From assembly GCF_022808855.1 (NCBI RefSeq), contig NZ_JAKZLF010000036.1:1-51260 (forward strand): 51,260 nucleotides of DNA, written 5' to 3'. The translations under genes and the position numbers were made by a program. This DNA is from Anaeromyxobacter soli (GTDB lineage: Bacteria > Myxococcota > Myxococcia > Myxococcales > Anaeromyxobacteraceae). Below are positions 1 to 51,260 of this stretch, in pieces. Under the pieces are notes generated by a model. That model saw only the letters and a program-made list of their open reading frames with translations, was not told the origin of the DNA and did not search any database. Positions within the stretch are counted from its first letter, which is position 1. Each line of letters opens with the position of its first letter.

Positions 1-1
1 C

Positions 2-127
2 GCGATCGAACGGTTCATCTCGATCACGAACGCGGCGCCTAAGCCCTTCGTCTGGACGAAGTCCGCCGACGAGATCCTCGCCAGCATTGAACGATTCTGC
101 CGACGGACTTCCGACTCAGGACACTAG
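2..127 (+). CDS. IS630-family transposase, C-terminal fragment (cut by window edge)
   Basis: The reading frame entering from the left edge encodes 41 residues ending in a TAG stop. It contains the segment KPFVWTKSADEILASIERF, which closely matches the C-terminal end of IS630/Tc1-type DDE transposases. The catalytic triad would lie upstream, outside the window. The stop codon overlaps the stop of the convergent phzF-like gene within the bases CTAG, and no terminal inverted repeat is visible between them, so the right end of the element may be missing. Identification rests on the short tail only. Confidence 0.6.
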   Translation, partial: AIERFISITNAAPKPFVWTKSADEILASIERFCRRTSDSGH

Positions 128-918
128 CGACCCTGCAGCTCGAGCTCGCCCGTGAGGTAGGGCGCGACGCGCCCGGCGAGCACCACCGCGTCCTCGCGGT
201 CCTCGCATTCGACGACGCCGCCGCGGCGCGACACCTGATGCGCGAGCAGCCGGCGGCGCCCCAGGCGCCCGGCCCAGTAGGGCGCGAGGGTGCAGTGCGC
301 CGAGCCGGTCACCGGGTCCTCGGGGATGCCGGCCTGGGGCGTGAAGTAGCGCGAGACGAAGTCGGCGCCGCGGCTCCCCGGCGCCGTGATCGCGAGCCCC
401 GCCGCGTCGAGCGCCGCGACCGCCGCGAGGTCGGGCGCCGCGGCGCGCACCGCCTCCTCGCTCTCGAGGACCGCGACGAGATCGCGCGCGAGGAGCGTCG
501 CGAGCGGGCGGCGGCCGAGCGCGCGGAGGAGCGGCTCCGGCGGCTCGACGGGCCTCGCGGGACGGCGCGGGAACGTCATGACGAGGCGCTCGCCCTCGCC
601 TCGCGCGACGGCGAGCGGGCCGCTCTGCGAGCGGAACGTCACCGCCGCGCGGCCGGGCTCGAGCCGGGAGAGCACGACGAAGCCGGCGGCGAGCGTCGCG
701 TGGCCGCAGAGGTCCACCTCGACCGTCGGCGTGAACCAGCGGATGGCGTACCCGTCGCCCTCGCGCACCAGGAACGCGGTCTCGGAGAGCGCGTTCTCGG
801 CGGCGATCGCGCGGAGCGTGTCGTCCGGGAGCCAGCCGTCGAGGACGCACACGGCGGCCGGGTTCCCGGCGAACACGCGCTCGGCGAACGCGTCCACCTG
901 CCAGATCGGGATCCGCAC
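124..918 (-). CDS. PhzF-family epimerase/isomerase
   Basis: 264 residues, the normal length of the PhzF (diaminopimelate-epimerase-fold) family. The N-terminal half shows the NPAAVCVL segment, the SETAF motif carrying the catalytic glutamate, and DLCGHATLA. The C-terminal half has EDPVTGSAHC. The family includes PhzF of phenazine synthesis, but most members have unknown substrates and no phenazine genes are nearby. The start is GTG with a GGAGG sequence about 7 bases upstream. It is the last gene of a leftward run beginning with dapF, 22 bases after the receiver/PATAN gene. Coupling to dapF may be incidental, although both proteins share the same fold. Confidence 0.88.
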   Translation of the reverse strand: MRIPIWQVDAFAERVFAGNPAAVCVLDGWLPDDTLRAIAAENALSETAFLVREGDGYAIRWFTPTVEVDLCGHATLAAGFVVLSRLEPGRAAVTFRSQSGPLAVARGEGERLVMTFPRRPARPVEPPEPLLRALGRRPLATLLARDLVAVLESEEAVRAAAPDLAAVAALDAAGLAITAPGSRGADFVSRYFTPQAGIPEDPVTGSAHCTLAPYWAGRLGRRRLLAHQVSRRGGVVECEDREDAVVLAGRVAPYLTGELELQGR

Positions 919-940
919 CTGGAGCTCCTCCCGCGCCCGC

Positions 941-2398
941 TCAGTACATCGCGGCGCGCGCGCCCGCGCCGGCGAGGAGCGCGCGCAGCCCCTCCGCGGC
1001 GTCGCTCCCCTCGAAGGCGAATCCGCCCGGCGCCTGGCGGAGCGACTCCGGCACCGCCGCCTCGGATGGCCCGCAGACGACCACGGGGAGGCGGAGCACG
1101 TTCGCGAGCTCGGCGAGGAGCGGCGCGTCGTCGTCGGCGGGGAGCAGGACGAGCGCGCCGACGGCGCCCGCCGCGAAGGGCCGCCAGAGCGGCCGCTGCG
1201 CGCGCTCGCCGGGGAGCTCGGTCAGGTCGAGGCGTACGCCCTCGCCGAGCGTGACGCGCCCGAGCGTGCCGAAGCCGGCGGGGGCCTCGACCTCCGCGTG
1301 GAAGCCGGGGACGGTCTGGAAGCGCTGGAGCGCCGCGCGGCGCGCGAGCGGGCCGCCGCCGGCGAGGACGACCTTGCCCACCGCCTGCGCGCCGGAGGAG
1401 CGGCCGCGCGCGATGCGCGCCCGCAGCGCGTGGAGCTCGGCCGGGCCGAGCAGCGGCGTGACCTCCGCGGGGGCCGGTCCGGCGAGGCGGCGCGCGTAGC
1501 CGCGCTCGAGGAGCGCGACGAGCGCGCGGACGGTCTCGAGGTCGGAGGCGCGGCAGCGGTCCACCACGTCCTGGAAGCGGCGCGGCCCGGCGAGGAGCGC
1601 GACCACCTCCTCGGTGACCGGGTGCAGGCCGGCGGGGATCTCGCTCGGGTGGACGGCGAGCTCGACGAGATCGCCGGGCGGCGGGAGCGCCGGCAGGAGC
1701 CGCGCGAGCTCGTCGGCCTGGCGCAGCCCCTCGAGGACCAGCTCCTCGACGCGCCGGTCGATCCGCTGCGGCCCGGCGAGCGCGCCCGGCACGAACGCGA
1801 ACTGCCCCTCGCGCCGGGTGAGGAGCCGCCACAGCGCCTTCTCGCCCACCGCCGCGCCCATCGCGGCGTCCACGACGCGCCCATCGGAGAGCGCGATCTC
1901 GGCGCGCTCTCCCTCGCGCTCCACGGTGAGCCGGCCGGTCTTGCGGTTCCCGGCGAGGATCTGGAGGAGGTCGGCGATGGGGATCTGCGCGAGGTTCCCC
2001 TCGATCTCGCGGGTCTCGCCGGAGACCGCGCGGGCGGCGTCGACGCGGCGGAAGATCTGCTCGATGCGGGCGAGGACCTCGTCGAGGTTGAACGGCTTGC
2101 GCAGGAACGTGCCGAGGCGCGCGCGCTCCGGATCGACGTTCTCGCCGGTGAGGACGACGGGGATCCGCTCGGTGCGCGGGTTCGTGCGGAGGATGCGCAC
2201 GAAGGTACGCGGGTCGAGGAGCCCCGCGCGCTCGTCGAGGAGGACGAGGTCGGGGAAGCGGAGGATCGCGATCTGCAGCGCCCGCGAGGCGTCGCGGGCG
2301 GCGTGGACCTGGTAGCCGCGCTGGCGCAGCGCCGGGGCGAGGGCGCGCACCGTCGCGGCGTCGGGGTCTGCGATGAGGATCTTGCGACCGGGGGCCAT
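941..2398 (-). CDS. Response regulator: receiver + PATAN (DUF4388) + GTPase-like domain
   Basis: 485 residues. Residues 1-118 form a CheY-like receiver with acceptor Asp55 and Lys101 (FLRKPF). Residues about 130-215 match a PATAN/DUF4388 module (GNLAQIPIADLLQILAGNRK, then LSDGRVVDAAMG). From about 339 to 480 there is a Ras-like GTPase-shaped segment. KVVLAGGGPLARRA stands where the P-loop should be, but the GxxxxGK[ST] lysine is absent. ELPGE at 394-398 resembles the switch II DxxG, and no NKxD is seen. It probably transmits a phosphorylation signal by protein contacts rather than DNA binding. It starts 9 bases after the receiver/GGDEF gene, so the two are likely co-transcribed. Confidence 0.8.
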   Translation of the reverse strand: MAPGRKILIADPDAATVRALAPALRQRGYQVHAARDASRALQIAILRFPDLVLLDERAGLLDPRTFVRILRTNPRTERIPVVLTGENVDPERARLGTFLRKPFNLDEVLARIEQIFRRVDAARAVSGETREIEGNLAQIPIADLLQILAGNRKTGRLTVEREGERAEIALSDGRVVDAAMGAAVGEKALWRLLTRREGQFAFVPGALAGPQRIDRRVEELVLEGLRQADELARLLPALPPPGDLVELAVHPSEIPAGLHPVTEEVVALLAGPRRFQDVVDRCRASDLETVRALVALLERGYARRLAGPAPAEVTPLLGPAELHALRARIARGRSSGAQAVGKVVLAGGGPLARRAALQRFQTVPGFHAEVEAPAGFGTLGRVTLGEGVRLDLTELPGERAQRPLWRPFAAGAVGALVLLPADDDAPLLAELANVLRLPVVVCGPSEAAVPESLRQAPGGFAFEGSDAAEGLRALLAGAGARAAMY

Positions 2399-2407
2399 CT
2401 CGCCTCG

Positions 2408-4276
2408 CTAGAGGGGCTGCAGGTCGTAGAGGTGCTGGAGCTTCGCGACGAGCGCGTCCACGAGCGGCGCGTCGGAGGTGTGGAACACCCGGCCCCCGGG
2501 GCCGGCGAGGAGCGCGTAGGCGGAGTGCTCGGAGAGGAAGAGCACGAAGGCGTGATCGGCGAAGCGCTTGTCGCCGTCGAGGTAGACCTCGGTGACGAGC
2601 GGGTGCACGACCGGCGCCGCGTCGCGGCCGCGGGGGCCGAGCAGGTACACCCGCGCGGACGGATCCCCGGCGCGCGCGGCGGCGTCGCCGGGCGGGAGCG
2701 CCTGCACGAGCGCCGCGAGCCCGCGCCCGCCCTGCCCGCCGACGTACAGCATCCCCCGCGCCCGCGGGTCGCGCGCGATCTCGCGGGCGGCCTCGCGCTG
2801 GGCGGCGGCGAGAAGGTCGCCCTCGACGCGCGCCCGCGCGGAGGGCGAGCTCTCCGGGATGGGGCCCGCGCCGGAGAGCAGCAGGTCCGAGAGCTCCCAG
2901 AACGCGGCCGGGTCGAGGTCGTCGAGGTGCAGGCGGCGGACGAGCGAGCCGCGCTGCTCCAGGATGCGCCCGCGCGCCCAGTGGAGCAGCTCGTCGAAGT
3001 CCTCCCCGTCCTTCGGGAACGTCGCGGCGCCCATGGAGAGGAGCACCGGGCAGCGCTCCTCGACGCGCTGGATCGCGTCCTCGCGCCGGACCTCCTCGAC
3101 CGCGCGGCGCAGGAACATGAGCGCGCCGAAGTGGTCGGTCTCGGGGAGGAGCACGTAGTACTCGCTCTCCGAGACCTTCGCGAGGATGTCGGCGTCCCGT
3201 CCCACGCGCGCCACCGCCGCGACGAGGTCGCGCACCGCGCGGCGGTACGGCTCGCGCCCCGCCTCCTTCCGCATCTGCTCGGCGTTGTCGAGGGAGAGGA
3301 CCACGAGCGAGAAGGACCGCGCGTAGCGGCGGGCCTTGTAGAACTCCTTGCCCGCGTAGTCCACGAAGTAGGCGAGGTTGTAGGCGCCGGTCTCGCGGTC
3401 GCGCAGGCCCACCCGCTCCACCGCCTGGAAGCGACGCGCGTTCTTCACCGCGATGGCGGTGAAGTCGGCGATGGTCGCGGCGGCCTGGTGCTCCTCGGCG
3501 CCGAAGGGGCCGGCGGCGCGATCGGAGAGGAGCGCCACGCCGACCGGCTCGTCGTCCGCGACGAGCGGCACGAGCATGGCCTCGCCCGCGCCGGCGAAGG
3601 GCGCCTCGAACGGCGCGCCGCCGCGCAGCGGCTCCGCCCACTCGGCGCCGGCGGGGTCGATCCGCGCCGGCAGCGCCGCGCGATCCACCACGCCGCGGTA
3701 GGCGCGGAGCAGGAGCTCGCCGCGCTCGCCGGCGGTCCAGAGCGCCGCGCCCTGCGCGTCGGTGACGCGTGCGAGCACGGAGAGCGCCAGGTCCTGGAGC
3801 CGCTCGCCGTCGAGCGTCGAGAGGATCTGCAGCCCCTGCCGGTAGAGCGCCTGGGCGCGGGTGAGGTCGAGGTTCTCGGAGACGAGCTGCGAGTGCTCGC
3901 GCCGGAGCTGCACGCGGCCGAGCGCGCGCTCCGCGACGGCGACGAGCTCCTCGGGCTCGACCGGCTTCGTGAGGAAGTCCGCGCAGCCGGCCTTCATGGC
4001 CTCGACCGCCATCCGCACGTCCTCGCGCCCGGTCACCGCCACCGCCTCGAGCTCGGGGTCGCGCCGCTTCGCCTCGCGCACGAGGGCGACGCCGTCCATG
4101 CCCGGCATGACGATGTCGGTGACCACGAGCTCGAAGCGCTCCTCGGCGAGGAGCGCCAGCGCCTCCTCGGCGGAGGAGGCCGTGCGCGTGGCGTGCCCGG
4201 CGTTCGCGAGCGCGCGGCCGAACAGCTCGAGGAAGAGCCGCTCGTCGTCGACGACGAGGATCCTGCCGGTCGCCAT
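2408..4276 (-). CDS. Response regulator: receiver + GAF + degenerate GGDEF + unknown C-terminal domain
   Basis: 622 residues from the ATG at 4276, two bases after the dapF stop. Residues 1-120 are a receiver (acceptor Asp54 in VTDIVMPGMDG, Lys104). A coiled linker and a GAF-like domain fill about 125-285. A GGDEF fold fills about 290-460. The signature GGDEF is replaced by SESEY (369-373), so diguanylate cyclase activity is unlikely. The inhibitory-site RxxD is kept as RDAD at 360-363 with the usual five-residue spacing, which suggests a c-di-GMP receptor. Residues about 470-622 form an additional domain I do not recognise. The frame stays open far upstream across dapF, but similarity to receivers starts exactly at this ATG. 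Confidence 0.85.
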   Translation of the reverse strand: MATGRILVVDDERLFLELFGRALANAGHATRTASSAEEALALLAEERFELVVTDIVMPGMDGVALVREAKRRDPELEAVAVTGREDVRMAVEAMKAGCADFLTKPVEPEELVAVAERALGRVQLRREHSQLVSENLDLTRAQALYRQGLQILSTLDGERLQDLALSVLARVTDAQGAALWTAGERGELLLRAYRGVVDRAALPARIDPAGAEWAEPLRGGAPFEAPFAGAGEAMLVPLVADDEPVGVALLSDRAAGPFGAEEHQAAATIADFTAIAVKNARRFQAVERVGLRDRETGAYNLAYFVDYAGKEFYKARRYARSFSLVVLSLDNAEQMRKEAGREPYRRAVRDLVAAVARVGRDADILAKVSESEYYVLLPETDHFGALMFLRRAVEEVRREDAIQRVEERCPVLLSMGAATFPKDGEDFDELLHWARGRILEQRGSLVRRLHLDDLDPAAFWELSDLLLSGAGPIPESSPSARARVEGDLLAAAQREAAREIARDPRARGMLYVGGQGGRGLAALVQALPPGDAAARAGDPSARVYLLGPRGRDAAPVVHPLVTEVYLDGDKRFADHAFVLFLSEHSAYALLAGPGGRVFHTSDAPLVDALVAKLQHLYDLQPL

Positions 4277-4278
4277 CC

Positions 4279-5082
4279 CTAGAGGTCCGCCTCGCCGGCG
4301 AACACCCGCGCGGCCGGGCCGCGCATCGTCACGCGCGTGAGGTCCTCGCCGACGGTGATCTCGAGGGTGCCGCCCGGGAGCCGCACCTCCACCGGGGTCC
4401 GGACCGGCGCCGCGCCCGCGCGCACCGCGGCCACCGCCGCGGCGCAGGCGCCCGTCCCGCACGCGTCGGTGAGCCCCGCCCCCCGCTCCCACACCACGAG
4501 GTCGATCCCGCCCCCGTGGCCCGGCCGCGCGAAGCCGACGTTCACGCCGCCCGCCACGGCCCGCTCGATCGCGGGCCCGATGGCGGCCGCGCGCTCGCGG
4601 GTGGGGACGTCGAAGAGGACGGCGTGCGGGTTCCCCATCGAGACGCGCGCGGCGCGGAGGGTCTCGCCCTCCACCCGGAACTCCTCGTCCCCGAGGACCC
4701 GCGCCGGCCCCATCTCGACCGAGACGCTGGACGGGACGCCGGCCGCGTCGCGGTGCACGGCGCAGCGCTTCGGGCCGGAGTCGGTGTCGATGACCAGCTC
4801 GCCCGAGAGGCCGCGCGTCTCGGCGAGGTGCCGGGCGACGCAGCGGATCCCGTTCCCGCACATGGCCGCCACCGAGCCGTCGGAGTTGAAGATGTGCATC
4901 GTGGCGGCGGCGCCGGGCGTCCGGGGAGGCAGGACGGTCAAGACGCCGTCGGCGCCGATGCCGCGGCGCCGGTCGCAGAGGCGCCGGGCGCGGTCGGGGT
5001 CCATCAGGGGCCCGTCCACGACGATGAAGTCGTTCCCGAGCCCGTGGTACTTCACGAAGGAGAGCGGCACGAGGCGCATCAT
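4279..5082 (-). CDS. dapF: Diaminopimelate epimerase
   Basis: 267 residues, typical of DapF, which interconverts LL- and meso-diaminopimelate in the cytoplasm for lysine and peptidoglycan synthesis. The N-terminal motif KYHGLGNDFIVVDG and the two active-site cysteine loops, MCGNGIRC and ACGTGACAA, are present. Two consecutive ATG codons (5082, 5079) can serve as start. It heads a leftward operon with two response regulators and a phzF-like gene. It is divergent from hutF, with 28 bases between the start codons, so their promoters must overlap or lie further inside the genes. Confidence 0.97.
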   Translation of the reverse strand: MMRLVPLSFVKYHGLGNDFIVVDGPLMDPDRARRLCDRRRGIGADGVLTVLPPRTPGAAATMHIFNSDGSVAAMCGNGIRCVARHLAETRGLSGELVIDTDSGPKRCAVHRDAAGVPSSVSVEMGPARVLGDEEFRVEGETLRAARVSMGNPHAVLFDVPTRERAAAIGPAIERAVAGGVNVGFARPGHGGGIDLVVWERGAGLTDACGTGACAAAVAAVRAGAAPVRTPVEVRLPGGTLEITVGEDLTRVTMRGPAARVFAGEADL

Positions 5083-5110
5083 AGCTCGCCTGCCGCTCCG
5101 CGCCTCCCCC

Positions 5111-6505
5111 GTGCCCGGCCCAACGCGCGCCTACCTGCCCGATCTCCTGCTCGCCGGCGGCGAGCTGCGCGCCGGCGCGGCGCTCTCCGTCCGGGACGGG
5201 GCGGTCGTGGCCGTCGGCGAGCCGCCGCCGGGCGCCGAGCAGGTCCCGCTCCCGCGCCGGCTCCTCCTCCCCGGCCTCGTCTCCGCCCACGGCCACTCCT
5301 TCCAGCGGGCAATCCGCGGGCGGACCGAGCGGCGCGGCGCGGGCCGCGAGGACTTCTGGAGCTGGCGCGCCGCCATGTACGCCGCCGCGAACCGGCTCGG
5401 CCCGGACGACCTCGAGGCGGTCGCGCGGATGGCGTTCCACGAGCTCGCGCGCGCCGGGGTCACCGCGGTGGGCGAGTTCCACTACCTGCACCGCGACCCG
5501 CACGGCCGCCCGTACGCCGAGCCCGCCGAGCTCGCCCTGCGGGTCGTGCGGGCGGCCCGCGACGTCGGGCTCCGGGTCGTGCTCCTGCGCGCCGCCTACG
5601 CGCGCGCCGGCCACGACCTCCCGGCCGATCCGCTCCAGCGCCGCTTCGTCGAGCCGAGCGTGGACGCCTACCTCGCCGGGCTCGACGAGCTCGCCTCGGA
5701 GCTCCAGGGCGATCCCCTCGCCACCGTCGGCGTCGCGCCCCACAGCGTCCGCGCCTGCCCCGAGCCGTGGCTCGCGGCGCTCGCCGCCGAGGCGCGGCGG
5801 CGGCGGCTCCCGCTCCACGTGCACGCCGCCGAGCAACCGGCGGAGGTCCTCGCCTGCCGCGCCGAGCACGGCCTCTCTCCGATCGCCCTCCTCGCCCGCG
5901 CCGGCGCGCTCCACCCGGGCGCGACGCTCGTGCACGCCATCCACCTCGACGACGACGACGTGCGCGCCATCGGCGCCGCGGGCGCGACGGTGTGCGCGTG
6001 CCCGCTCACCGAGCGGAACCTGGGCGACGGGGTCGTCCCCGCCGACCGGCTCGTCGCGGCGGGCGCGCGGCTCGCGCTCGGTGCGGACTCGCTCGCGGAG
6101 ATCGACCTGCTCGGCGAGGCGCGCGCGCTCGAGCTGCAGCTCCGGCTCGTGCGCGGGGAGCGCAACGTGCTCGACGAGCCCGCGGGGACGCTCGCGGCGC
6201 GGCTCCTCGGCGCCGCCACCACGGGTGGCATGCGCGCGCTCGGGCTCCGCGGCGGGACGCTCGCGCCGGGCGAGCCGGCCGACTTCGTGGCGGTCGATCT
6301 CGACGACCCGTCCATCGCCGGCGCGGCGCCCGAGGCGCTCCTCCCCACGGTGGTCTTCGCGCTCGCGCGGACGGCGATCCGGGAGGTGCACGTCGCGGGC
6401 GAGGCGGTGATCACGGCCGGCGACGCGGCTCCCGGGAGGGTGCCCGCCGCGCGGATCCTCGCGGATTTCCGCGCGGCGATGGGCCGGCTGTGGGGCGCCG
6501 GCTGA
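5111..6505 (+). CDS. hutF: Formimidoylglutamate deiminase
   Basis: 464 residues from a GTG start. The protein belongs to the amidohydrolase superfamily and resembles HutF, which deiminates N-formimino-L-glutamate to N-formyl-L-glutamate plus ammonia in histidine degradation. Visible features are the metal-binding HGHSFQRAIRGRTE (the family's HSHAFQR-like motif), VHAAEQPAEV with a metal-ligand histidine, LVHAIHLD, and LGADSLAEIDLL with the conserved Asp near the end of the barrel. The 5'-extended open frame has no family similarity, so the GTG at 5111 is preferred. The other hut genes are not in the window. The M20 peptidase gene that follows may belong to the same unit. Confidence 0.85.
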   Translation: MPGPTRAYLPDLLLAGGELRAGAALSVRDGAVVAVGEPPPGAEQVPLPRRLLLPGLVSAHGHSFQRAIRGRTERRGAGREDFWSWRAAMYAAANRLGPDDLEAVARMAFHELARAGVTAVGEFHYLHRDPHGRPYAEPAELALRVVRAARDVGLRVVLLRAAYARAGHDLPADPLQRRFVEPSVDAYLAGLDELASELQGDPLATVGVAPHSVRACPEPWLAALAAEARRRRLPLHVHAAEQPAEVLACRAEHGLSPIALLARAGALHPGATLVHAIHLDDDDVRAIGAAGATVCACPLTERNLGDGVVPADRLVAAGARLALGADSLAEIDLLGEARALELQLRLVRGERNVLDEPAGTLAARLLGAATTGGMRALGLRGGTLAPGEPADFVAVDLDDPSIAGAAPEALLPTVVFALARTAIREVHVAGEAVITAGDAAPGRVPAARILADFRAAMGRLWGAG

Positions 6506-6557
6506 CGCGGTGACGAGAAGCCGGCGCGCCGGCCGCAGGTCGTCTAGGCTCCTCGCC

Positions 6558-7673
6558 ATGGATCTCGTCCCGCTCCTCCGCTCCCTCATCGCGATCGACT
6601 CGACCTCCACGCGGTCGAACCTGCCCATGCTCGACCTGCTCGAGCGCGAGGCGCGCGCGCTCGGCTTCGAGACGCGCCGCCAGGCCTGGGTGGACGCGAA
6701 CGGCGTCGAGAAGGGCAACCTCGTCTGCCGGCGCGGGCCGGCCGCGGGCGGCGGCCTCGCGCTCGTCGGTCACTCGGACTGCGTGCCGTTCGACCCGACC
6801 TGGGGCGAGGCGCTCCTCGGCGAGGAGCGCGACGGGCGGATCTACGGGCGGGGGGCGGCGGACACGAAGGGCTTCCTCGCCGCGGCGCTCGTCGCCGCCT
6901 CGCGCGCGGCGCCGGGGCGGCACCCGCTCTCCCTACTCTTCACGGCCGACGAGGAGATCGGCTGCCTCGGCGCGAAGCGCCTCCTCGCGGAGGGCCGGGT
7001 GCACCCGCGCCACGCGATCGTGGGCGAGCCCACCTCGCTCACGCCGGTGCGCGCGCACAAGGGTTACTGCGCGGTGGAGGTGGTGCTCACCGGGGTGGAG
7101 GGGCACAGCGCCTACCCGGAGGTCGGCGCCTCCGCCATCCACGCCGCCGGGCGGCTCTTCCCCGAGCTCGAGAAGATCGGCGAGGCGCTGCGCGCCGAGG
7201 CGGACGGCGCGTTCTCGCCGCCGCACACCACCTGGAACGTCGGCGTCATCCAGGGCGGCAAGGCGCGGAACATCATCGCCGGCGAGTGCCGCTTCACCTA
7301 CGAGTGGCGGCCGATCCCGGGGCAGGATCCGCGCAAGGCGCTGCGCCTCGTCGAGGACGCCTGCGCGCGGCTCGCGCGGTCGAACGGCGGCAAGGTGCAG
7401 ATCGAGGTGACGCCGCTCCGCACCGACGCCGCCGCGGTCACTCCCGCGGAGGCCGAGATCGTGCGCTTCCTGGAGGCGGAGAGCGGGAACCGGCCGACGA
7501 CGGTGCCGTTCGGCACCGAGCTGCCCGAGGTGATCGGGCTCGGCGCCGAGGCGTGCGTCTTCGGCCCGGGCGACATCCGCGTGGCGCACCGGACCGGCGA
7601 GTACGTGGAGATCGCGCAGCTCGAGCGGGCGGCGGAGATCCTGGCGCACGCGATCGAACGGTTCTGCGCCTAG
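6558..7673 (+). CDS. ArgE/DapE-family M20 deacylase (acetylornithine deacetylase-like)
   Basis: 371 residues, near ArgE length. Motifs of the two-zinc M20 family are present: GHSDCVPFD (metal His), GRGAADTKGF (bridging Asp), FTADEEIG (catalytic and metal Glu pair), VGEPT, and VAHRTGEYVE near the end (metal His). The C-terminal half (GGKARNIIAGECRFTYEWRP) is typical of ArgE. The likely reaction is hydrolysis of N-acetylornithine to ornithine and acetate. The position 52 bases after hutF raises the alternative that it acts on N-formylglutamate, which is inference only. The chosen ATG is the first with family similarity. Confidence 0.85.
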   Translation: MDLVPLLRSLIAIDSTSTRSNLPMLDLLEREARALGFETRRQAWVDANGVEKGNLVCRRGPAAGGGLALVGHSDCVPFDPTWGEALLGEERDGRIYGRGAADTKGFLAAALVAASRAAPGRHPLSLLFTADEEIGCLGAKRLLAEGRVHPRHAIVGEPTSLTPVRAHKGYCAVEVVLTGVEGHSAYPEVGASAIHAAGRLFPELEKIGEALRAEADGAFSPPHTTWNVGVIQGGKARNIIAGECRFTYEWRPIPGQDPRKALRLVEDACARLARSNGGKVQIEVTPLRTDAAAVTPAEAEIVRFLEAESGNRPTTVPFGTELPEVIGLGAEACVFGPGDIRVAHRTGEYVEIAQLERAAEILAHAIERFCA

Positions 7674-7711
7674 GGGAGCCGCCCGTCGCAGGCAGGGATC
7701 GTGCGCCGAGG

Positions 7712-10408
7712 CTACGGAACGACGACCGCCGCCGCCTCGAGCTCGAGCTTCGCCTTGTCGATCGCCCGCGCCACGATCTCGCGGTGCTGGCGCAGGATGG
7801 CGAGCGCGCCCTCGATGCGGGCGCGCGGCGCGCCGCCCTGGAAGGCGGACTCGATGAGCCGCTCCTCCTCGGAGTCGGCGTGGAAGGCGAGCAGCTCGTG
7901 GGCCTCCTCGCGGCGCCGGGCGAGGATCTCGAGCGCCTCCCGCTCGGCCGCCTCGCGCGCGGCCTCGAGGACCGCGGCCGGCGCGGCGCCGACCTTCGCG
8001 TCCTGCACGTCCTCGATCTCGTCCTCGAGCCGCTGGGCGCCGCCGGGCACGTGCTTGTGGACGCCCTCCAGGTCGACGAGCACCGACACCGGGGAGAGAT
8101 CGAGGTAGCGCGACGCCTGGCGGGAGGCGACGCGCGCGCCGGGCGCGAGGTCTGCGCTCGAGGCGAGGCGCGGCTCGAAGCGCGCGTAGAGCCCGCCGCG
8201 GCGGGGCGCCCACTCGCGCTTCAAGGCGGCGGAGCGGCCCGCCTCGCCGTCGCGGACGAGCCCGACCAGCGCCTCGACGAGCTTGTGCCCGGTCGCGAAC
8301 CACTGCAGCTCGTCGCGGGCGACCGCGGTCTCGCGCCAGAACGAGCCGAGGTAGGTGACCGGCTCCTCCGGCATCTCCATCCCGGGGAGCGCCTCGATGC
8401 GCATGCCGGAGCCCAGCGTGAAGGCGACCTCGAACGGGTGGACGTTCTGGTCGGTGTCCACCTCCATGCCGATCCGCTGGCCCACGTCCGTCGCGAGGTC
8501 CTCGAGCTCCTCCTCGAGCCAGCGCGAGAGCGTGACGAGCGCCTGCTCCACGGCCTCGCCCGCGGCCTGCGCCCCGCCGATGCCCTCCGGCACCTCCTCG
8601 CCCATGCGCTCGAACGCGTTCGTGACGAGGCGCGACAGCTCGGGGAGGGAGGCGGAGCGGATGTCGAGGAGCGGGTCGCCCTCGTGCTGCGCCGTGCGGG
8701 CGGCGGCGACGCGCTCGGCGAGGTCCTTCCGGAACGCCTCGCGCGTGCGCTCGGTGCGCTTGCGGCGGAGCGCGTCGAGCTCCTCGGGGAGCGAGGCGAG
8801 CACCGCGTCGAGGCCGCCGACCGGCTCCTCGAAGATGCCGATCTCCTTCTCGTAGAGGTCGGCGAGGAACGCCTCCTCGCCCGGCTCGACCACGAGGTGG
8901 ATCTCGACCGGGCGGTGCTGCCCGAGCCGGTCGAGGCGGCCGATGCGCTGCTCCAGCACGAGCGGCGACTCGGGGAGGTCGGCGCAGACGAGCTGGCTCG
9001 CGAACTGGAAGTTGCGCCCCTCGCCGCCGGACTCGCCGGAGAGGAGGACCATCGGCCCCTCGGGATCGCGGAAGCGCGCGACGAGGCGGTCGCGCCCCTC
9101 GAGCGAGGGCGCGTCGTCGTAGAGGAGCGCCTCGAGCCCGGCGCCGCCGATGCCGGCCTGCAGCTCGCGGAGCGCCTCGACGTCGTGGCCGAAGACGAGG
9201 ACCTTCTCGCCGCCCTTCGCGAGCCGGGCGCAGAGCTCCACGAGCGCGGCGCGCTTCTCGCCCTCCCCGACGTCCTTGCGGCGCAGCACGCGGGCGGTGA
9301 ACGCGCCGACCTTCACGCGCCGGTTGCGGATGAGGCGCGCGGAGAGGCTGTAGCGATCGGCCAGGTGGGAGAGGAGCGTGAGGCGGTCGGCGGGCTCCTC
9401 GCGGGTGAAGACCTCGTCGCCGGGGGCGAGCTCGCGCAGCCGCGCGAGCGCGTCCTCGGGGGAGCCGCCCGCGAGGAGCTTCCGCGCGACGTCCGCGTAC
9501 GCGTCGTGCTGCTCGAGGCGGACGAGGAACTCGTCGAGCGTGGTCGAGGGGACCGGCTCGACGAGCGAGAGGAGCCGGAAGTACTCGCGCGGATCGAGGC
9601 GCACCGGCGTGGCGGTGAGGAGGAGCACGCCGTAGGAGGCGCGGCACAGCGGCGCGACGGCGGCGTGGAGCGCGTCGTCGGCGAGGTGGTGCGCCTCGTC
9701 CACGACGAGGAGGTCGAACGGGATCTCGGCCGCGACGTCCACGAGCTCCGGGTCGTCGCGGAGCGCCTCGAACGAGACGATCGCGTGGGGCGAGCGCGCG
9801 AGCGCCGCCTCGGCGCCGCCGAGGGCGGCGATCCGCTCCGGCGTGAGCAGCGAGAAGAGCGCGTTGAACTTGTGGAACAGCTCGGCGAGCCACTGGAAGG
9901 CGAGGTGCTCGGGGACGATCACGAGCACGCGCTCGGCGATGCCGAGCTGGCGCATGCCGGCGAAGACGAGCCCCGCCTCGACGGTCTTGCCGAGGCCGAC
10001 CTCGTCGGCGAGCACGAAGCGCGGCAGCCGGTCCGAGAGGATGCGGCCCGCGGCGCCGACCTGGTGCGGGAGCACGTGGACGCGCGACGAGAGCAGCGCG
10101 CCGAGCGAGTCGGCGCGGCGGAGCGCCTCGAGCCGGTTCACGCGGGTGCGGAGCGCGAACGCGGCGGCGGAGGCCTGCTCGCCGGCGGCGAGGGCGTCGA
10201 GCGGTCCACCGGCCCCCGCCTTCTCGAGCGGGGTGTCCGCCGGGACCTCGGTGAGCGCGGGGTCGCGGCCGGAGACGACCGTCACCCCCTCGCGGCCGGC
10301 GAAGCGAACCGCCAGGCGCCGTCCCTCGTCGGCGATCTGGACGATCACCCCAACGCCCCAGCCGCGCTGCGCGCGGTGGATCACCTTCGTCCCCGTTTTC
10401 CAGGCCAT
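7712..10408 (-). CDS. RapA/HepA-type Snf2-family ATPase
   Basis: 898 residues from the ATG at 10408; an in-frame ATG at 10429 is an alternative. The N-terminus (residues about 1-60) looks like the SH3/KOW-like module of RapA. The Snf2 core has motif I ADEVGLGKT (134-142), motif II DEAH (237-240), motif III TATP (265-268), and a C-terminal helicase lobe with RLDRLGQHRPV (motif VI region). The long C-terminal part is rich in charged helices. RapA proteins recycle stalled RNA polymerase after transcription. Whether this relative does the same or acts on other nucleoprotein is not shown by sequence. It is divergent from the tRNA-Val/Asp operon. Confidence 0.85.
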   Translation of the reverse strand: MAWKTGTKVIHRAQRGWGVGVIVQIADEGRRLAVRFAGREGVTVVSGRDPALTEVPADTPLEKAGAGGPLDALAAGEQASAAAFALRTRVNRLEALRRADSLGALLSSRVHVLPHQVGAAGRILSDRLPRFVLADEVGLGKTVEAGLVFAGMRQLGIAERVLVIVPEHLAFQWLAELFHKFNALFSLLTPERIAALGGAEAALARSPHAIVSFEALRDDPELVDVAAEIPFDLLVVDEAHHLADDALHAAVAPLCRASYGVLLLTATPVRLDPREYFRLLSLVEPVPSTTLDEFLVRLEQHDAYADVARKLLAGGSPEDALARLRELAPGDEVFTREEPADRLTLLSHLADRYSLSARLIRNRRVKVGAFTARVLRRKDVGEGEKRAALVELCARLAKGGEKVLVFGHDVEALRELQAGIGGAGLEALLYDDAPSLEGRDRLVARFRDPEGPMVLLSGESGGEGRNFQFASQLVCADLPESPLVLEQRIGRLDRLGQHRPVEIHLVVEPGEEAFLADLYEKEIGIFEEPVGGLDAVLASLPEELDALRRKRTERTREAFRKDLAERVAAARTAQHEGDPLLDIRSASLPELSRLVTNAFERMGEEVPEGIGGAQAAGEAVEQALVTLSRWLEEELEDLATDVGQRIGMEVDTDQNVHPFEVAFTLGSGMRIEALPGMEMPEEPVTYLGSFWRETAVARDELQWFATGHKLVEALVGLVRDGEAGRSAALKREWAPRRGGLYARFEPRLASSADLAPGARVASRQASRYLDLSPVSVLVDLEGVHKHVPGGAQRLEDEIEDVQDAKVGAAPAAVLEAAREAAEREALEILARRREEAHELLAFHADSEEERLIESAFQGGAPRARIEGALAILRQHREIVARAIDKAKLELEAAAVVVP

Positions 10409-10509
10409 CCGTGGCGCCCCCGTTACCATGCGTACCCGGGCCGGTCCAGCGTCACCACCTCCCGCCGGAGGCCCGCCGCGGCGGCCCGTCCCAGGCGCGT
10501 GGCACACCG

Positions 10510-10538
10510 TTGACACGCGGGTCTGCTCAAGCTAGAAA
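10510..10538 (+). promoter_or_regulatory. sigma70-type promoter of the tRNA-Val/tRNA-Asp unit
   Basis: A perfect -35 TTGACA (10510-10515) is followed after 17 bases by TAGAAA (10533-10538). The first tRNA begins 21 bases after the -10 box. In such GC-rich DNA this is a clear match and fits a strong stable-RNA promoter. Confidence 0.75.
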
Positions 10539-10558
10539 CCCGACCGCTTTCGCGCCTT

Positions 10559-10630
10559 GGGCGGATAGCTCAGGGGTAGAGCGTCGCCCTTACAAGGCGA
10601 GGGTCACAGGTTCGAAGCCTGTTCCGCCCA
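10559..10630 (+). tRNA. tRNA-Val (anticodon UAC)
   Basis: 72 bases that fold as a full cloverleaf. The acceptor stem is GGGCGGA/TCCGCCC with discriminator A at 10630. The D-arm GCTC...GAGC, the anticodon stem TCGCC/GGCGA with loop CTTACAA (anticodon TAC at 10591-10593), and a T-arm containing GGTTCGAAGCC are all present. CCA is not encoded. It is the first gene of a two-tRNA unit. Confidence 0.96.
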
Positions 10631-10646
10631 TCCAAGTGTTCGACTT

Positions 10647-10723
<77 letters not shown>

Positions 10724-10728
10724 CCTCT

Positions 10729-10776
10729 CGAGGCCGGGATCCTGAACAAGGGTCCCGGCCTTGGTGTTTCTGGGCC
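10729..10776. repeat. Hairpin-bearing direct repeat, copy 1
   Basis: About 48 bases containing the tRNA-Asp terminator hairpin. They recur at 13562-13610 in the same orientation with roughly 90 percent identity. The first 21 bases are identical in both copies, and the right arm GGTCCCGGCC is also identical. Confidence 0.7.
10731..10770 (+). terminator. Hairpin terminator after tRNA-Asp
   Basis: A 12-bp stem with one T-G wobble (arms 10731-10742 and 10750-10761, 7-base loop TGAACAA) begins 8 bases after the tRNA CCA and is followed by the T-containing stretch TTGGTGTTTC. It probably ends the tRNA transcript. Confidence 0.7.
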
Positions 10777-10825
10777 AAGGCCTGCCCGCCGCGGCGCCGA
10801 TAGCCCCTGCTTCCGTCTCGCCCCG

Positions 10826-11599
10826 TCAGCAGAGCTCACCGGCCGCGAGGAGCCGGCCCGGGGGCTGGCCGGTGACGGCCCTGAACTCGCGGATGAAGTG
10901 CGACTGATCGTAGTAGCCGGCCTCGTATGGCACGCTCGACAGCGTCGCTCCCCGGCGGTGGACCTCCACCGCGTGGCGCAGGCGCAGGAGCGAGGCGAGC
11001 TGCCGGGGCGACGCGCCGACGTCCCGCCGAAAGCGTTTCTCGAGGGCGTCGTGGGAGAGCCCCAGGCGCCGCGCGAGCTCGCCGACGCGCACGTGGCCGC
11101 GACGGGCCCGGATCTCCCCGATCGCGGCCTGGACGACCCCATCCGGCGGGCCCGGCCTCCAGCGCGAGACGAGGAACGCCTCCAGGACTGCGAGGCGCTC
11201 GGCAGCAGAGGTCGCCTCGGCGAGCCGCGCCGCGGCGCGCTCCACTGCGTCGCGGGGCACGAGCGCGTCCATGGGCAGCGTCTCGCCGCGGAGCTCGTGC
11301 AGGGGCACACCGAGGAACGACGCGGCTCCCCCCTCGCGGAACTTCACGAGCACCACGCCGCCCCCCGCCGACGTGCGGACGCGGCGGCTGGTCCCGTGCA
11401 GGCCGGTGACCGTGGCGTCGGGGAGACGGCGCGCCTCCGCCCCCTCGAGCAGCGCCGCCGAGCCGGCGTAGCGGAGGCCGATCACGATCCCGGGCTCGGG
11501 GAGCAGCGTGCGCGTCGCCTCCTCCCGCGCCTCGACGATCTCGAGGGCGTGGACGAACGGCGCGAGGCGCGCGCTCGGCTGGAAGGACCGCACCTGCAC
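10826..11599 (-). CDS. AraC-family transcriptional regulator
   Basis: 257 residues. The C-terminal AraC DNA-binding domain spans about 160-250, with two helix-turn-helix motifs: VGELARRLGLSHDALEKRFR and the second around the segment EAGYYDQSHFIREFRAVTG, ending PPGRLL. The N-terminal 150 residues resemble the DUF6597-type ligand domain of small AraC regulators. It is divergent from the antibiotic-monooxygenase-fold gene with a 158-base gap, so that gene is the likely target. The ligand is unknown. Confidence 0.9.
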   Translation of the reverse strand: MQVRSFQPSARLAPFVHALEIVEAREEATRTLLPEPGIVIGLRYAGSAALLEGAEARRLPDATVTGLHGTSRRVRTSAGGGVVLVKFREGGAASFLGVPLHELRGETLPMDALVPRDAVERAAARLAEATSAAERLAVLEAFLVSRWRPGPPDGVVQAAIGEIRARRGHVRVGELARRLGLSHDALEKRFRRDVGASPRQLASLLRLRHAVEVHRRGATLSSVPYEAGYYDQSHFIREFRAVTGQPPGRLLAAGELC

Positions 11600-11757
11600 C
11601 CTCCCGTCTTGCCGGCGCGCGGGCCTGCGCGCAAGGCAATGAGTTCGTACAAGCCGCGCCCGAGCGAGGCTCCTAAGTCACGTGCCGCGAACGTCCACCG
11701 AGTGCTCCTCGCACCGGAGGGCTCCATCACCCCGCGCCACCCGATGAGGCCATCGCC

Positions 11758-12108
11758 ATGACCCTGCTGACCACCGCGCTCGACGATCCCCGGCTGCGCT
11801 TCCGCATCGACTGCTTCAGCGTACCCGCCGCCTCTCGGGCCGAGTTCGAGGAGGCCACCCGCCGCAACCTGGACTTCATCTCGACCCTCCCCGGCTTCCG
11901 CGGTCACCTCGTCTTCCGGAAGAGGGGTGGGCAGACCGCCTTCGATGTGGTGACGCTCGCGGTCTGGGAGAGCCAGGAGGCGATCGACCGGGCCGCGACT
12001 GCGGTGCGCGCCCACTACGAGCGGATCGGGTTCGACCGGGCCGCCTCGCTGGAGCGGTGGCAGGTCCGGTCCGAGCTCGGCGGCTACGAGATCCTGCGCG
12101 GACCCTAA
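11758..12108 (+). CDS. Antibiotic biosynthesis monooxygenase (ABM) fold protein
   Basis: 116 residues, a single ABM/dimeric alpha-beta barrel domain (FRIDCFSVPAASRAEFEEA, then LPGFRGHLVFRK and VWESQEAIDRA). Members include small cofactor-free monooxygenases, heme-degrading enzymes and proteins of unknown role. No heme-ligand signature can be assigned here. It is transcribed divergently from the AraC regulator, which suggests control by it. Confidence 0.75.
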   Translation: MTLLTTALDDPRLRFRIDCFSVPAASRAEFEEATRRNLDFISTLPGFRGHLVFRKRGGQTAFDVVTLAVWESQEAIDRAATAVRAHYERIGFDRAASLERWQVRSELGGYEILRGP

Positions 12109-12229
12109 AGCCTCACCCGCGCGCGCGGCGCAGGAAGGACCTCGAGCGAAACCTCGGGGACTCCGGGTCGGGACTCCAACCTCCACGCCGCGCACGCTCG
12201 GGGCTCGCGGCGCTGGCCATCCCGGTGCT

Positions 12230-12700
12230 TCACGTCGTCCGCTCGAGCTCCGCCGCGAGCCGGTCGAAGTTCTGCTCGTTGGCCGGGACGACGATCGGCT
12301 TCACCCTCGCGCAGTGCTCAGCGGTCTCGTGCCACATGCGCCAGGTGACGCGGGTCGCGCCACCGCTCTGTTCGTCCAGCGTGATCGTCATCTCGAAGGG
12401 ATGGCCTACCGACAGGTGGCGGAAGACGATGCGCCTCGGCTCCTCCACCGCGAGGAAGACGCTCTCGTTCGGATGGTCGACGCCGTCCGGCCCGTGCATG
12501 ACGAAGCGCCAGGTGCCGCCCGGGCGCAGGTCGAACACCTCGAAGGTGCTGCTGAAGCCCTGCGGTCCCCACCAGCGCGCCAGGCGCGACGGATCACGAA
12601 ACGCCTCGAACACGCGCTCGGGCGGAGCCGCGAACGTGCGCGAGCTCACGATCTCGCGCTCCGAGGCATCGCCGCCTTTGCCCTCTCGTCGAACGGACAT
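12230..12700 (-). CDS. SRPBCC/AHSA1-family protein
   Basis: 156 residues with the AHSA1-like START-fold sequence: FAAPPERVFEAFRDPSRLARWWGPQGF at the N-terminus, FEVFDLRPGGTWRFVMHGPDG in the middle, and a final helix ANEQNFDRLAAEL. These small hydrophobic-ligand-binding proteins commonly sit in operons with an ArsR regulator, as here. It lies 30 bases downstream of a second AHSA1 gene and probably shares its transcript. The ligand is unknown. Confidence 0.9.
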   Translation of the reverse strand: MSVRREGKGGDASEREIVSSRTFAAPPERVFEAFRDPSRLARWWGPQGFSSTFEVFDLRPGGTWRFVMHGPDGVDHPNESVFLAVEEPRRIVFRHLSVGHPFEMTITLDEQSGGATRVTWRMWHETAEHCARVKPIVVPANEQNFDRLAAELERTT

Positions 12701-12730
12701 GGTCTCCTCCGGCAGAAAAGTGCTCGCCGC

Positions 12731-13156
12731 CTACCGCTTCACGAATCGGTCGGCCATCGCGCCGAGCACGTACTTCCAGCCCTCCGCGTGCATGCGGCCC
12801 ATCTCGTCGTCCGGGACGTTCGTGTGCCGCAGCGTCACCTCGGTGTCGCTGCCCCGCGCCTCGAGCGTGACGGTCACGACCGACTCGACGCCGCGCGTCG
12901 CCTCCGACATCCAGGTGTGCTGGATGCGCCTCGCGCGCTCGAGCGCGACGAACCGGCCGTAGTGCGCCCAGGAGCGGCCGGCGTGATCGACGGAATGGTA
13001 GAAGAGGCCGTCCACGACCGGGTTGATGATCGCGCGGGCGGTCCCGTACCACGGGCTTCCCGGGCTCCGGTGGTCGAGCCAGACGTCGTAGACCTGCGCC
13101 GGGGTCGCCGGGATGGTGCGCTTCACGGTCAGCTCGGTGGTCTTGATCTCGTTCAT
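12731..13156 (-). CDS. SRPBCC/AHSA1-family protein
   Basis: 141 residues from the ATG at 13156, which overlaps the arsR stop codon in the sequence ATGA. The open frame extends further upstream into arsR, but AHSA1 similarity (TVKRTIPATPAQVYDVWLDH) begins at this ATG. The START-like fold is indicated by VDGLFYHSVDHAGRSWAHYGRF and a C-terminal helix GWKYVLGAMADRF. Tight coupling to arsR suggests that the regulator controls it and that it binds or modifies a small lipophilic molecule. Confidence 0.9.
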   Translation of the reverse strand: MNEIKTTELTVKRTIPATPAQVYDVWLDHRSPGSPWYGTARAIINPVVDGLFYHSVDHAGRSWAHYGRFVALERARRIQHTWMSEATRGVESVVTVTLEARGSDTEVTLRHTNVPDDEMGRMHAEGWKYVLGAMADRFVKR

Positions 13157-13479
13157 GATCGCTTCCTCTTCTCCGCGAAGAACGCCTCCATGCGATCGAG
13201 GCGCTCGGTCCAGAACTGCTCGAGCTTCGAGGCCCACCGCACCACCTCGCGCAGCGGCGCCGGCTCGAGCGCGAGCGTGTGCTCGCGGCCGCGACGCGTG
13301 CGACGGACCAGCCCGGCGCGCTCGAGCACCTTGATGTGCTTCGAGATCGCGTTGAGCGACATCGCGAACGGCGCCGCCACGTCCGTCACCCGCGCCGGCC
13401 CGCGCGCCAGCTGATCCAGGATGGCCCGGCGGGTCGGATCGGCGACCGCGGCGAAGACGATGTCGGATCGGTAGTTCAA
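13153..13479 (-). CDS. ArsR-family repressor (SdpR-like) of the AHSA1 operon
   Basis: 108 residues: a winged helix with VFAAVADPTRRAILDQLARG, recognition helix region MSLNAISKHIKVLERAGLV and wing RRTRRGREHTL. No metal-binding ELCV(C/G)D motif is present, so it is the non-metal SdpR-like type that partners AHSA1 genes. The start is TTG at 13479, inside its own operator and only a few bases after the predicted transcription start, so its message may be nearly leaderless. No upstream in-frame ATG or GTG is available. Confidence 0.88.
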   Translation of the reverse strand: MNYRSDIVFAAVADPTRRAILDQLARGPARVTDVAAPFAMSLNAISKHIKVLERAGLVRRTRRGREHTLALEPAPLREVVRWASKLEQFWTERLDRMEAFFAEKRKRS

Positions 13480-13517
13480 CCTGACGGTTGAATATGGACG
13501 GGGCGCTGCGGTGTCAA
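13475..13517 (-). promoter_or_regulatory. Promoter and operator of the arsR-AHSA1 operon
   Basis: On the minus strand a perfect TTGACA (13512-13517) is followed by a 17-base spacer and TATTCA (13489-13494). A perfect inverted repeat TTCAACC-TGAC-GGTTGAA (13475-13492) overlaps the -10 box, the predicted start of transcription and the TTG start codon. Repressor binding there would block transcription directly, consistent with autoregulation. Confidence 0.75.
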
Positions 13518-13561
13518 GGGCACGTGCGGGAGGCGGCCGCGATCAGGGGTCGACCGGCGCA

Positions 13562-13610
13562 CGAGGCCGGGATCCTGAACAAAGGTCCCGGCCCTCGGTG
13601 ATTCTGGCCC
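13562..13610. repeat. Hairpin-bearing direct repeat, copy 2 (possible terminator)
   Basis: Second copy of the 10729-10776 element. The hairpin arms are 13564-13575 and 13584-13594, with an AT-rich loop, followed by TGATTCTGGCCC, which resembles the flank of copy 1. It lies between the 3' end of the lipoprotein gene and the arsR promoter, so it could terminate leftward transcripts. No tRNA precedes it. Confidence 0.65.
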
Positions 13611-13636
13611 GCTCCGCGACAGGTCGACTGTCGCGA

Positions 13637-14026
13637 TCAATGCCCCTGAAACCGCGCGTAGGTCACGCCATCCCAGGTGAGGACCTGGCAGGCCGGGTCG
13701 AAAACTCCGGCGAAGGTCCTGCCGCCCGACCGGCCCGTCACGGTCAGTCCCGAGCACGTGTACGTACCGGACTCGCTGACGTCGGAGTGGTCGTAGACGA
13801 AGCTCCCGCTCGCGAAGCTCACGGCCCAGCTTCCGAGGACCGGCCCATTCGGCCCGAGACCGACTTCGTGCTGCTCGATCGACCTGAACGCGGCGCTCTC
13901 GATCGCTGCGCAGGCATCCGCGAAGGGGCCTCCCGTGCAGGCCGCGTCGGCCGCGCCTCCGTCGGTGTGCGTCGCGGCGCGACCGCAGGCGACGGCAAGA
14001 AGCAGGAGTACACGTGGAGCTCGCAT
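13637..14026 (-). CDS. Small predicted lipoprotein of unknown function
   Basis: 129 residues. A short hydrophobic N-terminus (PRVLLLLAVACGRA) with Cys at the end of a lipobox-like sequence suggests export and lipidation. The mature part contains three further cysteines and beta-rich sequence (GSWAVSFASGSFVYDHSD, SGTYTCSGLTVTGRSGG), compatible with a small beta-barrel or lipocalin-like fold. I do not recognise a family. It is isolated: 154 bases to the next gene upstream and the hairpin repeat downstream. Confidence 0.6.
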   Translation of the reverse strand: MRAPRVLLLLAVACGRAATHTDGGAADAACTGGPFADACAAIESAAFRSIEQHEVGLGPNGPVLGSWAVSFASGSFVYDHSDVSESGTYTCSGLTVTGRSGGRTFAGVFDPACQVLTWDGVTYARFQGH

Positions 14027-14180
14027 GACTCAGGGTAAACGAAAGGCGCGAGCCGCGTCTATTCTCGACGGCCGCCGACAGCGGTGCGCGTGCTTCGTGC
14101 GACAGCGGATTACTCTCGTATACCGTACGCTCCCCATCTTCCGCGGGGAGGCCCGTCTCACCACGGCCGGAATGGCCGAT

Positions 14181-14975
14181 TCACACGATCGCTCGAACCA
14201 CGCCGCCATCCACGCGCAGGGCCGCGCCGTTGGTGGCGCTGGCTTGCGTGCTGGAGACGTACACGATGAGGTGGGCGGCCTCCTCCGGGGTGGCGAAGCG
14301 CTGGAGCAGCGACGTCGGCCGCGCCGTCGCGAAGAACTGCCGCTCCATCTCCTGCTCGCCGATCTTCCGCTCCTGCGCGAGCTGCCGCACGAACTCGACG
14401 ACGCCCTCGGAGCTCGTCGGGCCCGGGAGGACGGCGTTCACGGTCACCCCCGTGCCCCGCGTGCGCTCGGCGAGCCCGCGCGCCACCGCGAGCTGCGCGG
14501 TCTTGGAGACCCCGTAGTGGATCATCTCCACCGGGATCTGGAGCGCCGACTCGCTCGACACGAAGACTATCCGGCCCCAGCCCCTCGCGAGCATCCGCGG
14601 GAAGTGGTGGCGCGCGAGGCGCACGCCGCTCATCACGTTCGTCTCGAACATCCGCATCCATGCCTCGTCGGTGATCTGCTCGAAGGGCACCGGCTCGAAG
14701 ACGCCCGCGTTGTTCACGAGCACGTCGACGTCGGGGACAGCGCGGACGAGCGTATCCACCCCGGCGGCGACCGACACGTCCGCGGCGACGCCGCGCACGC
14801 GCGCCTGCGGCTCCGCGCGGAGGATGGCCTGCACCGCTTCCTTCACGCGGGCCTCGGTGCGACCGTTCACGATCACCTCGGCACCTTCGCGTGCGAACTG
14901 TTGCGCCGCCGCGCGGCCGATGCCGGCGGTGGACCCGGTGACGAGCACCCTCTTTCCGGCGAGTCCGAGATCCAT
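14181..14975 (-). CDS. Short-chain dehydrogenase/reductase
   Basis: 264 residues, a classical SDR: cofactor motif TGSTAGIG (13-20), NNAG (88-91), catalytic Ser140 or Ser141, and Tyr154-x3-Lys158 (YGVSK). The C-terminal VLPGPTSSEGV and DGGVVRAIV match the family. It resembles 3-oxoacyl-ACP-reductase-like oxidoreductases acting with NAD(P)H. The substrate cannot be deduced. Genes on either side do not form an obvious operon with it. Confidence 0.93.
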   Translation of the reverse strand: MDLGLAGKRVLVTGSTAGIGRAAAQQFAREGAEVIVNGRTEARVKEAVQAILRAEPQARVRGVAADVSVAAGVDTLVRAVPDVDVLVNNAGVFEPVPFEQITDEAWMRMFETNVMSGVRLARHHFPRMLARGWGRIVFVSSESALQIPVEMIHYGVSKTAQLAVARGLAERTRGTGVTVNAVLPGPTSSEGVVEFVRQLAQERKIGEQEMERQFFATARPTSLLQRFATPEEAAHLIVYVSSTQASATNGAALRVDGGVVRAIV

Positions 14976-15102
14976 GAAATCTCTCCTCCCGACCTGATCC
15001 TGGAAGCTTCGGCGTCGGCGACACCCAGCCCTTCACTGTCCGTTAGGCCACCCGACCGCTTCCCGTATGGCCGAGGGCCATGGCCGTCGCGGTCCCCTGC
15101 CG

Positions 15103-16491
15103 TCACGCTCCGCGGGTGGGCCCTCGCTCCCCTGCCCCCGCCGCCCTCCGCATCGCCTCGAGCGATCGCTCCACGTCCTCGTCCGTGGTCGCCCACGAGC
15201 AGACGCTGATCCGCATGGCGGTGTGGCCCTGCCACACGGTGCCACCGCACCAGCAGGTGCCGTCTGCCTGGATCGCCGCGATCACCCGCCGCGTGCGCTC
15301 CGGCTCGCCGAAGGACACCAGCCCCTGGTTCAGCGCGACCTCGTTCAGCACCGTGTATCCCGCCGCGGCGAGCCCCTCGGCGAAGCGGCGCGCGTGGCGG
15401 CAGCTCCGCTCGATGAGCTCCGCGAGCCCGGTACGCCCGAGCGCGCGCAGCGCGGCCCAGACCTCCACGCCGCGCGCCCGGCGCGACAGCTCCGGCGTGT
15501 AGTCGGCCGGGTCCCGCTCCGTGCCTACCGGCAGGTACGCGGCGGTCATGCCCATGGCGGCGCGCAGGGGAGCGCCGTCGCGGACGAGCGCGAGCCCGCT
15601 GTCGTACGGCACGTTCAGCCACTTGTGCGCGTCGGTCGCCCAGGAGTCGGCGGCCTCGAGGCCGCTCGCGAGCGCCGCGCGGCCCGGGGCGGCCCGGGCC
15701 CAGAGGCCGAAGGCGCCGTCCACGTGCACCCACGCGCCGGCCTCGTGCGCGCGCGGCACGAGCTCGGCGAAGGGGTCGAACCCGCCGGTGTTCACGTTGC
15801 CCGCCTGGAGGCAGACGATGGTCGGCCCGGAGAGGCGAGGCAGCGCGTCGGGGCGCATCCGGCCCTGCCCGTCCACCGGGACGCTCACGACGCGGTCGCG
15901 CCCGAGGCCCAGCATCGCGAGGGCCTTCATCACGCTCGGGTGCGCCTCGGCGCCGACGACGACCGCGATCTCCGGCGCGCCGAAGAGGCCCCGCGCCTCG
16001 ACGTCCCACCCCGCCCGCGCCAGCGCGGCGTGCCGTGCGGCGGCGAGCGCGGTCAGGTTCGCGACCGTCGCGCCGGTCACGAACCCGCCGGCCGTCCCGG
16101 GCGGCAACCCGAGCGCCTCGACGACCCACCTCAGCGCGACGTCCTCCAGCGCGGCCGTCCCGGGCGTCACGTCGCGCCGGGCCGAGTTCTGGTCCCACGC
16201 CGTCGCGAGCACGTTCGCGGCCACCGTTACCGGGAGCGCCCCGCCGATCACGAACCCGAAGAAGCGCGGCCCGGCCATGGCCATGGTGGCCGGAGACACG
16301 AGCGCGTCCAGCTCGGCGAGCACGGCGCTCGGGTCGCTCGGCTCGGCGGGCAGCGCGCGGTCCAGGGCGGCGAGCCGCTTCACCGCCTCCGGAGCTGGCG
16401 CCACCGGGCGCGTCCGGAGCTCCCGGAGGTACGCCGAGGCACGCGTGGCTGCGTCCTGCAGGAGACTGCCGGTCACGTCGTCGCGATCCAC
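15103..16491 (-). CDS. PLP-dependent group II (aromatic/acidic amino acid-type) decarboxylase
   Basis: 462 residues with the pyridoxal-phosphate decarboxylase fold. His184 (AEAHPS) would stack on the cofactor ring, Asp258 (WVHVDGAFG) would bind the pyridine nitrogen, and Lys290 in TDAHKWLNVPYDSG is the Schiff-base lysine. The family includes glutamate, tyrosine, tryptophan and diaminobutyrate decarboxylases. This member lacks clear features that fix the substrate. It is free-standing on the minus strand, 107 bases from the aldo/keto reductase gene upstream. Confidence 0.9.
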   Translation of the reverse strand: MDRDDVTGSLLQDAATRASAYLRELRTRPVAPAPEAVKRLAALDRALPAEPSDPSAVLAELDALVSPATMAMAGPRFFGFVIGGALPVTVAANVLATAWDQNSARRDVTPGTAALEDVALRWVVEALGLPPGTAGGFVTGATVANLTALAAARHAALARAGWDVEARGLFGAPEIAVVVGAEAHPSVMKALAMLGLGRDRVVSVPVDGQGRMRPDALPRLSGPTIVCLQAGNVNTGGFDPFAELVPRAHEAGAWVHVDGAFGLWARAAPGRAALASGLEAADSWATDAHKWLNVPYDSGLALVRDGAPLRAAMGMTAAYLPVGTERDPADYTPELSRRARGVEVWAALRALGRTGLAELIERSCRHARRFAEGLAAAGYTVLNEVALNQGLVSFGEPERTRRVIAAIQADGTCWCGGTVWQGHTAMRISVCSWATTDEDVERSLEAMRRAAGAGERGPTRGA

Positions 16492-16598
16492 GGTTCCCTC
16501 CTCGCGCGCCCGCGTACGCGGGGCCGCATGCGCGCCCGGAACGAGGCGCGACGGACTGGAGCGGTGACATGTTCGCGAGCGCCCGCCTCGTCAAGGCT

Positions 16599-17459
16599 TC
16601 ACAGCACCTCGAGTGGTCGCTCCTCCTCCGGCGGCGGGAAGGCGCCGTCCAGCTCGGCGAGATCTTCCCGGGTCAGGCGGAGGTCGAGCGCGGCGCGGTT
16701 CTCCTCGACGTGCGCCGGGGTGCCGGCCTTGGGGATGGCGTTCACTCCGTCGAGCCTGAGGATCCAGGCGAGCGCGATCTGCGCCGGCGTCGCGCCGTGC
16801 CGCTCGGCGACGGCGGCGAGGGCGGCGTCGTCGCGGAGCAGGCGCCCCTGCTCGTAGGGCGAGTACGCCATGACCGGGATGCCCCGCGCGCGGCACCAGG
16901 GCAAGAGGCCGAGCTCGATGCCGCGGCGAGAGAGGTTGTAGAGCACCTGGTCCGCCTGCACCTGCGACCCGCCCGGCACGCCGGACAGCTCCTCCAGATC
17001 CGGCACGTCGAGGTTGCTGACGCCCCAGTGCCGGATCTTCCCGGCCTCGACGAGCTCCTGGAAGGCGAGGACGGTCTCCTCGAGTGGGAACGCGCCGCGC
17101 CAGTGCAGGAGGTACAGGTCGATGCGGTCCGTCCCGAGCCGCCGCAGGCTCCGCTCGCAGGCGGCGATCGTGCCGGCGCGCGAGGCGTTCGTCGGCAGCA
17201 CCTTGCTCACCAGGAAGACCTCGTCGCGCCGCCCGGCGATGACCTCCCCGACGAGCTCCTCGGCGCGTCCGTCGGCGTACAGCTCCGCCGTGTCGATGAG
17301 GGTGAGGCCGAGGTCCAACCCGAGCTCGAGCGCGGCCCGCTCCGTCGCCCGGAGCGACGGGTCCTCGGCCATGAACCACGTGCCCAGCCCCAGGACAGGA
17401 ATCCGCTCGCCGAGCGGGAGCGCGATCGTTCGCACGCCGGACACCGATGGCGCTGGCAT
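16599..17459 (-). CDS. Aldo/keto reductase
   Basis: 286 residues from the ATG at 17459; the frame is open further upstream without similarity. The catalytic tetrad is visible as Asp56, Tyr61 ([10 protein letters not shown]), Lys86 (FLVSKV) and His119 (DLYLLHWR). The NADPH-site segment [18 protein letters not shown] is near the C-terminus. The pattern fits the bacterial AKR5-like subgroup that reduces small aldehydes and ketones. No substrate-defining neighbour is evident. Confidence 0.93.
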
Positions 17460-17671
17460 GCCGAGACGATCGGCTCGCCCTCGCCGGGAAGCAACCAGCA
17501 GCGGGACTCGAGGCCCAGCTGCTCGCGGATCTCGAGGGTCACGTGCTCGCGCGGGCGCGTTGCGCCTCCGGCGGCGCGGTGGCAGCATTCGCGCCCCGGC
17601 CCGGCCGGGCGACGCACGCGCGATGCCCGCGCGACCGTGCGCCCCGCGGTCCGGTCGAGGAGCTTCGCGAC

Positions 17672-18214
17672 ATGCACCCGTTCTCCCCGGCGCAGGTGGT
17701 CGGGTACGTGGCTCTCGTGCTGGGGGTCTCCGGCTTTCTCCAGCGCGACGACCGCCGCCTGAAGCTCCTCGTCGCGAGCGAGTGCTTCGTCTACGTCGTC
17801 CACTTCACGCTGCTCGGGCGCCCGCCGGCCGCCTCGAGCGCGCTCGTCTCCGGCGTCCGCACGCTCCTCTCGGTGCGGTTCCGCTCGGCCTGGCTGGCCG
17901 CCGCGAGCGTCGCCGTGAACGTGGGCCTCGCCGTGGCGCTCTCGACCCGCGGCGCCGGGTGGATCCCCGTCGTGGGCTCGAGCCTCGGGGCGATCGCGGT
18001 GTTCACGATGCGGGGCGTCCCGATGCGGCTCGTGCTGCTCGCGAGCACCTCGCTGTGGCTCACGAACAACGTCCTCAGCCGGTCCCTCGGCGGCACCGTG
18101 CTCGAGTCGCTCATCGCGGCCACGAGCATCTCGACCATCCTCCGCATGACCCTCGCGGAGCGCGCGGCAGCCGCCGAGAGCGCGCGGTCCGGGGCGGAAG
18201 GCGCGACGCCGTGA
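17672..18214 (+). CDS. YgjV-like small inner-membrane protein
   Basis: 180 residues with about five to six hydrophobic segments ([76 protein letters not shown]). The layout and the phrase [16 protein letters not shown] resemble the YgjV/inner-membrane-protein family, whose function is unknown. The ATG is preceded by GAGGAG about 10 bases upstream. Confidence 0.7.
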
Positions 18215-18234
18215 AGGGTGCGCGACCGCTCAGG

Positions 18235-18522
18235 TCACGCCGCGCGTCCGGGGGGAGGCATCGGCCCGCGCTGGACGGGCACCTCGTCGCTCGCCCGGGT
18301 CGCCGCGACCGCGCTCGACACCGACACGGCGCCGAGCAGGACGACCATGCTCGTCAGGGCGGCCTGGAGGACCAGCGCCTCGACGAGCACCACGGTGCAG
18401 ATGGCCCACACGCCCAGCAGCAGCGCGAGCCCGGCGAGCTCGCGGCTGAGGAGCGCGTCCGCCACCGTGCGGCGACGGATCTCGGTGATCCCGTTGGAGC
18501 GGTGGCGAATTCGATAGCGCAC
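18235..18522 (-). CDS. Small two-segment membrane protein, unknown function
   Basis: 95 residues from a GTG start. A basic N-terminus (RYRIRHRSNGITEIRRRT) is followed by two hydrophobic stretches, LAGLALLLGVWAICTVVLVEALVL and LTSMVVLLGAVSVSSAVAA, and a Pro-rich tail. Its end is 20 bases from the end of the convergent YgjV-like gene. No family is recognised. Coding is supported by GC-rich third positions and membrane-protein composition. Confidence 0.5.
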   Translation of the reverse strand: MRYRIRHRSNGITEIRRRTVADALLSRELAGLALLLGVWAICTVVLVEALVLQAALTSMVVLLGAVSVSSAVAATRASDEVPVQRGPMPPPGRAA

Positions 18523-18752
18523 GGCGCCTCAACACTCCGCTGGCCGCGGGATTCCCGGCGAGCCGCGCAACCATATCCGCCTCGAGCCGACGCCGCTCGT
18601 GCCTCTTCCCCGCCCTCCTGGAACATGCTGTCGCGCCGAGGGATTCGGCAGCGGGAAGTCAGGCGGCCCCCCGCCAGGTCTTCCGCAGGGCCGGCCCGGG
18701 CGTCACCTCCACCCACATGCGCCGCCGCGCTGCGGTATGTCTGCGGGCCTCG

Positions 18753-19946
18753 ATGAGCGCCCCCGTCCGCCGACTCCTGTGGCTCCTCGCCGGCACGGCC
18801 GGCCTCACCGTCGCGAACCTGTACTACAGCCAGCCGCTCCTCCCGATGATCGCGGCCGAGCTGCACGTCGCGCCCCGCACCGCCGGCCTCGTCTCGACGG
18901 CCACGCAGATCGGGTACGCGGTGGGCATGCTGCTCCTCGTCCCGCTCGGCGACGGGCACGAGCGGCGGCGGCTCATCGTGGCGATGACGGGCGCGGTCAG
19001 CGCGGCGCTCGTCGCCGTCGCGGCCGCGCCGGGCCTCGGGGCGCTGCTCGCCGCGAGCTTTCTCCTCGGCGCGACGACGATCGTGCCGCAGCTCGTGGTC
19101 CCGTTCGCCGTCGCGGTCGCCGACCCCGCCGCGCGCGGCCGCTCGGTGGGGCTCGTGATGAGCGGGCTCCTCGTCGGCATCCTCCTCTCGCGCACGGTGA
19201 GCGGTGTGCTCGGCGCGCACCTCGGCTGGCGCGCGACGTACGCGGGCGCGGCGGGGACGATGCTGCTCCTCGCGGTCGCGCTCCGCTTCGTGCTCCCGGC
19301 GCAGGAGCCGCCGTCCCGCGCGCGCTGGGCGGACCTCCTCGCCTCGCTGCCCCGCCTCGTGCGCGAGGAGCCGCTGCTCCGGCGGCACGCGCTCCTCGGC
19401 GCGCTCGCGTTCGCCGCGTTCAGCGTGTTCTGGACCACCCTCGCCTTCCACCTCGCGCTCCCGCCGCTCGGCTACGGCTCCAGCGTCGCCGGGCTCTTCG
19501 GCGTGGTGGGGGTGTCGGGCGCCATCGCCGCGCCGGTCGCGGGCCGCCTCGCCGACCGCCACGGCTCGCGGGTCGTGAACCTCGGCGCGATCCTCGCGGT
19601 GCTCGCCTCGTTCGGCGTGCTCTGGCTGGGACGGACGAGCCTCGCCGGGCTCGCCGCGGGCGTCGTGCTCCTCGACTTCGGTGCCCAGGCGAACCACATC
19701 TCGAACCAGACCATCGTCCTCGGCCTCTCGGCCGAGAAGCGCAACCGCATCAACACCGTCTACATGGTGACCTACTTCGCGGGCGGCGCCGCCGGCTCGA
19801 CCGCCGGCGCGTGGGCGTGGAGCGCCGGCGGCTGGTCCGCCGTGTGCGCCGCCGGGGCGGCGTTCTCGGCGATCGCGATCGTCGCGTGGGCGACGGTGGG
19901 TCATCGCCACGCCGTCGCGGCCTCCGAGGCGGTGGCGAGGGGCTAG
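18753..19946 (+). CDS. Major facilitator superfamily transporter (DHA1-like)
   Basis: 397 residues with 12 predicted membrane helices. N-terminal LTVANLYYSQPLLPMIAAEL is typical of a bacterial MFS group resembling YnfM and its relatives. The loop 2-3 motif is LGDGHERRRLI, and the second half has GRLADRHGSR, the duplicated form of that motif. The substrate is unknown; relatives export drugs or sugars. The ATG at 18753 is preferred because the helix 1 region follows directly. Confidence 0.88.
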   Translation: MSAPVRRLLWLLAGTAGLTVANLYYSQPLLPMIAAELHVAPRTAGLVSTATQIGYAVGMLLLVPLGDGHERRRLIVAMTGAVSAALVAVAAAPGLGALLAASFLLGATTIVPQLVVPFAVAVADPAARGRSVGLVMSGLLVGILLSRTVSGVLGAHLGWRATYAGAAGTMLLLAVALRFVLPAQEPPSRARWADLLASLPRLVREEPLLRRHALLGALAFAAFSVFWTTLAFHLALPPLGYGSSVAGLFGVVGVSGAIAAPVAGRLADRHGSRVVNLGAILAVLASFGVLWLGRTSLAGLAAGVVLLDFGAQANHISNQTIVLGLSAEKRNRINTVYMVTYFAGGAAGSTAGAWAWSAGGWSAVCAAGAAFSAIAIVAWATVGHRHAVAASEAVARG

Positions 19947-20008
19947 GAGCAGAGCCCGACCGGTGCCGGACCCCTGCGCGGTCGACGGCGCTCGCCTCCC
20001 GGCCGGCC

Positions 20009-20890
20009 TCACCTCGCCCCGGCCACCGCCTTCAGCGCCTTCTCGATCGCGTCGGGCGCGCAGCGGATGTTCATGAAGCTGTGCGAGCCCATCATCTTCA
20101 AATCAGGGAAGTTCACCGCGATCCGGAAGCGGGCGTAGAGCGCGCGCACGTCACCGCCGGTGACGAGGAGCTCGTACGGCAGGTGCCCCGTGGAGCGGAG
20201 CGGCTTGGAGTCGATCTCGTTCATGATGCGGGCGTCGCCCGAGCAGCCGTCGGAGAGCGCCACGCCGAACACGGTCTGCGTGCCGCCGGGCAGGTCGATG
20301 CGGTAGACCTTGCTCGCGCCGCCGCGCCGCTCGGCGAGCCCGGCCTCGATCGCCTTCACCGCCTCGTCGTGGCTCGCGAAGTGGCCGAGCTTGGACGGCT
20401 CGTCGAAGTACTCCATGCCGACCATGTAGTGGTACTTGCGCAGGTCCTTCGCGCTCTTGCCCTCGGAGGGCCCGTACTCCTCGGCCCGCCCCAGCGCGCC
20501 CTCGAGCGAGGCCGCGACGGGAGCGAGGTCGCCCGGGAGGCGATAGGCCGCCGCCATGTACGACGGGTTCGTGTAGGCGACCTGGACCTCCTCGCCGACC
20601 TTCGTGATCGTGACGCGCTGGGCGGCGGCATAGCCGCCGGACGGCGTCTTCGCAGCCTCGGACTTCAGGCTCTCGTTCGTCACCGCGAGGACGAGGGCCC
20701 CGGGGTACGGCGCGTAGCTCCCGGCGATCTCGAACCCCGCCGCCTGGAGCTTCTGCCGGGCGGTCCTCGCCGCGCCGTCCACGTCTCCGGGCGCGCGCGA
20801 GGCGAGCACGAAGGGCTTCATCGTGGGGTCGGCCGCGAGGGCCGGGGAGGCGAGGAGGAGCAGGCTGGCGAGAGCGAACCGGTGGTTCAT
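20009..20890 (-). CDS. Secreted protein of unknown function with duplicated alpha/beta-like region
   Basis: 293 residues. A Sec signal peptide (RFALASLLLLASPALAADP) with cleavage near Ala-Ala starts the protein. The mature N-terminal half (MKPFVLASRAPGDVDGAART, later GGYAAAQRVTITKVGEEVQV) resembles DUF302-like proteins found in other proteobacteria, but I am not sure of the family. It has few cysteines (DGCSGD and NIRCAP) that could form one disulfide. It is probably periplasmic. It is upstream of and parallel to nothing obvious; the TMEM175-like gene starts 132 bases away. Confidence 0.65.
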   Translation of the reverse strand: MNHRFALASLLLLASPALAADPTMKPFVLASRAPGDVDGAARTARQKLQAAGFEIAGSYAPYPGALVLAVTNESLKSEAAKTPSGGYAAAQRVTITKVGEEVQVAYTNPSYMAAAYRLPGDLAPVAASLEGALGRAEEYGPSEGKSAKDLRKYHYMVGMEYFDEPSKLGHFASHDEAVKAIEAGLAERRGGASKVYRIDLPGGTQTVFGVALSDGCSGDARIMNEIDSKPLRSTGHLPYELLVTGGDVRALYARFRIAVNFPDLKMMGSHSFMNIRCAPDAIEKALKAVAGAR

Positions 20891-21022
20891 GGGTGGGGTC
20901 CTTTGGCGGCGGCGCCGCGCGACCGTGCGATCGGTCGATCGAGCTTGAGAGCCAGCGCGTGCCGCGACGATTCCGGACAGGATGTCGCACCGCGGGCACG
21001 CCAACCGCTTCGAGCCGACGCC

Positions 21023-21619
21023 TCAGGTGGCGCTCTCCCTCGGCGCGTCGAGCCGCCGCTCGATCCGCCTGTCCGGGATCAACCAGAGGATCGCGACGAG
21101 GACGTAGAGCGCGTACGAGAGCCACGGGTGGACGAACGCGAGCCCGATCCCGAGCGCGTAGAAGAAGGGCGAGGTCTTCCCCTTCCAGTCGCTCCCGATG
21201 GCGCGGGCGAGCGTCGAGCCGGGGCCCTCGTGCGCGACGATCGAGCCCTGCAAGAGGAAGTACGCGATGGCGGCCAAGAGCAGCACGCAGCCGTACACCG
21301 CCGCCGGCCACGGCTCGCTCGGGCTCTCGCCCACCCAGCGCGTCGTGAACGGCACGAGCGAGAGCCAGAACAGGAGGTGCAGGTTTGCCCACAGGATGCG
21401 CCCGCTCACCTGGTGCGTGGCGTGGAGCATGTGGTGGTGGTTGTTCCAGTACAGCCCGACGTACACGAAGCTGAGCACGTAGCTCAGGAACACCGGCACG
21501 AGCGGGCGTAGCGCGGAGAGGTCGTGACCTCCCTCGGGGACGCGCAGCTCGAGCACCATGATCGTGATGACGATGGCGAGCACGCCGTCGCTGAACGCCT
21601 CGAGCCGGGTCTTGCCCAT
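21023..21619 (-). CDS. TMEM175-family (DUF1211) potassium channel protein
   Basis: 198 residues with six membrane helices. The hallmark FSD motif lies in helix 1 (RLEAFSDGVLAIVITIMVLE). HHHMLHATHQVSGRILWANL in the next part is also typical. Bacterial members assemble as tetramers and form leak-type K+ channels, each subunit having one 6-helix repeat as here. It is expected in the inner membrane. The start ATG follows directly from the family's usual N-terminus. Confidence 0.88.
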   Translation of the reverse strand: MGKTRLEAFSDGVLAIVITIMVLELRVPEGGHDLSALRPLVPVFLSYVLSFVYVGLYWNNHHHMLHATHQVSGRILWANLHLLFWLSLVPFTTRWVGESPSEPWPAAVYGCVLLLAAIAYFLLQGSIVAHEGPGSTLARAIGSDWKGKTSPFFYALGIGLAFVHPWLSYALYVLVAILWLIPDRRIERRLDAPRESAT

Positions 21620-21754
21620 GCGTCGTACTTAACCCGCCGCGAGGGCGGCGCGCCGCGCGTGCCGTTCGCCGGGCTCTTCGTGGCCGACACGCCGATGCCC
21701 CGCCTCACGGTGGTACTGGACGGCGGCGGTGCTCGCGGCCTCGAGCGGCGCCGC

Positions 21755-21988
21755 TCACGCCGCGAGCGGCAGGCTCTTCTCGAGCGCTCCCGTCTCGACC
21801 CCGACCAGCTCCGCCGCGTCGCGCGCGGAGAGCCGCCGGCGCTCGACGAGGACGCGGCCGGCGAAGACGCGCGCCTCACGGGCGCGGGCCGCGTCGCTCA
21901 GGTAGAGCGAGGCGTGCAGCGCGCGACGCGCCTCCGCGGGCACGGCGGGATCGACGAGCAGCATCGGGACGAGGGACCAGGTGTTCAT
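21755..21988 (-). CDS. Small protein of unknown function under ArsR-type operator
   Basis: 77 residues, no membrane segment or signal, rich in Ala and Arg (PAVPAEARRALHASLYLS, ARVFAGRVLVERRRLSARDAAELVG). No family is recognised. Its promoter carries a perfect inverted repeat matching the one in the promoter of the neighbouring arsR gene, so it is likely a target of that repressor. Coding is plausible from the ATG position 21 bases downstream of the predicted -10. Confidence 0.55.
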   Translation of the reverse strand: MNTWSLVPMLLVDPAVPAEARRALHASLYLSDAARAREARVFAGRVLVERRRLSARDAAELVGVETGALEKSLPLAA

Positions 21989-22008
21989 CGCATGCTCCTG
22001 GCCGCTCT

Positions 22009-22035
22009 ATTTAAATCGACGTCCGTCGATTTCAA
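22009..22035 (-). promoter_or_regulatory. Promoter with ArsR-type operator (small 77-aa gene)
   Basis: On the minus strand TTGAAA (22030-22035) and TTAAAT (22009-22014) are separated by 15 bases. A perfect palindrome AAATCGAC-GTCC-GTCGATTT (22013-22032) fills the spacer and overlaps both boxes. Its core ATCGAC-N4-GTCGAT matches the site at 22430-22445 upstream of arsR. Confidence 0.7.
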
Positions 22036-22072
22036 CCGAAACGCCTGCCGCGTGAGGCCACCTCCGGTCCGC

Positions 22073-22408
22073 TCAGCGGCCGCGCGCCCGTCGTTCCGCG
22101 GGCTTGGGCCGGCTCGCGCCCGAGAGGGTCCGCACGCGCAGCGCGTCGAGGTACGCCTCCATCACGTCCCGCCGGAAGCGGTAGTAGGCGAAGTGCCCGT
22201 CCCGCCGCCGCTCGAGGAGCTGCGCGTTCACGAGCTCCTTCAGGTGGTGCGACACCGTGGACTGGCAGAGCGCGGCCGACTCGACCACGGACGAGCACGG
22301 CACCTCGCCGCCCGCCGCCGCCGCGCGCTCGAGGATCTCGCAGCGCTGCGGATCGGCGAGCGCCTTGGCGATGCTGCAGAATTCTTCGTCGGTGAGCCCG
22401 ACCGGCAT
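22073..22408 (-). CDS. ArsR-family repressor
   Basis: 111 residues from the ATG at 22408. Winged helix: KALADPQRCEILERAAAAGG, recognition region ESAALCQSTVSHHLKELVNA and wing RRRDGHFAYYRF. Four cysteines (11, 23, 38, 48), including one beside the recognition helix, could sense metal, thiol or oxidative signals. The arrangement is not the classical CxCxxC arsenic motif. Its own promoter and that of the adjacent 77-residue gene carry the same operator core. DoxX lies divergently upstream. Confidence 0.9.
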   Translation of the reverse strand: MPVGLTDEEFCSIAKALADPQRCEILERAAAAGGEVPCSSVVESAALCQSTVSHHLKELVNAQLLERRRDGHFAYYRFRRDVMEAYLDALRVRTLSGASRPKPAERRARGR

Positions 22409-22429
22409 GGTGACGCCCCCCCGGCGGGT

Positions 22430-22459
22430 ATCGATAACCGTCGATGATTCGCGAGTCAA
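22430..22459 (-). promoter_or_regulatory. arsR promoter with operator
   Basis: On the minus strand TTGACT (22454-22459), 17-base spacer, TATCGA (22431-22436). The near-perfect inverted repeat ATCGAT-AACC-GTCGAT (22430-22445) covers the -10 box and has the same half-sites and 4-base gap as the site at 22015-22030. It also lies 100 bases upstream of the divergent doxX start and could affect both directions. Confidence 0.7.
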
Positions 22460-22544
22460 GGCGCACCTTGGCCGGCGCGTGTGGGAGACCGCGTCGCCGC
22501 CGAATAGGCTCGCCAGGCGCCGGCCCGGCGTTAGGTATCGGGCC

Positions 22545-22970
22545 ATGGACACCCGTGCACTGGCCGCGACCGCGGCGCGTCTCGAGACCCCCAGCTACTC
22601 CGCGCTGCGCTTCGTCGCCGGCGCGATGTTCATGTTCCACGGCTCCCAGAAGATCCTCGGCTGGCTCGCCGCCGGGCCCGGCCCCGCGGCCGGCACGCAG
22701 CTCTGGTTCGGCGGCCTCATCGAGCTCGTCGCCGGGGCGCTCATCGCGCTCGGGCTCTTCACGCGCGCCGCGGCGTTCCTGGCCTCGGGGACGATGGCCG
22801 TCGCCTACGTCCAGTTCCACTGGAAGCTCGCCCTCTCCGACTTCGCCTGGCTCCCCGCCGTGAACAAGGGCGAGCTCGCCGCGCTCTACTGCTTCCTGTT
22901 CCTGTACGTGACCGCGCGCGGGCCCGGGGCGGTCTCGCTCGACGCGCTGCGCGGATCGCGCGGCCGCTGA
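22545..22970 (+). CDS. DoxX-family membrane protein
   Basis: 141 residues with four membrane helices, the DoxX layout: ALRFVAGAMFMFHGSQKILGW, FGGLIELVAGALIALGLF, AAFLASGTMAVAYVQFHW, LYCFLFLYVTARG. DoxX proteins are linked to quinone or sulfur/thiol redox chemistry in the inner membrane, but most are uncharacterised. It is divergent from arsR and shares the intergenic operator, suggesting redox-responsive control. Confidence 0.85.
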   Translation: MDTRALAATAARLETPSYSALRFVAGAMFMFHGSQKILGWLAAGPGPAAGTQLWFGGLIELVAGALIALGLFTRAAAFLASGTMAVAYVQFHWKLALSDFAWLPAVNKGELAALYCFLFLYVTARGPGAVSLDALRGSRGR

Positions 22971-23174
22971 CGCGCCGGCGGCTGTGGCTCGATCGCGTGA
23001 CGTGGCGGGGGTGCCGCGCCCGTGCGCCGGGCTCACGTGCGAGGACGTGGCCGGCGAGCCCACACCGCGCGGCCGAAGCCGCGGAGATCGCTCGTGAGCC
23101 GATGCACGATCCGTCCGTGGCACGCTGGGTGAATGACGGGGCCGCAGCGGTTACCACCTCACGAGGAGAGATCC

Positions 23175-23807
23175 ATGCGCAAGCTGCTCCCTGCCTTGTT
23201 CGCCCTCACGCTGCTCGCTGTCCCCTTCGCCTCGCACGCCCAGGTCTCGCTCGGCCTCAGGCTGGGCTACGGCCCCGCCCTCGGGGACGCCGCGAAGGAC
23301 TCCAGGATGTCCGACGGCATCAAGAGCCAGATCCCGATCCAGCTCGACGCCACGTACGCGCTGACCCCGAGCTTCGGCCTCGGCGGCTACGTCTCCTACG
23401 GCTTCGGCCAGATCGGGGACGAGTTCGCCCAGCTCTGCGATCAGGTCGACTGCTCCACGCGCGTCGTCCGGGCCGGCGTGCAGGGCATCTACAGCTTCGC
23501 GCCCATGGGGCAGCTCCGGCCGTTCGCGGGCGTGGGGGCCGGGTACGAGTGGGGCAGCATGACCGCGGAGGCCGGCGGCCAGAAGGTCTCCTTCTCGTTC
23601 CGCGGGTTCGAGCTCCTGAACCTCACCGGCGGCGCGGACTACGTGGTGAGCCCGCAGCTCGCGGTCGGGCCCTACATCGGGCTCAGCCTCGCGCGCTACT
23701 CGAACACCTCGATCGACGACGGCACGCAGACCATCTCCGGCGAGATCGACCAGAAGGCGATGCACGAGTGGCTGCAGTTCGGCATCCGTGGGCGGTTCGA
23801 CCTGTAG
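23175..23807 (+). CDS. Outer-membrane beta-barrel protein (OmpA/porin-like)
   Basis: 210 residues with a signal peptide ending SHAQV (cleavage after Ala) and alternating aromatic/hydrophobic strands (SLGLRLGYGPALGDAAK, FGLGGYVSYGFGQI, LRPFAGVGAGYEWG). The final residue pattern RGRFDL, ending with Phe at the third-last position, is close to typical barrel ends. This fits an eight-stranded small barrel. Two cysteines in CDQVDC may form a loop disulfide. The start is chosen at MRKLLPALF; an upstream in-frame ATG (23133) lacks a signal. No specific function is known. Confidence 0.8.
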   Translation: MRKLLPALFALTLLAVPFASHAQVSLGLRLGYGPALGDAAKDSRMSDGIKSQIPIQLDATYALTPSFGLGGYVSYGFGQIGDEFAQLCDQVDCSTRVVRAGVQGIYSFAPMGQLRPFAGVGAGYEWGSMTAEAGGQKVSFSFRGFELLNLTGGADYVVSPQLAVGPYIGLSLARYSNTSIDDGTQTISGEIDQKAMHEWLQFGIRGRFDL

Positions 23808-23820
23808 GCTCTTGCTCGCG

Positions 23821-23847
23821 CTCCCCCCCGGCGCGCCGGTGGGGGAG
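23821..23847 (+). terminator. Hairpin downstream of the outer-membrane barrel gene
   Basis: The arms CTCCCCC (23821-23827) and GGGGGAG (23841-23847) enclose a self-complementary CCGGCGCGCCGG core. The stem is strong but no T-run follows; it is a probable but unproven terminator 14 bases after the stop codon. Confidence 0.5.
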
Positions 23848-23912
23848 CGGGCCTCCACGAGTGGCGGCGGCGCACCGCCGCCTTCGCTAGAATCGTCCGC
23901 ACCGGAGGTGAC

Positions 23913-24278
23913 ATGCACAAGAGCAGGCTCTGCGCGGTGACGATCGACTGCGAGAAGGGGGATCTCGACGTGGCCTCGCGCTTCTGGTCGGGGGCGCTCG
24001 GGCGTCCCGAGCGCGAGCGCGAGGGGAACTACGTGACGCTCGAGGATCGCGACCGGCTCATCGTGCTGCTGCAGCGCGTCGATCATCCGAGCAGGGTTCA
24101 CCTCGACCTCGAGACCGACGACATGGAGGCCGAGGTCCGTCGGCTCGAGGGGCTCGGGGCGAAGCGGGTCGCGCAGGTCCGGACCTGGTGGGTGATGGAG
24201 GCGCCCACCGGGCAGCGCTTCTGCGTCTGCCGCCCGCAGCGCGGGCCGCTCGGGGACGACGCGAACACGTGGCCGTGA
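23913..24278 (+). CDS. Glyoxalase/VOC-superfamily protein
   Basis: 121 residues, a single vicinal-oxygen-chelate (glyoxalase-like) unit: LCAVTIDCEKGDLDVASRFW, HLDLETDDMEAEVRRLEGLGA, and the end VMEAPTGQRFCVCRPQ. The sequence type is close to the VOC group of small actinobacterial and proteobacterial proteins with unknown substrates. A strong GGAGGTGA ribosome site directly precedes the ATG. No partner gene is obvious. Confidence 0.85.
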   Translation: MHKSRLCAVTIDCEKGDLDVASRFWSGALGRPEREREGNYVTLEDRDRLIVLLQRVDHPSRVHLDLETDDMEAEVRRLEGLGAKRVAQVRTWWVMEAPTGQRFCVCRPQRGPLGDDANTWP

Positions 24279-24487
24279 GCGGCGCGGCCGCGGGCGGGCT
24301 CACGCGCCGCCGCGCTCTTCCCTGCCTCGGCCTCGAGCTCGCGGCGACGGGCGTCCTCCGGGCAGAGCAGCGCCGTCGTCGATTTCCTCGCGCGCCGCCC
24401 TGCGCCGTGTCCTCGCTCAAGATCGACGGGTCCCGGCGGTGTTAGATGGGCGGGCCGAAGCCCGGCCCATCCCCGCCGAGGAGCCGC

Positions 24488-25855
24488 ATGTCCGCACCGA
24501 AGACCGCCAGCCGCGACGCTTTCGCCTCGACCCTCGGCGCCTTCGCCGCCACCGTGGGCTCCGCGATCGGGCTCGGCAACATCTGGAAGTTCCCCTACCT
24601 CACCGGCTCGAACGGCGGCGCCGCCTTCGTGCTCACCTACCTGCTCGCGGTCGCGCTCGTCGGGATCCCGGTGATGGCCGTGGAGCACGTCATCGGCCGG
24701 AGGATGCGGCTCGACGCCGTGCGGGCCTATGGCCGGGTGGTCCCCGGCCAGCGGTTCTGGGCGGCGATCGGCTGGGCGGGCCTCGCCTCGGCCCTGCTCA
24801 TCATGGCGTTCTACACGGACGTCGCGGGCTGGGTGTTCGCCTACGTCTTCAAGTCGGCGGGTGCGTTCGTCTCCGGCAGGCCGCTCACCCCGGAGACCTT
24901 CGGTGCACTCGCGAGCGGGACCTGGGAGCCCATCGCCTGGCAGGCGGTCGTCCTCGTGGTCACGACCGCCATCATCGCCGCCGGCGTCTCGCAGGGCATC
25001 GAGAAGGTCACGAAGACCCTCATGCCCCTCCTCTTCGGCCTCCTCCTCGTCTGCGACCTGCGCGCCCTCACGCTCCCGGGCGCCTTCGCCGGCGTCTCCT
25101 ACCTGTTCAGCCCCGACCCCTCGAAGATCACGGCGAGCGTCCTGCTCTCCGCCCTCGGCCTCGCCTTCTTCAAGCTGTCGCTCGGCATGGGCACCATGAC
25201 GACCTACGGGTCCTACATGCCCGACCAGACCCGCATCGTGCCGAACGCGACCCGCGTGGCCCTCGCCGACACGCTCGTGTCGCTGCTCGCGGGGCTCGCC
25301 ATCTTCCCCGCGGTGTTCGCCTTCGGCGGCACGCCGGCCGGAGGCCCCGGGCTCCTCTTCAACACCATCCCGCTCGTCTTCGCCCGGATGCCGCTCGGCG
25401 GGCTCTTCACGGCGCTCTTCTTCGTCCTCGCGGCGATCGCCACGATCGGCGCGATGGTGAGCCTCATGGAGGTCCCGGTGGCCTTCTTCGTCGAGAAGGG
25501 CCACGTGCGCCGCCCGGCCGCCGCCGCGATCACCGGCGGCACGATGTTCGCGCTCGGCGTCCTCGCGACGCTCTCGCAGGGGCCCGTCCTCGGGGACGTG
25601 AAGCTCTTCGGCAAGACCTTCTTCGATCTGTTCGACTTCCTCTCCTCGAACGTGCTCCTCCCGGTGGGCGGCCTCGCCATCGCGATCGTGGGAGGGTGGC
25701 TCGTCTCGCGGAGCGCCTTCGTGGAGGAGCTGAACAAGGGCCACTCGGCGGCGAGCTGGTACGACCGGACGTTCTACGCGTTCATCCGGTTCGTCGCGCC
25801 GGGGCTCATCCTGCTCATCCTCCTGAGCAGCCTCGGCGTGATCCGGCTCTCGTAG
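24488..25855 (+). CDS. Sodium-dependent neurotransmitter-type (NSS/SNF) symporter
   Basis: 455 residues with 11-12 membrane helices of the LeuT fold. The N-terminal signature SAIGLGNIWKFPYLTGSNGGAAF is diagnostic of the NSS family (unwound helix 1 that binds substrate and Na+). Further signs are MAVEHVIGRR in helix 2 and the region FFKLSLGMGTMTTYGSYM in helix 6. Bacterial relatives (LeuT, TnaT, MhsT) import amino acids with Na+. The exact substrate is unknown. A GGAG-like site is seen upstream of the ATG at 24488. Confidence 0.93.
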   Translation: MSAPKTASRDAFASTLGAFAATVGSAIGLGNIWKFPYLTGSNGGAAFVLTYLLAVALVGIPVMAVEHVIGRRMRLDAVRAYGRVVPGQRFWAAIGWAGLASALLIMAFYTDVAGWVFAYVFKSAGAFVSGRPLTPETFGALASGTWEPIAWQAVVLVVTTAIIAAGVSQGIEKVTKTLMPLLFGLLLVCDLRALTLPGAFAGVSYLFSPDPSKITASVLLSALGLAFFKLSLGMGTMTTYGSYMPDQTRIVPNATRVALADTLVSLLAGLAIFPAVFAFGGTPAGGPGLLFNTIPLVFARMPLGGLFTALFFVLAAIATIGAMVSLMEVPVAFFVEKGHVRRPAAAAITGGTMFALGVLATLSQGPVLGDVKLFGKTFFDLFDFLSSNVLLPVGGLAIAIVGGWLVSRSAFVEELNKGHSAASWYDRTFYAFIRFVAPGLILLILLSSLGVIRLS

Positions 25856-25901
25856 GCGTCCTCGCGCCGGCGAACCCGCGCGAGAGCCCTCGCCGCGCGG
25901 C

Positions 25902-26858
25902 TCAGAGGAGCTGGTACTGGACGCCGGTGACCACCGAGGGGAGCTGGTTCTGCTCCCCGCGGAAGCGCTTCAGGAACGGGAGCTGGCCTCGCACGAACAG
26001 CCAGGCCTCGCCGAGCACCTTCAGGTAGACGCCGGGCGACGCCGACAGCACGGTGCCGCCCGTGTTCACGACGGCCTCCCCGCCGGCCTCGTCCGCCGCG
26101 GCGTGGCGGCCGTCGAGGCCGAGATCGAGCGCGAGCCGCCTCGCCGGAAAGTACTGACCGTGAAAGCTCCAGAGCAGCGCCCGGCCGTAGCGGTAGCCGG
26201 CGCCGTTCTCGGTGCGGAGCCGGCCGGAGAGGCTCCCGAAGGCGAGCCAGCTCCCCTGCTCGAACCGGTAGCTCGCGCCGGCGAAGGGCCCCCAGGCGCC
26301 GGTGCCGGGCTGGCCGTGCTCGTCGATGCGCTCGCCGCCCGAGCGCAGGCGGTTCGGCCCGGTGGGCATCGAGGTCCCCGCGGTGAGCGCCACCTCCTGC
26401 ACCCGCCCGACGCCGAGGTTCACGCTCCGAAAGGCTGCATAGCGCGCCGCGAGCTCCGCGTCGCCGAGGCCCGTCGCGTCGGAGGTGGCCGTGGACGCGC
26501 CGCGGCCCACCGCCTCGATGGCCTTGTGGACGAGCGGGAGCGTGCCGGTCAGCGAGAGGCGGTCCGTCGGCCGGTACACCGCGTTGAGCCGGAAGGACCA
26601 CTGGGTGAGCTCGTCGGTGAGGGCGGGATCTGCCTCGTTGCCGGCGTCGACCCGGAGGTACTCGGAGTCGAGCTGCAACCGGAAAAGGCCGGTGATGGCG
26701 GCCGGATCGCTCGACGTGAGCAGCGGATCTCCGCAGGCGCACACGGAGCAGGCGCGCGCGGGGAGGGCTGCCGCCAGGCCGGCCGCCGCCAGGGCCGCGA
26801 GGCAGAGGCGCGCGGTGAGTGGATGGAGGCGCCCCATTTCGGTCCCTTGGCGATACAT
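25902..26858 (-). CDS. Predicted outer-membrane/transporter-like protein with CxxCxCGD start
   Basis: 318 residues from the ATG at 26858; the ATG at 26837 is an alternative start of 311 residues with a conventional signal sequence. A hydrophobic leader is followed by the cysteine cluster ACSVCACGDP (Cys37, 40, 42). The rest is beta-strand-rich (FRLQLDSEYLRVDAG, WSFRLNAVYRPTDRLSLTGT, LWSFHGQYFPARRLALDLG) and ends YQLL, consistent with an outer-membrane beta barrel. Similar proteins with an N-terminal CxxCxCGDP occur in delta-proteobacteria beside metal or redox genes; the role is unknown. It convergently faces the symporter gene. Confidence 0.6.
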   Translation of the reverse strand: MYRQGTEMGRLHPLTARLCLAALAAAGLAAALPARACSVCACGDPLLTSSDPAAITGLFRLQLDSEYLRVDAGNEADPALTDELTQWSFRLNAVYRPTDRLSLTGTLPLVHKAIEAVGRGASTATSDATGLGDAELAARYAAFRSVNLGVGRVQEVALTAGTSMPTGPNRLRSGGERIDEHGQPGTGAWGPFAGASYRFEQGSWLAFGSLSGRLRTENGAGYRYGRALLWSFHGQYFPARRLALDLGLDGRHAAADEAGGEAVVNTGGTVLSASPGVYLKVLGEAWLFVRGQLPFLKRFRGEQNQLPSVVTGVQYQLL

Positions 26859-27230
26859 CCCCTCCTCCGATCGGCGCGCGTGCCCGGTGTCACCAGCGAG
26901 CCGCAGGCTCGGCGAGCGCAGGACCGGGTGTAATCGGCGCTCGCTCTCGACGCTGGGCCGCAGGGGATCGCGCAGCGGTGAACGAGCCGTCTCACCGGTC
27001 TCCGGGCGCCGCGTGAATAGACGAAGGACGGGCGCGTCTGTTCTCGGAGCCCGAGGCCTTCCGACCTGCGACGATCCGTCTGGCCCCGGATGGCCCTTTC
27101 CGGGATCCAGCGCAGGCGATTGAGGGTGGTTTACTCGCGGTCTCTTTGGCCCCACCTGGGCCGCCCTGGCGGTCGTGCTTGGTTCACCCAGGGAGCGATG
27201 ACGCTCCCGCACTCGGAGAGGACACAGACG
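26859..27230. other. Intergenic region between divergent genes
   Basis: 372 bases between the CxxCxCGD barrel gene (minus) and the Ala/Lys-rich protein gene (plus). I see no RNA gene, no clear promoter consensus and no convincing open frame beyond GC-rich noise. Confidence 0.5.
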
Positions 27231-27770
27231 ATGACGAAGAGGATCGCAGTCACGCTCGCGTTCGCAGCGCTGGTCGGCTTCGCTGCCCCGGCTCGCGCCC
27301 AGGAGACCGGCAAGGCGAAGGCCGACGCCGCCGCGGCGCGCGCCAACGCCGCCGCAGCGCACGCCGACGCCGCTGCCAAGAAGGCCGACACGGCCGCGAA
27401 GAAGGCCGACGCGCAGAGCGAGGCCGCCGCGAACAAGGCCGAGGAGAAGGGCGAGGCCGCCGCGGCGAAGACCGAGAAGGCCGCCGAGACGAGCGCGGTG
27501 GCCGGCGAGAAGGCCGGAGAGGCGAAGGCCAAGGGCCACGAGACGGCCACCACCGCCAAGGCCAAGGCGAAGACCGGCAAGGCCAAGGGCGTCTCCAAGG
27601 CCAAGACCGGCAAGGCGAAGGGCGAGGCGACCGCTGCGGAGGCCAAGGCCAAGGGCGAGGAGAAGGCCAAGGCCGCGCAGGAGCGGATCGAGACGGAGCC
27701 TGCGCCCGCCCCCGCTGCGCCTGCTCCGGCTCCTGCCCCGGCGCCGGCGCCGCCCGCGACGAAGCCGTAG
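27231..27770 (+). CDS. Exported Ala/Lys-rich heptad-repeat protein (LEA- or histone H1-like)
   Basis: 179 residues. A Sec signal peptide (KRIAVTLAFAALVGFAAPARA, cleaved about residue 23) precedes a low-complexity body built from alanine-rich seven-residue units (ADAAAAR, ANAAAAH, ADAAAKK, ADTAAKK, ADAQSEA). It then shifts to Lys/Gly units with a twice-repeated KAKTGKAKG. The end is a Pro-Ala tail. Predicted alpha-helical, probably periplasmic. It could be a coiled-coil or stress (LEA-like) protein. Similarity to H1-type proteins is compositional only. GGAGAGG lies about 9 bases before the ATG. An earlier in-frame ATG at 27198 gives no better signal. Confidence 0.7.
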   Translation: MTKRIAVTLAFAALVGFAAPARAQETGKAKADAAAARANAAAAHADAAAKKADTAAKKADAQSEAAANKAEEKGEAAAAKTEKAAETSAVAGEKAGEAKAKGHETATTAKAKAKTGKAKGVSKAKTGKAKGEATAAEAKAKGEEKAKAAQERIETEPAPAPAAPAPAPAPAPAPPATKP

Positions 27771-27793
27771 CCCGGCCCAGCGCCCGCGGTACC

Positions 27794-27824
27794 CCGACGA
27801 CCCGGCCATCCGCCGGGTCGTCGG
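27794..27824. terminator. Perfect 13-bp hairpin
   Basis: The arms CCGACGACCCGGC (27794-27806) and GCCGGGTCGTCGG (27812-27824) flank the loop CATCC, 23 bases after the stop of the heptad protein gene. No T-tract follows. It is a likely terminator or transcript-stabilising hairpin between convergent genes. Confidence 0.55.
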
Positions 27825-27980
27825 CGTTCGAGGCGGTTCGTGCCCGGAGCCCTCGCGCGCGACGACTCCGCGCGAGGGGCTCGCCGCTCCTGCGCCCCGC
27901 GGGCTCGCCGATTCCCGCCCTCCGGGCGGAGGGCACGGCGCGCGAAGCGTCTTCGGATCGCGCGCCTCGATCGGTGGCGT

Positions 27981-29189
27981 TCAGCGCGCCGCTGCCTCCT
28001 GGCCCGGCTTGATGAGGACCTTGGTGTAGCCGGGCTCGCGCCGATCGAACTTCCGGTACGCGTCCGGCGCCTCGCTGAGCGGGATGCGCCGCGACACGAT
28101 GAAGCTCGGCTTCGCCCGGCCGGCGATGATGAGATCGCGCAGCACGAGGCTGTAGTTCTTCACCGGCGTCTGTCCCATGCCGAGCTGGATCCCCTTCTCC
28201 CACAGCTTGCCCCACGGCAGCGTGTAGGCGCCCTGCTTCGCCGCCTTGTCCTTGCCGCCGGGATCCTCGGGCAGGAACACGCCGATGATGCCGAGCGCGC
28301 CGGTGGGGTTCACGACCTCGACGAGCTGCTCGGTGAGCGACGTCGGGTGCTCCTTGCTCGGATCCTCGAAGTCCTTCGCCTGGTAGCCCACGGCGTCGAT
28401 GCCGCACATCACGCCCGCCATCTTCTCCTCGCCGCGGCGCATCGCCCCGCGCACGAGCGGGTTCGCGAGCCGCATGCTGCGGATCTGCTCGGCGGGCGGC
28501 CCCTTGCGGAAGTCGATGGCGATGGCGCCGATCTTTTGCGCCTTCTCGAGCCGCTCGGGGATCGCGTCCACGACGTACACCTCGGCGGCGCCGCGCAGCA
28601 TGGAGCTGTACGCGGCGAGTAGGCCCACCGGCCCCGCCCCGAAGATCGCGACGGTGGAGCCGGGCTGCACCCGCGCCATCTCCGCCGCGTGGTAGCCGGT
28701 CGGGAAGATGTCCGAGAGGAGCAGGAAGTCGTCCTCGAGCTCGTCGCCCGGCTTGCCCGGCAGCTTGATGCAGTTCGCCTCGCCCCACGGCACGCGCAAG
28801 AGCTCCGCCTGACCGCCCTTGTACGGGCCCATCCCCACGTAGCCGTAGGCGGCCCCGGCCGCCTCGTCGTTCGTCACGAGGCACGCGCTCGTGTAGCCGC
28901 GCGAGCAGTTGAAGCAGGTGCCGCAGGCGATGTTGAAGGGCAGGACCACCCGATCGCCCTTCTGGAGCTGCTGCACGGCGGTCCCCACCTCCTCGATGAC
29001 CCCCATGTTCTCGTGGCCCATCACCACGCCCGGCTCGGCGGCCGTGCGCCCCTCGTACATGTGCAGGTCGCTGCCGCAGATCCCGGCGGTGCTGATCCGC
29101 ACGAGCACGTCCGTCGCGCTCTCGATCCGCGGATCCTCCACCTGCTCGACGGACACCTTCCCCGGTCCCTTCCACACCACCGCGCGCAT
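27981..29189 (-). CDS. Zn-dependent alcohol dehydrogenase, glutathione-independent formaldehyde dehydrogenase type
   Basis: 402 residues, close to the size of Pseudomonas putida-type FdhA. The N-terminal GroES-like part holds catalytic-zinc residues Cys38 and His59 (GICGSDLH, VVMGHENMG). The structural-zinc loop has Cys89, 92, 95 and 103 (ACGTCFNCSRGYTSAC). The NAD-binding loop reads AIFGAGPVGLLAAYSSM. Such enzymes oxidise formaldehyde or related aldehydes with NAD+. ATG 29189 has a GGAGGT site. It is divergent from the nos cluster, but a functional link is not shown. Confidence 0.88.
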   Translation of the reverse strand: MRAVVWKGPGKVSVEQVEDPRIESATDVLVRISTAGICGSDLHMYEGRTAAEPGVVMGHENMGVIEEVGTAVQQLQKGDRVVLPFNIACGTCFNCSRGYTSACLVTNDEAAGAAYGYVGMGPYKGGQAELLRVPWGEANCIKLPGKPGDELEDDFLLLSDIFPTGYHAAEMARVQPGSTVAIFGAGPVGLLAAYSSMLRGAAEVYVVDAIPERLEKAQKIGAIAIDFRKGPPAEQIRSMRLANPLVRGAMRRGEEKMAGVMCGIDAVGYQAKDFEDPSKEHPTSLTEQLVEVVNPTGALGIIGVFLPEDPGGKDKAAKQGAYTLPWGKLWEKGIQLGMGQTPVKNYSLVLRDLIIAGRAKPSFIVSRRIPLSEAPDAYRKFDRREPGYTKVLIKPGQEAAAR

Positions 29190-29463
29190 GTGTGACCTCC
29201 TGGAAGACTCGAACTTCGGCACGTGAGGCGCGGCTGGCATCGGGCCGGGGGCCGTCCGGCCCCACGCCGCGGCGCTCTCGCCCGGCACGGCCCCTCGGCG
29301 GCCGACGCCGGCGTGCCGCTCCGAGAGTGCGCGCTGCGCGGCGTCGTGCCACACCCGAGCCGACGAGCCCAGCCGGAGTGACCGGGCGTCCTGACGTCTA
29401 CGATGGGGAGTGCCCAGCAGGATGAGCCGCCCGGCACGGGGTCGCGCGGAGAATTTCCCACCG

Positions 29464-31416
29464 ATGGGGATCACTGCGCGGATACCCGGGCTGCGCGACT
29501 GGCAGGAGCAGGTGAAGTGCCAGGCGGGCTGCCCCGTCGCCACGGACGCAGGGCGCTACGTCCAGCTCGTCGCCGAGGGACGTTACGAGGAGGGTTACCT
29601 CGTCGCGCGCGCCCCGAATCCGTTCGCCTCCGTGTGCGGCCGCGTCTGCGCCGCGCCGTGCGAGGAGGCCTGCCGGCGCGGGAGCGTGGACGCGCCGATC
29701 ACCATCCGCGCGCTCAAGCGGACCGTCTGCGAGCGTCACGGCGTCGAGTCGATGCACCCCGAGACGCAGAACCGCCTCCGGACCGAGCCGATGCGGGAGG
29801 GGAATCGCTACGCCGGGCACCTGCCGGTCGAGCGCGTCGAGGCCCCGCCGGCCCGGCGGCGGCCGAAGGTCGCGGTGATCGGTGCGGGCGCGGCGGGGCT
29901 GTCCGCAGCGCACGACCTCGCCCTGCTCGACTACGAGGTCACGGTCTACGAGGCGTCGCCCGAGCCGGGCGGGATGATGCGCTACGGGATCCCGGAGTAC
30001 CGGCTCCCGCGCAGCCTGATCCAGGCGGAGATCGACGCGATCCTCTCGCTCGGCGTCACGCTCCGGCTGGAGACGCCGCTCACGCCGGAGCGCGGCCTCG
30101 CGGCGCTCCGCGCCGAGGGGTTCGAGGCCGTCTTCCTCGCGGTCGGCGTGCAGAAGGGGCGCGAGCTCCAGCTGCCGGGCGTGGAGCTCGACGGGGTCGT
30201 GAAGGCCATCGACTACCTCCTCAACGCCAACCAGGGATACCGGCTCGACCTGGGCCGCCGGGTGGTCGTGATCGGCGGCGGGTTCGTGGCGTTCGACGCC
30301 GCCCGCACCGCGCTGCGCGTGAGCCGCGAGGAGGAGCTGAAGGCCCTCTCGGACGAGGCCGGCGGCGAGGCGGACGCGCGCCTCAAGGAGGCGCTCGACT
30401 CCGCGCGCGAGGCGCTGCGCGGCGGCGCGACGGAGGTCACGATCGTCTCCCTCGAGGCGTTCGAGGAGATGCCCGTCCTGCGCACCACGCAGGGCCACGA
30501 GGAGTTCGAGGAGGCGCAGCGCGAAGGCGTCCGCTTCCTGCCGCGGCGCGGCCCCAGGCAATTCCTCGGCGAGGGCGGCAAGCTGCGCGCGGTCGAGCTG
30601 CGCAAGGTCCTGTCGGTGTTCGACGAGGCGGGACGGTTCGCGCCGCGCTACGACGACGCGGACACGACGACCCTCCCGGCCGACGGCTGCATCCTCGCCA
30701 TCGGGCAGCGCGCGGACCTCTCGTTCCTCCACCCGGAGGACGGCGTCGAGCTCACGCCGGGCGGCACGATCCGCGTGGACCCCGGCACGCTCGCCACGTC
30801 CGCGCCGGGGGTGTTCGCCGGCGGCGACGTCGCGTTCGGGCCGCGGAACCTCATCGAGGGCATCGCGAACGGCAAGCGCGCCGCGCGGTCCATCCACCGG
30901 TACCTCGCCGGGGAGCGCGCCCGGCTCGAGACGCGGCTCGACGTCGAGAAGATCCCGACCCGCGACTACCGCATGATCGCCGGGTTCGAGCTGCTCGATC
31001 GGATGCCGCCCCCCACGCTGCCGGTGGACCGGCGCACCGGGATCGCCGAGGTCGAGGTCGGGTTCTCGGAGCTCCAGGCTCGGCAGCAAGGGGCGCGCTG
31101 CCTCGTCTGCCACGTCCAGACCATCTACGACCCGGAGAAGTGCGTCCTCTGCAACCGCTGCGTGGACGTCTGCCCCGAGTACTGCCTCGCGCTCGTGCCG
31201 CTCGACGAGGTGGAGCTGCCCGAGGCGGAGCGCGCCGAGGTGGTGGCGCGCGCCACGGCCGGCGGGCTGCCGCTCTCCGCCATGCTGAAGGACGACACCG
31301 CCTGCATCCGCTGCGGGCTCTGCGCCATCCGCTGCCCGACGGACGCGATGACGATGGAGCGCTTCACCTTCACGGAGCGCTGGACCGCGGCGGCCGCGCC
31401 GGAGGGGACGCCATGA
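29464..31416 (+). CDS. FeS/FAD oxidoreductase with GltD-like core and C-terminal ferredoxin domain
   Basis: 650 residues from the ATG at 29464 (29422 and 29410 are alternative starts). An N-terminal cysteine-rich domain (Cys19, 23, 58, 62, 66, 70) matches the Fe-S domain of GltD/dihydropyrimidine dehydrogenase. The FAD motif AVIGAGAAGLSAAHDL and the NAD(P) motif VVVIGGGFVAFDAAR follow. A 2[4Fe-4S] ferredoxin-like end has CVLCNRCVDVC and CIRCGLCAIRCP. No signal peptide, so cytoplasmic. It probably moves electrons between NAD(P)H and a membrane partner. Its stop overlaps the Rieske start (ATGA), so it is translationally coupled to the cytochrome complex. It is unusual as the first gene of a nos cluster. 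Confidence 0.85.
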   Translation: MGITARIPGLRDWQEQVKCQAGCPVATDAGRYVQLVAEGRYEEGYLVARAPNPFASVCGRVCAAPCEEACRRGSVDAPITIRALKRTVCERHGVESMHPETQNRLRTEPMREGNRYAGHLPVERVEAPPARRRPKVAVIGAGAAGLSAAHDLALLDYEVTVYEASPEPGGMMRYGIPEYRLPRSLIQAEIDAILSLGVTLRLETPLTPERGLAALRAEGFEAVFLAVGVQKGRELQLPGVELDGVVKAIDYLLNANQGYRLDLGRRVVVIGGGFVAFDAARTALRVSREEELKALSDEAGGEADARLKEALDSAREALRGGATEVTIVSLEAFEEMPVLRTTQGHEEFEEAQREGVRFLPRRGPRQFLGEGGKLRAVELRKVLSVFDEAGRFAPRYDDADTTTLPADGCILAIGQRADLSFLHPEDGVELTPGGTIRVDPGTLATSAPGVFAGGDVAFGPRNLIEGIANGKRAARSIHRYLAGERARLETRLDVEKIPTRDYRMIAGFELLDRMPPPTLPVDRRTGIAEVEVGFSELQARQQGARCLVCHVQTIYDPEKCVLCNRCVDVCPEYCLALVPLDEVELPEAERAEVVARATAGGLPLSAMLKDDTACIRCGLCAIRCPTDAMTMERFTFTERWTAAAAPEGTP

Positions 31417-31913
31417 CCTCGGATCGCAGGGAGTTCCTGAAGAAGCTCGGGATCGGCGTGGGGCTCGCCTCCGTCGCCGGTCAGGGGCTCGCGTCGCTCC
31501 GCTCGCTCGTCCCGAACGTCTCCTACGACGCGCCCACGGTCGTGAAGCTCGGGATCCCCGCCGAGTTCCCGGAGGGGATGAAGTTCCTGCCGGAGCAGCG
31601 GCTGTTCGTGTTCCGCGAGGGCAATGTCTTCCACGCGATCTCGGCCGTGTGCACCCACCTCGGCTGCACCGTCCGCGCGGAGGCGCTCTCCTCCCCGGTG
31701 GTGAAGAAGGTCGGCGGCACCGAGCTCCGCCTCACGCACCGGTTCCTCTGCCCGTGCCACGGCTCGCAGTACACGGGCGACGGCCAGAACGTCGCCGGAC
31801 CGGCGCCGCGGCCGCTCGAGTGGTGGGCGCTCTCGATCGCGCCCGACGACGGGCAGCTCGTCGTGGACCTCGCGAAGCCGGTGGAGCGCAGCTTCCGCCT
31901 CACGACCGCCTGA
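31413..31913 (+). CDS. Rieske [2Fe-2S] protein
   Basis: 166 residues. A twin-arginine signal-anchor (DRREFLKKLGIGVGLAS) sends the folded protein to the outer face of the membrane. Box I is CTHLGC (Cys80, His82, Cys85) and box II CPCHGS (Cys113, Cys115, His116). Cys80/His82 and Cys113/His116 bind the cluster, and Cys85-Cys115 is the expected disulfide. A GPAPRPLEWW loop follows. It should pair with the cytochrome b encoded 9 bases downstream as a bc-type quinol-oxidising unit. The ATG overlaps the flavoprotein stop. Confidence 0.95.
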   Translation: MTSDRREFLKKLGIGVGLASVAGQGLASLRSLVPNVSYDAPTVVKLGIPAEFPEGMKFLPEQRLFVFREGNVFHAISAVCTHLGCTVRAEALSSPVVKKVGGTELRLTHRFLCPCHGSQYTGDGQNVAGPAPRPLEWWALSIAPDDGQLVVDLAKPVERSFRLTTA

Positions 31914-31922
31914 GGAGGCGCC

Positions 31923-33278
31923 ATGGCCGTCCTGCCGACCGTCCCGCCGGAAGCGCCCCGCACCGCGCCGGGCGTCCACCTCCGCCGCCTGTGGAGCGTG
32001 CGCCCCGCCTCCGATCGCGAGGCGGGCGACGCGATCGTCGCGAACTTCATCCTCCACTGGTTCCCGGCGCGCTCGCTCAAGGAGTCGATGGAGTGGCGCT
32101 ACTCGCTCTGGCTCGGGACCATCTCGACCGCGCTCCTCGCCCTCCTCGTCGCGTCCGGGATCCCGCTCCTGTTCCTGCACATCCCGTCCGTCGAGCGGGC
32201 CTACGGGTCCGTGAAGGACATCGAGAACGTCGTCACGTTCGGCTCGTGGATGCGCGCGGTGCACCGGCTCGGCGCGCACCTCATGGTGGCGACCGTCTTC
32301 CTGCACCTCGTGCGGGTCTTCCTCACCGGCGCCTACAAGAACGGGGTCGGCCGCGGCCAGAACCGTGAGTGGAACTGGGTCATCGGCGTCGTGATGTTCC
32401 TCGTGACGCTGTTCCTGTCGTTCACGGGGTACCTGCTCCCGTGGGACCAGCTCGCCTACTGGGCGGTCACGGTCGGCACCAACATCGCCTCGGCGGTGCC
32501 GCTCGTCGGGGCGCAGATGCGAGAGCTGCTCCTCGGCGGCCGCGCCATCGACCAGCCGACGCTCACGCGCTTCCACGTCCTGCACGTGATCGTGCTCCCC
32601 GGCGTGCTCGGGGTGCTGTTCGCCTACCACATGTGGCGCATCCGCAAGGACGGCGGGCTCGCGCGCGCCGATCACGCGACGCGGCTGCCCGCCCCCGCCG
32701 AGGTGCCGGCGGAGCGCACCCGGACCAAGACGTACTCGCTCCTCGGCGTCGCGCGCGGGCAGGGACCGCTCATCCGCGCCTCGTCCGTCGAGCGGCCGGA
32801 GACCACGGTCAGCTCGGTCCCGGAGCTCACCCGCCGCGTCGCCCTCGTCATGCTCGGCACCGTCGCGGTGATCTCGATCCTGGCGGTGTTCGTCCCGTCG
32901 CCGCTCGAGGAGCCGGCGAACCCCCTCGTGACGCCCAACCCTGCGAAGGCCCCCTGGTACTTCCTCTGGCTGCAGGAGATCGTCACCGACACGACGATCC
33001 GCATCGGCTCCTTCACCGTGAACGGGGCGCTCGTCGGCGGCGTCATCCTGCCCGGCCTGCTCGTCGCGCTCCTCGTCGTCTGGCCGTGGCTCGATCGCAG
33101 CCCGGCCGCGGCGGCGGGGCGGTGGTTCCCCCGGAGCCGCCGCACCCAGAACGCCGTGTTCCTCGTGATCGTCGCCATCGTCCTCCTCCTCACCATCGTC
33201 GGCACGTTCTCTCGCGGCCCCTACTGGCACCTCTACTGGCCGTGGCAGGCCTGGCCCGAGATGCCGACCCGGTTCTGA
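31923..33278 (+). CDS. Cytochrome b (b6-like, fused with subunit IV-like part)
   Basis: 451 residues, about 8-9 membrane helices. Heme-ligand pairs His114/His128 and His221/His236 have spacings of 14 and 15 residues, the b6-type pattern. GYLLPWDQ (169-176) lies near the quinol site. The C-terminal third (NPAKAPWYFLWLQEIVTDTT) matches subunit IV; the PEWY position reads APWY, without the usual acidic residue. It presumably oxidises menaquinol and passes electrons to the Rieske protein. It sits directly between the Rieske and pentaheme genes. Confidence 0.92.
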   Translation: MAVLPTVPPEAPRTAPGVHLRRLWSVRPASDREAGDAIVANFILHWFPARSLKESMEWRYSLWLGTISTALLALLVASGIPLLFLHIPSVERAYGSVKDIENVVTFGSWMRAVHRLGAHLMVATVFLHLVRVFLTGAYKNGVGRGQNREWNWVIGVVMFLVTLFLSFTGYLLPWDQLAYWAVTVGTNIASAVPLVGAQMRELLLGGRAIDQPTLTRFHVLHVIVLPGVLGVLFAYHMWRIRKDGGLARADHATRLPAPAEVPAERTRTKTYSLLGVARGQGPLIRASSVERPETTVSSVPELTRRVALVMLGTVAVISILAVFVPSPLEEPANPLVTPNPAKAPWYFLWLQEIVTDTTIRIGSFTVNGALVGGVILPGLLVALLVVWPWLDRSPAAAAGRWFPRSRRTQNAVFLVIVAIVLLLTIVGTFSRGPYWHLYWPWQAWPEMPTRF

Positions 33279-33280
33279 CC

Positions 33281-34552
33281 ATGGAACCCGTGACGCCATC
33301 GCCGTTCGCATCCCGTGACCGGCTCCTGTTCGCGATCGTCGGCGTCCTGCTCGTCGTCTCGACGATCCTGTTCGTGTGGAGCGACCGCGCGAAGGACTGG
33401 CGCTGGTACCAGGCCGAGTTCCGCGGGCGCGTCGCCGAGAAGTTCGGCGAGGAGAAGGCGCGAGGGGTGCACGACGGCCTCGTGCAGATCTGGGTGCCCG
33501 AGCTGCGCCGCGCGGATCGCTGCATCACCTGCCACCAGGCCGGGCCGTGGAAGGGGTTCGAGGCCGCGGAGGAGCCGTTCCGCACGCACCCGCCGGAGAT
33601 CCTCCGGACCCACCCGGTCGAGCGGTTCGGCTGCACCGCCTGCCACGGCGGCCAGGGGTACTCGATCGACGCCGACGAGGCGCACGGCCCTGCGCCGCAC
33701 TGGGAGGAGCCGGTGCTCGGGCCGTACCTCGGCGAGGCGTACTCGCTCGCCTGGGAGGACAAGGGCGCGCTCATCCAGATCAACTGCAACCTGTGCCACC
33801 GCTTCGAGCGCGAGACGAAGGGGGCCGACGCGGTGAACCTCGCGAAGAAGCTCGTGCGCGACAAGGGCTGCCGGGCATGCCACGTCGTGAACGGCCGCGG
33901 CGGCACCATCGGCCCCGACCTGACCTACGTCGGGGACAAGGCGCCCGAGCAGTACGACTACTCGCGCCTCCTCGGCCAGAAGACGGCGTTCGCCTGGCAC
34001 GTCGCGCACCTGAAGGAGCCGAAGGCGATCGTCCCGGAGACGGTGATGCCGAACTTCGGGTTCTCGACCCGCGAGGTGCAGGCGCTCGCCATGCTCGTCA
34101 CCTCCTGGCAGCGCACGTCGCTGCCGACGTCCTTCGCCCCGGGCGCGCCGCGGAGCGAGCCGCAGACGCAGCAGGAGGTGGCGGAGGAGGAGCGGATGCG
34201 CACCGGGCCGGGCGCCTGGTTCGTGAAGACCGGATGCTTCGTCTGCCACAGCATCTCCTCGCTCGGCGTGAAGAGCCCCGCGCAGATCGGGCCGGACCTG
34301 TCGATCGCCGTCGAGGACGTGCAGAAGCGCTTCGGCCGCACCCTCGACGACTTCCTCGCGGCGCCGACCGGCACGATGGCGGTGGTGCTCTCCCGGCAGA
34401 TCATCCTCACGCCGGAGGAGAAGAAGGTCGCGATCGCGAAGCTCCGCGAGGCGTTCGCCGCCTGGCAGAAGGAGCGCGCGAAGGCCGCGGAGCCCGCCGC
34501 GAAGCCCACGGAGCCGGGCGGCGAGCCCGCGAACATCAGGAGGACGCCATGA
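33281..34552 (+). CDS. Membrane-anchored pentaheme cytochrome c
   Basis: 423 residues with one N-terminal anchor helix (LLFAIVGVLLVVSTILFVW, residues 15-33) and five CxxCH heme sites: residues 81-85, 118-122, 169-173, 197-201 and 319-323. The last ones lie in mono-heme cytochrome-like modules (GCRACH...GPDL, GCFVCH...GPDL; MPNFG at 256 may supply a Met ligand). It starts 2 bases after cytochrome b and overlaps nosZ by ATGA. It is the expected electron carrier from the bc-type complex to NosZ or to a soluble carrier. Confidence 0.92.
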   Translation: MEPVTPSPFASRDRLLFAIVGVLLVVSTILFVWSDRAKDWRWYQAEFRGRVAEKFGEEKARGVHDGLVQIWVPELRRADRCITCHQAGPWKGFEAAEEPFRTHPPEILRTHPVERFGCTACHGGQGYSIDADEAHGPAPHWEEPVLGPYLGEAYSLAWEDKGALIQINCNLCHRFERETKGADAVNLAKKLVRDKGCRACHVVNGRGGTIGPDLTYVGDKAPEQYDYSRLLGQKTAFAWHVAHLKEPKAIVPETVMPNFGFSTREVQALAMLVTSWQRTSLPTSFAPGAPRSEPQTQQEVAEEERMRTGPGAWFVKTGCFVCHSISSLGVKSPAQIGPDLSIAVEDVQKRFGRTLDDFLAAPTGTMAVVLSRQIILTPEEKKVAIAKLREAFAAWQKERAKAAEPAAKPTEPGGEPANIRRTP

Positions 34553-36453
34553 CGGTGCAAGGAAACAGGCGCTTCGCGATGGCGGCGGCCGCGCTGGCGA
34601 TGATCTCGATCGCGGGCTGCGCGCCGTCGAAGCCGAAGGGGGGACGCCGCGCCCCGGCGGCCGCGTCGGACACGGCGGTGGCCGCGCAGAAGACGTACAT
34701 CGCCCCGGGCGATCTCGACGAGTACTACATGTTCTCGTCGGGCGGTCACTCCGGCCAGGTGTTCGTGTACGGGCTGCCCTCGATGCGGCACCTCGGCACG
34801 ATCCCCGTGTTCACGCCCTACCCCGGCACGGGCTACGGGTTCGACGACGACACGCGGAAGATGCTCGGCGAGTACACCTGGGGTGACGCTCACCACCCGG
34901 GCCTCTCGGAGACGAAGGGCGACTACGACGGCCGCTGGCTCTTCATCAACGACATGAACGGGCGGGTCGCGCGCATCGACCTGCGCGACTTCAAGACGAA
35001 GCAGATCCTCGGCCCCATCCCGAACGTCTCGGGCAACCACGGCTCGTCGTTCGTCACGCCGAACACCGAGTACGCGATGATGTCCTCGCGCTTCTCGGTG
35101 CCGATCCCGCTCGGCACCTACGCGCCCATCGAGAAGTACGCCACCGACTACAAGGGCGTCGTCGTCGGCGTGAAGATCGATCCCAAGTCGGGCGAGATGT
35201 CGCTCGGGTGGGAGATCGTGACCCCGCCGTTCGACTGGGACCTGGGTGACGCCGGCAAGGGCGTGTCCGACGGGTGGATGTTCTTCACCTGCTACAACTC
35301 GGAGCGCGCGACGGGGAAGCTCGAGGTGACCGCCTCGCAGCGCGACCGCGACTACATCGCCGCGGTGGACTGGCGGCTCGCCGAGAAGTCCGTCGCCGCA
35401 GGCAAGGGCAAGATGATCGGCGGCGTGCGCGTGCTCGACCCGCGCGAGATCCCCGGCCTCATCTACCTCATGCCCTGCGGGAAGTCGCCGCACGGCGTGG
35501 ACGTCTCTCCCGACGGCAAGTGGATCGTCGGCTCGGGCAAGCTCCAGGGCGTCACCACCGCGTTCAACTTCGAGAAGGTGCAGACCGCGATCCGGAACAA
35601 GGACTTCGCCGGCGACGAGGACGGGATCCCGGTGCTCAAGTACGAGTCGATCAAGGACGCGGAGGTGCCGGTGGGACTCGGCCCGCTGCACACCCAGTTC
35701 GGCACGGACGGCTACGCGTACACCTCGCTGTTCGTCGACAGCGCGATCGCGAAGTGGAAGCTCGGGACCTGGGAGGTCGTCGACAAGATCCCGGTCTCGT
35801 ACTCGGTCGGCCACCTCGCGGCCGCCGAGGGCGACACGGTGAGCCCGGACGGCAAGTACGTCGTGTCCCTGAACAAGCTCTCCCACGGGCGGCACCTGTC
35901 GCTCGGGCCGTCGCAGCCCGAGTCGTCGCAGCTCATCGACATCACCGAGGAGAAGATGAAGCTGCTCTACGACGCCTTCACCGAGCCCGAGCCGCACTAC
36001 GCGCAGATCATCAAGGCGGACAAGGTGAAGCCGATCGAGGTCTACCCGAAGGAGGAGAACCACCACCCCCTCGCGACCTGGGACGTGAAGGAGGCGGGCC
36101 TGAAGCGCGAGGGCGACAAGGTGATCGTGCGCACCGTGGTGGTCCGCTCCACCATCACGCCGACGAGCGTGGAGGTGAACCAGGGCGACACCGTCACCTT
36201 CGCCATCACCAACATCGAGCAGACGACGGACGAGCTGCACGGGTTCGGGCTGCTCGGGTACAACCGCAACCTCGTCCTCGATCCCGGCGAGACGAAGACG
36301 GTCACCATCAAGGCCGACAAGCCGGGCGTGTTCCCCTACTACTGCACGAACTTCTGCTCCGCGCTCCACCAGGAGATGCAGGGTTATCTCATCGTGAAGC
36401 CACGCGCGGGCGGCGACGAGAAGGGCCGCAAGCGCGACAACGGCCACGACTGA
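34549..36453 (+). CDS. nosZ: Nitrous oxide reductase (clade II type)
   Basis: 634 residues, reducing N2O to N2 in the periplasm. The N-terminus is a lipoprotein signal with lipobox IAGC (Cys24), not the Tat signal of clade I enzymes. CuZ-site residues appear in DAHHPGLSETKG (Asp113, His115, His116) within the seven-bladed propeller. The cupredoxin CuA site is CTNFCSALHQEM (Cys599, Cys603, His607, Met610), with His around residue 562 (DELHGFG). The loop has Asn where clade I has Trp. The ATG overlaps the previous stop. NosR and NosX, the clade I partners, are absent. Confidence is high from both copper motifs. Confidence 0.98.
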   Translation: MTVQGNRRFAMAAAALAMISIAGCAPSKPKGGRRAPAAASDTAVAAQKTYIAPGDLDEYYMFSSGGHSGQVFVYGLPSMRHLGTIPVFTPYPGTGYGFDDDTRKMLGEYTWGDAHHPGLSETKGDYDGRWLFINDMNGRVARIDLRDFKTKQILGPIPNVSGNHGSSFVTPNTEYAMMSSRFSVPIPLGTYAPIEKYATDYKGVVVGVKIDPKSGEMSLGWEIVTPPFDWDLGDAGKGVSDGWMFFTCYNSERATGKLEVTASQRDRDYIAAVDWRLAEKSVAAGKGKMIGGVRVLDPREIPGLIYLMPCGKSPHGVDVSPDGKWIVGSGKLQGVTTAFNFEKVQTAIRNKDFAGDEDGIPVLKYESIKDAEVPVGLGPLHTQFGTDGYAYTSLFVDSAIAKWKLGTWEVVDKIPVSYSVGHLAAAEGDTVSPDGKYVVSLNKLSHGRHLSLGPSQPESSQLIDITEEKMKLLYDAFTEPEPHYAQIIKADKVKPIEVYPKEENHHPLATWDVKEAGLKREGDKVIVRTVVVRSTITPTSVEVNQGDTVTFAITNIEQTTDELHGFGLLGYNRNLVLDPGETKTVTIKADKPGVFPYYCTNFCSALHQEMQGYLIVKPRAGGDEKGRKRDNGHD

Positions 36454-36469
36454 CGGCGGAGGGCGCGTG

Positions 36470-37150
36470 ATGCGATCGGAACGGGCGATGTCGCCGCCGG
36501 CCGGGCGGCTGCGCGGCTACATCGTGAGGAGCCACCGGGTGCTGGACTCGCCGATCAGCGCTGCGCCGCGGGCGCTCCTCGTGCTCGCGGCGGTGCTGCT
36601 CGTCGTGGCGCTCACGCAGCCGCTGTGGGACATGACGATGTTCGCGCCGCAGTACCAGGACGGCCTGCGGCTGCACATCTACGCCTCGCAGCTCGTGGGT
36701 GGCAACGGCGGCCAGGACCTGAAGGAGATCAACCTCCTCAACCACTACATCGGCATGCACGACCTCGCGCAGGAGAGCTTCAAGGAGTTCCTGTGGATGC
36801 CGTTCGTCTTCGGCGCCCTCGCGCTCCTGCTCCTCCGCGCCGCCGTGTTCGGGACCGTCGGGAACGTGCTCGACGTGACGGTCCTGTCCATGTACGTCGG
36901 CGCGTTCTCCCTGTGGTCGTTCGCGAAGACGATGTGGGCGTACGGCCACGAGCTCGCGCCGACCGCGCCCGTGAAGGTCCCGCCGTTCATGCCGCCGGTG
37001 TTCGGCTCGAAGCAGCTCGCGAACTTCGAGGTGTACTCGTACCCCGGCGTCGGGACCTGGGCGATCATCGTCGCCGCGGTCGCGATGGCGGTCGCGCTCG
37101 CCGTCGCCGTCCGGGGCGCGCGGCGCGAGCTCGCCGCCGAGCCCGCATGA
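36470..37150 (+). CDS. nosB: NosB-like membrane protein
   Basis: 226 residues from the ATG at 36470; a GTG three bases upstream is an alternative. About four to five hydrophobic helices (ALLVLAAVLLVVALTQPLW, FVFGALALLLLRAAVFGT, VLSMYVGAFSLW, WAIIVAAVAMAVALAVAV). No enzymatic motif. The position between nosZ and nosD corresponds to nosB, a membrane protein described for clade II nos operons, whose role is unresolved. The gene symbol follows from context and size, not from a motif. Confidence 0.7.
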   Translation: MRSERAMSPPAGRLRGYIVRSHRVLDSPISAAPRALLVLAAVLLVVALTQPLWDMTMFAPQYQDGLRLHIYASQLVGGNGGQDLKEINLLNHYIGMHDLAQESFKEFLWMPFVFGALALLLLRAAVFGTVGNVLDVTVLSMYVGAFSLWSFAKTMWAYGHELAPTAPVKVPPFMPPVFGSKQLANFEVYSYPGVGTWAIIVAAVAMAVALAVAVRGARRELAAEPA

Positions 37151-38529
37151 CCGCGGCCGGGCTCCTCGCCGCCCTCATCGCGGCGCAGGCCGGGGGCGAC
37201 ATGCCGAGCGTCGCGCCGGGGCAGCTCGAGGGCCGGCCGCCCCCCGGCGAGGCCTCGCCGCTCCAGGCGCGCGTCGACGCAGCGCCCGCGGGCGCGACCG
37301 TCGAGGTCGGGCCGGGGACGTACGACGGCGACCTCGTCATCGACCGCCCGCTGCGGCTCGTCGGGCGCGGGCGGCCGCTCCTGCGCGGCTCCGGCAAGGG
37401 GAGCGTGGTCCGGATCCGGGCGGCCGGCGTGACGGTGGCCGGGTTCGACGTGGACGGGCGCGGCGGCGGCGACCTCGGCCGCGACAGCTCCGGCGTGCAC
37501 GTCTCCGCGCCGGGAGCCGTGGTGCGCGACAACCGGATCGCGAACGCGCTCTTCGGCGTGTACCTGCGGGAGGCGCCCGGCGCGCGCGTCGAGGCGAACG
37601 TGGTGCGCGGCATCCGCGGGAAGGATCCGGGCGAGAAGGGCTCGGGCATCCACGTCTGGAACACGGACGGGTTCACGCTCGCGGGGAACGACATCGCCGA
37701 CTGCCGCGACGGGCTCTACATCCAGTCCTCGCCGCACGGCACGATCCTCCGCAACTCCGTCCGCGACCTGCGCTACGCGATCCACTTCATGTACTCGGAC
37801 GACAACGTCTTCGAGGACAACCTCTTCGAGCGCTCGGACGCCGGCGGCGTGCTCATGTACTCGCGGCGGCTCGTCTTCCGGCGGAACCGCTTCCTCCACA
37901 ATCGCGGCTTCGCCTCGGTCGGCCTCCTCCTGAAGGCCTGCGACGACTCGCTCGCCGAGGACAACCTGCTCGCGGACAACGCGCGCGGCGTCTTCCTCGA
38001 GGGCTCCTACCGCAACCTCCTGCGCAGGAACGTCGTCGCCGAGTCGGACACCGCCCTCGTGGTGTACGACTCGTGCGGCGAGAACCGGATCGAGGGGAAC
38101 GCGTTCATCGCGAACCTGACCTCCCTCACGCTCGTGGGCCGCCGGACGGACACGGTCCTCGACGGCAACTACTGGTCGGACAACGACGAGCCCGACCTCG
38201 ACGGCGACGGTGTCTCCGATCGGCCGTTCGTGCTCGGGAGCCTGTTCGATCACCTGCGCGGCAACCTCACCGCCGCCGATCTGCTCGCCCAGAGCCTCGC
38301 CGCCGCGGCGCTGGGGGTCGCCGAGCGGGCGTTCCCCGTGCTCGCGCCGTCCGAGGTCGCCGACCGGCGGCCCCTCGCGCGCCCGCCTTCGCTCCCCGCC
38401 GTACCCCGCCCCTCGCCGCGCCCGCGGAGGCCCGATCCGCTCGGGCTCGCGGGCTCGCTCGCGGCGCTCGCCGCCGGCGGGGCGCTGCTCGCCGGCGCGC
38501 GACCTCGGCGGCACGCGGAGGCGCCGTGA
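37147..38529 (+). CDS. nosD: Nitrous oxide reductase maturation protein NosD
   Basis: 460 residues. An N-terminal signal-like stretch is followed by many right-handed parallel beta-helix repeats of the CASH/NosD type (AGVTVAGFDVDGRGG, LFGVYLREAPGARVEANVV, FASVGLLLKACDDSLAEDN, and similar). A C-terminal hydrophobic segment and basic end suggest a membrane tether. NosD is periplasmic and acts with the NosFY ABC transporter in copper-sulfur (CuZ) assembly of NosZ. The ATG overlaps the NosB stop by ATGA. Confidence 0.93.
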   Translation: MTAAGLLAALIAAQAGGDMPSVAPGQLEGRPPPGEASPLQARVDAAPAGATVEVGPGTYDGDLVIDRPLRLVGRGRPLLRGSGKGSVVRIRAAGVTVAGFDVDGRGGGDLGRDSSGVHVSAPGAVVRDNRIANALFGVYLREAPGARVEANVVRGIRGKDPGEKGSGIHVWNTDGFTLAGNDIADCRDGLYIQSSPHGTILRNSVRDLRYAIHFMYSDDNVFEDNLFERSDAGGVLMYSRRLVFRRNRFLHNRGFASVGLLLKACDDSLAEDNLLADNARGVFLEGSYRNLLRRNVVAESDTALVVYDSCGENRIEGNAFIANLTSLTLVGRRTDTVLDGNYWSDNDEPDLDGDGVSDRPFVLGSLFDHLRGNLTAADLLAQSLAAAALGVAERAFPVLAPSEVADRRPLARPPSLPAVPRPSPRPRRPDPLGLAGSLAALAAGGALLAGARPRRHAEAP

Positions 38530-39449
38530 TCCGCTTCGACGCCTTCGGCAAGCGCTACGGCCGGCAGCGCGCGGTCTCGCGCGTCGACCTCGCGGTGACC
38601 CGCGGCGAGGTCGTGGCGCTCCTCGGCCCGAACGGCTCCGGGAAGAGCACGTGCCTCAAGGCCGCGGCGGGGCTCGTCCGGCCGAGCGACGGCCGCGTGG
38701 AGATCGGCGAGCCGCTCCGCTCCGCGGCGCTGCCCGAGGCCCGGCGGGGCGTCTCGTTCCTGCCGCAGAAGGTGGCGTTCCCCGAGGCGCTCACCGGGCG
38801 CGAGGTGGTCGAGTTCTACCGCCGGCTGCGGGGCGCCGCCCGCGGGCGCACCGAGGCCGCGCTCGGGCTGGCCGCGCTCGAGGGCGCGGCGGACCGTCCG
38901 GTCGGGACCTACTCGGGCGGCATGGTCCAGCGGCTCGGGCTCGCCGTGGTGGCGCTGGCCGACGCGCCCATCCTCCTGCTCGACGAGCCCACCTCCTCCC
39001 TCGACCGGGCCGGCCTCGCCGCCGCCCACGCGCTCGCCGATCGCGGCCGCAGCGAGGGACGCGCGGTGCTCTTCAGCACGCACCAGCTCGCCGACGTCGA
39101 GCGTCTCGCGGACCGCGTCGCCGTGCTCGTGGACGGGGCGCTCGTCGGGAACCTCGATCGCGCCGAGCTCGCGGAGCGCCTCGCCCGGCGCGGGGTCCTG
39201 CGCCTGCGCGTCGCGCGCGCGCCGGCCGCGCTCCCGGCCGAGCTCGAGCGGCTGGCGCCCGGCGCCGAGCTCCACGGAGAGGAGATCGTGGTGATCGGGC
39301 CCGCCGCGGTCCGCGCCGCCGCGCTGGAGGCGGTGCGCGCGAGCGGCGCCGAGCTGCGCGGCCTCTCCTCGGAGGAGGGGCGGCTCGACCTCCTCTACGA
39401 CGAGCTCGTCGGCGCCGCCGGGCGCTCCGGAACGGAGGTGCGGGCATGA
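38526..39449 (+). CDS. nosF: ABC transporter ATP-binding protein NosF
   Basis: 307 residues from a GTG overlapping the nosD stop (GTGA). Walker A GPNGSGKST (34-42), ABC signature YSGGM (129-133), Walker B LLDEP (151-155) and the switch-like STHQLADVERLADR region. The C-terminal portion is a regulatory addition. NosF energises NosY to deliver sulfur or copper species for NosZ maturation. Order NosD-NosF-NosL-NosY is seen here. Confidence 0.95.
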   Translation: MIRFDAFGKRYGRQRAVSRVDLAVTRGEVVALLGPNGSGKSTCLKAAAGLVRPSDGRVEIGEPLRSAALPEARRGVSFLPQKVAFPEALTGREVVEFYRRLRGAARGRTEAALGLAALEGAADRPVGTYSGGMVQRLGLAVVALADAPILLLDEPTSSLDRAGLAAAHALADRGRSEGRAVLFSTHQLADVERLADRVAVLVDGALVGNLDRAELAERLARRGVLRLRVARAPAALPAELERLAPGAELHGEEIVVIGPAAVRAAALEAVRASGAELRGLSSEEGRLDLLYDELVGAAGRSGTEVRA

Positions 39450-39904
39450 CGTCTTCCCTATCGCGCGCGCTCGGCGCGCTGGCGCTCCTCGCCGCGCTCG
39501 CCTGCCGGACCCGGTCGCCCGCGCCGGCGCCCCTCGACACCCGGAACGACGCCTGCGCGTTCTGCCGGATGGCCGTCTCGGACCGCCACTTCGCCGCGCA
39601 GCTCGTGGCGCCGGGCGAGGAGCCGCTGTTCTTCGACGACCTCGGCTGCCTCGCCCGCCACCTGGCCGCGTCCCGCCCTCACGCGGGCGCGGTGGCCTGG
39701 GTCGCCGATCACCGGACCGGCGAGTGGGTCCGGACCGCGCGCGCCACGTACACGCGGAATCCCAGGCTCGAGACGCCGATGGGCTCGCACCTCGTCGCGC
39801 ACGCGGACGCCGCCTCCCGCGACGCGGATCCCGCCGCGCGCGGCGGCGTCCCGGCGACCGCCGCGGAGATCTTCGGCCCCGCGGGGCCACCGGACGGCAA
39901 ATGA
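39446..39904 (+). CDS. nosL: Copper chaperone lipoprotein NosL
   Basis: 152 residues with a lipoprotein-type leader ending at Cys20 (LLAALAC). The copper-binding motif is NDACAFCRM (Cys37, Cys40, Met42), characteristic of NosL, which carries Cu(I) for NosZ assembly. The region FFDDLGCLARHL and WVADHRTGEWVRTARATY are typical of the family. It overlaps both nosF and nosY by 4 bases. Outer face of the membrane. Confidence 0.95.
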   Translation: MTSSLSRALGALALLAALACRTRSPAPAPLDTRNDACAFCRMAVSDRHFAAQLVAPGEEPLFFDDLGCLARHLAASRPHAGAVAWVADHRTGEWVRTARATYTRNPRLETPMGSHLVAHADAASRDADPAARGGVPATAAEIFGPAGPPDGK

Positions 39905-40749
39905 GCGCACCGACCCGGCTGGCCGCCCTCTCCCTCGTCGCGCGCCAGGAGATCGCGCTCGCGGTCCGCTCGCGCTGGACGGCGATCTTCGCGGGCGTGT
40001 TCGCGCTGCTCGCCGTGGGCGTGGCGGCGAGCGGCTACGTCCTCTCGGGCGGCAGCGGCTTCGAGGACTTCGCGCGCACCAGCGTGTCGCTCGTCCAGCT
40101 CGTCGTCCTGGTGGTGCCGCTCGCGGCGCTCGTGATGGGCGTGCTCGCCGTCGCGCCGGAGCGCGGCACCGCCGAGCTCCTCTTCTCGCAGCCCATCGGG
40201 CGCGGCGTCGTCCTGCTCGGGCAGCTCGCGGGCCTCTTCGTCGCCCTCTCGGCCGCCGAGCTCATCGGGTTCGGCGCGGCGGGGCTCGTCGTGTTCCTGA
40301 ACGCCGGGGAGGAGGGCGCGGGCGCGTACTTCCTCCTCGTGCTCGGGGCCGTCCTGCTCACCGCGGTCTTCCTCGCGATCGCGGCGCTCGTCGGCGCCGG
40401 CGCGGTGGGGCGCAAGCGGACGCGGGCGCTCGCGCTCGCCCTCGTGGTCTGGTTCGCCGCGACGGTGCTCGTCGACGTGGCCGCGCTCGGCGTCGCGACG
40501 CTGCTCCGCTCCACGGCCGCGTCGCGCCTCCTCGTGGCCTCGGTCGTCGTGAACCCCGCGAGCGCGATCCGGGTCGGATCGCTCCTCGCCGTCCAGGGCA
40601 CCGCCGCGTTCGGCGCAGCGTCCCTCGCGCTCCTGCGGCTCACCGGCGGACCGGTGGGCGCGGCGCTCCTCCTCTGCGCCTCGGTCCTCGCGTGGATCGT
40701 CCTGCCCATCGCGGCGGCGGTCTATCGGCTCCGGCGGATCGACCTGTGA
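39901..40749 (+). CDS. nosY: ABC transporter permease NosY
   Basis: 282 residues with six to seven membrane helices (TAIFAGVFALLAVGVAASGY, LVVLVVPLAALVMGVLAV, VLLGQLAGLFVALSAAELIGF, FLLVLGAVLLTAVFLAIAALVG and more). ABC-2 type permease of the NosY family, partner of NosF. The segment APERGTAELLFSQPIGR is a recognisable NosY feature. It is the last gene of the cluster, overlapping nosL by ATGA; no clear terminator follows. Confidence 0.95.
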   Translation: MSAPTRLAALSLVARQEIALAVRSRWTAIFAGVFALLAVGVAASGYVLSGGSGFEDFARTSVSLVQLVVLVVPLAALVMGVLAVAPERGTAELLFSQPIGRGVVLLGQLAGLFVALSAAELIGFGAAGLVVFLNAGEEGAGAYFLLVLGAVLLTAVFLAIAALVGAGAVGRKRTRALALALVVWFAATVLVDVAALGVATLLRSTAASRLLVASVVVNPASAIRVGSLLAVQGTAAFGAASLALLRLTGGPVGAALLLCASVLAWIVLPIAAAVYRLRRIDL

Positions 40750-41104
40750 GGTGGGCGCGCGTGCGCGGCCCTACCTCTCCCCGCACGCGAGGTGTCTCGT
40801 GACGAGGGTCCCGCGCTCTCCGCAACGGGGATTCGTCACATTTTCGGCAGCTGACCGGCGGAGCCACTCGACGGACCAGCGGCGCACCGCGCGATCCGGT
40901 TGGGCATCGACGGGTCGGCCCGGCGCGGTCCGAGAACGCTCCGTTCGGAGCACTCGGGCGGCAAGAGCGGTGACCGTCACGGACCGACGTGGGTCGGGTT
41001 CGGAAGGGGAAGGTACCGCGGCGAGCCGCCGTCGAGTTCGCGCGACCATGCGAACCCGTCCTCCGTCGCCGGAAGTTCGGCTAGCTCCGTGGCCCGCCGC
41101 AGAA
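40750..41104. other. Intergenic region after nosY
   Basis: 355 bases between nosY and the HNH gene end. No coding frame with similarity, RNA gene or clear hairpin plus T-run was found. Confidence 0.45.
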
Positions 41105-42292
41105 TCACGGCGCCCACATGGCCAGTTGCATCCCTGGATACAGCGATGCCACGCCAGCGCGCGAGAGCGGCGTCGGCCGTGCGTTTGCGTCGCGGCGGAA
41201 GCGATCCATGTGCTCGCGCCCGAAGGTGTTCTCTGCGTGAAGAAGATTATGGGGTCGGCAGGCGAGCCGAAGATTATCGATCGTCGTCGGCCCACCGAGG
41301 GCGGCGGGTTGGATGTGGTCGAGCTCGAGCTTCCAGCGACTGTTGCAGCGGCAGCCGTCCGAGCCCACCCAGGCGCACCGCCCGCCGTCGCGCTTCCACA
41401 CCGCGCGGCGCACTATCGCCGGGATCGTGGACCTCGCCGTCGGCGGCTTCGCCGCATGCTCCTTCGCGCCCTTGGCCTCGTCCTTCGTCTTGCGCTCGGG
41501 CGCGACCGCGCCCTTCCTCTTGCCGTGCTTCTCGATGGCGCAGCGGATCGCCTCGTGGAGCACCGCAGCGAGATCGCCGTCCGGGACCTTGTGCGACAGG
41601 AGCGATCGGAGCGTCTCGAGGTCCTCCTTGCAGGCGCGATCGAGCGTGACGCGGAGCGACCAGTGGCTCTCCGACACGGCGAGCGTCTCGGCCCTTCGCT
41701 TCGGCTTCACGAAAGTGGGTGAGGGCGCCGGGAGCGGACCGGTGTCGAGGGGCGAATCGAGGGTCGGCTTCGCAGGGCCGGGCGCGGTCGCCGTCTCGGC
41801 CAGCTCGGCTTCTGGGAGCTGCAGCGGGGCGCTCACCGCGGCGGGCGCGCGCTCGGCCAGCTTGCGGAGGCCTGCGCGCGGCGCGGTGCGCGCCTGGATG
41901 GAGACGACGAGTTGCTCGACCTCGGCCCGGGTCCGGAAGGCGGCGCGAGCTAGGAGGTCGCCCACGTTCTCCTCGGTGAGCACCTGGCCGAGGAGCGCCA
42001 CGGTGGACAAGCACAGGCGCCCATCGCGCAGCGGAGCCTCGAGATTCGGGAAGCGGCGCAGCACGCGCATCGCCTGGATACGCCGGCCGGCGGCGCCCTC
42101 GCGCAGGTGGAGGGCCTCCAAACAGTAGGCCCACAGGGACGCATGACCCGCCGCGACGAAGGCTCGGCGCCGATCGAATTCGTCGAGGTGCAGGAGGAAG
42201 TCGACCTGGACGTTTCGTTCCTCTCCGGCGAGCTCGCGCAGGCGGAGGGCGAGGACGTTAGAGTCGAGTGAAGCAGGGGCGAGCGCAGACAT
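41105..42292 (-). CDS. HNH endonuclease (DUF222-like N-terminus)
   Basis: 395 residues from the ATG at 42292; a longer frame lacks support. The C-terminus holds the HNH nuclease: AVWKRDGGRCAW, then WKLELDHIQPAALGGPTT, IDNLRLACRPHNLLHAENTFG. Asp-His and Asn-His positions of the metal site are present. The N-terminal half (RLRELAGEERNVQVDFLLHL, LRLSTVALLGQVLTEENVGDLL-like segments, shortened here) and a middle Pro-rich, Lys-rich linker resemble the DUF222/HNH proteins. Such genes often occur in multiple genomic copies and may be mobile or defence-related. Function unknown. Confidence 0.85.
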   Translation of the reverse strand: MSALAPASLDSNVLALRLRELAGEERNVQVDFLLHLDEFDRRRAFVAAGHASLWAYCLEALHLREGAAGRRIQAMRVLRRFPNLEAPLRDGRLCLSTVALLGQVLTEENVGDLLARAAFRTRAEVEQLVVSIQARTAPRAGLRKLAERAPAAVSAPLQLPEAELAETATAPGPAKPTLDSPLDTGPLPAPSPTFVKPKRRAETLAVSESHWSLRVTLDRACKEDLETLRSLLSHKVPDGDLAAVLHEAIRCAIEKHGKRKGAVAPERKTKDEAKGAKEHAAKPPTARSTIPAIVRRAVWKRDGGRCAWVGSDGCRCNSRWKLELDHIQPAALGGPTTIDNLRLACRPHNLLHAENTFGREHMDRFRRDANARPTPLSRAGVASLYPGMQLAMWAP

Positions 42293-43007
42293 GAGGTGCA
42301 CCTCCAGTACACCCTTCGTAGCACGCGATTTTCGGAGCTCCGGAGACGCTCCAGGCTCGCGCCTGCGCGGCGTTCTTCGGCGCATCCTCGTCGATGCCTT
42401 TCGGCGATCGCCACGCGTGACACGCGCGAGGCGCGTGCGCGAGAGCGGCATTTTCGCGCCGGCCCGTATGCTCGAGCGCGCTCGTGGCGAGAGGGCGTCA
42501 ATGGGAAATGTTTCACCCACCGCAACTGGGACGCCCGCGCTCTGGGCGAGCGAATTGCCCGACGTAGCGAACTATCGCTGGCGACAGCTGTTACTTAAGG
42601 TGAACCGCGGCGACCTTTCGCGACGCTCGGGTCCGTGCGCAGGCGCGAGCTGTGGATGCGCGTCGTTCGCATGCGCTCGCGCGAATTCACGCCTGCGCCG
42701 AGCCCAGCCGGTTCCACGCCCACGACGAGACGTCCGCCTGGCTCGCCGCCTTCGCCGCCTTCATCGGGTCGCCGCTCAGAGCGCGTGCGCCGACTTCGTC
42801 GATGCCTGAATCCGCCATGCGCGCGAAGACGTCGGTCGAAACACCCACCGCTCGTCCCGCGAGTACTTGGGCTTCGATGAATGGCGGACTCTCCGCCGGG
42901 GGCGCCCCCCTCGCGCCTGTGCCGCGGCGTCTCCTCCGGCCTAGAGCCTCCCGAGACCTCGGCTCGCGCCCGGAGGGGCGGCCGCCGCTCGGCAAGGGAG
43001 AGACCGC
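42293..43007. other. Low-information region between HNH gene and nitronate monooxygenase gene
   Basis: 715 bases. It contains one doubtful short minus-strand frame (42687-42848). Other frames are short and lack supporting similarity; base composition is somewhat less uniform than in flanking genes. Confidence 0.4.
42687..42848 (-). CDS. Possible small protein or gene remnant
   Basis: 53 residues from a GTG at 42848, or 43 from the ATG at 42818. The C-terminal part (FARMADSGIDEVGARALSG, ASQADVSSWAWNRLG) has GC-rich third positions and looks protein-like, while the codons just upstream (CAA, GTA, CCA, AGT) do not. It could be the 3' end of a decayed gene. No family recognised. Confidence 0.3.
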   Translation of the reverse strand: MGVSTDVFARMADSGIDEVGARALSGDPMKAAKAASQADVSSWAWNRLGSAQA

Positions 43008-44060
43008 ATGGCAGCCCAGGCGAACGCGCTCCTCGCGCGGCTCGGCTTCGAGCACCCCATCATCCAGGCGCCGCTCGGAGGCATCCCCACGACCACCCTC
43101 GTGGCGGAGGTCTCGGAGGCCGGCGCGCTCGGGAGCCTCGGCGCGGCGTACCTCTCTCCGGAGCAGCTCGAGGACGCGATCGGCGAGATTCGCTCGCGGA
43201 CGTCCACGCCCTTCGCGGTGAACCTGTTCGCCGGCGGGTGGGACGCGAGCGCCGGGGGCGACGCGCGGCGGATGCTCGAGCTCCTCGCGGGCGTCCACGA
43301 GCGCCTCGGCCTCCCGCCGCCCACGGTCCCCACGCTCGCCGCGGACGCGTTCGAGGCGCAGCTCGCGGTGGTGCTCGACGCGCGCCCCGCGGCGTTCAGC
43401 TTCACGTTCGGCGTCCCGTCCGCGGAGGTCCTCGGGCGTCTCCGGGAGCGCGACGTCTTCACCATGGGGACCGCCACCACGGTGGAGGAGGCGCGGCTGC
43501 TCGAGCGGGCCGGCGTGGACGCCGTCGTCGCGCAGGGGGCCGAGGCCGGCGGCCATCGGGGCACCTTCGCCGGGCCGTTCGAGGCGGCGCTCGTCCCCAC
43601 CGCGCGGCTCGTGGCCGAGAGCGTCTCCGCCGTGCGCGTCCCGGTGATCGCCTCGGGGGGCCTCATGGACGGGCGCGACGTCGCGGCGATGCTGCGCCTC
43701 GGCGCCGCCGCGGCGCAGCTCGGCACCGCGTTCCTCGTGACGCCGGAGTGCGGCGCGTCGGCCGCCTACAAGCGGGCGATCCTCGCCGCGCGCGCCGACA
43801 CCACCGCGCTCACGCGCGCGTTCTCGGGGCGGCCGGCGCGCGGGCTCGAGAACGCCTTCATGCGCCTCGTCGACGCAGAGCCGGGCGCGATCCTCCCCTA
43901 CCCGCTCCAGAACGCCCTCACCCGTCCGATGCGCGCCGCGGCGGCGCAGCAGGGCGACCCGGAGCACCTGTCGCTCTGGGCCGGGCAGGGCGTCGCGCGG
44001 GCGCGCGCGCTGCCCGCGCGCGAGCTCGTCCGGCGCCTGGTCGAGGAGCTCGGGGGGTGA
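43008..44060 (+). CDS. Nitronate monooxygenase / 2-nitropropane dioxygenase family
   Basis: 350 residues. TIM-barrel FMN-binding features: IIQAPLGGIPTTTLVAEVSE at the N-terminus, QGAEAGGHRG with the active-site His, ASGGLMDGRDVAAMLRLGA (phosphate-binding loop), TAFLVTPECGAS. Members oxidise nitronates or act as FabK-type enoyl reductases; this sequence cannot be placed more exactly. The start ATG follows a GGAGAG-like site. It stands alone between the intergenic stretch and rlmA-like gene. Confidence 0.88.
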   Translation: MAAQANALLARLGFEHPIIQAPLGGIPTTTLVAEVSEAGALGSLGAAYLSPEQLEDAIGEIRSRTSTPFAVNLFAGGWDASAGGDARRMLELLAGVHERLGLPPPTVPTLAADAFEAQLAVVLDARPAAFSFTFGVPSAEVLGRLRERDVFTMGTATTVEEARLLERAGVDAVVAQGAEAGGHRGTFAGPFEAALVPTARLVAESVSAVRVPVIASGGLMDGRDVAAMLRLGAAAAQLGTAFLVTPECGASAAYKRAILAARADTTALTRAFSGRPARGLENAFMRLVDAEPGAILPYPLQNALTRPMRAAAAQQGDPEHLSLWAGQGVARARALPARELVRRLVEELGG

Positions 44061-44151
44061 GGGCGTCGCTCGCTCGCGCGGGCCGGCGCGATGCGTGCCT
44101 GCTGGCGAGTCGGGGCACCCGCGGTCCCGGTTCGTGCTAAGCCGGGCTCCG

Positions 44152-45009
44152 ATGCTCCCCGAGATCCTGAACGCCCTGCGCTGCCCGCTCTGCGCGGGGC
44201 CGCTCGCCGAGGTCGCCGCCGGGAGCGGCCGCGCGCTGCGCTGCCCCGCCGGGCACAGCTTCGACCTCGCCCGGCAGGGCTACGTGAGCCTCGACACCGG
44301 CAGCCGCCCGCACGCAGGCGACTCGGGCGAGATGATCGCCGCCCGCGCGGCGTTCCTCGCCGCGGGACACTACGCGTTCGTGACGGACGCGCTCGTCGCG
44401 GCGGCGCGCGAGGCGTGGTCCGGCGGCGCCGGGCCCGCGCGGCTCGTGGTGGACGCGGGCGCGGGCACCGGGCACCACCTCGCGGCGGTGCTCGACGCCC
44501 TCCCCGAGGCCGCGGGGCTCGCGCTCGACGTCTCGAAGCCGGCGCTCCGCCGCGCGGCGCGCGCCCACCCCCGGGCCGCGGCCGCGCTGTGCGACACGTG
44601 GCGCGGTTTGCCCGTCGCGGACGGCGCGGCGCGGCTCGTCCTCGACGTCTTCGCGCCGCGCAACGGTCCCGAGTTCCGGCGCGTGCTCGGCGAGGGCGGC
44701 GCGCTCGTCGTCGTCACGCCCGCGCCCGAGCACCTCGCCGCGCTCGTGGACGCGCTCGGGCTCCTCGCGGTGGACCCCGAGAAGGCCGAGCGCGTCGAGG
44801 CGAGCCTGGGGGAGCGCTTCGTGCTCCAGGGCGAGGTGCTCGCCTCGCGCGAGCTCGCCCTCGAGCATGCGGAGGTGCGGACGCTCGTCGGCATGGGCCC
44901 GAGCGCGTGGCACGCCGACGCCGCCGCGCTCGCCGCCCGGATCGCCGCGCTGCCGGAGCCGGTGCGAGTCCGCGCGGCCGTCCGCGTCGGGACCTACCGG
45001 CCCCGGTGA
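44152..45009 (+). CDS. RlmA-like 23S rRNA methyltransferase
   Basis: 285 residues. An N-terminal zinc finger (Cys11, Cys14, Cys31, His35 in CPLC...CPAGH) and FDLARQGYVSLD match RlmA(I)/(II), enzymes that methylate G745 or G748 of 23S rRNA. The SAM fold starts with LVVDAGAGTGHHLAAVL and continues ALDVSKPALRRAAR. VLDVFAPRNGPEFRRVL corresponds to the family's catalytic-domain region. ATG 44152 is preferred over an upstream in-frame ATG. Confidence 0.85.
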   Translation: MLPEILNALRCPLCAGPLAEVAAGSGRALRCPAGHSFDLARQGYVSLDTGSRPHAGDSGEMIAARAAFLAAGHYAFVTDALVAAAREAWSGGAGPARLVVDAGAGTGHHLAAVLDALPEAAGLALDVSKPALRRAARAHPRAAAALCDTWRGLPVADGAARLVLDVFAPRNGPEFRRVLGEGGALVVVTPAPEHLAALVDALGLLAVDPEKAERVEASLGERFVLQGEVLASRELALEHAEVRTLVGMGPSAWHADAAALAARIAALPEPVRVRAAVRVGTYRPR

Positions 45010-45133
45010 CGTTGCCCCTCCAGCGCTCGCCCCGCGCGCCCTCGCCGCGCCGCCGTGCGTGGCGGCGCTCGTGAGGCGGCGCGCTCCTTGTCGCGCCGGC
45101 TCAGGGCACCAGATTTCCCCGGGGGGAGATCTC

Positions 45134-45625
45134 GTGAGCTCGATGACCGCTGTCGCGAAGGACGCTGCGTTCGTCCCGGTGCGCGCCACGCTCGGCGCGA
45201 CGATGCTGTACCACGGCCTGCAGAAGCTGCGAGGTGAGGGTCCGAAGCAGACCGGGGAGATGTTCGAGGGGCTCGGGATCAAGCCGGGGGTCACCTGGGC
45301 GACGCTCACCGGCGTCGCGGAGGTGTTCGGCGGCGCGACCGCGATCCTCGGGATCGGCACCCGCCTCGGCGCGCTCGCGATCCTCGCCACGCAGGCGGTC
45401 GCCGTCGCGAAGGTGCACGCGCCGAAGGGCTTCTCCAACGTGAACGGCGGGTTCGAGTTCAACCTCGCGCTCATGGGGATCGCCGCCGCGCTGCTCACCG
45501 CCGGCCCCGGTCGCTTCTCGACCCACGAGCTCGTCGAGCGGAGCGTCGCGCGCAGCTGGCGGGGATGGGCCCTCGCCCCGCGGCGCCAGTCCCGCGCCCT
45601 CGGCTTCGTGAAGCTACTGAAGTAG
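45134..45625 (+). CDS. DoxX-family membrane protein (second copy type)
   Basis: 163 residues from a GTG at 45134, preceded by GGGGGGAG with 5-base spacing; the ATG at 45143 is less well spaced. Four-helix DoxX layout: FVPVRATLGATMLYHGLQKL, WATLTGVAEVFGGATAILGIGT, LAILATQAVAVAKVHAPKGF, FNLALMGIAAALLTAGPG. Unlike the 22.5-kb DoxX, it has no nearby ArsR. Membrane redox role possible but unproven. Confidence 0.82.
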   Translation: MSSMTAVAKDAAFVPVRATLGATMLYHGLQKLRGEGPKQTGEMFEGLGIKPGVTWATLTGVAEVFGGATAILGIGTRLGALAILATQAVAVAKVHAPKGFSNVNGGFEFNLALMGIAAALLTAGPGRFSTHELVERSVARSWRGWALAPRRQSRALGFVKLLK

Positions 45626-45646
45626 CGCGGCGCGGGGGCGTGCGGA

Positions 45647-46795
45647 TCAGGCGGGCGCGCGCCCGCACAGCGCCGCGTTCGCGGCGATCCCGACGCCGAC
45701 CGAGGCGGCGCAGACCGCCACCACCGCGCCCCAGCCCCCGGCCTGCCAGGCGAACCCGGGGAGCGCCGAGCCGAGCGTCCCGCCCGCGTAGTAGAAGGCG
45801 AGGTAGAGCGCGCTGGCGCCGCCCTTGGCGGTCCGCGCCGAGGCGTTCACGAACGCGGGCACGACCGCCTGGGCGGTGAACGTCCCGAGCACGAGCACCA
45901 CGAGCCCCATCACCACGAGCGGCAGGGGCCCCGCGAGCACGAGCACCATCCCGAGCGCCTCGCCCGCCAGGCCGAGGCCGATGAGGCGCCGGGGCGGCAC
46001 GCGGCCGGAGAGCCTGCCCGCGAGCGGCGACGCGACGACGCCCGCGGCGTACACGACGTACACGCTCGAGACCGCCGCGGTGGAGAGCCCGTACGGCGGG
46101 GCGGACAGGTGGTACGGCAGGTAGGTGAAGATCCCCATCCAGCCGAAGAAGAGCGAGAGGCCGACGAGGTAGGCCCCGACGAGGCGCGGATCGCGGACGT
46201 GCCGCAGCATCCCGGCGTACGCCGCGACGATCCCGCGCCCGGCGACGCGCGCTCCCGGCACGAGCCCGCGAGCGAGCACCGCCGCGGCGGCGAGGGTGAG
46301 CGCCGCGAACGCCACGAACGCGGCGCGCCAGCCGAGGTGGGCGGCGATGGCGCCCGACCCGACGCGCCCGACGAGCCCGCCCACGACCGACGCGGCGATG
46401 ATGCCGCCGACGACCCGTCCGAGCTCCGCGGGGGAGAACCGGTCGCCCGCGTAGGCCACCGCGACCGCGGTCATGCCCGGCACGAACGCGCCCTGCAGCG
46501 CGCGCAGGCCGACGAGCGCGCCGAACGACGGCGCCGCGGCGCAGGCGAGGGTCGCGAGGGAGAGGAGCGCCGTCGCGCTCGCCATGACGCGCCGCCGCCC
46601 GAGCGCGTCGGAGAGCGGACCGTACACGCTCGAGGCGGCGGCGACGGCGAGGACGACCGCCGAGACGGTGAGCCCCGCGCGCGCCGGACCCACGCCGAAC
46701 TCCCGCGAGAGCAGCGGGAGGATCGGCTGGGTCACGTACATGTCCGAGTAGGCCGCCACCGTCCCGACGTACAGCGCCACGCGCTCGCGATCCAT
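45647..46795 (-). CDS. Major facilitator superfamily transporter (DHA1-like, YnfM type)
   Basis: 382 residues, 12 predicted helices. YVGTVAAYSDMYVTQPILPLL at the start and VYGPLSDALGRRRVM (motif A) are typical; a second half loop is LAGRLSGRVPPRRLIGLG. Start ATG at 46795. Substrate unknown. It converges on the DoxX gene with 21 bases between stops. Confidence 0.88.
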   Translation of the reverse strand: MDRERVALYVGTVAAYSDMYVTQPILPLLSREFGVGPARAGLTVSAVVLAVAAASSVYGPLSDALGRRRVMASATALLSLATLACAAAPSFGALVGLRALQGAFVPGMTAVAVAYAGDRFSPAELGRVVGGIIAASVVGGLVGRVGSGAIAAHLGWRAAFVAFAALTLAAAAVLARGLVPGARVAGRGIVAAYAGMLRHVRDPRLVGAYLVGLSLFFGWMGIFTYLPYHLSAPPYGLSTAAVSSVYVVYAAGVVASPLAGRLSGRVPPRRLIGLGLAGEALGMVLVLAGPLPLVVMGLVVLVLGTFTAQAVVPAFVNASARTAKGGASALYLAFYYAGGTLGSALPGFAWQAGGWGAVVAVCAASVGVGIAANAALCGRAPA

Positions 46796-46998
46796 CGCGC
46801 GCACGATACCGCAGGCGCGGTCCGGTCGGCCCGGACCGCTCGTCGCCTCCGGCGCCGGGTTCCACTCGGTTCCAACGACTCCGCGCGGCGCTAGTATCGC
46901 CTGCGGGGCGCGTGTGAAGCCCCGAACCCGGTGCGAGCCGAGGTCCGCGTCGGCGGGGAGCGGTAGGCTCGAGGTTCTCCCCTAGACGCCGAGGCCAG

Positions 46999-47844
46999 AT
47001 GACCCGCTCCCCCGCCACGCTCCCGCTCCTCGCCCTCGCCGCCGCGCTCGCCGCCGGGCCGTCGCCGGCCGCGGCCTGGTCCACGCAGGGCCACCGCGTC
47101 GCGGCGGCGGTCGCGGAGGAGCGGCTCACGCCCGCGGCGCGGCGGCTCGTGCGAGAGCTCCTCGGCGCGACGCCCATGTCCGACGCGCGCGTCGCCGGAT
47201 GGGCCGACGCCCAGCGCGAGCCCGCCACGCGGCCCTGGCACTACGTGAACATCCCTCCCGGCGCCGCCGGCTACGTGCGCGAGCGCGACTGTCCGGGGGA
47301 CGCCTGCATCGTCGCCGCGATGGAGCGCGCCGTCGCAGAGCTCCGCGACGGAGACTCGGCCGTCCGGAGGGCGGACGCGTTCCGCTGGCTCGTCCACCTC
47401 GCGGCGGACGTGCACCAGCCGTTGCACGCGGACGGTCGCGATCGCGGCGGCACCGAGCTCGAGACCCGCACGCGCGGCGGGAAGAGGCCGCGCAGCCTGC
47501 ACCGGGTGTGGGACGAGGACGTGCTCCGACCCATCCTGTACCGCCGCGGCGCGGTGGCGGCGGGGCGCGCCCTCGCGCGCGAGGTCCGCGGCCCGGAGGC
47601 GGCGCCCGCGGCGGCCGAGCCGTCGCCCGCCGCGTGGGCGAACGAGTCGCACGCGCTCGCGCGGGCGCTGTACGCGGAGCTCGAGCCGCTCCCACGAGAG
47701 GGCCGCAGCCTCGTGCTGCCGGACGCGTACCCGGACCGGCAGCGGGCGCGGGCGGAGGCGCAGCTCCAGAAGGCCGGGGTGCGGCTCGCGGCGCTGCTCG
47801 ATCGGATCGCGCTCGCGCGGGAGGCTCGCGCCGGGCGGAGGTGA
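46999..47844 (+). CDS. S1/P1-type nuclease, exported
   Basis: 281 residues with a Sec signal ending PAAAW; cleavage before Trp27 would expose the N-terminal Trp that binds zinc in this family. Conserved stretches: WSTQGHRVAAAVAEERL (His32), DARVAGWADAQR, PWHYVNIP, WLVHLAADVHQPLHA and LHRVWDEDVL, carrying the tri-zinc ligands. Such enzymes cleave single-stranded DNA and RNA and remove 3' phosphates outside the cell or in the periplasm. Nutrient scavenging is likely. Confidence 0.92.
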   Translation: MTRSPATLPLLALAAALAAGPSPAAAWSTQGHRVAAAVAEERLTPAARRLVRELLGATPMSDARVAGWADAQREPATRPWHYVNIPPGAAGYVRERDCPGDACIVAAMERAVAELRDGDSAVRRADAFRWLVHLAADVHQPLHADGRDRGGTELETRTRGGKRPRSLHRVWDEDVLRPILYRRGAVAAGRALAREVRGPEAAPAAAEPSPAAWANESHALARALYAELEPLPREGRSLVLPDAYPDRQRARAEAQLQKAGVRLAALLDRIALAREARAGRR

Positions 47845-47852
47845 GGGTCGCC

Positions 47853-48872
47853 CTACCCGAGCCACTGCGGGTTCTGAGTCGTCCCGTCGTACTCCTCGGT
47901 CGTCTTGTAGAGCTCGTTCGCGCCGTCCTGCCCCGCCGCGGCGGTGCGGGCGAGCAGCGCGTTCACGCGATCCTCGGCGAGCGGCTGGAAGCCCCGCGCG
48001 ACGCGCAGCGCCTGCTCGACACGCTCGATGGTATCGCAGCCGGTGACGACCACGCTCACGGGGAGACTCATCGCGTAGCCGAGGCACTCCTCCGGCGAGG
48101 CGATCCCCTGCTTCACGATGCGGGCGTCCGCCAGCGGCTTCATGCCGATGACGCCGATCTCCTTCTCGACGAGCACCGGGAGGACGTTCTTCTCGAAGCT
48201 GTCGTGGTGCGCGTCGAGGACGTTGAGGGGCAGCTGCACCGTGTCGAACCGGAAGCCGTGCGCGTCCGCCTCGCGCAGCATCTCGAGGTGCCAGCGAGGC
48301 GACTTGTGCCCGGTGAAGCCGATGTAGCGGAGCTTGCCGGCCTGCCGGGCGGCGACGAGCGCCTCGATGGCGCCACCCGCCGCGAAGCAGCGCGCGGGAT
48401 CGGTGGGGCGGATGACCTCGTGGATCTGCATGAGGTCCAGGTGGTCCGTGCGCAGGCGCTGGAGCGACTCGTCGATCTGCCGCGCCGCCGTCGCCGCGTC
48501 GCGGCCGTCGATCTTCGACATGAGGAAGACCTTCTCGCGGTAACCGTTCTGCAGCGCCTTCCCCATCCGCCGCTCGCTCTCGCCGTCGTTGTAGTCCCAG
48601 CAGTTGTCGAGGAAGGTGATGCCGCCGTCCACCGCGGTGCGGACGATGCGGAGGCTCTCCTCCTCCGTCGCCTGCATCCCCATGTGGAAGCCGCCCAGCC
48701 CGACGAGCGAGACCGCCACGCCCGTGCGCCCGAGCTTCCGCTGCGGGAGCGGCGACCCGCCGGCCGCCGGGACGGCGTCATGCGTCCCGCCCTGTGCCGA
48801 CCGACCGCCGCACGCGGCGAGCGGCGCGAGGGTCATGGCCGCGGACAGCTCCAGGAACTCTCGACGCGTCAT
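47853..48872 (-). CDS. Aldo/keto reductase with Tat and lipoprotein-type signal
   Basis: 339 residues from the ATG at 48872. The N-terminus reads RREFLELSAAMTLAPLAACGG: a twin-arginine pattern followed by a lipobox with Cys21. The catalytic tetrad is Asp89, Tyr94, Lys120 and His151 (FLDNCWDYNDG, FLMSKIDG, QIHEVI). AKR family reductases are usually cytoplasmic, so an exported, probably folded and lipidated form is unusual. Substrate unknown. It converges on the nuclease gene with 8 bases between. Confidence 0.88.
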   Translation of the reverse strand: MTRREFLELSAAMTLAPLAACGGRSAQGGTHDAVPAAGGSPLPQRKLGRTGVAVSLVGLGGFHMGMQATEEESLRIVRTAVDGGITFLDNCWDYNDGESERRMGKALQNGYREKVFLMSKIDGRDAATAARQIDESLQRLRTDHLDLMQIHEVIRPTDPARCFAAGGAIEALVAARQAGKLRYIGFTGHKSPRWHLEMLREADAHGFRFDTVQLPLNVLDAHHDSFEKNVLPVLVEKEIGVIGMKPLADARIVKQGIASPEECLGYAMSLPVSVVVTGCDTIERVEQALRVARGFQPLAEDRVNALLARTAAAGQDGANELYKTTEEYDGTTQNPQWLG

Positions 48873-49579
48873 GGTGGCGTCCCCCTCGCCGAACGATGGG
48901 CGCGACGGAGACGCGGCGGGAGGGCGGACGTCCCGCCCGCGCGGAGCCGCCGCCCGAGCCTGGCGAGCGCTCGCGCGCCAAATGCCGCGGCTCGCGCCCG
49001 TGCGCGCGGACGGCTCACCGCCTCGCCGCCGGACGCACCGCCCCACCCTTCACCTACGGTGTCTACCCCGTTCGCCCCGGACCCGCTGCGAACCCGTTCA
49101 CGTGGGTGGCCTGGGTCTCGCCGCGCACAGGACGGGGAGTGAACCGAGGGCCCGCGGCATCCCACGGTCGAGGGACGCGCGCTGGCGGGAGAGGCGACGG
49201 GGCGCGCGAAGCGACCACGCGCCACGACATGAATGCGCGTTCACCGGAGCGGCGCCGACCGGGAGAGGGTCGCGCGCGCACCGTCGGCTGGGCTCGCCGT
49301 CAGCGACGGCGGCGCAGACGGCCGGCGCGGGCAGGCACCGTCACGCGCGCGGGCAGCCGTGCCGGCCCGGACGGGCGGGTCAGCTTGGCGAGTGCAGCGA
49401 CCAGCACGGCGAGCGAGACGGCGATCAGCACGGCGAGGAACGTGGCCACGAACACCTCCGGAGAGACCGAGGTGTCGAACCGCCGGCGCACAGCCGCAAT
49501 TCCTTGCGTCGAGAACGACGCTTCCGGGCCACGGGGAGACGGGCGAGCGCTCGCCGCGCTGGGACGCGACGGAGGTCCG
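48873..49579. other. Intergenic stretch upstream of the exported aldo/keto reductase
   Basis: 707 bases. Apart from the small membrane-protein frame at 49300-49491 I find no convincing gene or RNA. No strong promoter consensus is evident. Confidence 0.4.
49300..49491 (-). CDS. Small single-helix membrane protein
   Basis: 63 residues from a GTG, with an AAGGA-like site 9 bases upstream. One helix (VFVATFLAVLIAVSLAVLVAALAKL) after a short N-terminal segment, then a Pro/Arg-rich basic tail. Third positions are strongly G/C as in real genes here. No family known; predicted inner membrane with a cytoplasmic basic tail. Confidence 0.45.
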   Translation of the reverse strand: MRRRFDTSVSPEVFVATFLAVLIAVSLAVLVAALAKLTRPSGPARLPARVTVPARAGRLRRRR

Positions 49580-49987
49580 TCAGCCGTGCGTGTGCGGCGC
49601 GACGTGCGCCGCGAGCCGCCGATCGGCGTCGTTCATGTGCGCCGCGAGGGCGGTCCGGAGGTCGAGCGCCGCGGTCGTGGCGAGCTGCTCGTCCCCGCTC
49701 GCGAACGCGCGCTGCAGCTCGCGCATCTGCTCGAGGAACGCGCCGTGCTCGCCCGCGTGGGCGTCGCGCTCGGGAAACGCGCTGCCCTCCATGAGCAGCT
49801 CCTCGCTGCCGAAGTGCGCCACGCTGTAAGCGAGGAGCTGATCGGCGAGGCGCCGCGCCATCCACGGGCGGCCCTGCTCGAGGGAGTCCACGAACGCGCT
49901 CACCAGCCCGATCTGCAGGTGGTGGTCGTGATCCATCGCCTCGTGCCCGACCTCGAGCCGGTCGTTCCAGGTGTGCGTCTCTTTCAT
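49580..49987 (-). CDS. Bacteriohemerythrin
   Basis: 135 residues, a single hemerythrin four-helix bundle. Candidate iron ligands: His22 or His23 (MDHDHHLQ), His58 and Glu62 (HFGSEELLM), His77 and His81 (HAGEHGAF), His117 and Asp122 (HMNDADRRL). These match the di-iron pattern that binds O2. Roles include O2 storage or sensing in microaerobic bacteria. Independent gene between the small membrane frame and DUF5996 gene. Confidence 0.93.
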   Translation of the reverse strand: MKETHTWNDRLEVGHEAMDHDHHLQIGLVSAFVDSLEQGRPWMARRLADQLLAYSVAHFGSEELLMEGSAFPERDAHAGEHGAFLEQMRELQRAFASGDEQLATTAALDLRTALAAHMNDADRRLAAHVAPHTHG

Positions 49988-50065
49988 GGCTCCTCCACGT
50001 GCCGGTCCGCGATCCGGGCACTCCCATTGCCGGCGGGCGAGCAGGCCTCAACGCCCGCCGGGGGG

Positions 50066-51025
50066 TCAGTGGACCGGCGGCGGGGCGCCGGAGGTCTCGC
50101 CGTAAGCCGGCGCGGCCGCCTCCGCGGGCGCGCCGCGCTCGAGCGCGGCGCGATCCCAGCCTCCGAGCTCCGCCCCTGCCTCGTAGGTGGTCTCGAGGAA
50201 TTCCCGGAGCCGCGCGTCCGGATCGGCGTCGGCGCAGACCGCCGCGTAGGGCAGCAGGAACTCGTGCAGCCCCTGGTCGTAGCGGGCCTCGCGCGGACGG
50301 ACGGGCGCGGAGGCGAAGCCCGGCGGCTCCGGCGCCGCGTACGCGTAGAACGCCGCGTCCTCGAACCCGCCACCGCCCGGCCAGAAGCCGAACGACATCA
50401 CCTCGTGCGAGTAGGCCTCGCGCGTGATCCAGTCCGCGCCGGGACGCTCCGGCGCGCGCCGGCCGGAGAAGAGCGTGACCGCGAGGTCGAAGCTCCCCCA
50501 GAAGAAGTGCACCGGGCTCGCCTTGCCGAGGAAGCGCGCCCGGAAGTCGCACAGGACCCGGGTCGTCGCGAGGAGCACGCGCCAGAAGCGCTGCGCAAAC
50601 TCCGGATCGTACGAGGCGTGGAGGTCGTCCTTGTCGAACGGGACGGGGTCGGGCACCTCCACCGGCATCGTGCGGATGGGCACGTCGATGGCGAGGTCGC
50701 GGAGCATCCCCATGAGCCGCGCGTGGAAGCGCGACACCGGCTGCGCCACGAGCGGCATCGCGCCGAAGGTCCCGTCGCTCGTCGCGACCTCGAGCTGGTG
50801 GTCGAGGAGATCGAGCGAGATCTCGAAGCCGGTCGCGCCGTGGAACATGAGCGAGGTCGTGAGCCCGCGCGCCGTCGGATAGAGCGGCACGTTCCACCAG
50901 TGGTTCACGAGCGGCGTGGACGCGAGGCGCACCTTGCCGATGACCTGCGTCCACATGTGCAGCGTCGCGCGCGTGTCGCTCCAGCGCGACAGCGGCAGCT
51001 CCGGCCACGCGATCCGGTCTCGCAT
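50066..51025 (-). CDS. DUF5996 family protein
   Basis: 319 residues. Characteristic stretches: AWPELPLSRWSDTRATLHMW near the start, VNHWWNVPLYPTARGLTT, FDLAVTLFSGRR, SFGFWPGGGG and FYAYAAPEPPGF. These match the DUF5996 family, whose biochemical function is unknown. No signal peptide or membrane helix is seen, so it is probably cytoplasmic. ATG at 51025. Confidence 0.85.
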   Translation of the reverse strand: MRDRIAWPELPLSRWSDTRATLHMWTQVIGKVRLASTPLVNHWWNVPLYPTARGLTTSLMFHGATGFEISLDLLDHQLEVATSDGTFGAMPLVAQPVSRFHARLMGMLRDLAIDVPIRTMPVEVPDPVPFDKDDLHASYDPEFAQRFWRVLLATTRVLCDFRARFLGKASPVHFFWGSFDLAVTLFSGRRAPERPGADWITREAYSHEVMSFGFWPGGGGFEDAAFYAYAAPEPPGFASAPVRPREARYDQGLHEFLLPYAAVCADADPDARLREFLETTYEAGAELGGWDRAALERGAPAEAAAPAYGETSGAPPPVH

Positions 51026-51260
51026 GCTCCCCCCTCACGCCCGCGGCGCTCGTGTCTCTCAAGCTGCGCAGCCGAGGAAGGCCCGCGCCAGCGCCAGGTG
51101 GAGCGGGCTGGACCGAGCGGCCGAGCGAGCCACGAGCGCAGGAGGCGAGGAGGCGAGTGCACTGCCCTACCGCTCGACGGCTCGCCAGCCCCCCGCTAAT
51201 CACTTCACCCGCCACTGGAACGACCGCGCCAGCAGGGAGGGGCCCCGTCGCGAAGCGACG
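51026..51260. other. Right window edge, no gene recognised
   Basis: 235 bases upstream of the DUF5996 gene. I see no supported coding frame; the last 15 bases CGTCGCGAAGCGACG are self-complementary and may continue outside. Confidence 0.35.

Follow-up and report, generated by a model that had tools for sequence, protein, structure and literature searches.

A degenerate GGDEF protein with a conserved I-site and a putative DICT-like C-terminal domain, encoded next to a predicted pseudo-GTPase in Myxococcota

If a GGDEF domain has lost its active-site signature and kept its inhibitory site, does the protein read c-di-GMP, and what do the domains around it contribute? The question was raised by a gene in a window of 51,260 nucleotides (the whole stretch of DNA analysed here; Anaeromyxobacter soli, RefSeq assembly GCF_022808855.1, contig NZ_JAKZLF010000036.1, positions 1 to 51,260). 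The original prediction for its product was a phosphorylation-gated c-di-GMP receptor with a C-terminal part of about 150 residues that could not be named. The reading frame runs from 4276 down to 2408 on the minus strand and encodes 622 residues plus a stop; the product was called RGD (REC-GAF-degenerate GGDEF-DICT-like protein; translation and domain scan). All features given below lie on the minus strand. The first gene of the apparent operon is dapF, for diaminopimelate epimerase (4279..5082; Pfam DAP_epimerase, 158 bits); RGD starts two bases past the dapF stop, and a short distance behind it, on the same strand, lies a gene for a protein of 485 residues (941..2398), referred to here as the partner. 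Above the cut-off, Pfam recognised in RGD only a receiver (residues 6-114, 3935..4261; Response_reg, 98.6 bits), a GAF domain (residues 164-279, 3440..3787; GAF_3, 30.8 bits, cut-off 27) and a GGDEF domain (PF00990, residues 292-435, 2972..3403; 42.2 bits, cut-off 23.8); the scan gave no histidine kinase domain and no domain past residue 435. The remainder is treated below as the C-terminal domain (CTD; residues 438-622, 2411..2965).

The translation bore out the predicted motifs: the active site (A-site) of the GGDEF domain reads SESEY (residues 369-373, 3158..3172) and the inhibitory site (I-site) RDAD (residues 360-363, 3188..3199), at the canonical spacing of five residues. I-site receptors of the SgmT and PopA type combine a degenerate A-site with an RxxD that precedes it by five residues, and the RGD sequence has this arrangement. 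The Arg equivalent to that of the secondary I-site was located at R391 (3104..3106) by alignment to 5euh; we take it to be the counterpart of R390 in PleD (PleD numbering).

These positions were scored in 94 distinct homologues, after removal of the window itself, chance hits and duplicates (L001-L006, L016 and L019) and with identical cores counted once. The metal-binding Asp was found in none of the 94 and was replaced by Ser in 71 (S328 in RGD); the guanine-binding Asn was changed to R or K in 91. GG[DE]EF was absent from all 94, the first two A-site positions were never GG, the second was always D or E, and the third was acidic in nine. The I-site Arg was retained in 93/94 homologues (the single exception, L052, has SDID in place of RxxD), the I-site Asp in 94/94 and the secondary Arg in 90/94; four further divergent members, beyond the 94, also retain RxxD. 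Since relatives were found across Myxococcota and the dead A-site with kept I-site recurs in 94 distinct sequences, the pattern is neither chance nor a sequencing error, and by sequence comparison the loss of the signature in RGD is real. The prediction of a degenerate GGDEF domain with an intact I-site is thereby placed on a firmer footing than a single sequence could give. Judged by these residues, the cyclase activity of RGD has almost certainly been lost.

Binding of c-di-GMP by RGD is likely from the same comparison. In the same genome, RxxD is also present in 8/9 GGDEF domains with an intact A-site, so RGD probably inherited the motif, and the argument for use of the I-site comes only from the fact that RxxD was retained as the catalytic residues changed. 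A second, weak and partial GGDEF match was recorded in the window's genome (L188, G000:C1:63743-63997), and no GGDEF-like signature was located in it.

The lost catalytic positions of RGD, residues 328, 336 and 370 (3292-3294, 3268-3270 and 3167-3169), correspond to conserved Ser, Arg/Lys and Asp/Glu, respectively. Conserved replacements of this kind (S in 71/94, R/K in 91/94 and D/E in 94/94) hint at a pocket re-used for a new task. As signs of a re-tasked site they would also suit a domain that binds no nucleotide and offers only a dimerisation or docking surface. In that case RxxD would have been retained for folding or for contact with proteins, and input would come from the GAF and DICT-like domains. 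The GGDEF domain of TmoK from M. xanthus, which according to the accessible text of PMC4877007 neither makes nor binds c-di-GMP, would be a precedent, and alignment gaps show the GGDEF domain eroding in two divergent members of the family (L175 and L177). RxxD still aligns in both of these members, however, and their CTD and partner gene persist; in the family at large, the three I-site residues were kept together while the catalytic ones were lost. We therefore regard a nucleotide-free GGDEF domain as rather unlikely and retain the I-site receptor as the preferred reading.

With full-length RGD as the query, matches at E 1e-40 were found in 131 of 195 Myxococcota genomes, and with the CTD profile in 132 of the 195; relatives with names belong to Anaeromyxobacter, Myxococcus, Corallococcus, Archangium, Hyalangium and related metagenome bins. 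A search for the C-terminal domain elsewhere, proposed with the original prediction, thus returned a domain widespread in the phylum and present once per genome, except in G049, where the gene is divided between two contigs. A second CTD copy in the window's own genome was ruled out, as one strong match only was obtained there. Because of one match per genome across 132 genomes, RGD is considered, on sequence grounds, an orthologous single-copy family and not a stray degenerate copy. A record titled Comamonas sp. KCTC 72670 (L086) contains this operon of myxobacteria and scores the same as L021 (group g33); it is probably mislabelled.

The M. xanthus orthologue is probably MXAN_5053, an assignment made from length and domain type: the RGD-family gene of M. 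xanthus AM003 encodes 616 residues, and MXAN_5053 is listed with 617 residues in a strain table and counted among c-di-GMP-type proteins (PMC4877007). MXAN_5053 was deleted in that study, which reports, in the text accessible, that development was free of defects in 20/24 single mutants and that three genes were important for type IV pilus-dependent motility; the same text names MXAN_5053 among neither the developmental nor the motility mutants (PMC4877007). No mention of MXAN_5051, MXAN_5052 or MXAN_5054 was found in the open-access literature searched. MXAN_5053 has a receiver and belongs to a group of eight M. xanthus receivers in which two or more of the five primary specificity residues are those of DifD, as given in the accessible part of PMC4671073.

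The receiver of RGD itself has D10/D11, D54 and K104. Among 65 scored members (three without a scorable upstream region were excluded) 48 carried an intact receiver, 14 had none and 3 had a degenerate one. Of these three, L053 is probably a mis-scored absence, the alignment having overrun into dapF. At least four receiver changes were forced by well-supported tree branches, and in members without a receiver the rest of RGD and the partner gene persist. Alignment A6 comprised 52 of 54 prepared rows, L122 and L128 being excluded. Because 14/65 members lack the domain and the tree demands four changes or more, receiver input is best described, from the sequences, as optional within the family. 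The phosphorylation gating of the original prediction is consequently confined: it may apply to the window protein, in which the key residues are present, and it does not extend to the family. In its full form this reading has an unlinked histidine kinase phosphorylating D54 and so controlling c-di-GMP binding or output. The intact residues here, the retention of the receiver in most scored members and the DifD-like specificity residues of MXAN_5053 (PMC4671073) would suit it; the lineages that lost or degraded the receiver and kept the remaining protein and its partner do not. It is compatible with the I-site receptor for the window protein, and we hold it as possible but tentative.

The C-terminal part was then the larger question. 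Pfam was silent after residue 435, and the unassigned C-terminus comprises about 183 residues (about 440-622) rather than 150; a cut at 470-622 would remove conserved N-terminal helices of the domain. Nor is it any longer nameless, being DICT-like with a predicted PLD fold on the evidence that follows. In sequence searches with the CTD, Pfam gave four chance-level families and the PDB three weak chains. Structure prediction, also proposed with the original prediction and carried out here on residues 438-622, gave a confident AlphaFold2 model (pLDDT 85.4, pTM 0.86; 53 sequences, from which the truncated L132, L134, L136 and L151 and rows over 97% identical were excluded). Foldseek alone gave no significant match to this model (best E 5e-3), dihydrodipicolinate reductases and CdaA being among the matches listed. 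Realignment of the Foldseek candidates with VIA-align produced a coherent list of PLD-fold proteins with Z of about 8 to 9.5: NucT (Z 9.5, 124 residues, rmsd 3.1, 9% identity), TrmB 2f5t (Z 9.3, 119 residues, rmsd 2.8, 8% identity), TrmBL2 (Z 9.1), polyphosphate kinase 1 (PPK1; Z 8.9), FAM83B (DUF1669; Z 8.1, 121 residues, rmsd 3.1, 13% identity), and Zucchini and phospholipases D (Z about 8). Because the note supplied with the tool gives 7 to 8 as the typical best Z of models without a clear match, it is the coherence of the list, and not the Z scores, that lends support.

As nucleases are included among the closest folds, the CTD could be imagined as a working enzyme of the phospholipase D type, activated by c-di-GMP. 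The motif HxK(x4)D was found in 0/68 and 0/64 distinct sequences (two overlapping sets), and two proteins of the same fold list, TrmB and FAM83B, are binding modules and not catalytic. An active enzyme was rejected for the missing HKD motif and is highly improbable. The CTD is thus best taken, on the model, as a real domain with a predicted PLD-like fold lacking the HKD motif.

The DICT domain, by its name, is a sensory domain of diguanylate cyclases and two-component systems. In profile-profile comparison (hhalign), the CTD (alignment A3) matched haloarchaeal DICT (PF10069) at 80.5% probability over 80 C-terminal columns, and the broader alignment A1 (38/68 rows) matched at 79.9% over 133 columns; the single-comparison E was about 1e-5, and an F-x-T-x-D ending is common to both families. 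The DICT alignment (A5) consisted of ten haloarchaeal plasmid sequences and L153, the partial L163 being excluded; the ten came from 11 of 23 DICT-bearing plasmid records, fetched by match. All 11 DICT sequences used were recognised by PF10069. TrmB matches were also found on haloarchaeal plasmids. As controls, five other domains of RGD and the partner scored 0.1-1.0%, the last domain of the partner 0.6% and the reversed profile 0.2%; 100 column shuffles reached a maximum of 3.1%. The best of 100 block shuffles, in which local motifs were kept, reached 50%, with a score below that of the real comparison, so the kinship comes largely from one stretch near the C-terminus.

PF10069 itself gave no match in hmmscan against 38 CTD members up to E 10, nor in 58 Myxococcota genomes at E 0.01, and no DICT structure was named among the Foldseek and VIA-align matches listed. 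As the Pfam model is silent on the CTD, the label used is DICT-like and not DICT member; a distant relationship of the CTD to DICT is nonetheless quite probable from the profile comparison. An association of DICT with enzymes of c-di-GMP is on record in Microcystis, where it occurs with an HD-GYP phosphodiesterase, according to the accessible part of PMC7063779.

The domain scan of the partner gave a receiver-like domain and DUF4388 (PATAN; residues 133-231, 1706..2002; PF14332, 83.6 bits), and Pfam had no name for the C-terminal domain (residues 318-485, 944..1447). The AlphaFold2 model of these last 168 residues (pLDDT 87.1) showed a small-GTPase fold, with a best Foldseek E of 5.6e-6 at probability 1.00. 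VIA-align gave Z 10.5 against Arf2 (129 residues, rmsd 2.6) and Z 10.3 against M. xanthus MglA (145 residues, rmsd 3.6). The corresponding profile (A4, 38/40 rows; the truncated L015 and L048 excluded) matched Arf1 at E 0.05; with a single exception, the 27 weak matches listed were Arf-family chains. The P-loop and NKxD were each found in 0/82 distinct partner sequences, and the domain is accordingly a pseudo-GTPase by sequence; the model gives it a predicted Ras-superfamily (Arf/MglA-like) fold.

In four lineages (L048, L050, L051 and L052) Tyr occupies the position in the partner's receiver-like domain where the phospho-acceptor Asp is expected, so phosphorylation of the partner would not be universal. 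PATAN response regulators of cyanobacteria have been linked to type IV pilus control, and PixE is thought to bind PilB1, according to the accessible part of PMC7690835. No paper on DUF4388 in Myxococcus was found in the open-access literature searched.

The two genes are closely linked. The partner was the next gene downstream, on the same strand, in 67/67 and 70/70 loci with enough room (two overlapping sets), and dapF lay upstream in 58/63 and 68/70; the loci scored as dapF misses include L142 and L053, the latter most likely an alignment overrun into dapF. By hand count, the 195 Myxococcota genomes, which share ancestry and are not independent observations, divide into 128 with the CTD and the partner, 4 with the CTD alone, 3 with the partner alone and 60 with neither. 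In three of the genomes with the CTD alone (G050, G187 and G194) the partner is cut by the contig end at the loci examined, and in the fourth (G071) the CTD match lies at a contig edge. Two genera of the window's own family (g2 and g4) are without both genes. An ORF-based listing of the neighbourhood at five loci was set aside as too noisy in GC-rich DNA.

The reading that we favour, with moderate confidence, is that RGD is a c-di-GMP receptor with a catalytically dead GGDEF domain and a DICT-like output or sensor domain, working as one unit with its pseudo-GTPase partner. c-di-GMP would bind the I-site through R360 and D363, while R391 would come from another copy, so that the ligand would probably bridge two GGDEF domains. 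Jointly with input through the GAF domain, and with phosphorylation in members that have a receiver, binding would rearrange the C-terminal domain, which may serve as a non-catalytic, PLD-fold, DICT-like module for a ligand or a protein. The signal would then pass, presumably by physical contact, to the receiver-PATAN-pseudo-GTPase protein, which may act on its target by binding rather than by GTP hydrolysis. A bolder and quite unlikely extension is that the pair is a phylum-wide unit of Myxococcota in which the dead cyclase reads c-di-GMP and sets a pseudo-GTPase, and that this pseudo-GTPase either replaces MglA or a different small GTPase at the effectors of that GTPase, or competes with it there, or else has a PATAN target, for example a pilus motor; c-di-GMP would in that case reach polarity or pilus control without a GTP cycle of its own.

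Degenerate GGDEF receptors are already known. What is added here is a component of the c-di-GMP network that occurs in single copy in 132/195 Myxococcota genomes and is tied almost one-to-one to a pseudo-GTPase protein, the unusual domain of either half being without a Pfam name. If the pair works as proposed, it would represent a new kind of c-di-GMP output.

Polarity and motility in M. xanthus are run by the small GTPase MglA. The partner resembles MglA and Arf small GTPases in predicted fold and differs from them in lacking the P-loop and NKxD and in being fused to a receiver-like domain and PATAN. Like PopA of Caulobacter (named in the accessible part of PMC3509222) and other REC-GGDEF receptors, RGD is a response regulator with a degenerate A-site and an intact I-site; unlike these, it adds a GAF domain and a DICT-like C-terminus, and its receiver is missing in several lineages. 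The nearest proven myxobacterial case of a degenerate GGDEF domain that binds c-di-GMP through the I-site is SgmT of M. xanthus, in which, according to the same text, the I-site is intact and the R763A substitution abolishes binding (PMC3509222). SgmT and RGD have in common GAF and GGDEF domains, a degenerate A-site (GGGVF in SgmT) and an intact I-site (RHPD in SgmT). SgmT, however, is a hybrid histidine kinase with a C-terminal GGDEF domain (PMC3509222), whereas RGD is without a kinase, has its GGDEF domain internally and also carries a DICT-like domain, and its gene is linked to that of the partner.

Follow-up and report, generated by a model that had tools for sequence, protein, structure and literature searches.

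A clade II nos cluster of Anaeromyxobacter with a probable quinol-oxidising Rieske/cytochrome b complex and a presumed flavin/iron-sulfur subunit

Results

In the present study, a stretch of 51,260 nucleotides from the soil bacterium Anaeromyxobacter soli (contig NZ_JAKZLF010000036.1; the window) was analysed. Ten open reading frames are tightly packed on its plus strand at positions 29464-40749, all of them with the ends given here.

29464..31416, plus strand: FAD/NAD(P)-type flavoprotein with 4Fe-4S clusters, GltD/NfnB-like, 650 aa (Pyr_redox_2, Fer4_20, Fer4)
31413..31913, plus strand: Rieske 2Fe-2S protein, 166 aa (PF00355; Tat-like N-terminus, DRREFLKK)
31923..33278, plus strand: b6f-like cytochrome b with the subunit-IV part fused, 451 aa (PF00033, PF13631, PF00032)
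33281..34552, plus strand: membrane-anchored pentaheme cytochrome c, 423 aa (five CXXCH; Cytochrom_C, weak FixO)
34549..36453, plus strand: nosZ, clade II nitrous oxide reductase, 634 aa (TIGR04246)
36470..37150, plus strand: nosB-like membrane protein, 226 aa (position right after nosZ; alternative start GTG 36467)
37147..38529, plus strand: nosD, periplasmic maturation protein (TIGR04247, 382 bits, cut-off 300; PF05048)
38526..39449, plus strand: nosF, ABC transporter ATPase, GTG start (PF00005; conserved position)
39446..39904, plus strand: nosL, copper chaperone (PF05573 over cut-off)
39901..40749, plus strand: nosY, ABC transporter permease (PF12679; conserved position)

Six of the nine plus-strand junctions are 4-bp overlaps and three are short gaps, as follows.

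Flavoprotein/Rieske, 31413: -4, ATGA
Rieske/cytochrome b: +9
Cytochrome b/pentaheme: +2
Pentaheme/nosZ, 34549: -4, ATGA
nosZ/nosB, ATG 36470: +16 (+13 with GTG 36467)
nosB/nosD, 37147: -4, ATGA
nosD/nosF, 38526: -4, GTGA
nosF/nosL, 39446: -4, ATGA
nosL/nosY, 39901: -4, ATGA

The overlapping junctions are exactly the six named in the initial annotation, which had also described the ten plus-strand genes correctly. Its further statement that they form one translational unit goes beyond the DNA, since three of the nine junctions lack an overlap. In the codons of the cluster, A stands at the third position in 1.2% and G in 43%, and from the third-position A the chance of at least five ATGA among nine junctions is p ~3e-8. 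When ATGA and GTGA were counted together, p rose to 0.16 owing to the frequent third-position G (43%), and therefore the GTGA at nosF is by itself unsurprising. In a survey of junctions across related loci, in which start codons were chosen mechanically, and plainly wrongly in a few rows, the 4-bp overlap was kept at nosD/nosF in 17 of the 18 loci scored, at nosF/nosL in 16/18, at nosL/nosY in 13/17 and at flavoprotein/Rieske in 11/21, while that at pentaheme/nosZ was found in just 3 of about 20 loci, all close relatives. Promoter and terminator scans of the DNA gave no signal exceeding that of shuffled sequence.

The first gene encodes a flavoprotein whose PDB relatives are NfnA, NfnI and GltD; a PRK12771-like match scored under the cut-off. 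Its start is backed by a conserved N-terminus and by indels upstream of the start in A. terrae, and 18 cysteines are invariant across 21 sequences. No export signal was seen in its sequence, and the protein is presumed to be the cytoplasmic subunit of a Rieske/cytochrome b complex. The gene is first and collinear in all loci intact at that end, and even in the most divergent loci the protein keeps 53-63% identity together with the cysteines. GltD-type proteins usually carry a pair of arginines for NADP binding; by eye this pair was not seen here, and Ser-Leu-Glu stands in its place. An AlphaFold2 model of the flavoprotein (mean pLDDT 53) was too poor for a fold search and was not used.

The Rieske motif CTHLGC...CPCHGSxY was present in 21/21 sequences, and Ser118 and Tyr120, at positions where Ser and Tyr are linked with a high Rieske potential, are invariant. 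The best PDB matches of this protein were 9rk3 and 9rk4, among the few such proteins that the PDB contains; these seem to be the Rieske proteins from anammox bacteria described in PMC12954380, as the names fit. For cytochrome b, the best PDB match was cytochrome b6. Its haem ligands H114, H128, H221 and H236 are invariant and its helix-D spacing (15) is b6f-like, while the Qo site reads APWY (KAPWYF) and not PEWY in 21/21 close sequences. Near the position of the haem-cN cysteine of b6f, an invariant Trp63 is found and no Cys. The halves of the protein gave ExtP and ExtQ as best NCBIfam matches, both under cut-off (228 vs 290 and 83 vs 150 bits). The N-terminal His45 was kept in all sequences of the alignment. 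This residue is not diagnostic, because the His45 motif also occurs in two loci that lack the flavoprotein (L050 and L052). A spacing match of His45 with a partner arginine (Arg247/Arg266 in anammox) was considered and dropped, as residue 248 varies.

The pentaheme cytochrome c carries its CXXCH motifs at residues 81, 118, 169, 197 and 319, and these five motifs, His103/111/135 and Met256/366 are invariant in 20 sequences. Its AlphaFold2 model (mean pLDDT 44) was likewise too poor for a fold search and was left unused.

NosZ scored 904 bits with the clade II model TIGR04246 and 433 bits with the clade I (Tat) model TIGR04244, the cut-off being 625 for both. Alignment with PDB NosZ and family knowledge assign putative CuA/CuZ ligands, namely H115, H116, H164, H315, H381, H422, H483, H564, C599, C603, H607 and M610, and all of them are invariant in 19 sequences. 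A reading of NosZ as a lipoprotein on its invariant Cys24 was rejected, because the preceding residue is Arg, Gln or His in 11/19 sequences, which misfits signal peptidase II. The nosB-like protein has four hydrophobic segments by eye and is conserved at 44-68% identity right behind nosZ in most relatives; Pfam and NCBIfam profile searches gave no match for it. The absence of NosR and NosX, claimed earlier for the cluster, was confirmed genome-wide: PF04205 (NosR) and PF02424 (NosX/ApbE) had no match in the entire 5.3-Mb, 100%-complete genome, and the same searches gave matches in control genomes.

A search for the same gene order elsewhere, proposed as a check in the initial annotation, recovered it at 22 further loci, in Myxococcota and Acidobacteriota, with all ten genes in the same arrangement. 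A clade II NosZ is encoded in each of the 30 genomes of the survey in which a close pentaheme homologue occurs. In Myxococcota these were 10/10, against NosZ in 38/195 genomes overall (Fisher p 3e-8), and in Acidobacteriota 20/20, against 39/347 (Fisher p 5e-22), both p values being uncorrected for relatedness. Many NosZ-positive genomes in both phyla lack a close pentaheme, and therefore NosZ as such does not require the module. Within the Anaeromyxobacteraceae, the nos-linked cytochrome b is the sole PF00033 match in 9/9 NosZ-positive genomes, so that the complex looks dedicated to N2O; in NosZ-negative members, this type of cytochrome b is lost or replaced. Genes 1-4 form a portable module, of which distant versions adjoin a cbb3 oxidase (L054) or molybdopterin oxidoreductases (L049, L051 and L053). 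As the flavoprotein gene precedes the Rieske and cytochrome b genes in these four non-nos modules too, it belongs with the Rieske/cytochrome b unit.

Discussion

In soils, organisms with clade II NosZ form a major sink for N2O; to our knowledge, the electron path to their NosZ has been worked out in few models. The initial annotation had called this electron supply poorly worked out, a statement that needs narrowing, since a Rieske/cytochrome bc route already has genetic support in Wolinella: according to work attributed to Hein et al. in 2017, as cited in PMC10653820, clade II N2O respiration there reportedly depends on such a complex. Wolinella succinogenes combines a NosG-C1-C2-H module with a separate Rieske/cytochrome bc complex. 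The present system resembles it in that a clade II NosZ would be supplied via a Rieske/cytochrome b-type complex. It differs in that the Rieske and cytochrome b genes lie within the nos operon, next to those for the pentaheme cytochrome and the flavoprotein, and profile searches found no NosG, NosC1/C2 or NosH among the ten cluster proteins.

Figures in PMC11096178 (Fig. 5) and PMC13122619 (Fig. 2A) already present clade II clusters with Fe-S, Rieske, cytochrome b and cytochrome c genes, and the nos operons of A. dehalogenans are shown in PMC11102522 (Fig. 1); the layout is therefore of a known kind. Thus the gene set and order that had been put forward as noteworthy are real, but they are not unusual. 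Going by legends and text, the published clusters share clade II NosZ, NosB (here a NosB-like protein), NosDFYL and the Fe-S/Rieske/b/c genes, and they lack NosR and NosX. In the passages on these clusters in PMC11096178, PMC13122619 and PMC11102522, gene 1 is not treated as an NAD(P)-type flavoprotein. What is new here is the ten-gene order in 22 other loci and the 30/30 co-occurrence of pentaheme and NosZ; new also are the finding that NosZ-positive genomes of the family have no second PF00033 cytochrome b, the portability of the four-gene module and the neglected flavin/iron-sulfur subunit, which might permit NAD(P)H formation during N2O respiration.

Compared with cytochrome b6f and bc1, the Rieske motif and the four b-haem histidines are shared and the helix-D spacing (15) is that of b6f. 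What sets the present complex apart is a Qo site with APWY where they have PEWY, the missing haem-cN cysteine, the extra flavoprotein and a pentaheme cytochrome that replaces cytochrome f or c1. ExtP/ExtQ, the b-type cytochrome of a selenite/tellurite operon in NCBIfam, supply the nearest NCBIfam models for the cytochrome b halves, but here the halves are fused, the scores lie under cut-off and the genomic context is different.

We consider it probable that the ten genes are an N2O respiration operon with its own quinol-oxidising complex. A quinol, probably menaquinol, would be oxidised at the Qo site of the b6f-like cytochrome b. Of its two electrons, the first would reach CuA of the clade II NosZ by way of the Rieske cluster and then the membrane-anchored pentaheme cytochrome c. 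The second would move over the b haems towards the cytoplasm and there reduce quinone in an ordinary Q cycle or enter the FAD/4Fe-4S subunit. NosDFY, NosL and the NosB-like protein would mature and support NosZ. We infer that the four upstream products act as one complex, as well as the electron direction and the type of quinone; that the pentaheme cytochrome touches NosZ directly, that the genes are co-transcribed and where the second electron ends up are likewise inferred parts of the scheme. The b/Rieske and multiheme c part of the electron route first proposed has stood: a quinol-oxidising b/Rieske unit and a multiheme cytochrome c are encoded with clade II nosZ, in conserved order and without NosR or NosX. 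Gene 1, however, had been omitted from that route, and this FAD/4Fe-4S subunit may alter the mechanism. Overall, the data point to a dedicated quinol-to-N2O chain, possibly with a link to NAD(P)H.

Such a link has a parallel in the anammox complexes Kuste4569-4574 and Kustd1480-1485, which contain NAD(P) oxidoreductases and multiheme c and for which a quinol bifurcation to NAD(P)+ has been proposed (PMC12954380). Genes 1-4 encode the same set, with b6f-like cytochrome b, Rieske, multiheme c and FAD/Fe-S NAD(P) oxidoreductase, but the partner in anammox is an HAO-like protein instead of NosZ and the multiheme cytochrome there is a hexa- or octaheme instead of a pentaheme (PMC12954380). As a sharper form of the operon reading and not its opposite, one quinol electron would run downhill to N2O while the other, pushed over the b haems into the flavoprotein and through its Fe-S clusters, would reduce NAD(P)+. 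We regard this as a tentative reading, with odds clearly against it. Gene 1, first, collinear and conserved in its cysteines in every locus intact at that end, travels with Rieske/cytochrome b in non-nos modules too; the Rieske protein matches 9rk3/9rk4 best and keeps Ser118 and Tyr120; and His45 is kept, as is the N-terminal His that the anammox models propose as ligand of an extra b haem (PMC12954380). On the other side, the anammox mechanism is itself just proposed. In those complexes, cytochrome b and subunit IV are separate and carry haem cN, whereas here they are fused with Trp63 at the cysteine position (PMC12954380). The Ser-Leu-Glu of the flavoprotein and the two loci with the His45 motif but no flavoprotein speak against it as well.

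With the flavoprotein as the point of entry, NAD(P)H or ferredoxin would feed FAD/Fe-S and then the b haems or the quinone pool, and the operon would be an N2O reductase chain fed by NAD(P)H and quinol. This seems somewhat less likely still. The GltD/NfnB relatives can run both ways with NAD(P)H and ferredoxin, and electron flow from NAD(P)H to N2O is strongly downhill; but a simple entry of NAD(P)H needs no Rieske or high-potential branch, and a published precedent was not found in the literature searched. Least likely, and improbable in our view, is a general quinol:cytochrome c oxidoreductase that lies beside nos by chance while other periplasmic cytochromes c feed NosZ: the oxidase and molybdopterin partners of distant modules and the many NosZ-positive genomes without a close pentaheme would suit it, but the 30/30 co-occurrence, the order conserved in divergent loci, the pentaheme/nosZ overlap in Anaeromyxobacter and the loss or replacement of this cytochrome b in NosZ-negative relatives argue against it.

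If a quinol-bifurcating Rieske/cytochrome b complex with a flavoprotein making NAD(P)H did run part of clade II N2O respiration, which we hold to be doubtful, these N2O reducers would gain reducing power besides proton motive force. For A. dehalogenans a higher biomass yield per N2O has been reported (cited in PMC6264515), and formation of NAD(P)H by the flavoprotein, if it occurs, may have a bearing on this. Anaeromyxobacter is a cultured genus without pathogens. Its genome studied here holds one PF00033 cytochrome b, one pentaheme, one NosZ and no NosR, and therefore the question of electron supply is directly testable in it.

Results

The putative operon consists of ten genes on the forward strand (29464-40749), in the order FAD/4Fe-4S flavoprotein (gene 1), Rieske protein, cytochrome b, pentaheme cytochrome c, nosZ, nosB, nosD, nosF, nosL and nosY. 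It is flanked by the following genes:

27981-29195, reverse strand: zinc-type alcohol dehydrogenase, upstream and divergent from the operon
41105-42520, reverse strand: HNH endonuclease-type gene, directly downstream, on the opposite strand
43008-44060, forward strand: nitronate monooxygenase gene, further downstream

The initial annotation had placed short overlaps at the starts of the Rieske gene, nosZ, nosD, nosF, nosL and nosY, and the 4-bp overlaps that we measured fall at precisely those six of the nine junctions (five ATGA and one GTGA); the remaining three are gaps of 9, 2 and 16 bp. Since only 1.2% of the codons within the operon genes end in A, five ATGA overlaps among nine junctions are far above chance (p ~ 3e-8), and this surprise is gone once GTGA is also counted (p = 0.16). 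The nosD-F-L-Y overlaps are kept across phyla; that at the nosZ start is kept in close relatives only.

NosZ belongs to clade II (TIGR04246, 904 bits against a cut-off of 625) and its copper-ligand residues are invariant. NosD, NosF, NosL and NosY matched the expected families, and the name NosB rests on gene position. Cys24 of NosZ, invariant in 19 sequences, lies in a C[A/T/P]P-rich stretch right behind a signal-like helix (34549-34668), and the residue preceding it is frequently unfit for a lipobox.

Of the named relatives, Anaeromyxobacter terrae SG22 is the closest (pentaheme 94%). Ten loci (L001-L007, L009, L012, L013) show the complete ten-gene order, as do 7 more Anaeromyxobacteraceae genomes and 5 divergent Acidobacteriota (L105-L109); other loci were cut by a contig end, had no detectable nosL or had no nosY match in place. 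By raw counts that ignore kinship, all 10 Myxococcota with a close pentaheme (E < 1e-190; n=195, clade II NosZ in 38) and all 20 such Acidobacteriota (E < 1e-60; n=347, NosZ in 39) also carried NosZ. In 19 of these 20 Acidobacteriota the pentaheme gene adjoins nosZ, and in the remaining one NosZ is on a separate contig. In a concatenated tree (L001-L013, L040-L047), the window and A. terrae join G039, a genome of another genus, apart from the same-genus genomes G001, G002, G005 and G006, which may reflect transfer or a genus boundary that is uneven.

The window genome has one PF00033 cytochrome b and two Rieske domains, the second of which resembles, by eye, a short ferredoxin of the NirD-like kind. 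Each NosZ-positive Anaeromyxobacteraceae genome (9/9) carries a single PF00033 cytochrome b, located at the nos locus, and extra ones occur in 8 of the 10 relatives outside Anaeromyxobacter taken from named loci.

Discussion

The cytochrome b/Rieske unit, the pentaheme and NosZ had been read as a single route from quinol to N2O. This interpretation stands in part: it overlooked the gene 1 subunit, and the layout is already known in kind, as figure legends of PMC11096178 and PMC13122619 present clade II nos clusters with Fe-S, Rieske, cytochrome b and cytochrome c genes. Nos operons of A. dehalogenans are also drawn in PMC11102522. The present operon is a further instance of this sort, and its interest centres on the role of gene 1.

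Distant homologues of genes 1-4, or of the Rieske, cytochrome b and multiheme c genes alone (~26-52% identity), occur without nos in other Myxococcota. In L054 (G163:C10:143000-162500) the flavoprotein-Rieske-cytochrome b-multiheme c module is followed by a cbb3-type oxidase (COX1, FixO, CcoG-like protein), and in L049, L051 and L053 a molybdopterin oxidoreductase lies downstream. Because these distant versions lack nos genes and have other partners, genes 1-4 look like a portable unit for quinol oxidation, attached to nos in the window.

The best PDB matches of the window Rieske were 9rk3 and 9rk4; judging by their molecule names and a 2025 study (PMC12954380), both appear to be Rieske proteins of anammox bacteria, Kuste4569 and Kustd1480. 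According to that study, the parent complexes of Kuste4569 and Kustd1480 contain a b6f-like cytochrome b and a multiheme c together with a protein bearing FAD and Fe-S clusters, putatively an NAD(P) oxidoreductase; bifurcation of quinol electrons to NAD(P)+ is proposed for them. No paper joining nosZ, Rieske, cytochrome b and bifurcation was found among titles and abstracts of the open-licence literature. The predicted nos-linked complex likewise combines a b6f-like cytochrome b, a multiheme c and an FAD/Fe-S flavoprotein, and its cytochrome b has an invariant N-terminal histidine (His45) that may have a counterpart in the anammox complexes; it differs in lacking the haem-cN cysteine, with Trp63 near that position, and in its fused cytochrome b, which carries the subunit-IV part. 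All four haem-ligand histidines are present, and an invariant APWY stands where canonical complexes have PEWY. The Rieske protein carries the usual motif, and its Ser118 and Tyr120 are residues linked to high potential, on the reasoning of PMC12954380. Its cluster-binding motifs are ~27 residues apart (31640-31760), with a mostly conserved spacer start (TVRAEAL), whereas the aligned anammox and b6f proteins have a shorter spacer. In the pentaheme, five CXXCH motifs and the invariant His103/111/135 and Met256/366 would fit three bis-His and two His/Met haems. It is plausible that the nos-linked complex works like the anammox complexes, which stops short of assigning it to their group.

Gene 1 has a Fer4_20 region at its N-terminal end, two 4Fe-4S motifs at its C-terminal end, and FAD and nucleotide domains resembling those of GltD; 18 of its cysteines are invariant. 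By eye, its nucleotide-binding part shows no Arg pair typical for NADP binding. This part also carries a variable insertion of ~40 residues behind GGGFVAFDAAR (30250-30480), which by eye is missing from the non-nos modules.
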